Below, piece by piece: positions 1 through 33,816 of a stretch of DNA of 33,816 nucleotides. The notes beneath the pieces are model-generated. The model saw only the letters and a list, made by a program, of their open reading frames with translations. It was not told where the DNA came from and searched no databases. Source of the stretch: a bacterium (GTDB taxonomy: Bacteria > Planctomycetota > Planctomycetia > Gemmatales > Gemmataceae); NCBI GenBank assembly GCA_017308215.1, contig JAFKFQ010000378.1, positions 1 through 33,816 of the forward strand. The letters run 5' to 3'. How positions within the stretch are numbered: position 1 is the first letter of the stretch; each line of letters starts with the position of its first letter. The position numbers and the translations under genes are program-made.

Positions 1-353
1 TAGCTCCCTTCGAGGTAGCACGGGCCGAGGACGCCGGGGGCGCCGTGGCCGGGGCCGGCCATGAACAGGGCGTCGAGGTCGAGCTGCTTGATGACCCGGC
101 TGAGGTGGAGGTAGCAGAAGGCGAGGCCGGGGCTGGCCCCCCAGTGGCCGAGGAGGCGGTCCTTGACGTGCTCGGGCTTCAGGGGTTCTTTCAGGAGGGG
201 GTTGGCCTTGAGGTAGGTCATGCCGAGGGCGAGGTAGTTGCAGGCCCGCCACACGGCGTCGAGCCGGGCGGCCTCGTCGGCGGCCAGCGGCGCCCCGGGC
301 ACGGTGGCGCGGGCCGGCCCGAACGCGCTGAGCGAGGCGGCGGTCGTCGTCAT
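1..353 (-). CDS. xfp: Phosphoketolase (xylulose-5-P/fructose-6-P), N-terminal part, cut by left edge
   Basis: This is the first 117 codons of a thiamine-diphosphate phosphoketolase, read by translating the minus strand from the ATG at 353. Phosphoketolase cleaves xylulose 5-phosphate and/or fructose 6-phosphate with phosphate to acetyl phosphate plus an aldose phosphate in the cytoplasm. Recognisable N-terminal family blocks are NPLLKEPLKPEHVKDRLLGH, then WGASPGLAFCYLHLSR, then the ThDP-site block AGPGHGAPGV and CYLEGS at the edge. The rest of the roughly 800-residue enzyme lies outside the window. The start is supported by an AGAGGA ribosome-binding site at 362-367, which overlaps the stop codon of the upstream phosphoglucomutase, so the two are probably co-transcribed and translationally linked. 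The family assignment is confident; substrate preference cannot be told from this fragment. Confidence 0.9.
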   Translation of the reverse strand, partial: MTTTAASLSAFGPARATVPGAPLAADEAARLDAVWRACNYLALGMTYLKANPLLKEPLKPEHVKDRLLGHWGASPGLAFCYLHLSRVIKQLDLDALFMAGPGHGAPGVLGPCYLEGS

Positions 354-366
354 CGGAGGCGTCCTC

Positions 367-2016
367 TCAAGAGTGGTCGGCAAGCGCGGCGGCCACGATC
401 CGGCGCCCGTCCTCGACGATCGCGTCGAGGTGGGTGGGGCTGCGGAAACTCTCGGCGTACAGCTTGTACACGTCCTCAGTCCCCGACGGCCGGGCAGCGA
501 ACCAACCCGCCGCGGTAACGACCTTCAACCCGCCGATCGGCTCGTCGTTGCCGGGTGCCCGGGTCAACACGGCGGTGATCGGATCGCCGCCGAGGGCGCT
601 GACCGGGACGTCCGTGTCGGACAGCTTGCGGAGCCGCGCCTTCTGTCCCGGCGTGGCCGGTGCGTCGAGCCGGGTGTAGTACGGTGTGCCGACCTCGGCT
701 GCCAACTCGCGGTAATGCTCGCCCGGGTTCTTGCCGGTCACGGCCGTGATCTCGGCCGCTAGCAGCGCCAGCAGGATGCCATCCTTGTCGGTCGTCCACA
801 CGGCCCCGTCGTGCCGGAGGAAACTCGCGCCGGCGCTCTCCTCGCCGCCGAAGACGAGGGTGCCATCGAACAGCCCGCGGGCGAACCACTTGAACCCGAC
901 CGGCACCTCACACACCGCCCGCCCGAGCCGCTCCGCCACTCGGTCGATCAGCCCGCTGGTGACGACCGTCTTGCCCACCGCCGCACCCGCGGGCCACGCC
1001 GGCCGGTGAGTCAGGAGGTAGCGGACCGCGACCGCGAGGTAGTGGTTCGGGTTCATCAGCCCGGCCGTCGGGGTGACGATTCCGTGCCGGTCGGCGTCCG
1101 GGTCGGTGCCGACGGCGACGGCGAACCGGTCCTTCAGGGCGACGAGCCCGGCCATCGCGTAGGGGCTTGAGCAGTCCATGCGGATCTGCCCGTCGTGGTC
1201 CACCGGCACGGCCGCGAACGTCGGGTCGGCGCCGGGGCCGACGACCTCAATGTCCAGTCCGTATTCCGCGGCGATCCGGTCCCAGTACGCCGCGGCGGCG
1301 CCGCCGAGCGGTGCGGCGCCGATCCTCACCCCGGTGCGGCGGATCGCGGCCACGTCGATCACGGCCCGCAGGTCGGCGACGTAGGCCGTGGCGAAGTCGT
1401 CCGCGCGGGTGGTCGGCGCGCGGAGGGCGGTCTCATACGGGACGCGTCGGACGCCCGCGTTGTCGCGCAGCAGATACTCGTTCGCCCGCTCCTCGATCCA
1501 CCGGGTCGCGGCGGTGTCGGCCGGGCCGCCGTTCGGCGGGTTGTACTTGAACCCACCGTCGGCCGGCGGGTTGTGCGACGGGGTGATAACGACCCCGTCG
1601 GCCAGGTGGTTTGTGTCGCCCCGGTTGTGGGCGAGGATGGCGTGGGAGATCACCGGCGTCGGGGTCGCCCCGTCGTCTCGCTGGAAGACAGTCTCGACCC
1701 CGTTGGCGGCAAGCACTTCCAGCGTCGTCCGCTGCGCCGGGCCGGAGACGGCGTGCGTGTCCTTCCCGAGGAACAGCGGGCCGTTCACCCCCTGCGACCG
1801 GCGGTAGTCGCACACCGCCTGCGCGACCGCGAGGACGTGCGCCTCGGTGAACGTCCCCCGCAGCGGCGAGCCGCGGTGGCCGCTGGTGCCGAAGCTGACG
1901 AGTTGGCCGGTGTCGTCCACGTCCGGCCGGCGGGTGTGGTACTCCCGCTCCAGCCGGGCCGGGTCGATCAGCAACTCGGGAGGGGCCGGCTTCCCGGCCA
2001 GCGGCGAGACGGTCAT
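367..2016 (-). CDS. pgm: Alpha-D-glucose phosphate-specific phosphoglucomutase
   Basis: Full-length 549-residue cytoplasmic enzyme interconverting glucose 1-phosphate and glucose 6-phosphate, linking glycogen and sugar-nucleotide metabolism with glycolysis. The four hallmark segments are present in order: the N-terminal [11 protein letters not shown] (about 42-52); the phosphoserine loop TPSHNPP with active Ser147; the Mg-binding DPDADR with Asp305, 307 and 309; the sugar-binding GEESAG (391-396); and the C-terminal phosphate-binding RPSGTE (509-514). Length fits the family (about 545-550). The ATG at 2016 sits behind a G-rich stretch. It lies 13 bp ahead of the phosphoketolase gene, and a likely ancestral stop of the upstream ORF (TAA at 2030-2032) is also 13 bp away, which suggests a three-gene minus-strand unit. 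Pairing with phosphoketolase suggests a role in feeding hexose phosphate into the phosphoketolase route; that link is inference. Confidence 0.95.
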
Positions 2017-2052
2017 GGCGCCCCCGCGGTTAGAACTCGACCACGTACTTCT

Positions 2053-2736
2053 TCACCATCGCCCGCCGCGGAACGTGACCGCCCAGGCGTCCATCTCGTC
2101 GCCGACGAGGCCCATCTGGTCGAGTACCTCGAGCCGCAGCGGCTTCGCCACGTCCTTGAGCGCGGCCGCCGGCCCGTCGAAGTCGAGCCGGATTTCGCCG
2201 GCCATGTGGTCGGTGACGCGGAGGATCACCGTCACGCCCCTCAGCCCGGCGAGGGCGTTGGGGTTGGCCTTCTTCACCTCAAGCGCCTTGGCCTTGTCGA
2301 GTCCGGCCTTCATGCGGGCGGTGGGGAGCATGTCGGCCGTGTCGAACGCCAGCACGACCGGCGTCTGCGGCCCGACGAGCGCGGTTGCTTGCTTGAGGTA
2401 AGGCGAAATCCCGGGGGCGACCTTCCCGGTCGTGGACCGGAGCCACCGCCCGGCCTCCTGTCTGTTCGGCGGCTCGTGCGCGCCGACGACGCGCGGGGCG
2501 AGGGTGGCGGCGATCCCGTACTTCTCGGTCACGACCACCGACTTGCCGCCGACCGTGTCGCTGGTGCCGCCGGTCGCCTTGGCGAACTCGGTGTCGCCGA
2601 CCCGCTTCCGCTGCGCGGCGACGAGTACCTCCCACGCCGTCCCACCGGCCGGGTCGATCTGGCACCCGACCACCAGCCGGGCGGCGTTCGGCGAGTCAGT
2701 GTGGGGCAGGGTACTCGTCGATTCGGGCGAATACAC
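2053..2736 (-). CDS. Unrecognised protein, probably truncated at the N-terminus and frameshifted at the C-terminus
   Basis: A 227-residue ORF with no family I can name with confidence. Its body (for example TPVVLAFDTADML, then a patch like VTVILRVTDHMAGEIRLDFD) resembles uncharacterised planctomycete proteins made of repeated alpha/beta units, but I cannot place it. The only in-frame start is a GTG at 2736 in a region that does not read like a signal peptide, so an N-terminal part seems to be missing. At the other end the ORF stops with TGA at 2053-2055. In another frame the same DNA continues as [11 protein letters not shown] and stops at TAA 2030-2032, only 13 bp before pgm, which looks like the original C-terminus. 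I read this as a decaying gene or one carrying a sequencing indel. It precedes pgm in the same orientation. Confidence 0.5.
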   Translation of the reverse strand: MYSPESTSTLPHTDSPNAARLVVGCQIDPAGGTAWEVLVAAQRKRVGDTEFAKATGGTSDTVGGKSVVVTEKYGIAATLAPRVVGAHEPPNRQEAGRWLRSTTGKVAPGISPYLKQATALVGPQTPVVLAFDTADMLPTARMKAGLDKAKALEVKKANPNALAGLRGVTVILRVTDHMAGEIRLDFDGPAAALKDVAKPLRLEVLDQMGLVGDEMDAWAVTFRGGRW

Positions 2737-2753
2737 CTGTCAGAACGGACAGG
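2736..2753. promoter_or_regulatory. Perfect 6-bp inverted repeat in the divergent intergenic region
   Basis: CCTGTC (2736-2741) and GACAGG (2748-2753) form a perfect inverted repeat with a 6-nt spacer, between the minus-strand ORF and the plus-strand sensor kinase. Further GACAG- and CAGT-type half-sites follow at 2767-2786. The position suits an operator for the kinase/regulator pair encoded just downstream, but no binding protein can be assigned from sequence alone. Confidence 0.35.
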
Positions 2754-2766
2754 AGGCGGGTAAAAA

Positions 2767-2786
2767 ACTGACAGCCACCTATCAGT
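2767..2786. promoter_or_regulatory. Second inverted repeat (ACTGA...TCAGT) upstream of the sensor kinase
   Basis: ACTGA (2767-2771) and TCAGT (2782-2786) are inverted repeats with a 10-nt spacer. CTGACAG at 2768-2774 is the exact reverse complement of CTGTCAG at 2737-2743. The stretch 2761-2796 is also locally A+T-richer than its surroundings, as a promoter would be. I saw no convincing sigma-70 hexamer pair. Confidence 0.3.
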
Positions 2787-2832
2787 CTGTTTGTCTAGAG
2801 CCAGCGGCCTTGCCCCCAACGACGGAGGCGGC

Positions 2833-5011
2833 ATGCACCCGCTCGTACCGGCGGTCCGCCGTGCGCCGCGCCTCGGCGCGGTCGTGCTCGTCGCGGTCGT
2901 GCTCCTCGGAACCGGCGCCCCGGCCGCGAGCACTCCGGACGCGCCGAAGCTCGTCGTCGTTGTCTACCCGAACGAGAGTGATGGGGCGCCCGGAACCTAC
3001 CTGGTCGACCGCGCTCTCCGTACGACGCTCGCGGGCGGTGCCCCCGGGCGGGTCGAGGTGCGGAACGAGTACGTCGACACGTCCCGGCTGCGCGACGCTG
3101 GGTTCAAAACGGCCCAGACCGATTTGCTGAAGCGGAAGTACGCCGGCCGGAAAGTCGATATCGTGGTCGCCGGTCTGGCGTCGGGGCTCAACTTCGTCCT
3201 CGACCACCGGGCGGACCTGTTCCCCGGGGCGCCGGTCGTGTACGTCGCGGTCGAGGAGCGCGAGCTGCGCGGCCGGCCGCTCCCCACGGACGTCGTCGGG
3301 GTGCCGGTCCGCCGGGATCTGACCGGGACACTCGACCTCGCCCTCCGCCTCCACCCCGACACCCGGCGCGTGGTCGTTATCGCCGGGGCGGCCGACTACG
3401 ACCGTTACTGGGAAGGCGAGGCCCGGCGGGCGTTCGCACCCTACGCCGGCCGGGTGGAGTTCGAGTACCTGACCGGACTGCCAATGGGCGACCTGTTGGC
3501 CCGGGTCGCCGCGCTGCCCCCCGGGAGCGTGGTCTACTACCTCCACGTCTTCCAGGACGGGGCAGGGCGGTCGTTCATCCCCGCGGAGGTATTGGAACAA
3601 CTGGCCGCGCGGGCGAACGCCCCTGTCTACGGCCATGTCGACACCTACGTCGGCCGCGGGGCGGTGGGCGGTCGGGTGTTCGGCTTCGCGGCGGAGGGGG
3701 AGAACGCGGCCCGGCTCGCGCTGCGGCTGCTCGCCGGTGAGCACGTGGGCACTCCGCCGCCGCCGGATCCGAATACCGATCTGTTCGACTGGCGCCAACT
3801 CCGGCGGTGGGGCGTCGCCGAGGCCGACCTGCCGCCCGGCGCCGTCGTCCGGTTCCGTGAGGAGTCGTTCTGGGCCGCGAACCGGGCGCAGATCGTCGGG
3901 GCCGGGGTCGTGTGCGGCGTTCAGGCCGCGCTCATCGCCGCGCTGCTCGTTCAGCGGGCCAAGCGACAGCGGGCCGACCAGCGATTCCGGCAAGTGGTCG
4001 AGACGGTCCCAGTCGGGATGCTGATGGTCCGTCGGGACGGCATGATCGTGCTGACCAACCCCGAACTCGACACGCTGTTCGGATACGCCCCGGGCGAGCT
4101 CGTCGGTCGGTCGGCCGACGAACTGGTACCCGCCCACCGCCGACCGGAGGCCGCCGCCGAGCGGGAACGGCACTTCGCCGCGCCGCCGACCCGCGCGGCG
4201 GGACCGGGGCGGGAGTCGGTAGGTCGGCGGAAGGACGGGGCCGAGTTCCCGATCGAGGTCGGGCTCAGCCCGCTCCACACCGCCGAGGGGCCGTTCGTGC
4301 TGGCGTCGGTCCTCGACCTGACCGCCCGCCGTGGGGCCGAGGCCGACCTGCGGGCGAGCCAGCAGGAGCTGAAGTCGCTGGCCGGGCACCTCCTCCAGGC
4401 CCAGGAGCTGGAGCGGCGGCGGATCGCCCGTGAATTGCACGACGACCTGAACCAGTCGCTCGCCCTGCTGACGGTGGAGCTCGACCTGCTCGGCCAACAG
4501 CCGCCGGCCGCGCCGGGTGCGGGTGATCGCGGCCCGCGCCCGGGAGGTGTCGAGCGCCCTCCACGACCTGTCCCACCAACTCCACCCGGCCAAACTGGAG
4601 CAGTTGGGGCTCATCGCCGCCGTCCGGGGGCTGTGCAAGGAACTCGCCCAGCACCACGGGCTGGACGTGAAGTTCACCCATTCCGGGTTGTCGGAGGCCG
4701 TCCCCGCGCCGACGGCGCTGTGCCTGTACCGGATCGTGCAGGAGGCGCTGCGGAACGTGGTGAGGCACGCAAACACGACGCACGCCGTGGTCGAGTTGAG
4801 CAGCTCGCCGGCCGGGCTTCGGCTGCGCGTCAGCGACGACGGAGTCGGGTTCGACCCCGATGCCGGCCGGGCGGGCCTCGGCCTCGTGAGCATGCGGGAG
4901 CGACTGTACCTGGTTGGCGGCCGCCTGGAAATCGACACCCGCCCCGGCGGCGGCACCCGGCTCGATGTCGTCGTCCCGCCCGATACGTCCGCGAACGGAG
5001 GGACGCTGTGA
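2833..5011 (+). CDS. ABC-substrate-binding-like/PAS/HisKA_3 sensor histidine kinase, interrupted by a frameshift
   Basis: Membrane sensor of a two-component pair. The best start is the ATG at 2833, four bases after a GGAGG at 2824-2828; an in-frame TTG at 2791 is less likely. From the ATG there is a signal peptide (about 1-30), an extracytoplasmic domain resembling ABC_sub_bind (to about 330), a transmembrane helix (about 352-373), a PAS domain (about 385-500) and a HisKA_3 dimerisation block RRRIARELHDDLNQSLALL with phospho-acceptor His536. Between about 4468 and 4520 the reading frame shifts: the rest of the kinase, from VIAARAREVSSALHDLSHQL through the N-box LYRIVQEALRNVVRHAN and the G-box DDGVGFD to the TGA at 5009-5011, reads in the next frame. 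The first frame happens to stay open to 5640, so one ORF spans 2791-5640 and would be called as a false kinase-regulator fusion with a meaningless middle. The stop overlaps the regulator start (GTGA). Confidence 0.8.
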
Positions 5012-5640
5012 CCCGCCCGCGCGTCCTGTTGGCCGACGACCACCGCCTGCTCCGGGAGGCGTTCGCCCGGCTCCTCGAACCCGACTGCGAGGTCGTCGGG
5101 GCGGTGGGCGACGGCCGTGCGCTGCTCGACGCCGCCCCCGCACTCCGGCCGGATGTCGTCGTGCTGGACATCGCCATGCCGCAGCTGAACGGCCTCGACG
5201 CCGCCCGCCAGTTGAAGCACCGGCTGCCGGACGTGAAGGTCGTCTTCCTGACGATGAACGAGGATCCGGAAATCGCGGCCGAGGCGTTCCGGGCCGGGGC
5301 GTCGGGCTACCTGCTGAAGAACTCGGCCGCGTCGGAGCTGATCCAGGCGATCCGGGAGGTGACGGCCGGGCGGTCCTACGTGACCCCGCTCGCCACGCAG
5401 GGGCTGGTCAACACCCTACTTCACCCGAGGGAGCCGGTCTCGAAGGTGGTCGAGCTTAGTCCCCGTCAGCGGGAGGTGCTGCAACTCCTGGCGGAGGGGC
5501 ACACGATGAAGGAGATCGCGTCCGTCCTGAAGATCACCCCGCGGACCGTGGCGTTCCACAAGTACAGCATGATGGAGATGCTCGGGCTGAAGTCGAATGC
5601 CGAGCTCATTCAGTACGCGGTTCGCAGACCCATCGGGTAA
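5008..5640 (+). CDS. NarL/LuxR-family response regulator
   Basis: A 210-residue DNA-binding response regulator, the probable partner of the preceding kinase. The receiver domain spans about 4-120, with acidic Asp10/Asp11, phospho-acceptor Asp54 in VVVLDIAMP, a conserved Thr in VFLTM and a Lys in GYLLKNS. A GerE/LuxR helix-turn-helix covers about 145-205 (LSPRQREVLQLLAEGHTMKE onward, then TPRTVAFHKYSMMEMLGL). The GTG start at 5008 overlaps the kinase TGA by two bases, the usual sign of translational coupling, and the Met-Thr-Arg-Pro-Arg-Val start fits the family. It lies in the same frame as the N-terminal half of the kinase only because of the upstream frameshift. Regulated genes are unknown; the inverted repeats at 2736-2786 are candidates for its own operator. 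Confidence 0.9.
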   Translation: MTRPRVLLADDHRLLREAFARLLEPDCEVVGAVGDGRALLDAAPALRPDVVVLDIAMPQLNGLDAARQLKHRLPDVKVVFLTMNEDPEIAAEAFRAGASGYLLKNSAASELIQAIREVTAGRSYVTPLATQGLVNTLLHPREPVSKVVELSPRQREVLQLLAEGHTMKEIASVLKITPRTVAFHKYSMMEMLGLKSNAELIQYAVRRPIG

Positions 5641-6023
5641 GTTCGCAGGTGTTCGGGCGGGCTCGTGTTCGTTGTCAGTCCGCACCGCTCACGGACAACG
5701 CCCGCCTTCTACAGCTGGCGCACGCCTTGCGATGGAACCCCGTTCACCCGCTTGCTGTCCCAGTTCCCGATTACAAGCCGGGTCGCGCGGCGGCAGTGTC
5801 GGTGTCGCGGTCGAGCCACGGGTTGAACCTGTCCGGTTTCAGGATTGCCCCGTCGTGCCTTCGCGGGCCAACGATGCCCCGACGCGCGGTATGTGAAGCT
5901 GGGGATAAATTTCCGGATCGACGGGTTGTATCGGTCAAGCCGCCCCGAATCCCGTGCCGAATAATTGTCGTGACCGCGCACGGCCGCCGACTTGCGGCCC
6001 GGGCGGCCCCTGGGGACGGCCGG
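5641..6023. other. 383-bp intergenic region between the regulator and the BBP7 gene
   Basis: No gene is supported here. An upstream in-frame extension of the BBP7 ORF back to 5649 lacks any signal or domain and includes the putative terminator. The stretch holds one long imperfect hairpin at its start (5656-5706) and two small A+T-rich patches (about 5901-5915 and 5958-5972) that could belong to the BBP7 promoter, although I could not match a good -35/-10 pair. Confidence 0.5.
5656..5706 (+). terminator. Possible transcription terminator hairpin after the response regulator
   Basis: GGCGGGC (5656-5662) pairs with GCCCGCC (5700-5706). Inside it, GTT (5671-5673) pairs with AAC (5697-5699) and GTCCG (5678-5682) with CGGAC (5692-5696). 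The stem is strong but bulged on the 5' side, and only a short pyrimidine run (TTCT) follows. It begins 15 bp after the regulator stop codon, the right place for a terminator. Confidence 0.35.
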
Positions 6024-7346
6024 ATGCTCGCCCGGATCACTACGGCTTTCGTCGTCGTGATCGCCCTTGTCTCGGCGGGTGCGGGGACGGCCCGGGCGAG
6101 CGCGGACCCGCCGGCCTACCTGCCGCCCATCCCGCCGGTACCTCCCGGCGTTGATACCCCATCCCCGCCGGCGGCACCGCCGCAGGTTCGGGTCGAGGAA
6201 CTGCCGCGGTCAACGCCCGGTCCGTTCCCGCCGGCCGCCGTCTCCCAGCCGGCGACCGCGGAGTGCAGCCCGCCGCCGGGGCCGCCGTGCGGCCCGCCCG
6301 ACGACATCTGGTTCTCCGCCGAGTACCTCGGCTACACGTTCCGCCCCGCGCCCCTACACACCCCGCTCGCGTCCGTCACCGACGCGGTCGGCACCCGCGT
6401 CGTGCTCGGCAATACCGACGTGAAGCTCGGTTGGTCCAGTGGGCTGGCACTCGCGGCCGGGACGTGGCTCGACGACCGGCACACGGTCGGGGCACGCGTC
6501 AACGCGTTCACCACCGGCCGACAGGCCGCCGAGACCGGGGTCGTCGCCGGCCCGGACCAAACCCTGACCCGCCCGTTCACCGACGCGCTCACCGGCGACC
6601 CGGCGCAGTTCTTCGTGTCCGCCCCGGGGTTCCTGGCCGGGTCGTTCCGGGCCGCGTCGACGGCCCGCCTCGCCGGCGTCGACGCCCGGGCGATCTGGAA
6701 CCAGGTCCACTCCCGCGACCTGACGATCGACCTGTTCGCCGGCGTCCGCTACCTCGACCTCGACGAGACGCTGACCCTCACGCAAGCCACCCGCGGAGTG
6801 GGGGACGGCGTGGTACTCCTTAACGGCGTGACCTACGGCGGCGGCACCGTTCTCACCGTCACCGACCGGTTCCGGACGCGGAACCAGTTCTTCGGCGGCG
6901 AGGCGGGCGGCCGCGTCGAGTGGCGGCGCGGGCCGGGGTTCGCCGCGCTCGCCCCGTCGGTCGGCTTCGGCCCCGTCCGACAGAGCGTGTACGCGGCCGG
7001 GTCGAGCTCCGTGCCGGGGGTGGAACTGCCGGGCGGGCTGTACGCCGTGACCGGCGGGAACGCCGGCCGCGACGTCACCACCCGGTTCGCGGTGATGACC
7101 GACCTGCGGGCGGAAGTGGGGGTGTTCCTCACCGGGACGTGCCGGCTGGCGGTCGGGTACGACTTCCTCTACCTCGGGTCGGTGGCCCGGCCGGGGGACC
7201 AGATCGACACCGTGGTGAACACCCGGCTCGTCCCGACGACGCGCCGGTTCGGCAGCCTGTCCGGGGTGGCGTCGCCCCTCCCGACGGCCGACCGCACGGA
7301 CTTTTATGCCCAGGGGCTGACGGTCGGCCTCGAGTTCCGGTACTGA
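6024..7346 (+). CDS. BBP7 family outer membrane beta-barrel protein
   Basis: A 440-residue secreted protein of the planctomycete BBP7 family (beta-barrel porin-7-like). The ATG at 6024 starts a clear signal peptide (LARITTAFVVVIALVSAGAG, cleavage probably near ARASA). A Pro-rich linker (about 30-90) follows, then the barrel starting with DDIWFSAEYLGYTF and running to the end, with alternating aromatic/aliphatic strands and Gly-rich turns, finishing in the strand GLTVGLEFRY with a terminal aromatic residue typical of outer-membrane proteins. The family is abundant in planctomycetes and presumed to lie in the outer membrane; substrate or function is unknown. A HEAT-like lipoprotein gene follows after 24 bp in the same direction, so they may be co-expressed. 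Confidence 0.85.
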   Translation: MLARITTAFVVVIALVSAGAGTARASADPPAYLPPIPPVPPGVDTPSPPAAPPQVRVEELPRSTPGPFPPAAVSQPATAECSPPPGPPCGPPDDIWFSAEYLGYTFRPAPLHTPLASVTDAVGTRVVLGNTDVKLGWSSGLALAAGTWLDDRHTVGARVNAFTTGRQAAETGVVAGPDQTLTRPFTDALTGDPAQFFVSAPGFLAGSFRAASTARLAGVDARAIWNQVHSRDLTIDLFAGVRYLDLDETLTLTQATRGVGDGVVLLNGVTYGGGTVLTVTDRFRTRNQFFGGEAGGRVEWRRGPGFAALAPSVGFGPVRQSVYAAGSSSVPGVELPGGLYAVTGGNAGRDVTTRFAVMTDLRAEVGVFLTGTCRLAVGYDFLYLGSVARPGDQIDTVVNTRLVPTTRRFGSLSGVASPLPTADRTDFYAQGLTVGLEFRY

Positions 7347-7370
7347 CCCTACGCCGGGGGGATGCGACCG

Positions 7371-8603
7371 ATGGCCCGTCACCTCGTCCTGTGGGCGCTG
7401 CTCGCGGCGGGCGCGGCCGCGCCCGCCGCCGGGTGCCACGGCGTGCCCAAGGTCGGCGGCGGGGGCGGGCCGTCGGTGCCGGTGCTGCCGTAGATCATTC
7501 CGCCGGCCCCGACCCAGCCGCCGCCGGGGCGCCGGCGGGCGATGTGCGAGACGCCGGCCGGCAAGCTCATCGGCTTCGCCACCGCCCCGGCGTCGAAGCT
7601 CAGCCTCGGGCTCATCCCGCCGTTCTGCCCCGGCACCCCCACGCTCCAACAACTCCTCGACAAGGGGGCGATCGGGGCGAGTTCCAAAGTGAAGATGGAC
7701 AAGCTCAACGCCAAGAAGCGGAAGCAGGCGGTGGAGGCCCTCAAGGACGTGGACTGCCACTACTGGCCCGAGGCCGAGGAGGCGCTAATCGCCGCCCTGC
7801 GGACGGACCGGAACGAGGCCGTACGGTACACCGCGGCGAAGACCCTAGCCGAGGGCAAGTGCTGCACTGTGAAGACGATCGAGGCGCTGAGCATCTCGGC
7901 GAGCGGGAGCGATCGGGATGGGGCGCCGTGCGAGGTGTCGGAGGCGGTGCGGGCGGCGGCGGCGAAGGCGCTCAAGAAGTGTCTGGAGTGCGAGTCGTGC
8001 CTGAACCGGTGCGGCACGCCGCAGAACTGCGTGCCGTCCGGGGATGCTGTGCCGGAGGAGCGGCCGCGGGAGGAGGAAGCGCCGCGGGCCGGGCCGGCGG
8101 CAGTGGTGCCCGCCACCGTGAAACCCGGCCCGCCGCCCGACCCGGGCGCCGACCCGAACCCGGGCGTGCAACTGGTGGCGTACTACCAGCGGGTACGGCG
8201 GCGGCCGCCGGACGAGGTGATCAAGGCCGCCCGCGACGTACTGGGGCGGGTGGCCTTCCCGGTCGGGGCGGAGTTGGTGCCGGCCGGGCACCCGGACTAC
8301 GAAGCGGTGGAACTGTTCCCGGACCCGGCTCCGGCCGCGTCCCCGAGGCCGGTCGGTTTGTTCGACCGGCCGTGGCCGACGGGCCGGGTGTCGCCGCCGG
8401 CGGTCCCGCGGCGAGACCCGGCGCGGCCGGCGAACATCCTCGACATGCTCGCGGCCGACCCGGCGCCGACCGCGGTCCCGCCGACCCCGCAGCCGATCCG
8501 ACCCGGTGGTTCGCCACAAGCCGTGGCCACGCCACAGACGGCCGAGCCGCCGGTAGCCCCACCACTACGACCAGCGTCGGTGACGGTGGAACGAGGGCGG
8601 TAG
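7371..8603 (+). CDS. HEAT-repeat-like lipoprotein, interrupted by an in-frame TAG at codon 41
   Basis: From the ATG at 7371 the frame encodes a lipoprotein signal (ARHLVLWALLAAGAAAPAAG followed by Cys, a lipobox-like end) and then a Gly/Pro-rich stretch. It hits TAG at 7491-7493 and continues without any shift as a long body to 8603. The body, which could be re-initiated at ATG 7542, holds HEAT-like helices (KKRKQAVEALKDVDCHYW; EEALIAALRTDRNEAVRYTA; EAVRAAAAKALKKC) with several Cys, then a long Pro-rich C-terminus. Signal peptide and body fit one protein; a CAG-to-TAG change would explain the interruption. If only the 7542 start is used, the product is cytoplasmic and unlipidated. TAG ends this gene and the next one, so codon reassignment is unlikely. 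Its partner and role are unknown. Confidence 0.7.
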
Positions 8604-8612
8604 ACCGGGCCG

Positions 8613-11600
8613 CTACGCTTGGATGACGTCGTCGATCGAGAACCCGCCGACCGTCGCCCCGTAGAACAGTTGACTCGCCGGCGGGCGGACCACCGGCCGG
8701 CCGCCGCCCTCCACCGCGAACTGCGGCGACGCCAGCATGTCCGTCGAGGTGGTCGGGTTGCCGCGGTTGCCGGTGAAGTCCAGCACCTGGGCCGGCAGCC
8801 CGCGCGGGGTCGACACCAGGATGTCCCGGCTCCCGGCCGGCGAAAACCCGCCGAACCCCACCCCGCCGACCCCCAACCGCGACTGAAACCGGCCCAGCAG
8901 CGGGTCCGAGTCGGCGGTGGTGTCGAACGCCAGGAAACTCGCCAGCTCCACCGGCTGCCCGCCCGGGCCGGGCAGGCGGCCGGAGAACACCCGGATGTGC
9001 GCGGAGCCGCCGTCGCCGGGGGCCGTCAGGACGTCCGCGTACCCGTCCTGGTCGTAGTCGCCGGCGTCCACGTACACCCCGCCGCGGTAGCCCGAGTCGT
9101 ACGCGAAGAAGCTGCGCACCAGCTCCGTGGTCCGGCCGTCGTACACCAGCACCCGCGGGCCGCCGCCCACCCCGGTGCCGATCACCAGGTCGGGGGTGCC
9201 GTCGCCGGTCACGTCGCCCACCGCCACCCGGGCACCGCCCCGGAACGCCGGCTCGTAGGCGAAGAACGACCCGAAGAAGCCGGGGTACTGGGCGGCGGAC
9301 AGGCCGGCCCCGGCCGGGGTGAAGGTGAACGTCCGGAGGTGCGGCCCCCCGCCGTTGTCCGCCGCGGTCATCACCTCCGCCCGCCCGTCGCCGTCGAGGT
9401 CGCCGGCCGACACGTTCACCCCGCCGAGGAAGGTCGGGTCGTACGCGAAGAACTGGGTCAGGAGCGCGCCGGCCGGCAGCGCGTCGAGCCGGACCAGGGA
9501 GCCGTCCGCCGCGGCGTCCAGCCAGCGGCCGTCGACGACGCTCACGAGCGGCGCGGTGCCGGGGCCGTTCGCCAGGATCAGGTCCGCCACGCCGTCCCCG
9601 TTCACGTCGGCGAACGCCAGGCGCGGCGGGGCGAGCGGCGTGCCCGGGCTGACCCGGGCCGGGGACACGACGAACGGGTTCTGCGCCAGCCCCGCCCCGT
9701 CCACCCCGCCGCCGAGCGGCACCCCGTCCTGCGTCCGCACCAGCCGCACCGCGTACTGCTGGCGGACCGCCCCGGTCGCGTCGTTCGGCTCGGCGGTCTG
9801 CACCACGAACGCCGACACCCCGAACCGCGGCAGGGTCTCGATCCCGGTGAACGTCAGCGGCCGGCGGTCGGCGAACCCGTATGACCCGTCTTGGCCGTCG
9901 AACCGGAACGCGATGACGGTAGCCCCGGTGAACCGGACCGCGAGCCGGTCGCCCTCGGTCCCGGCGGGCAGCGGGCGCGTGGGGAAGTTCCCCGCGAGCG
10001 CGATTGGGGTGACCGCACTCGGCCGGACGGTGAACAGGTCGGCCCCGTCGTTCCCACCGCCCGCCACCCCGAGGAGGGCCGCCGCCGCGGTCACCTCCGC
10101 GTCGAGCGTGACCGCTGCCCCGCGGGCGAGCCCGGGCAGGACGGTCAGGGTGCCGCCGCCGAGGTCGATGAGCGGCGTCGTGTACCGTGTGCCGGCCGGT
10201 CGCGGGTCCACGGCGGAGAAGTCGCCGCCGGTTCGGATGGTCACGTCGCCGCCGGTCGTCCGCACCCCGGCGGCCGGGTCGATGGTCAGACTGTCCCGGA
10301 CGGCCAGGGTGACGGACCCGGCCGAGATCGCGGCGCGGAATGTCCCGGCCACGGCGTTGCCCGGCCGGCTCAGGTCGAACGTGCCGGTCCCGGCGAGGGA
10401 CAGGTTCCGGGCGCCGAGCGCGCCTCCCGTCTGCGCCACGCCTCCGCCCGCGGTCTGGAACGCCACGTCGCCGCCGGCGGTCACGTCGTTGAGGAGAAGG
10501 ATGCCGCCGGTCACGACGCCGAGGTCGCCGGCGATGTCGGTCGGCCCGCCGAATGTGGTGGTGCCGCCCCCCGACTGCTGGGTGAACGACCCGGCGCGGA
10601 GCGGCCCGAACGTGGCGGACGCGGCGGACGTCACGGTCACCGCCCGCGGGGCGGCCGAGCCGCCGAGCGCCCCGCCCACTGCAATGTCGCCGCCCGCCGC
10701 GAGCACGAGCGCCTGCCCGCCGTCGACACTGCCGGCGAACCCGATCGACCCGCCGGCGCTGAACGTCGTGTCGGGGCCGAACCCCACCGGGCCGTTGAAC
10801 TGCTGGGAGCCCGCGGTGGTGACGGCGCCGCCGTTCACCTGGATGAGGGGGGCCGAGACCGTAACGGTCGACGCGGCCACCGCGGCGCCGAAGGTCGTCA
10901 CGCCACCCGCGACGGCCAGCGGCCCGGTCGTCACGGGGCCGGCGAACGTGACCGCGCCGCCCGCCCCGACGGTCACCGCCCGCCCCGCGCCGGTGACGGC
11001 CTGGCGGAATTCGACGGCGTCGCCGGGGGCGTCGAACGTCGCGTCCGCCCCGACCGTGACCGGTCCGTCCCAGGTCTGCGCGCCGGTCGTATTGACCCCG
11101 CCGCCGTTCACCGCCGCGGGGCCGGTGACGGTCAGTGACGCGAGCCGTTGGCCGGTTCCGACCAGACCGTTGAACGTCACCACCGCCGCCGCCGCTACGA
11201 GCCGGGTGGGGCCGTTCAGTGTGGACGCAAAGCTCACCCCCCCGCCGGCGGTGAGGGTCGTGTCGGCAGCGCCGAGGACGACGGCGTCGCCGTACACCTG
11301 GCCCTGGTCGGTGACGACCGACCCGCCGAGGATCCGCGTCACCCCGCTGGCGTCGGTGACCAGTTCGCCGACCGCAACTGGTCCGCCGAACGTCGTGTCA
11401 CCGGTGGTGTTCACCGTGAGTTTCCGACCGGGGCCGGACACGGAACCCGTGAACAAGACCCCTCCGCCCGCGGCCGTGAACACGGCGTCCGCGCCGAGCG
11501 CGACCGGGCCGGTGTACGACTGGAGGCTGGTCGTGCCGACGGTCCCGCCGTTCACCTGGGTGAGGGCGGCCGAGACCGTTACGGTCGACGCGGTGACAGG

Positions 11601-14600
11601 ACCGGAGAACGTGGTGGTCCCCCCGCTCGTCACGTCGAGCGAGAGGGCGGTCACCGCCCCGCCAAACGTCGCCCCCCCGCCGGCGTCCACGACCACCCCG
11701 ACGGCGGGCACCAGCAGCGGTTGGGCGAACGTCACGTCGCCGCCCGCGAGGAAGGTCGTGCCCACCGCGAGGGCGACCGTGCCGTTCCAGGTCTGCGACC
11801 CGGTCGTGCGCACCAGCCCGAGGCTGACGGTTGCGGGGGAGTTAGCCGTCAGATCAGCCAGAGGCATACCCGCCCCGACCGTCCCGCCGAACGTCACGCC
11901 GGCGGCGTTGACGGTGAGCCCGCCCGGCCCTTCCACCGCCCCGGCGAAGGTGACCGCGCCGCCGGCCGTCAGGGCGGCGTCTGCCCCCAGGATCACCGGC
12001 CCCGAGTACGACTGGCCCCCGCCCGTGTCCACCGCCCCGCCGTCGATCCGCGCCACCCCGCTGGTCACGTCCAGGTCGTTGACCCGCACCGGCCCGCCGA
12101 ACGTCGTCGCCCCCGCGGTCGAGACCGTCAGGACCCGGCTCGTGGCGACGACCGACCCGCCGAAGGTGATGTCCCCGGCGGCGGTGGACGAGAAGGTGGC
12201 ATCCGCCCCCAGAGTCACGGGCCCGGAGTACGACTGGTCCCCGGTGGTGGTGACGGCCCCGCCGTTCACTTGGATCGGCCCGCCGGTGACCGCGACCGAC
12301 CCGGCGGTCACCGACCCGGTAAACGTCACCCCGGCTCGGGCGGTGACCACGACTGCCCGACCGGGAGCAGCCAGCGGTTGGGCGAACGCGACCTGACCGC
12401 CGGCACCGGAGGTGGCATCGAAGGTGGTGTCCGCCCCGAGCGACACGGCCCCGTTCCACGTCTGGTCGCCCGCGGTGCGAACGCCCCCGCCGTTCACCGC
12501 GGTCGGGGCGTCGGCGGTCAGGAAGGCGAGGGGGACGGTCGCCCCGACCGTCCCGCCGAACGTCACGCCGGCGGCGTTGACGGTGAGTCCACCCGGCCCG
12601 TCGAGGGTGACGCTGAATGTCACCACCCCGCCGCCGGCCGACAGCGTCACGTCACCGAGTTCGAGTGACACCGGGCCGGTGTACGACTGCAACCCCGTGG
12701 TCGTGACGGACGCGCCGTTCAGCCTCACGCCGGCCGTGCCGGTCGCCGCGAGGCTCGCCGCCGTGACCGGTCCTCCGAACGTGAGAACCCCGGCCGCGGA
12801 AGCCGTGACGGCAAACCCGGCCGCGGACAGCGAGGAGCTGAAGGTGGCGTCTCCGCCGGCGGAAATCGTCGTGTCCGCCGTGAGGGTGACCGGGTCGCCG
12901 AAGGTCAGGTCGGTCGTGACGCTCACAGTGCCGCCGACCGTGGTCGAGCCCGCCGCGTCGGTTGTCAGCGAGCCGACCGACACCAGTCCGGCGAAGGTCG
13001 TGACCCCCGGGCTGTTGACCGTCAGCACGGAGAGGTTGTTCACGGCCGCGTCAAAGCGGACCGGGCCGGCGGAAGTTACGGTCAGCAGGCCGGTACCGTC
13101 GACGGCGCCGGTGAAGGTGACTCCGCCCGGGCCGGCGGTGAGTGTGGTCGTGCCGGGTACGGTCGCGGTGGCGGTGGCGTAGGTCTGGGTGCCACCGGTT
13201 TCCACCAACGACCCGCCGAACGTGACCGCCGCGGCAGTCACGGTGATGTCGCCGGCCACGTCCACCACTCCACCGAACGCCACCGACCGGGCCGGGGTGC
13301 CCGGCGTGCCCAGGGTCAACGACGCGACCGCCGGCGCCTCCGATACGGGGCCGACGGACAGGTCGGTGGCGGCGTTGCCGGGGACAACTGCCAGTCCGGC
13401 GGCGCCGGTCACCGCCAGCGCTGTGACGTTCGCGCCCGCGGTCAACCGGACGGCCGGGGTGGTGGCGTCGCAGGTGAACGTGCCCTCCTGCACGGTGACG
13501 GCGCCGACCGTAGCCGGGAGGGTCGCGGTCACGGTGCCGGGTGTCGAGACGTCTCCCCCGGCGGTGTTCGTGAACGCCGTTGTCAGTCCGCCGGCCGTGA
13601 CGGTGCCGGCGAGCGGCACGGCTGCGTCCGGGGTGAAGCCGATCGGCCCGCCAGTGGTGTCGGCGACGGCGAGGCAATTCGTCCCGCCGCGGCCGTCGAA
13701 CGTCACCTGCTCCGCGGTGAGCGGTACGGCGGGTGTGACGGGCGCCGTGCCGGCGGTGACGCGGAACGTTGCCCCGCCCGGCGCGAGAGCGAGGGCCAGT
13801 ATGTCATTGCCGGCACTACCCAGGACGGCGAGCGTGTCGGTCCCTGCTCCGTCGGCGAAGACAAGCCCGCCCACCCCGGGGAGCGGCGACCCGGCGGCGA
13901 AGTCGAGTGACAGCGTGTCGTCGCCGCCGAGCGCGTCGAACGTCAGGCTGGGGCCGCCGTAGCCGACGGTCGGGCCGGAGTCGAGTACGTACTCGATCGT
14001 GGCCCCGTCGCGGCGGACGACCGCGAGCGTGTTCGCGGCGCTCGTGCCCGTTACGGTGACCGGGCCTGCGTCCGGCAACTCGATTCGCTCGACCCCGGTG
14101 TAGGTCACGGTCGCGGCGGACGTCGGGGCGAGGGAGTTGCCGGTGTCGTTCACCGCGCCACCGCCGAGCCCGAGCGTGAGGGTGTCGGTCCCGGCCCCGC
14201 CGGCGACCGCGATCGTCGTCGTGGCGGACGGCGACAGGAGGAACGTGTCGGCGCCGTTCCCGCCGGACAGAGTCGCGCCGCCGGCCGCGGTGAGGGCCGA
14301 CCCGGCCACGTCGGCGGCGCCGTCCACTGACAGGGCGATCGTCCCGGCCGGGCCATCTGACCGCACGGTCGCGCCGGTCGCTATCGTCAGGTTCCCGCCC
14401 GAATTGAGGGAGATGGCCCCCGCCGTCGCCGTGATCGTCGCGGCGGCGGGGACCGTGAGCGCCCCTGCCGTGGTTTCGATCGTCACGGTCTGAGCGGCGG
14501 TAACGCCGGCGACGGCGAGCGGGCCGGCGGCGGTAAATGCGAACCCGCCTGTCGCGACCGTGCCCGAGACCGAGCTGACGACGTTCCCTGCACCCAGCGT

Positions 14601-15470
14601 GACCACACCGGCGGTGACCCGGAGTGTCCCGACGGTCAGTACGGCCCCGGCCGCCTGGTTCACCGCACCTGTCGTGGTGAGCCGGAGTTCGTCCACGGCC
14701 GGCAGGGACACGGCACCCGCGACGCGGATGTCGCCGGGATACGTCGCGTCACCGATCTGGAGGACGGGGGAATCGATCGCACCCAGTAAGGTGCCCCCGA
14801 GCCACAGCCCGGTCGCGGGCGCGCCTCCGAGGAGGATGGGAGTCGCCGTTCGCGGGACGATGGTGGTGGTGGCGGCCTGAATGCCCCCGCCGGCCGAGGC
14901 GGTCAGGGCATCGGCGCGGATCGTGACGGTGTCGCCGGTCACGGCCGAGCCGAGGTGTACGCTCGGCGCGTCGATGACCACCGGGCCGCCGACCGCGACC
15001 ACTTGCCCGCCCGCGACGGTGACCTGCGACGTGGCGGTGACGGACAGGGACGTGGCGGACAGGGTGTTCAGCGTGACTGTACTCAGGCCGGCCCCATCGA
15101 CCGTCACCTGACCGAGGTCGAGGTCGCCGGCCCCGACCGTGACCGCGTCGCCGCCGGTCCCGGTGTCGAAGTCCAGGTTCGGTTCCACCCCCGCGGCGAA
15201 CGTCACGACGACCGACGTCGAATCGGTCGGGCCACCGCCCGGGGCGTAAATCACCCCGGGGCCGGCCGCGGGGCCGCCGGCGAACGTGTCCGCCCCGAGG
15301 TCGATCTTGAGGCCCCCCGGCACCCGGGTGACGGTCACCGAGTCGGTCGCGGCCGCGGCCTCCGTCAGCCGGAGGGTGGGGCCGTCGATCGCGAGCAGGA
15401 GGGCGGGGGTAGTTCGGTCTTCGAGCCGGGTCAATTGGAGGCGGGCGACCGGCCGGTGACGGCGGGGCAT
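8613..15470 (-). CDS. Giant beta-strand-repeat surface protein with C-terminal FG-GAP repeats
   Basis: A 2,285-residue protein. The chosen ATG at 15470 gives the planctomycete N-terminal signature RLEDRTTPALL (15-25); an upstream in-frame extension to 15605 lacks it and is rejected. The central part (roughly 150-1750) is built of degenerate Gly/Thr/Val-rich beta repeats with recurring elements such as QSYTGPV, ADTTFSAGG, GLTVNAAGVTFGG and VNGGAVTT, as in filamentous-haemagglutinin or autotransporter-like stacks. From about 1950 come FG-GAP/VCBS calcium-type motifs (DVNGDGVADL, DLDGDGRAEV, DVTGDGTPDL, DYDQDGYADV), the last three each preceded by FFAYxxxxxGG. These suggest a secreted or surface adhesin-like protein with a beta-propeller end. 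No catalytic domain was recognised. It ends 9 bp from the convergent HEAT gene and lies 141 bp downstream of the TonB receptor gene. Confidence 0.85.
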   Translation of the reverse strand: MPRRHRPVARLQLTRLEDRTTPALLLAIDGPTLRLTEAAAATDSVTVTRVPGGLKIDLGADTFAGGPAAGPGVIYAPGGGPTDSTSVVVTFAAGVEPNLDFDTGTGGDAVTVGAGDLDLGQVTVDGAGLSTVTLNTLSATSLSVTATSQVTVAGGQVVAVGGPVVIDAPSVHLGSAVTGDTVTIRADALTASAGGGIQAATTTIVPRTATPILLGGAPATGLWLGGTLLGAIDSPVLQIGDATYPGDIRVAGAVSLPAVDELRLTTTGAVNQAAGAVLTVGTLRVTAGVVTLGAGNVVSSVSGTVATGGFAFTAAGPLAVAGVTAAQTVTIETTAGALTVPAAATITATAGAISLNSGGNLTIATGATVRSDGPAGTIALSVDGAADVAGSALTAAGGATLSGGNGADTFLLSPSATTTIAVAGGAGTDTLTLGLGGGAVNDTGNSLAPTSAATVTYTGVERIELPDAGPVTVTGTSAANTLAVVRRDGATIEYVLDSGPTVGYGGPSLTFDALGGDDTLSLDFAAGSPLPGVGGLVFADGAGTDTLAVLGSAGNDILALALAPGGATFRVTAGTAPVTPAVPLTAEQVTFDGRGGTNCLAVADTTGGPIGFTPDAAVPLAGTVTAGGLTTAFTNTAGGDVSTPGTVTATLPATVGAVTVQEGTFTCDATTPAVRLTAGANVTALAVTGAAGLAVVPGNAATDLSVGPVSEAPAVASLTLGTPGTPARSVAFGGVVDVAGDITVTAAAVTFGGSLVETGGTQTYATATATVPGTTTLTAGPGGVTFTGAVDGTGLLTVTSAGPVRFDAAVNNLSVLTVNSPGVTTFAGLVSVGSLTTDAAGSTTVGGTVSVTTDLTFGDPVTLTADTTISAGGDATFSSSLSAAGFAVTASAAGVLTFGGPVTAASLAATGTAGVRLNGASVTTTGLQSYTGPVSLELGDVTLSAGGGVVTFSVTLDGPGGLTVNAAGVTFGGTVGATVPLAFLTADAPTAVNGGGVRTAGDQTWNGAVSLGADTTFDATSGAGGQVAFAQPLAAPGRAVVVTARAGVTFTGSVTAGSVAVTGGPIQVNGGAVTTTGDQSYSGPVTLGADATFSSTAAGDITFGGSVVATSRVLTVSTAGATTFGGPVRVNDLDVTSGVARIDGGAVDTGGGQSYSGPVILGADAALTAGGAVTFAGAVEGPGGLTVNAAGVTFGGTVGAGMPLADLTANSPATVSLGLVRTTGSQTWNGTVALAVGTTFLAGGDVTFAQPLLVPAVGVVVDAGGGATFGGAVTALSLDVTSGGTTTFSGPVTASTVTVSAALTQVNGGTVGTTSLQSYTGPVALGADAVFTAAGGGVLFTGSVSGPGRKLTVNTTGDTTFGGPVAVGELVTDASGVTRILGGSVVTDQGQVYGDAVVLGAADTTLTAGGGVSFASTLNGPTRLVAAAAVVTFNGLVGTGQRLASLTVTGPAAVNGGGVNTTGAQTWDGPVTVGADATFDAPGDAVEFRQAVTGAGRAVTVGAGGAVTFAGPVTTGPLAVAGGVTTFGAAVAASTVTVSAPLIQVNGGAVTTAGSQQFNGPVGFGPDTTFSAGGSIGFAGSVDGGQALVLAAGGDIAVGGALGGSAAPRAVTVTSAASATFGPLRAGSFTQQSGGGTTTFGGPTDIAGDLGVVTGGILLLNDVTAGGDVAFQTAGGGVAQTGGALGARNLSLAGTGTFDLSRPGNAVAGTFRAAISAGSVTLAVRDSLTIDPAAGVRTTGGDVTIRTGGDFSAVDPRPAGTRYTTPLIDLGGGTLTVLPGLARGAAVTLDAEVTAAAALLGVAGGGNDGADLFTVRPSAVTPIALAGNFPTRPLPAGTEGDRLAVRFTGATVIAFRFDGQDGSYGFADRRPLTFTGIETLPRFGVSAFVVQTAEPNDATGAVRQQYAVRLVRTQDGVPLGGGVDGAGLAQNPFVVSPARVSPGTPLAPPRLAFADVNGDGVADLILANGPGTAPLVSVVDGRWLDAAADGSLVRLDALPAGALLTQFFAYDPTFLGGVNVSAGDLDGDGRAEVMTAADNGGGPHLRTFTFTPAGAGLSAAQYPGFFGSFFAYEPAFRGGARVAVGDVTGDGTPDLVIGTGVGGGPRVLVYDGRTTELVRSFFAYDSGYRGGVYVDAGDYDQDGYADVLTAPGDGGSAHIRVFSGRLPGPGGQPVELASFLAFDTTADSDPLLGRFQSRLGVGGVGFGGFSPAGSRDILVSTPRGLPAQVLDFTGNRGNPTTSTDMLASPQFAVEGGGRPVVRPPASQLFYGATVGGFSIDDVIQA
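11872..11918. repeat. 47-bp exact direct repeat, copy 1
   Basis: Identical to 12541-12587 over 47 bp, starting GCCCCGACCGTCCCGCCGAA. It lies within the giant surface-protein gene and encodes the VNAAGVTFGGTVGA element. The copies are 669 bp apart, exactly 223 codons, so the frame is kept. Confidence 0.9.
12541..12587. repeat. 47-bp exact direct repeat, copy 2
   Basis: Second copy of the repeat at 11872-11918. The similarity continues a further dozen bases with two mismatches. It points to internal duplication or gene conversion between beta-repeat units. Confidence 0.9.
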
Positions 15471-15611
15471 GATGTACGTCCTGGTGCGCCGGTGTCCGTA
15501 TACCTCCACCTTCCCAAATGAACGACGGGCGGGCAACCCGGCGGGATTGGACCGACCCGCGGGTCCGGCGGAGAACCCGACAGAACCCGGACGACCGCGC
15601 CCCACGTGTGG

Positions 15612-18308
15612 TCAATACGTAACTTGAAGGCCGACGAAGTAGTTCGTCCCGGGCCGGAACAGCGGGCCGACGCCCAGGAGGTTGCCCGAGATCGGGTCGA
15701 GGTGCTCGCGGTAGTTCTTGCCGCCGAGGTTCTCCACGCCGGCGGTCAGGAGCCAGTTATCGCGGACGCGGGCGTACCCGCGGAGCGTCAAGGTGGTGAA
15801 GCCGGGGGTGGGCAGCTCGTCGAGGCTGGTGGCGACGTTGTTCTGCCCGGCCACCATGCGCGCGGACAGTTCGACCTGCCACCACGGGTTGCGGGTCGGG
15901 GCGTGGAGCCGGAAGCCGAGCCGGCCCTCCAGCGGCGGGATCTGGGGGAGCGGCTCGGTCGCCGCCTTGCGGGAGCCGGTGATCGGGTCGTCGCGCCGGC
16001 TGCTGGCCAGGTTCGTCGGCCGGCGGTGGTCCCTGGCCGTCTGGTCGATCCCCTGGACGTAGCTCACCGTCCCGAACGGCGTCAGCCACGCGGACAGTTC
16101 GGCCTGCCCGAACAGCTCGGCCCCGGTCAGGGTGGCGCGGTCGGTGTTCGTGTACACCACCTGGATCAGCCCGTTCCCGGCCCGGTTCAGGTCGTAGGTG
16201 ATGTAGTCGCGGATGTCGGCGTAGAAGGCGTTCGCCCCGAACTGGACGACCTCGTACTCGGCCCGCACCCCCAGGTCGAACTGCGTCAGCTTCTCCGGCG
16301 ACAGGTTGGGGTCGCCGATCAGCCGACTCGTGCCCTGTTGGAGTACGCCGATGAACGGCCCGGAGGCGTACAGCTCGGTGAGCATCGGCGCCCGCTCGGC
16401 GTGGCCGACCGCGGCCACGGCCGTCCAGTTCTCGTGGAACCGGTACTCGCCCTGCACGAACCCCGACAGGAGGGTGTACGTCCGGGTCAGGGCCGCCGCC
16501 CCCGGGTCGACCGAGTACTCGGCCGGGTCGAGGACGAACCGGTTGACCGCACTGCCCGGGGCGGCCGGGCCGCCGAACAGGTCGAGGTTGCCGGTGATGG
16601 CCCGCGGGTTGCTGCTCGCCCGGACCAGGTCGACCCGGCCGCCGCCGCGCAGGGTCAGGTCGTCGGTCACAGGCAGGCGGAGCTGGGCGAACAGTCCGGG
16701 GGCCACCTGGTTCGACTCGGGCACCGACTGGTTCTGGGTGAACGTCGGGAACGCGCCGGGGGTGACCGGGACCCCGGTGTTGATGTTCGGCCCCTGCGTC
16801 TGGACGATGCGGATGTTCTCGGTCAGCCCCTGCCCGTAGACGGTCAGGTCGTGGCCGACGGTCACCAGCGGGTCGTCCACCGGCCCCCAGTCGAACATCA
16901 GCCGGTAGCCGATGGAGCGGTTGGCGAACCGGGTGGTGGAGTAGTCGGCGAACGCCGCCACCGCCGGGTCGGCGGCCGCCCGGCTGAGCGGGAAGCCCGC
17001 CGGGAAGTTCGGGTTGAACGACTGGAAGAGGAGTTGCTGGACGAACGCCTGCTTGTTCCCGCTCAGGGTGTCGCCGGAGGCGGCCGTGCTGTTGTACCAC
17101 GCCCGGAAATCGAGGCGGTCGAACAGCCCCTGGTCGTCGAGGGTGTACCGGACGCTCATGGCCGTGGTGTCGAGCCCGGTCACGTCGAAGTACAGCCCGG
17201 GGAATTCGAGGTGCCCCTGGAGCACCCGCAGGCCGTGGAGCTCGAGCCGGCTGTTCTCGGTCGGGTTGAAGCCGACGGCGAAGTTCACGTTGTTCGACAA
17301 GTAGCTCGACGGCACCGGCGTCCCGTCGCCGGACCGGTAGTCGTTCCCCTGGAGGAAGTTGTACGTCGCCCGGACACCCCAGTTCCGGTCCCCGGCCCAG
17401 ACCGACTGGAGGGCGTCCACCCGGTCGCCGTTGGTCTGGTAGCCGAACGACGTCCGGCCGTGGGACTCGTAGTGGTCGTACCTCGGGGAGTCGAGCGAGT
17501 TCACATCAAGGACGGCGAACGCGGGGCCGTACAGGACGGAGTACGGCCCCTTGACGACGACCACGTCGCGGAGGGAAGACGGGTCGAATTTGGAAACGGC
17601 GGTGTCGAGGTCGAGGCGGGCGGGGAGGAAGAACCCGCCGTCGCCGAAGGTGGCGTACTGACCGGCCCGGAGCCCGCGGACGCGGGGGTCGGCGACGACC
17701 GCGTTACGCCGCTGCACCTCGACCCCGGTGGCGGCGGGCGACCGGGCGAGCACGTCGGCGACGTTCGAGGCGGCGAGGGCCTGCCCGGCCTGCCCGGCGG
17801 CCCCGCTGACGGCCGTGGCGGTGCTCCCGGCCGGCGCCGCCGTCGGGGCCGGGCTGGCGGCGCTGGCCCCAACGGCGGCCGTATCGGCCGACGGGAGACC
17901 GGCCGCGGCCTCGCGGGCGGCGGCGAACGGGTTCACCGCTTGGGACGGGGCCGCGGCTTCTCGCGCGGCCGAGAACGGGTTAACCTCTGACGGAGAAGAG
18001 GGCTGCGGCGCGGGCGGCTGTGGCGCCGGCTCGGGCTGCTGCGTCGCCGCGACCTGGACGACCGGTCCGCCTCGCTCCTCCACAACCATCGGTGTGGCGA
18101 GACCGGTCGGGACGGCTGCGGCGGGAACCTGCGCCCCTTGGCGAAACAGTTGAACCAGACCCAGCGGGCGGAAGTCCCGTACCGAATTCGGCGCCACATG
18201 AGGTTGGGTCTGCCCCCCGGGAGGGGCACCAAGCGCGATCGAGGCGGGCAGGACGGCGAGCAGTTCGGCCGTGACGGTCGTTAGCAGCGCCGCACGGGCC
18301 GGTGGCAT
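15612..18308 (-). CDS. TonB-dependent outer membrane receptor
   Basis: An 898-residue outer-membrane receptor for TonB-energised import. The ATG at 18308 has an AGGAGG site at 18316-18321, seven bases upstream, and begins a signal peptide (ALLTTVTAELLAVLPASIAL). A long Ala/Pro-rich N-terminal extension follows, with a duplicated element VNPFSAAREAAA (109-120) and VNPFAAAREAAA (125-136). Next is a plug domain (about 175-270; NVADVLARSP, then VVVVKGPYSVLYGPAFAVLDV), then the barrel, with conserved receptor blocks ENWTAVAAVGHAERAPMLTE and LSPEKLTQFDLGVRAEYE and the C-terminal strand TNYFVGLQVTY ending in Tyr. Substrate is not evident; siderophore, metal or glycan are all possible. No TonB, ExbB or ExbD gene is nearby. 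The next gene in the same direction is the giant surface protein. Confidence 0.92.
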   Translation of the reverse strand: MPPARAALLTTVTAELLAVLPASIALGAPPGGQTQPHVAPNSVRDFRPLGLVQLFRQGAQVPAAAVPTGLATPMVVEERGGPVVQVAATQQPEPAPQPPAPQPSSPSEVNPFSAAREAAAPSQAVNPFAAAREAAAGLPSADTAAVGASAASPAPTAAPAGSTATAVSGAAGQAGQALAASNVADVLARSPAATGVEVQRRNAVVADPRVRGLRAGQYATFGDGGFFLPARLDLDTAVSKFDPSSLRDVVVVKGPYSVLYGPAFAVLDVNSLDSPRYDHYESHGRTSFGYQTNGDRVDALQSVWAGDRNWGVRATYNFLQGNDYRSGDGTPVPSSYLSNNVNFAVGFNPTENSRLELHGLRVLQGHLEFPGLYFDVTGLDTTAMSVRYTLDDQGLFDRLDFRAWYNSTAASGDTLSGNKQAFVQQLLFQSFNPNFPAGFPLSRAAADPAVAAFADYSTTRFANRSIGYRLMFDWGPVDDPLVTVGHDLTVYGQGLTENIRIVQTQGPNINTGVPVTPGAFPTFTQNQSVPESNQVAPGLFAQLRLPVTDDLTLRGGGRVDLVRASSNPRAITGNLDLFGGPAAPGSAVNRFVLDPAEYSVDPGAAALTRTYTLLSGFVQGEYRFHENWTAVAAVGHAERAPMLTELYASGPFIGVLQQGTSRLIGDPNLSPEKLTQFDLGVRAEYEVVQFGANAFYADIRDYITYDLNRAGNGLIQVVYTNTDRATLTGAELFGQAELSAWLTPFGTVSYVQGIDQTARDHRRPTNLASSRRDDPITGSRKAATEPLPQIPPLEGRLGFRLHAPTRNPWWQVELSARMVAGQNNVATSLDELPTPGFTTLTLRGYARVRDNWLLTAGVENLGGKNYREHLDPISGNLLGVGPLFRPGTNYFVGLQVTY

Positions 18309-18325
18309 GGGCGCACCTCCTGTCC

Positions 18326-18339
18326 TACCCGGTCGGGTA
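18326..18339. promoter_or_regulatory. 14-bp palindrome in the leader of the TonB receptor gene
   Basis: TACCCG (18326-18331), GT, CGGGTA (18334-18339): a perfect 6-2-6 palindrome just upstream of the ribosome-binding site (18316-18321) and 17 bp from the start codon. Its place between the likely promoter and the RBS suits a repressor operator or a small mRNA hairpin. It does not resemble a Fur box. Confidence 0.4.
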
Positions 18340-18424
18340 TCCGGCTTGTTCCGAATGTATCGACACAAACGGCCCCGGAGTTAAACCCGTCAGGAATCCG
18401 CTCAAGTTCCTCGGTCGCACGGCC

Positions 18425-21181
18425 TCACTTCCGACCACGTTCGATTACCCGCTGTAGCTCGGTGTCGAACGACTCCCGGGCGAGCAGCTGCCGCATTCGC
18501 TCCGCCTCCTCGGTCAGTCCGTCCTTCTCCGCGGCGGACCGTGCCCGACTCAGGGTCTCCTGGTCGGCCGCCGTCATGTCCGATGCCATGTAGCGGGCCT
18601 CGGACGCAAGCGCCTGCCAGCGGGGGCGTTCCGCAGCCGGGACGGTGTCGGCTCGTCCGTCAAACAATTCGGAGTATGTCTTGTAGAGCTTGGGGTCGCT
18701 CGCCTTTGGGGGATTCCGGTTTCCTCCGACGCCGGCGGTTAGGACGAACTTGGCGACGTCCGGGGCGGCCGTTTCCGATAGGGCGAGCAGGTACGCCTTC
18801 TGCCAGAGCGGGAACGCCCGAGATGCGTGGTCGGCATCGACCTTCACCTCGACCCCGGCCGGGGTCGGGAGTGGGGCTCCTTCCATCGTCGCCAGGTAGG
18901 CGCACCACTTGGCCGCGCTCTTGTGATCGGGTTTGAGGTCCAGCGCCGACCCGTAGAGGGCAACCGCTTCCTTCCGGTCCTGCCGCCGTTTGTCGAGTCG
19001 GGGCTCAAGCTTGTTCTTGACGGTCGAGGTATAGAAGAGGGGCTCGGCCAAGTCGGCGAAGCGCTGTGCCAGCTCTTCAGCAGCGAAGGACTGGCGGTGG
19101 CGGGTCACCGCCCTGGCGGTATCGACCGGGGACATGCCGATGGCCTTGTCGACCAGCGTGTCGGCGTCCGCTTTCCGCCGCGGCGCGGGGTATTCGGGCA
19201 CATCAACCCAGAACGGGGCGGACATCAGATCGGCGGAGGCGCCGACCAGCAGGTCCGCCGCACGGGCTTTCTCTTGTGTGCCGGAACCGCCGGCCGGCGG
19301 GTCGGCCACCAGTGGCGCGTAGAGGAACCGGTGTCGGAGCTGGCCGCGTGCCCGCTGCTGTTCGGCGGCAGCGCGTGCGGCCTCGTATCGGTCAACGAGG
19401 TTCGCCCGGTTTGGAACCTTGGTGAGCACGGCATCGGCGAGACTGACAAGAGCCTTTCCGTCCTCGATTCGCCCCCGAACGGGGGCGCTCTCAGGAATAC
19501 CGACCGACTTGGCAAGACGGTCCGCGGCTTCGGACCATTCCCGCGGTTCCTTCAGTTCCTGCGCGGTGTATGCCCCCGACGCGGTCAGGTTCGTGCGCCA
19601 TTGCTGGGTCTTTGCGGTGTCCTCCAAGCCCTGCGTCACCAGATCGCGTATTTTGTCTTGCTCGGCTTGTGTGGTGCTGGGTATCAGTTCGTTGGCAATT
19701 GTCGCGGCGGCATCGATATCGGCGGCGGTTTTCAGATCATGATTCGCGAGACGGATGGTCAGCGGGGGAGGAGGGGGGGGCAAATCCACTTTAGGCGAGG
19801 GCTTTTCGGAGCCCGGCCCTCGGCCCTTGCCGGTGGCCTTAGAGCCGACCTGATCTGCTTTAGGGTTGCTTTGTTTATCGCTGCCTTGCGATGCCGAGCT
19901 GTACTTCTGGGGTGGATCCGTACTCGGTGGCGTACTGGGGGAGCTCGGATCGGGGCGTGTCGCCACGAACCCGGCCACCGCGACGGCTACGGCGACGAGT
20001 CCGGCGGCGAGCGGGGCGACCCAGCGCCGCCGCTTCGGGGAACCCATGGGCATCAGAGCCGGGTCCGTGGCCCACGGGGTCGTCGTGGCGGGCTCCGCGC
20101 GCGGGGGGGGAGGGGTCTCGCGCACGACTTCCGGGAACGGTACCGTCTCCGAGGGGCCGACCGGCGTTCGCCAGACCTCCGTGCTCGCCCACGGTGGGGG
20201 CGGGGCGACCTCCGGCGGTCGCGGGGCGGGCGCCGGGGTCGGTGTGGGCAGCCGACGCGCCGCCGGCTGCGGGATCGCCGCCGACCGGGTCAATGTGACC
20301 CCACACGCCACCTTCAACTCCTCCACCATGTCCTGCACCGTCGGGTAGCGGAGCTCCGGGCGCAGACTCGTCGCCCGGGCGATCACCGCTCGCTCGTCCG
20401 GGGCCAGCGCGGAGAGATCGAGGGCGCCGGTCATGTTCGCCACCAGCGCCCGCGCCTCGTCGAACGGTAGCCGGCCGGTTCGGAGCTCGAAGTACGTGAC
20501 AGCCAGCGAGTACTGGTCGGTCTGCGGGCAGGGGTCGTTGCCGATGAGTTCCGGGGCGGCGTAGGCCGGGGTGCCGGCCCCAAGGGTCTTCTTCGCGTCC
20601 GACCCGATCGCCCGGGCGACCCCGTAGTCGCACACCTGCACGTCCCCGCCGACCACCAGCAGGTTCGCCGGCTTGATGTCGCAGTGAATGATCGGGCTGT
20701 TCGCGGGCGGGTGCGACGGCTCGTTCAGATAGTCGATCCCGCGGGCAGCTCCGTCCATGTACCGGAGCAGCAGTCGGGGTGGAATGCCGCCGGATGTGCG
20801 GGTATTCTCGGCCTGTTGCGCCAGGTTCAGGTCGCCCAGCCCCATGGCGATCACCAACTCCTTCGGCCCGCCCAACTTGATCCGGGTCGTCAGGCTCTCG
20901 TCCGGGTCGCCGGACGGGGCGTCGGTCATCACGTTCCCGGCCGGGTCGCGGAGCCAGATCGCCTGGATCGGGCAAAGGTTCGGGTGCCGCAGCCGTTTGA
21001 CTAGACCGACCGCCCGGAATTCCTTGACCCCCTGCCGACTGTCCAGGGCGATGAACTTGAGCGCCGCCTCGGTGCCGCCCGGGCCGGTGGCCTTCCACAC
21101 CTCCCCGTAGCTCCCGCGGCCGAGGAACGTGACCAAACGATACCCCGGGACGGGTTCGTCGCCGTCGCGGTAACCGGACAT
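18425..21181 (-). CDS. Transmembrane Ser/Thr protein kinase (PknB/PpkA type)
   Basis: A 918-residue membrane kinase. The ATG at 21181 follows GGAGAGG by four bases and gives MSGYRDGDEPVPGYRLV; longer in-frame extensions would overlap the divergent tssK. The kinase domain (about 14-300) has the Gly loop GRGSYGEVWKA, ATP-binding Lys42, a catalytic loop HCDIKPANLL (Asp168, Cys in place of the usual Arg), Mg-binding DYG (Asp185, Tyr for Phe), and the activation segment GTPAYAAPE with TDQYSL behind it. A Pro-rich stretch, then one transmembrane helix (VAPLAAGLVAVAVAVAGFVA, about 383-402), lead into an external region of about 500 residues, mostly helical with no domain I recognise. Divergent orientation from tssK suggests it controls the secretion-like module, as PpkA-type kinases do in known type VI systems; this is inferred from position. 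Confidence 0.9.
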   Translation of the reverse strand: MSGYRDGDEPVPGYRLVTFLGRGSYGEVWKATGPGGTEAALKFIALDSRQGVKEFRAVGLVKRLRHPNLCPIQAIWLRDPAGNVMTDAPSGDPDESLTTRIKLGGPKELVIAMGLGDLNLAQQAENTRTSGGIPPRLLLRYMDGAARGIDYLNEPSHPPANSPIIHCDIKPANLLVVGGDVQVCDYGVARAIGSDAKKTLGAGTPAYAAPELIGNDPCPQTDQYSLAVTYFELRTGRLPFDEARALVANMTGALDLSALAPDERAVIARATSLRPELRYPTVQDMVEELKVACGVTLTRSAAIPQPAARRLPTPTPAPAPRPPEVAPPPPWASTEVWRTPVGPSETVPFPEVVRETPPPPRAEPATTTPWATDPALMPMGSPKRRRWVAPLAAGLVAVAVAVAGFVATRPDPSSPSTPPSTDPPQKYSSASQGSDKQSNPKADQVGSKATGKGRGPGSEKPSPKVDLPPPPPPLTIRLANHDLKTAADIDAAATIANELIPSTTQAEQDKIRDLVTQGLEDTAKTQQWRTNLTASGAYTAQELKEPREWSEAADRLAKSVGIPESAPVRGRIEDGKALVSLADAVLTKVPNRANLVDRYEAARAAAEQQRARGQLRHRFLYAPLVADPPAGGSGTQEKARAADLLVGASADLMSAPFWVDVPEYPAPRRKADADTLVDKAIGMSPVDTARAVTRHRQSFAAEELAQRFADLAEPLFYTSTVKNKLEPRLDKRRQDRKEAVALYGSALDLKPDHKSAAKWCAYLATMEGAPLPTPAGVEVKVDADHASRAFPLWQKAYLLALSETAAPDVAKFVLTAGVGGNRNPPKASDPKLYKTYSELFDGRADTVPAAERPRWQALASEARYMASDMTAADQETLSRARSAAEKDGLTEEAERMRQLLARESFDTELQRVIERGRK

Positions 21182-21240
21182 CACACCTCTCCGCATGTGG
21201 GCACTGCGTTCCCTAACACGGTAGTCGGTGGGGCGGGGCG

Positions 21241-21269
21241 TTGCAATCGACGGCCCGGTCCGGTAGACT
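21241..21269 (+). promoter_or_regulatory. Candidate sigma-70-like promoter for the tssK cluster
   Basis: TTGCAA (21241-21246) and TAGACT (21264-21269) are separated by exactly 17 bp, each matching four of six consensus positions, about 50 bp upstream of the tssK start and within the 136-bp divergent spacer. Such matches arise by chance in GC-rich DNA less often than in AT-rich DNA, but this remains a sequence guess. Confidence 0.35.
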
Positions 21270-21317
21270 GCCGCCCGTACCCACGAACTAGACGGTCTCG
21301 CTTTCCGGGTGGACCCG

Positions 21318-22757
21318 ATGAGCGTCCCGGCGGTCCACTGGCACGAAGGGATGTTCCTCCGGCCGCACCACTTCCAGGCGGTCGAGCGGTACCTCGCCGA
21401 CCAACTCCGCTGCGCCGGCCGGTTCGACGTGCACCACAACTGGGGGCTGCGGGCGATCGACCTCGACCCGGACGCCCTGCGGAACTACCGGTTCGAGGTC
21501 CACCGGCTCGAGGCCCGGCTGCGGGACGGCACCACGGTCGTGTCCGCGCGCGACCAGAACCCGCTGCCGGGGCTCGACCTGCGGGCCGCGATGGCCGACC
21601 TCCAGCCGGGCGGGACGGTGGACGTCTTCGTCGGGGTGCCGGTCCTGCAACTCGGCCGGCCGAACGCCGGCGCTGACGCCCCGGACACCCGCTACCACGT
21701 CGACACCCCGCGGGAGCCGGTGCCGGACGAGAACACGGGCCAGAACCCCCGGCTGGTCCAGTTCCGCCGGCTGAACCTCCGGCTGTTCGCCGGCCCGCAG
21801 GACGCGAGCGGGTACGAGACGGTCCCGGTGGCCCGGCTGGAGCGGTCGGCCCAGGCGGCCGCCCCGCCACAGCTCCACCCGTGGTACGTCCCGCCGGTGC
21901 TCGCCTGCGACGCCTGGCCGGCTCTCGGCGACGGGGTGGTGGGGCAGGTGTACAACCGCCTCGGGACGATGGTGAAGCAGATCGCCCAGCGCGCCCGGGA
22001 GCAGCGGATCACGTTCGACAGCAACGCCCCGGAGGACCGCAAGCTGTTCGAACGCCTGCGGGCGCTCAACGAGGGGTACGCCACCCTCGGAGTCGTCGCC
22101 CGGGCGGCCGGCGTCCACCCGTTCGACGCCTACCTGGAACTGTGCCGGCTGGCCGGCCGGCTGGCCGTGTTCGGCAAGGCCATGTCCGTCCCCGACGAGG
22201 ACATGCCGCCCTACGACCACGACGACCTCGGGCGCTGCTTCTTTGCGGTGAAACGGCTGATCGACGAGCTCCTGACCCACGACTTCGATCAGGGGTACGA
22301 CACCCGCCCGTTCGTCGGCGCCGGGCTGCGGCTGCGGGTCGGGATCGAGCCCGCCTGGCTGGCCCCGGCGGCGCAGGTGCTGGTCGGCGTCGAGTCGCCG
22401 CTCGCCCCGGCCGAGACGGCCCGCCTCCTGACCGGCCGGCTGAACATGAAGATCGGGTCGTTCGAGCGGGTGGACGAGATCTTCCGCACGGGTCAGCGGG
22501 GGCTGGACTTCGTCCCCGTGCCGAACCCGCCGCGGGTGCTCCCGGCGTCGCCGCGGCTGACGTACTTCCAGGTCAGCCGGGACGCGTCCCGGGACGAGTG
22601 GGAGCACGTGGCCCGGACGTACACCCTGGCCGTGCGGCTGAACGAACGGCTGATCGCCGGTACCCTGGACGGGAAGCCAGAGGTGACCATCCAGGCCGAC
22701 GGCCGGACGACGCCCCTGCGGTTCACCTTGTACGTGGTCCCGCCGTCCGCGGGCTGA
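21318..22757 (+). CDS. tssK: Type VI secretion system baseplate subunit TssK
   Basis: A 479-residue TssK-family protein. In type VI systems TssK trimers link the baseplate wedge (TssF/TssG) to the inner-membrane TssL-TssM complex. The N-terminal signature VHWHEGMFLRPHHFQ (6-20) is diagnostic, followed by the usual two-shoulder region (VFVGVPVLQL) and a helical middle. The C-terminal region holds the LDFVPVPNPPRVLPA-type segment and the closing RFTLYVVPP strand. Length is slightly above the usual 440-450. The ATG at 21318 was preferred over a GTG at 21309 because a GGTGGA precedes it. tssL follows after 4 bp and the TssM-like gene after that, giving the usual K-L-M order. Confidence 0.9.
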   Translation: MSVPAVHWHEGMFLRPHHFQAVERYLADQLRCAGRFDVHHNWGLRAIDLDPDALRNYRFEVHRLEARLRDGTTVVSARDQNPLPGLDLRAAMADLQPGGTVDVFVGVPVLQLGRPNAGADAPDTRYHVDTPREPVPDENTGQNPRLVQFRRLNLRLFAGPQDASGYETVPVARLERSAQAAAPPQLHPWYVPPVLACDAWPALGDGVVGQVYNRLGTMVKQIAQRAREQRITFDSNAPEDRKLFERLRALNEGYATLGVVARAAGVHPFDAYLELCRLAGRLAVFGKAMSVPDEDMPPYDHDDLGRCFFAVKRLIDELLTHDFDQGYDTRPFVGAGLRLRVGIEPAWLAPAAQVLVGVESPLAPAETARLLTGRLNMKIGSFERVDEIFRTGQRGLDFVPVPNPPRVLPASPRLTYFQVSRDASRDEWEHVARTYTLAVRLNERLIAGTLDGKPEVTIQADGRTTPLRFTLYVVPPSAG

Positions 22758-22761
22758 CCGA

Positions 22762-23454
22762 ATGAACGACGCGCCCGTTGTCCGCCGGATGCACGACGTG
22801 CTCGGCGCCGGCCTCGACCTGAAGGAGCGGCTCGACCGGGGCGAGGCGCCGGCGTTCGAGGCCGAGAGCGCGCGGCTGCGGGCGCTGGTGATCGGCGACG
22901 GGGTGCTGGCCCAGGATCCCGCGTACAACGGCGAGCTGGTCGGTCTCGGGTTCCAGCCGACGGCTACCGACCTCGACGGCGGCGACCGGTTCCTCGGCGC
23001 CCGCTACGCTCTAGCCTGCTGGCTGGACGAGGTGTTCGTGCTGGCCGCCCCGCCGTGGTGGGCCGAGCGGTGGGAGGCGAACACGCTCGAGACCGCGCTC
23101 TACGGCGGCACCCAGCAGCGGGCGTGGCGGTTCTGGGACCAGGCCCGGCGCGCGGAGGGGCCACGCGGCACCCCGGTGGCGCTGGAGGCGTACCTGTGGT
23201 GCGTCATGCTCGGGTTCCGCGGCAGCCCCCCGGAGGACCTCCACCCGGCCGCGTGGGTGGACGCCGTCCGCAAGCGGGTGCTTGCGGTCCGCAGTACCGA
23301 CTTCCAGACCCCGCCGGAGCGGGACCTGCCGACCGCCGTCCCCCCGCTTCGCGGCCGAGAGCGGTTCGCCCGGATGCTCCGCGTCGCGACCGCCGCCGCC
23401 GCCGCCGCCGCGTTCGCCGCCGGCCTGGCCGCTACCGCCGGATTGTCACGCTGA
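22762..23454 (+). CDS. tssL: Type VI secretion protein TssL/DotU family, short form
   Basis: A 230-residue DotU/TssL protein, an inner-membrane partner of TssK and TssM. The cytoplasmic hook domain is recognised by its helices and the family block ARYALACWLDEVFV followed by WWAERWEANTLETALYGGTQ (the WG..W.....L...F.....GGE-like part of the family). The C-terminus is a single transmembrane helix (about 205-228, AAAAAAAFAAGLAATAG). It has no periplasmic OmpA/peptidoglycan-binding extension, which is normal for the short form of the family. Start ATG 22762 lies 4 bp after the tssK stop, and the TssM-like gene starts 7 bp after its own stop, so the three are one transcription unit. Confidence 0.85.
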   Translation: MNDAPVVRRMHDVLGAGLDLKERLDRGEAPAFEAESARLRALVIGDGVLAQDPAYNGELVGLGFQPTATDLDGGDRFLGARYALACWLDEVFVLAAPPWWAERWEANTLETALYGGTQQRAWRFWDQARRAEGPRGTPVALEAYLWCVMLGFRGSPPEDLHPAAWVDAVRKRVLAVRSTDFQTPPERDLPTAVPPLRGRERFARMLRVATAAAAAAAFAAGLAATAGLSR

Positions 23455-23461
23455 GCTCCCC

Positions 23462-25114
23462 ATGCAAACCCTGCTGGCCTTCTTCGGCTCGATCGCCAAC
23501 GGCCTGCGGGCGCTGGTCGGACTGGTCCTGCCGGTGTTCGCCGAGGCGGCCGACTTCCGCGGTTGGCCCGGCTGGCTGAAGGTGGTCGTCGGCCTGCTCC
23601 TGGCCGCCGGGCTGGCGGCACTGGCCTACGCGGCACAGGCCCGCGGGTGGGTGCAGGTGAACCCCCTACTCGGGGACGTGGTTCGGCCGGCCCGTCCGTT
23701 CTTCCTGGCGGCGCTGGTGCTGCTCGTCGTCGCCCTCGCCTGGCTGCTGTACACCCTGTGGCTGCTCGCGAGCCGGGACGAGGCGGCGGCCGAGTTCCCC
23801 GACATCGAGGCCGCATGGGCAGAGGCGACCCGGCGGCTGTCGTCGGCCGGGCTGGGGCCGGCCGACTCGCCCCTCTATCTGGTACTCGGCCGGCCGGCCG
23901 CCGGCACCGACGCCCTGTTCCTGGCCGCCGGGGTAACGGGGGTCATCCGCGCGCCCTCGGGTGGCGAGCCGCCGGTGCGAGTGTACGCCTGGAACGAGGC
24001 CATCTACGTGACCTGCGCGAGGGCGTCCGCGTGGGGCATGTTCTGCCAGCGGCTGACCGGCGAGGACGAGAACGCGTGGGCGCAGGGGGGCGACCCGGAC
24101 CCGTCCGTCCGCGAGACGCTCGGCCCAGGTCAGGTGTTCGACGAACTCGGCGCGGACCAGCGGGGCGAAATGCAGGCGCTGATGCAGGCCGCCCGCGTCC
24201 GAGAACTGGAGCCGCACGAACAGGACCGACTACGGGAACTGGCGGAGCGGGCGGCGGCCACCCCGCCGCCGCGGAAGAAGCTGCGGCTGCCGGAGAACGC
24301 CCAGGCGGAGGCGGTGCGGCGGCTGCGCTACCTGTGCCGGCTGATCCGCCGCGACCGCCGGCCGTGGTGCCCGGTCAACGGGCTGGTGGTGCTGGTGCCG
24401 TGGGCGGCGGCCGAGACCGACGACACGGCCCGCGCCGGCAGCGGGGTGCTCCAGCGCGACTTGAACGCCGCCCGCACCGCTCTCCAGCTTCGCTACCCGA
24501 CCTACGCGGTGGTGTGTGACCTGGAGACGGCCCGCGGGTTCGCCGAATTCCGCAGTGGGTTCCCGGCCGACGTGCTGCGGCAGCGAATCGGCCAGCGGTT
24601 GCCGCTCGGCCCGGACGTGGACGCGCCCGCCGTCCCGCGGGTGGTGGCCGACGCGGTCCAGTGGGTGGGCTCGGCGGTGCTGCCGGCGTGGATCCACCGC
24701 TTCCTCCAGCTCGGCCCGACCGACCCGCGGCCGACGCCGACCGGCGAGTCGCTGCACAACCGGAACCTGTACCTGCTGATGCGGGCGGTGTACGACCGGG
24801 CCCCGCGACTCGCGCTGCTCCTGTCGCGGGGCCTGCCGCCGGTCCACGGGCCGGCCGGCGACCCTGCCGCGGGGCTGCCGCTGTTCGCCGGCTGCTACCT
24901 GGCGGGCACCGGCCGGACGCCCGACGGCCAGGCGTTCGTGCCCGGCGTCCTCCAGCGCGTCTCGGATGGGCAGAACCTGGTGGCGTGGGCGCCGGAAGCG
25001 CTCGCCGAGGACGCCCGCCTGAATCGGCTGACCGCGCTGGGATACGCCGGGGCGGTACTGCTGGCTGTGATTGCGGTCGCCGCGCTGGCGGGGTGGGCCG
25101 GAATCCTGGGGTAA
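23462..25114 (+). CDS. tssM: TssM/IcmF-like inner membrane protein, half length with a degenerate GTPase domain
   Basis: A 550-residue protein resembling only the N-terminal (cytoplasmic) half of TssM/IcmF, which is normally about 1,100-1,200 residues. Two transmembrane helices (about 39-58 and 79-102) are followed by an IcmF-like domain. The nucleotide-binding loop aligns as YLVLGRPAAGTDALF (139-153), lacking the Walker-A Lys. The expected DTAGR switch segment reads TCARA, and the TKxD-like segment reads PTYAVVCDLETARGFAEF. PVNGLVVLVPWA matches the conserved strand before the helical part. A third helix (about 527-549) ends the protein, so the large periplasmic domain that meets TssJ in classical systems is missing. 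ATG 23462 is 7 bp after tssL. It probably acts as a scaffold, not a GTPase, which is inference. Confidence 0.75.
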   Translation: MQTLLAFFGSIANGLRALVGLVLPVFAEAADFRGWPGWLKVVVGLLLAAGLAALAYAAQARGWVQVNPLLGDVVRPARPFFLAALVLLVVALAWLLYTLWLLASRDEAAAEFPDIEAAWAEATRRLSSAGLGPADSPLYLVLGRPAAGTDALFLAAGVTGVIRAPSGGEPPVRVYAWNEAIYVTCARASAWGMFCQRLTGEDENAWAQGGDPDPSVRETLGPGQVFDELGADQRGEMQALMQAARVRELEPHEQDRLRELAERAAATPPPRKKLRLPENAQAEAVRRLRYLCRLIRRDRRPWCPVNGLVVLVPWAAAETDDTARAGSGVLQRDLNAARTALQLRYPTYAVVCDLETARGFAEFRSGFPADVLRQRIGQRLPLGPDVDAPAVPRVVADAVQWVGSAVLPAWIHRFLQLGPTDPRPTPTGESLHNRNLYLLMRAVYDRAPRLALLLSRGLPPVHGPAGDPAAGLPLFAGCYLAGTGRTPDGQAFVPGVLQRVSDGQNLVAWAPEALAEDARLNRLTALGYAGAVLLAVIAVAALAGWAGILG

Positions 25115-25154
25115 GCGGCGCGGGCGAGGTTCGCGCGGAGTTGCGGCGGGTGCC

Positions 25155-27080
25155 TCACCGCTTCAGCGACAGCGTGACCTCGGCGGCCTTGTCGCCGGCC
25201 ACCACCGTCACCCTCTGCTCGGCCTTCGAGTAGTCCGTCGGTTTCGAGCTGCTCACCACATAGTTGCCGGGCTTAATTCCGGTCATCAGGAACGCCCCTG
25301 CCGCGTTCGTCTTCGACGCCGCCACCGGCTTCGCGTCGGCCTTCGCGTCGGCCTCCTTGAGCAGTACGTCGAGCCCCGGCTGCGGCCGCTCCGGGGTACT
25401 CCCCTGGACCACCCGGCCCTTCACGCTCCCGGTCGTCGGCGGGTCCACGAGGACCACCTCGGCCACCACCTCCTCGGTCAGCCCGACCCGGTTGGTGAAC
25501 CGCGCCCCGAGGAGCACCGGCCCCGTCTGGTCCGGCATCAGTAGTGTCGCCGAGTACGCCGCCGGGCCGAGCTCGTCCGCCGCGGGGGGTGGTGCGTCGC
25601 CGGGTCGGGCCGCCGGCAGCAGCCCGCGCACGCCCAGCGCCGCCTTCCCGGGCGGTAGCGGCTTCCCGTCCGGCGGCGGTTCGCCGGCGTAGAACACCGC
25701 CTTCGTTACCCCGGACTCCGGGTCGAGCGCCTCGGCCGTGACCGCCAGCGCCTTCCCGCGCGGGGCGGTCGGCGGCAACCGGCGGAAGCGCAGGCCGGTC
25801 GGCCCGGTGGCGTCGAGCGTGACCCGCGCCTCGGCCGCGCTCGACCCGACGCCGAGCGTGAACGTGCGGGTGCCGTACACGCCGGTCGTTTCCACCGCGG
25901 CCACCCAGTCGCGCACCTCGGACGCGACGAGCAGTTCGCCCGCCTCTCCGACCCGGGCCGCGAGCCGCACGTCCCGCGGGGCGCGTAAGGCGGCCGTGAC
26001 CCGCTCCGGGTCGCCGACCGGGGTCCGGTAGAACACCAGGTTGGGTTCCCCGACGGGTTCCTGCCCCGCAACCTCGATGCGCACCGGCAGTTGTTTCCCG
26101 GGGACCGCGTACCGGGCGACGCCGATGCCCAGGAAGCCGCGGTCGGTCACCGGGGCCAGGACGTTTCCGACGCCCCGAAAGTCGGCCTCGAACCAGAACG
26201 CCCGCTCGAACCCGTCGGCCGCGATGAAGAAGCGGTCTGGCGTACCGGTCGCCGGTCCCAGCCGTAGCCCCTCGGCCCGCGTCACAGCCCGTTTTCCGGT
26301 TGCCTCTAGCACCGCCTCGAAGGTTCCGGCCTTGAGCGAGTCCGGGTCGAGCCCCGGGGCGTGGTCGGCGCGGAGGTCGAGGCGCACGCGGCACGGCGGG
26401 CCGCGGAACACGGCCGCGCCGACGGGGGTGTCGGTCGCCGGCACGAGCGGGGAGACACTGACGTCGAGCGCGAACCCGCCGGCCGCGCCGGTGGCCCCAC
26501 GGACCTCCGCGGCGGCCGTGAGGTACTCACGCGGGTGAGCGACGCGGACGACGCGGGCGGCCGGCGCTCGCGGGTTGCGGAACGGCACTGCCGCCTCGCC
26601 CGGCCGGGCCGGCGCACCGTCGAACAACAGCACGTAGAGCCGGCCGCCGAGTGCCGCCGCTGGTGGGGGTGGCGGCGGCGCGGGGGCGTCTTTCTTATCC
26701 GCCGCGGGGGGCGGCGGGGGAGCAACGGCCTTCTTGAACGTCAACCTGACCGGAGTCGTCGTCCCTTTCTTGACGCGGGCGGCCGTCCCCTCGGCGACCA
26801 CGTCGGCACCGGCCTCGTCGGCTGCGAGCACGAGCCGGAGGTTCGTCCAGTCCTGGTCGCCGGGGTTACGGACGTAGGCGTAGAACGGGGCCGTCTGGTT
26901 CGGCCGCACGACGAGGTTGCCGACCGGGGCAGTCGGGTCGCGGTCCCCGGGCTCGTCCGGGCGTGTGCTGAGGAACGGCCACGGGTCGGCGTCGGCCGGT
27001 TCGCGGCCCGGGGTGCGGGCAGTCATGATGAGGATGGCCACGAGCCCGGCGGTGACGGCGGCGAGGCGGGCGGCGGTCAT
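25155..27080 (-). CDS. Secreted or membrane-anchored Pro-rich protein with carboxypeptidase-regulatory-like C-terminal domain
   Basis: A 641-residue protein whose ATG at 27080 overlaps the upstream stop codon (ATGA). An N-terminal hydrophobic segment (AARLAAVTAGLVAILIMTA) acts as signal peptide or anchor. A beta-rich domain starting near FLSTRPDEPGD contains PNQTAPFYAYVRNPGDQDW, a CARDB-like strand pattern that I cannot fix to one family. A run of prolines (about 115-140) follows, then several Ig-like or beta-sandwich stretches. The C-terminal about 90 residues (GSVKGRVVQGSTPERPQPGL, then AGAFLMTGIKPGNYVVSSSK) match the carboxypeptidase-regulatory-like/CnaB-type fold. No catalytic residues were identified. 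It is the last gene of the minus-strand operon and ends 40 bp from the convergent TssM-like gene. It is likely an extracytoplasmic partner of the two upstream proteins; function unknown. Confidence 0.7.
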   Translation of the reverse strand: MTAARLAAVTAGLVAILIMTARTPGREPADADPWPFLSTRPDEPGDRDPTAPVGNLVVRPNQTAPFYAYVRNPGDQDWTNLRLVLAADEAGADVVAEGTAARVKKGTTTPVRLTFKKAVAPPPPPAADKKDAPAPPPPPPAAALGGRLYVLLFDGAPARPGEAAVPFRNPRAPAARVVRVAHPREYLTAAAEVRGATGAAGGFALDVSVSPLVPATDTPVGAAVFRGPPCRVRLDLRADHAPGLDPDSLKAGTFEAVLEATGKRAVTRAEGLRLGPATGTPDRFFIAADGFERAFWFEADFRGVGNVLAPVTDRGFLGIGVARYAVPGKQLPVRIEVAGQEPVGEPNLVFYRTPVGDPERVTAALRAPRDVRLAARVGEAGELLVASEVRDWVAAVETTGVYGTRTFTLGVGSSAAEARVTLDATGPTGLRFRRLPPTAPRGKALAVTAEALDPESGVTKAVFYAGEPPPDGKPLPPGKAALGVRGLLPAARPGDAPPPAADELGPAAYSATLLMPDQTGPVLLGARFTNRVGLTEEVVAEVVLVDPPTTGSVKGRVVQGSTPERPQPGLDVLLKEADAKADAKPVAASKTNAAGAFLMTGIKPGNYVVSSSKPTDYSKAEQRVTVVAGDKAAEVTLSLKR

Positions 27081-29659
27081 GGGGCGTCCTCCGTGACGGT
27101 CGGCCGGGCGGCGGTCTCGGCCCAGGCGCGGTAGGCGGCGTACGGCTCGGTCGTCTGGGCCGGCGCCGGCACCCCGGCCCAGACGCGGTGGCGGGCGGCC
27201 GCGGGCGGGACCGCCCGCGCGGCCGTGGCGTCGCCGAGGCGGGCGGCCGCCGGCAATTCCGTCAGCCACGCGGACCGGAGCCGGGTCTCTAAAGCCGCCC
27301 AGCTCACGTCCGAGTCCTGCGCCATCGCCCGGCGCAGCAAGGCGTCCGCCTCTTGCGCGGCCGCGGCGTCGGCCAACCCAATGAACCGCACGGATGCCTC
27401 AGCCCGCCTCAACCGCCGCGCCGCGGCCGGCTCGCCCCGCGGGACCGGCGGCGGCGGTGTGTCGTCGGTCGCATCCCGCTCGCGCACCGCCGCGTGCAGC
27501 CGGGCGGTGTCCGCGAGGAGGGCGTCCCATGCCTTCGCCCGGTCCGGTCCTCGGAGGGCCGCGCCCGCGAGCCGTACCCGCAGCGCTGCCGCGTTCGCGG
27601 GGGTGGCCTGGCGGTCAGGCGCCGTCAACCGGGTCACGGCCGTGAGGTCACAGGCAGACACGAGCCGAGCGGTCGCGGCCTTGAGCATGGCGACCGCGGG
27701 CGGGGACGCTTCCGAGCCGGTCGCGACCGGGCGGGCGGCATCGGCGACGGCCAGCCACGCGGCCGCCGGGGGGTGGTCGAACTCGGTCATCCCGGCGAAG
27801 GTTTCGCCCAACGCGAGTACCGCATCGTCGAGTGTGACCCGACCGGCCCGCGCGTGCGTGACCCGGGCGCGGGCGGTCCGGTAGGCGTCTGCGGCCCGGT
27901 CGAGCGCCGCGGTCGCCGCGGCGACGTCCGCGGCGGACGAAGCCGTCCACAACCGCCTGGCGGCGGTGCGGAGGTCTTCAGCCCGGGCATGCGAGACATC
28001 GATTTCACATGGCCCGAGGGCGATCAGCTGGCCGAGTTCGTCCTCGGCGCGGAACAGGGCGGCGATCGCGGCGGCCGGGTACACCGCCAGCCGCTGCCGG
28101 CGGAACGATCCGCCTGCCGCGATGGTGGTGAGTACGCGCGTCTCGGCGAGTGGGTTGACCGGGTCCGCGGCCGCGGCCGCCCGGCTCCACCGGGCGACCA
28201 GCTCGGCCGTCGGCGCGGCTGTTTCCACGGCCAGCGCCCAGATGAGCCCGACGGCCGCGGCCCGGTGGGACCGGGCGACCGCGGCCCACGCGGTGAGCGG
28301 CTCCGCGTCCTTCTCGGGCGGTGCCACGAGGAACGCGGCCAGCGCCTTCCCTAACTCGGGAGGCGGGTCGGGCGTGCCGCGCCTGGCGACCGGCAGACGC
28401 GCGGCAACGGCGGGGAGGTCCATCCAGTCCGGCGCCTGCGGCACCCGGGCCGCGGCGAGGTTCCACTCGGCACGGGCCGCCTGCCACACCTCCTCGGCGC
28501 GGGAGGTGGACCCGGTGAACCACCAACGCTCCTCGGCGGCGAGCAGCCCGGCGGTGAGGCGGGCGAACGCCACCGGGTCGCGGCGCGCCCGGTCGCCCGC
28601 GCGGAGTTCGTCGCGCTCGGCCCACGCCGCGCGCAGCCACGACGGGTACGCCGCCGGTGCCCGCCCAGTCAGTTCCGCGCCCGGGTGCCGGGCCAGGACG
28701 AAATCGCCACCCCGCGCCTCGGGCGCGTACAGTGTTGGCGTTTGTCGGCGGCCGTGCGTCAGTCTGGCCCAGCGGTCGACTCGCGCGGCGAGGAAGCCAG
28801 CCAACTCGCCGACCGTCACATCGCCGTCCGGCCGGGTGACGTCGGCGAACCCGTCGGCCGCCCCGCCGAGCCCCTCGGCCAGATAGAACGCGAACGCCGA
28901 GTACCCGACTGGGTCGGCCGGCAGGGCGGTCTCCCCTGCGCCGCACGCGACCAGTACCGGGAAGCCCGGCTGGTTCGCGCGGAGTAGGGCGTGCACCGCG
29001 GTGGAGACATCGTCGTCAAGGGGGCCGCCGAACGGATCAGCCGCCGGCCGGGTGATGTCGAGGAGCAGGAGCGTGTGCGGCACGTCGCGGGCGGCCGCGG
29101 CGCGGAGGACGTCCGCCAGCGGCACCCAGTTCGACGGGTCGTCTGGCGCGGCGTCGGCGGGGAGGACGTAGACGGTACGGCCGCGGATTGTCCCCAGCGC
29201 GGTGAGATGGAGGACGAGCGGTCGGCGGCGGTCCGGCCGCGGCAGCCCGGCCGTTTCCTCCCCACCCAGCCAGCCGAGCAGGCCGCGAAACCGGGCGGCG
29301 CCCTGGAAGCCGAACGCCTTCACCGTCGTGCCGTCGAACCGGTCGGCCAGGAGGTCGGGGTCGTGACCGGCCCACGGGTTCGTCGGCAAGGCCGGGTCGT
29401 CGTACTCGCCGACCGGAAGGGTGACGAACACCAGCGGAGCCGGGCGGCGGGGGAGCGCTGCCAGCCCGACGATGAGCCCTGCGAAGGAAGTCGCCAGCAG
29501 CAGGGTGACGACGAAGACGCGGGCCGGCGACGCCGCCTTGTCGTCGGTGCGCCAAGCCGCCGGGAGTGGGTGAATGTCGCGCCGCGGGGTGTCGTCTGGG
29601 GCGAACGCCGCCGGGGGTGGGGCGAGGGGGGCTTCGGCCGGTGCGGGGGTCTCGGTCAC
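27077..29659 (-). CDS. Membrane-anchored protein with a caspase-like domain lacking catalytic residues
   Basis: An 860-residue protein. The GTG at 29659 overlaps the upstream TGA (GTGA), and the longer in-frame ORF to 29950 is antisense-like noise. A Pro-rich cytoplasmic start is followed by a transmembrane helix (48-69, FVVTLLLATSFAGLIVGLAA). Residues about 77-315 resemble a caspase/metacaspase-like (peptidase C14) fold: the strand RPLVLHLTALGTIRGRTVYV, ADAAPDDPSNWVPLADVL, LLLLDITRP, VLVACGAGETAL, YSAFAFYLAEGLGG, and DGDVTVGELAGFL ending near RQTPTLY. Where active members carry His-Gly and Asp-Ala-Cys, this one has Leu-Gly and Asp-Ile-Thr, so it looks catalytically dead. The remaining about 540 residues are Ala-rich helical repeats of unknown type. 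Stop and next start overlap (ATGA), so all three minus-strand genes are coupled. Confidence 0.7.
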   Translation of the reverse strand: MTETPAPAEAPLAPPPAAFAPDDTPRRDIHPLPAAWRTDDKAASPARVFVVTLLLATSFAGLIVGLAALPRRPAPLVFVTLPVGEYDDPALPTNPWAGHDPDLLADRFDGTTVKAFGFQGAARFRGLLGWLGGEETAGLPRPDRRRPLVLHLTALGTIRGRTVYVLPADAAPDDPSNWVPLADVLRAAAARDVPHTLLLLDITRPAADPFGGPLDDDVSTAVHALLRANQPGFPVLVACGAGETALPADPVGYSAFAFYLAEGLGGAADGFADVTRPDGDVTVGELAGFLAARVDRWARLTHGRRQTPTLYAPEARGGDFVLARHPGAELTGRAPAAYPSWLRAAWAERDELRAGDRARRDPVAFARLTAGLLAAEERWWFTGSTSRAEEVWQAARAEWNLAAARVPQAPDWMDLPAVAARLPVARRGTPDPPPELGKALAAFLVAPPEKDAEPLTAWAAVARSHRAAAVGLIWALAVETAAPTAELVARWSRAAAAADPVNPLAETRVLTTIAAGGSFRRQRLAVYPAAAIAALFRAEDELGQLIALGPCEIDVSHARAEDLRTAARRLWTASSAADVAAATAALDRAADAYRTARARVTHARAGRVTLDDAVLALGETFAGMTEFDHPPAAAWLAVADAARPVATGSEASPPAVAMLKAATARLVSACDLTAVTRLTAPDRQATPANAAALRVRLAGAALRGPDRAKAWDALLADTARLHAAVRERDATDDTPPPPVPRGEPAAARRLRRAEASVRFIGLADAAAAQEADALLRRAMAQDSDVSWAALETRLRSAWLTELPAAARLGDATAARAVPPAAARHRVWAGVPAPAQTTEPYAAYRAWAETAARPTVTEDAP

Positions 29660-32600
29660 GGCCCGACCCTCGACGGCCGCGGCACGTAGTCGTCCGGCCG
29701 ACGGCCGAGTGCCGGCGGAGGTGGGATGAGTCGGACGGCCGCGCCGGGCGGGCTGGTCACCGCGGCCACCCGGAACAGTTCGAGCGAGACACCGGCCCCG
29801 CCGGCGGCCTCCGGCCACGGGCCGAACGCGGCGGTGTAGCCGTTCGCCTTGCGGTAATAGCGGTGCTCGGTCCGCACCCCCGGGGGCGGGGCGGCGAGTC
29901 GGACCTGGATCGGGTCGCCGGCCGCGTACTCGGCCCGCACCACCAGGCACGGTATCGGCCGGTCCGCGCCGGCGAACGTGACCGGTTCGACGGTGACCCG
30001 GTACGCCCGGCCCTCAGCGGTCGCGGTGTGCTCCGACCCGGGAGTGGGGACAGGGACGGTCAGCCGCCCGCTGGGGGCGGGGACGTCGTCCGCCACCCAG
30101 GCGGTGACCGCCAGTTCCTTGAAGTCCGCCTCCGTCGATCCGGGCCATCCTTCGACGGCGATGTCCCATGCTGGGGCGGGGTAGCCGTAGAGCCGCGACA
30201 CGACCGTCTTCGTCTCGCCCCAGCCGACCGGCGGGCCGACGATCGCCGCGGCCACCGGCGGGCCGACGTTCCACCACACCGCGCCGGGCAGGACGTGCCG
30301 CACCACCGGTTCGGGCTCGGCCGCCGGCCGGCGGTGGTGCGGCGGGACGTTCTCGACGAACGCCAGCGCGCCGAACCGCGCCCGCGCGTTCCGGTCCTCG
30401 ACCCCGGTCGCGGGTACCGACAGCACCCAACGGTCGCCCGAGCCGAACACCTTGCGCGCGCGGCCGAAAGCGTCGGCGTGGAGTTCTCGGCGGAGGAGGA
30501 ACGAGTCGCCGGTCCGGACGAGTGACATCGACAGGAAATCGCCCGGGGCGAGGCCGACGGCCGGGAGGCCGCGGGCGGGCGGGGGCAGGTCCGGGTAGCC
30601 GGCCACGCGGGCGGAATAGGTGCCTCCGGTGGGTGCCAGCGGGGGCGACCAGTACAGCGTGTTCGGGTCGAGGGTGCCGTGCAGGAGCGGGTCGCCGCGG
30701 GGCGGAAGGGGCGGGCGGGCGGGCCACCCGCCGACCGGGTACTCGCCGCGCGTGCCCGCGCCGCCGCCCAGCACCAACCGCGGCCACACGGCGGCGACCA
30801 GCTCGCGCCGCAGGGCGTCGGCGTCCTGCGCGTTCACCACCTCGCCGGGGACGTCGAGTGCGGGCAGGTCGGCGAACAGGTCGCGGGCCACCGTCCGGTC
30901 GGCGTCGTTGAGCGCGAACTGCACCACCACCAGCTTGACCCGGGTCGCGGCGAGGGTGTTCTTGAGCATCGCCTTCAGCGCGTCCCGTTCCTCCGGCGGC
31001 ACCCCGGGGCGGCCGCTGTCGTCGGCCCCGTCGGTCAGGACCACCAGCGTCCTCGGGCCGTCCGCCCGGGCGGGGAAGTCGTCCCGCGCCGCGGCCACCA
31101 CCGACTGAATCAGAGGGGTGGTGCCGGACGGTTCGTACCGCCGCAGCCGGGCGATCAGGTCGCGGAGCTTCGCCGTGTCGCCGCCCTGCCAGTCCACCAC
31201 CGCGGGCTCGCCCGGGGCCGGGTACACGACCGCGTCCCAGTCGGGCAGGTTCTTGGCGGAGAACAGCCGGACCCGCAGCGGCGTGCCCTTTGGTAACTCG
31301 GCTAGGGTGGCCTCCAGCGTCTCCAGCAGCCGGTTGAACTTGGACGGGCCGGCCTTCCAGACGTCCTCCGGGCCGGGGAGGCGGAACCCGTTCAGCCCCT
31401 CCTTCATGCTCCCGGAGTAGTCGAGGAGCACGACCACCGGCGGGAGCGGTTGCGTCGGGTCGGCGCGGACCGCGACGGCCGCCGCCGTCGCCCCGGGGCC
31501 GGGGTCGGTAACAACCAGTTCCGCCCGGCGGGTGACGTCCACCGCTTGCGTGGCGTCGGGGCGCTGGCCCCGGAAGTACAGACACGCCCCGGCGGTCGTC
31601 TCGGCCGGCGTCTCGTCCTCGGAGGTGGCTTCGAGCCCGACGGTGACGACCTGCTCGGGCGGCGGCCGCAGGTCGAGTAGCGTCCGCCGGGCGGTCCCCG
31701 GCGCGAGCCGGAGCGGGGCGCGGGATGCGTCCACCCGGGGCACAAGGACCGCCCGCCCCGGCGGCGTCTCGGCCGGAACGTGGAAGGTGAACCCGAGCGT
31801 CCGCCACTGCTCGCTCGTCCACCGGACGCGGTCCCCGTCGCCGGCGGGGCGGAGCTCCAGCGGCCGGGCCGGCGCCCCGGCCGGCGGCGCGCCACGCCGC
31901 AGGGCGGCGGCGTCGGCCCGGAAGAGGCGGGCGACCCGTTGGAAGTACGGCGGGCCGGCCCGCGCAGTCTCGTCGTACCAGTGATCGTTCTCGGCTCGCA
32001 CCGCGAGCGCGTCGAACAGGGCCGCCCACGCTTCCCGCCCCGCGGCCGCGGCCGGCTCCTGAGCCGGGTCGGCCCCCGGGGCGGCCGCAACCCCGAGCCG
32101 GGCGGAGCGGTCGTCCGGCGCGGCGGAGCGGCGGCGGGACTCGGCCGCGGCCGCCTCGGCGTCGCCGCCCGGGTGCCCGACCTCTGCGGCGGCGACGCGG
32201 TCCCACGCGCGCCGGGCCGCGGCACGCGGCTCCGGCCGGTCGGCCCCTGCGGGCGCGGTGCGGGCCGTGCCGGTCGGCTCGGTCAGCAGCTTGTAGGTCG
32301 CCGTCCGGGACGCCACCAGCAGCCGCTCGCGGTCGACCGGTGCGAGGAGCGGGGTGGCGAGGAGTTCCTCCTTCGACACGAGCGCGGTTTGCAGAGCCGC
32401 GTCGGTCTCCTCGCGGACCGCCCGGGCGAACGCCCCTTCCAGTTCTCGGACGCTTGCCCAGACCGCAGCCGCGCCGGCCTTCAACTCGGCCGGCGCGGCA
32501 CCGCGGGCGAGGGCCGCGTCCAGGGCATGAACCTCGCCCCACAACGCAACGAGCCGGTCGGAATCCCGGCCAGCCGTGGCGGCCCAGCGGCCGAGGTACG

Positions 32601-33816
32601 GCAGTTCCGCGAAGGCCGCGTCCCGGACCAGGAAGGCGAACCGGACATCGCCCGCCGTGCCGGCGGCCGCCGCGTACTCCTTCTCCAGTTCCCCGCCGGG
32701 GTGTTTCGGCGCGTCGGTCCCGAACAGCCAGTCCTCGGACTCGCGCCGCCGGGCGTCGGCCGTCTCGACCGTCTTCCAGATGTACGGCCGGACGCGCTCG
32801 CTCAGTGCCGCCGGGGACGGGCGGCCTGCGACCGGCGGCGCGCCCGGGGGCAACAGCCCGAGGGCGGCGCGGTCGCCCTGCGCCCGGAGAGTCAGTGCCG
32901 CCCGCCACGCGACCGGCGGTTCCTGCGGGGGGGTGATGACCTCCCGGTAGAAGCGGTTCACCAGCGCCGCGAGCTGGCGCTCGGAGGGGCGGCCGGCCGG
33001 TCCAGAAACTGGAAGCGGGGCGGTTTCGGACTTGGCCAGAACCCACAAGTCGGTGACCGGGTCGGTCGCAGCCGGGTCGCGGACCGCGTCGAAGGCGAGT
33101 GCTTGGCCGAAGCTCGCGGGGAACGTCCCGCCCTTGCCGAAGACGGGGCCGTAGGGCGCGGCGAGGTCGTCGGCCGCGGCTCGGGCGGCGTCGGCGAGCT
33201 TGCCGGCGACCGCGGGCAGTCCGGCCCGCAGCGCCGCCTCGTGCCGCAGCAGGAGGTGTTCGTACCGCCGCCACGCCCGCGGCGCGTAGGTCGCCGGGTG
33301 CGGGCCGCGCGTCAGTCGGTCGGTGCGTGCGGTCCACAGATCCCGCCACTCCTTCAGGTCGGCGGCCGACGGCGGCGGGGCGGCGTCCCACGCCGGTCGC
33401 TCGTCGTTCGGGCGCGGGCTCACCCGGATGCCATCCGCCCGGGCCTCCCCGTCCGCTCCGAGGGGCAGCAGGAACGGCGTCTGCGGGGTCGGGCGGTTGT
33501 TCCCGCTCCACGCCGCGAGCCGCTTCCGCACGTCGTCGAACAGCTCCCGGGCGGTGACGACGCCGGTCCGCCCCTCGCGCTCGTCGAGGGCCGTCACGAC
33601 CGCGTGGGCGAACGCCGTCGCCCCGAGTTCTTCCGACTCCCACCCGCGCTCCCCGGGGCCGGCCCCGCAGACCACGACCACGCGCCCGTGCCGCCTCACG
33701 GTGTCGTCTAGCCGGTGCAGTTCGGTGGCGAAGTCGTCCCACCGCGCGTCGTGGGCCGGGTCGGGGCGGAACCGGGCCGGGTCGATGAGCAGCACGACCT
33801 GTCCGGCGCCGAGTTC
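29656..33816 (-). CDS. Large VWA-domain protein with an N-terminal caspase-fold fragment, cut by right edge
   Basis: At least 1,386 residues; the frame is open to the right edge, so the N-terminus lies outside. The visible start reads ELGAGQVVLLIDPARF, then VVVVCGAGPGERGWESEELG, AFAHAVVTALDE, VVTARELFDDVRKRLAAW and PTPQTPFLL, the second half of a caspase-like (C14) fold; the Asp-Ala-Cys position is Asp-Pro-Ala, so the catalytic Cys is absent. A long Ala/Arg-rich helical region follows, then a VWA domain (about 30800-31440) with an intact MIDAS set: LDYSGSM at 31404-31424, SGTTPL and LTDGADD. The last 350 residues are beta-rich and Pro-rich, with no family I recognise. No signal peptide or membrane helix is visible in this part. 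It leads a coupled operon (GTGA overlap with the next gene). The VWA domain suggests metal-dependent binding of a protein partner. Confidence 0.75.
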   Translation of the reverse strand, partial: ELGAGQVVLLIDPARFRPDPAHDARWDDFATELHRLDDTVRRHGRVVVVCGAGPGERGWESEELGATAFAHAVVTALDEREGRTGVVTARELFDDVRKRLAAWSGNNRPTPQTPFLLPLGADGEARADGIRVSPRPNDERPAWDAAPPPSAADLKEWRDLWTARTDRLTRGPHPATYAPRAWRRYEHLLLRHEAALRAGLPAVAGKLADAARAAADDLAAPYGPVFGKGGTFPASFGQALAFDAVRDPAATDPVTDLWVLAKSETAPLPVSGPAGRPSERQLAALVNRFYREVITPPQEPPVAWRAALTLRAQGDRAALGLLPPGAPPVAGRPSPAALSERVRPYIWKTVETADARRRESEDWLFGTDAPKHPGGELEKEYAAAAGTAGDVRFAFLVRDAAFAELPYLGRWAATAGRDSDRLVALWGEVHALDAALARGAAPAELKAGAAAVWASVRELEGAFARAVREETDAALQTALVSKEELLATPLLAPVDRERLLVASRTATYKLLTEPTGTARTAPAGADRPEPRAAARRAWDRVAAAEVGHPGGDAEAAAAESRRRSAAPDDRSARLGVAAAPGADPAQEPAAAAGREAWAALFDALAVRAENDHWYDETARAGPPYFQRVARLFRADAAALRRGAPPAGAPARPLELRPAGDGDRVRWTSEQWRTLGFTFHVPAETPPGRAVLVPRVDASRAPLRLAPGTARRTLLDLRPPPEQVVTVGLEATSEDETPAETTAGACLYFRGQRPDATQAVDVTRRAELVVTDPGPGATAAAVAVRADPTQPLPPVVVLLDYSGSMKEGLNGFRLPGPEDVWKAGPSKFNRLLETLEATLAELPKGTPLRVRLFSAKNLPDWDAVVYPAPGEPAVVDWQGGDTAKLRDLIARLRRYEPSGTTPLIQSVVAAARDDFPARADGPRTLVVLTDGADDSGRPGVPPEERDALKAMLKNTLAATRVKLVVVQFALNDADRTVARDLFADLPALDVPGEVVNAQDADALRRELVAAVWPRLVLGGGAGTRGEYPVGGWPARPPLPPRGDPLLHGTLDPNTLYWSPPLAPTGGTYSARVAGYPDLPPPARGLPAVGLAPGDFLSMSLVRTGDSFLLRRELHADAFGRARKVFGSGDRWVLSVPATGVEDRNARARFGALAFVENVPPHHRRPAAEPEPVVRHVLPGAVWWNVGPPVAAAIVGPPVGWGETKTVVSRLYGYPAPAWDIAVEGWPGSTEADFKELAVTAWVADDVPAPSGRLTVPVPTPGSEHTATAEGRAYRVTVEPVTFAGADRPIPCLVVRAEYAAGDPIQVRLAAPPPGVRTEHRYYRKANGYTAAFGPWPEAAGGAGVSLELFRVAAVTSPPGAAVRLIPPPPALGRRPDDYVPRPSRVGP

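Follow-up and report, generated by a model that had tools for sequence, protein, structure and literature searches.

The data presented here support, with a probability of roughly 0.6, a planctomycete variant of the type VI secretion system (T6SS) membrane complex, in which unrelated VWA/caspase proteins would have replaced the periplasmic domain of TssM together with TssJ. With odds marginally better than even, we further propose that this complex evolved independently, keeping the TssL/TssM hub and building its envelope-spanning part from giant pseudo-caspase and VWA bitopic paralogues, with a tandem tryptophan motif of the cytoplasmic tails as the means of their recruitment. If true, this would be the second T6SS, after that of Bacteroidota, with its envelope anchor swapped for unrelated proteins and, since the homologous inner-membrane hub has been kept, the swap would be traceable within one phylum, by comparing the long TssM of other classes with the short TssM plus caspase/VWA proteins of this class. 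It would also show a bacterial envelope machine to contain inactive caspase folds, give a role to giant proteins hardly recognised by curated libraries, and offer a concrete hypothesis for T6SS firing by planctomycetes, whose envelope is debated. Our literature search found no paper on the planctomycete T6SS membrane complex; Rhodopirellula was noted merely as a T6SS carrier in 2009 (PMC2660368).

VWA and pseudo-caspase proteins are near-obligate genomic partners of the T6SS

The window, that is the whole stretch of DNA analysed, is an entire contig of 33,816 nucleotides (G000:C21) from a 9.0 Mb genome assembled in 766 contigs, 84.9% complete, whose nearest relatives are Gemmataceae. A Pfam profile search and codon-based gene calls gave the following genes at the locus:

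18425-21181, minus strand: Ser/Thr protein kinase (PF00069, 93 bits), with a transmembrane helix further along, divergent from tssK
21318-22757, plus strand: TssK, baseplate-to-membrane adaptor (PF05936, 231 bits, cut-off 23.4)
22762-23454, plus strand: TssL, DotU-like (PF09850, 51 bits), with a single C-terminal membrane helix
23462-25114, plus strand: short TssM, 550 aa (IcmF-related_N, 38 bits)
25155-27080, minus strand: carboxypeptidase-regulatory-like (CPR) protein, 641 aa (CarboxypepD_reg, 29 bits, slightly below cut-off)
27077-29659, minus strand: pseudo-caspase protein, 860 aa (caspase fold in an AF2 model)
29656-33816, minus strand: VWA protein, 1386 aa present (weak Pfam VWA match), 5' open at the contig end

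The CPR, pseudo-caspase and VWA genes form an operon convergent with TssK-TssL-TssM. The layout described in the initial annotation, with a kinase divergent from these genes and a convergent three-gene operon, is thus borne out by the Pfam matches and by the AF2 model of the pseudo-caspase protein, for which Pfam gave no match. Rfam gave no match in the window.

The link between the two operons, originally drawn from adjacency, is now supported by co-occurrence and by adjacency in many genera. Of 59 relatives, 28 have TssK, and TssC was found in 26 of these 28 but in no TssK-negative genome; VWA profile matches at E<1e-30 were present in 27/28 TssK-positive versus 1/31 TssK-negative relatives (Fisher p 1.6e-14, indicative only because the genomes are related). 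Plasmids gave no match to the VWA protein.

A comparable distribution was observed for the caspase protein in a sample of 199 genomes of the class, 88 of which have TssM: by hand tally, matches at E<=1e-20 occurred in 75/88 TssM-positive versus 15/111 TssM-negative genomes. Among the matches listed, 14 of these 15 lack a full-length frame (single-domain matches or not listed), and the remaining genome, G314, has a full-length caspase protein with TssM not detected. A full-length fused caspase-CPR protein was also found in G008 (C8, L211:5606-10243), a 95% complete genome in which no TssK, TssC or TssF was found. Conversely, 12 of 87 genomes with a short TssM, some of them incomplete, gave no caspase match at 1e-20; within this group, G190 has a divergent VWA homologue directly after TssM, G246 has similar-sized genes beside TssM, and G317, G029, G446 and G391 stand as exceptions. 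In G032, T6SS genes are present with no VWA/caspase match.

As regards gene neighbourhood, we analysed 80 named loci found via TssK, from Gemmataceae, Isosphaeraceae, Pirellulaceae and others, Rhodopirellula baltica included. A VWA/caspase gene is present in the available DNA of 31 of these loci, and in 26 of the 31 it immediately adjoins TssK/L/M. Specifically, VWA/caspase genes adjoin K-L-M in G000, G002, G028, G043, G046 (twice) and G055, an isolated TssK in G018 (twice) and G009, and TssB or TssC in G010 and G025; they follow ClpV in G058, and in G159 TssM is flanked by a caspase and a VWA gene. The conservation of the neighbourhood, which the initial annotation had proposed to check in planctomycete genomes, is found across the class, beside TssKLM or tail genes. 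The R. baltica locus carries the VWA/caspase gene in the same layout, which makes the idea testable in cultured strains.

A short TssM and no TssJ

In the TssM encoded in the window, two helices at the N-terminus precede a cytoplasmic domain without a Walker A motif, which is followed by a third helix at the extreme C-terminus; a periplasmic domain is absent. Complete TssM proteins from the named loci (n=44) measure 433-565 aa, with a median of 538, and all members of the aligned set end after helix 3, with nothing substantial further on. The Walker A and DTAG motifs were found in 0/22 short versus 4/5 long TssM proteins. Neither IcmF_C, the TssM periplasmic domain, nor TssJ (PF12790) was detected in any of the 59 relatives, the E. 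coli control being positive in both searches. All together, these data indicate that TssM is reduced to its membrane-embedded cytoplasmic part in these genomes. A pair of tandem TssM-like genes (543 and 545 aa) lies beside a VWA-caspase-CPR operon in G028:C2 (L138:19819 to L139:3180).

Frames of 1,125-1,620 aa hold the TssM match in 31 of the 32 TssM-positive genomes from other classes of the phylum and, at the one such locus checked (G158), TssM carries two IcmF domains, the middle and the helical one, while TssJ lies beside TssK. By profile comparison, the short TssM aligns solely to the cytoplasmic part of the long one (residues 95-440, 99.3%, E 3e-20). The short-TssM loci form one group in a TssK tree (support 96/93), with just two long-branched outgroup rows available. 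The sole long TssM in the class sample (1,382 aa, G362:C97:3547-4260), encoded in a genome with no caspase protein, was possibly acquired from another class. The truncation of TssM could be older than the partnership with the VWA/caspase proteins.

Compared to the TssJLM complex of the canonical type i T6SS, these loci have homologous TssK, TssL and TssM cytoplasmic domain, but differ in the features of TssM and TssJ described above and in the addition of the VWA, caspase and CPR proteins. A second term of comparison is the type iii system of Bacteroidota, where TssNQOPR took the place of TssJLM, and where a single N-terminal helix precedes the periplasmic domain in each of TssQ, TssO and TssP (PMC10781749). 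The anchor was replaced non-homologously in Bacteroidota and would have been so here, with several one-helix periplasmic partners and a cytoplasmic hub in both cases; TssL and TssM are, however, wholly lost in Bacteroidota and both kept here as the hub, where only the periplasmic half would be replaced, and the planctomycete proteins differ in fold and are much larger.

Architecture of the partner proteins and their possible roles

The pseudo-caspase protein of the window has a cytoplasmic tail with an AWR motif and one transmembrane segment at about residues 46-67. Its AF2 model (pLDDT 81.5) comprises a caspase fold at residues 71-325, matching caspase-6 over 208 residues (Z 19.6, rmsd 2.8), followed by a helical domain at 340-850, for which no known fold was found in what was a weak test, the caspase domain having filled the match lists. 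Relatives of the VWA/caspase proteins also give PF00656 matches. The fold is that of Peptidase_C14 caspases and paracaspases; unlike these, the planctomycete proteins are membrane-anchored and extracytoplasmic and their catalytic dyad is incomplete in 50/50 caspase-type and 37/42 VWA-type proteins. In the window protein the His/Cys dyad is absent, its positions being occupied by Leu155 and Thr203. Both catalytic residues are retained in five VWA-type proteins (L248:11502-16445, L286:11495-16438, L236:11623-16548, L125:9119-13786 and L090:13454-18241), which makes an active ancestor likely. The CPR protein has a signal peptide and a beta-sandwich C-terminus. It corresponds to the C-terminal half of a fused caspase-CPR protein of 1,450-1,770 aa, the form present in most relatives, which has become a separate gene in the window.

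The VWA protein contains a degenerate caspase domain, a helical region, a VWA domain and a beta-rich C-terminus. Its AF2 model is of low confidence (pLDDT 53.5) and was used solely for the VWA domain, in which the MIDAS is intact (DxSxS, TDG), D799, S801 and S803 being invariant in 18 sequences. The N-terminal 175 aa, encoded on another contig of the same genome (C716, see below), carry a transmembrane segment and the tail motifs GWRGG and EWKPG. VWA and pseudo-caspase proteins are paralogous bitopic proteins: both types are predicted to have a basic cytoplasmic tail of 20-70 aa, one membrane helix and an extracytoplasmic part of 800-1,600 aa. A W[RKQ] motif, often repeated, is present in 54/59 tails versus 24/152 control tails (maximum 34 in 2,000 shuffles). 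Homology of the caspase or VWA protein to the TssM periplasmic domain was considered and rejected (hhalign probability ~0.1%).

These features are compatible with the following working model of the membrane complex. TssK would dock the baseplate on an inner-membrane hub of TssL and short TssM. The VWA and caspase proteins would attach to this hub by their cytoplasmic tails, using the W[RKQ] motifs. Outside the membrane, the caspase-fold, helical and beta-sandwich/VWA regions would assemble a periplasmic scaffold or channel, standing in for what TssM and TssJ build elsewhere, with the MIDAS of the VWA domain as a possible binding site for a partner, for peptidoglycan or for a ligand in the outer membrane. 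Our analysis identified no outer-membrane component. The initial annotation had suggested new "envelope or regulatory partners": the partnership with TssKLM is conserved, and an envelope role is the best reading of the data.

The main alternative, which we regard as unlikely, is that the VWA/caspase proteins are not structural and constitute a dedicated sensing and activation pathway, whose extracytoplasmic domains would detect contact or envelope damage and whose W-motif tails would signal to the T6SS, in a manner functionally similar to TagQRST-PpkA and in some cases together with the adjacent kinase. The intact MIDAS is compatible with such a function, and caspase folds often serve as signalling scaffolds. 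The layout, by which the comparison with TagQRST-PpkA was made, is also similar in some loci, where a kinase and envelope proteins lie beside T6SS genes and the kinase adjoins tssK; unlike in that system, the kinase is not conserved at planctomycete loci. Kinase ORFs were found at just 12 of the 80 TssK loci, whereas VWA/caspase proteins accompany the T6SS almost universally, and a regulator would leave the class-wide loss of the TssM periplasmic domain unexplained. The same count rules out the kinase as a core partner and as the regular part of the module that it had first appeared to be; its role is regulatory at most.

In R. baltica, TssM and TssA are separated by genes for a protein of ~130 aa and for what, judging from sequence, is a sigma-70-family factor (~235 aa; L297:14080-15164). 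The pair is conserved in Pirellulaceae, being present also in L273, L277, L280, L287 and L303, and may comprise a sigma factor dedicated to the T6SS and a partner of this factor.

An even less probable role is that of adhesins or peptidoglycan-remodelling accessories, which would keep target cells in place or breach the cell wall on behalf of the machine without being part of the membrane complex. It would agree with the matches of the VWA model, itself of low confidence, to the pilus adhesins PitA/PilB and with the CNA-B/SdrD-like beta domains at the C-terminus; the single N-terminal inner-membrane anchor and the conserved tail motif point instead to a connection with the cytoplasmic machine.

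A T6SS probably divided by the assembly

The initial annotation saw no TssB/C sheath, Hcp, VgrG, TssF/G or ClpV gene. This holds for the window, where no further tss gene was found, but the contig stops inside the VWA gene and the absence is therefore a contig-end effect. TssE, TssF, TssG and ClpV of the same genome are located on two small contigs, C131 and C716, which overlap by 34 bases and on both of which TssF was found. The gene order on C716 is TssF'-TssG-ClpV, followed by the first 175 aa of the VWA protein running off the contig end, so that this contig would supply the rightward extension that the initial annotation had proposed to look for. The VWA fragment of C716 stops where that of the window starts, with ~7 codons missing as judged against G002; we infer the join between the two contigs because the gene ends are complementary. 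In G002, two contigs carry TssG-ClpV-VWA and then CASP-CPR, with a convergent TssM-TssL-TssK and the kinase beyond. The most likely order of the locus is TssE..TssF-TssG-ClpV-VWA-CASP-CPR, then the converging TssM-TssL-TssK, then the kinase, and the locus would thus most likely be an ordinary T6SS cut by the assembly.

The reading originally put forward, of a docking module that is reduced or divergent and lacks a contractile tail, which had in its favour the lack of tail genes on the window contig and the fact that TssC was not found in this ~85% complete assembly, retains practically no probability, being ruled out by C131 and C716 of the genome's own assembly and opposed by the presence of TssC in 26 of the 28 TssK-positive relatives. 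The same-genus genomes G001 and G002 both have TssC, and TssA, TssB, TssC, TssE, TssF, TssG, ClpV and Hcp are present among the relatives, with Hcp in G002; VgrG was found in G159.

Elsewhere in the window, positions 8613-18368, beside the T6SS locus, encode a protein of ~2,300 aa with FG-GAP repeats and a TonB-dependent receptor. A sensor histidine kinase at 2791-5640 has its C-terminal ATPase part in a different frame (4517-5011), whereas the NarL-type response regulator that comes next is back in the first frame; this arrangement points to a frameshift or an assembly error.
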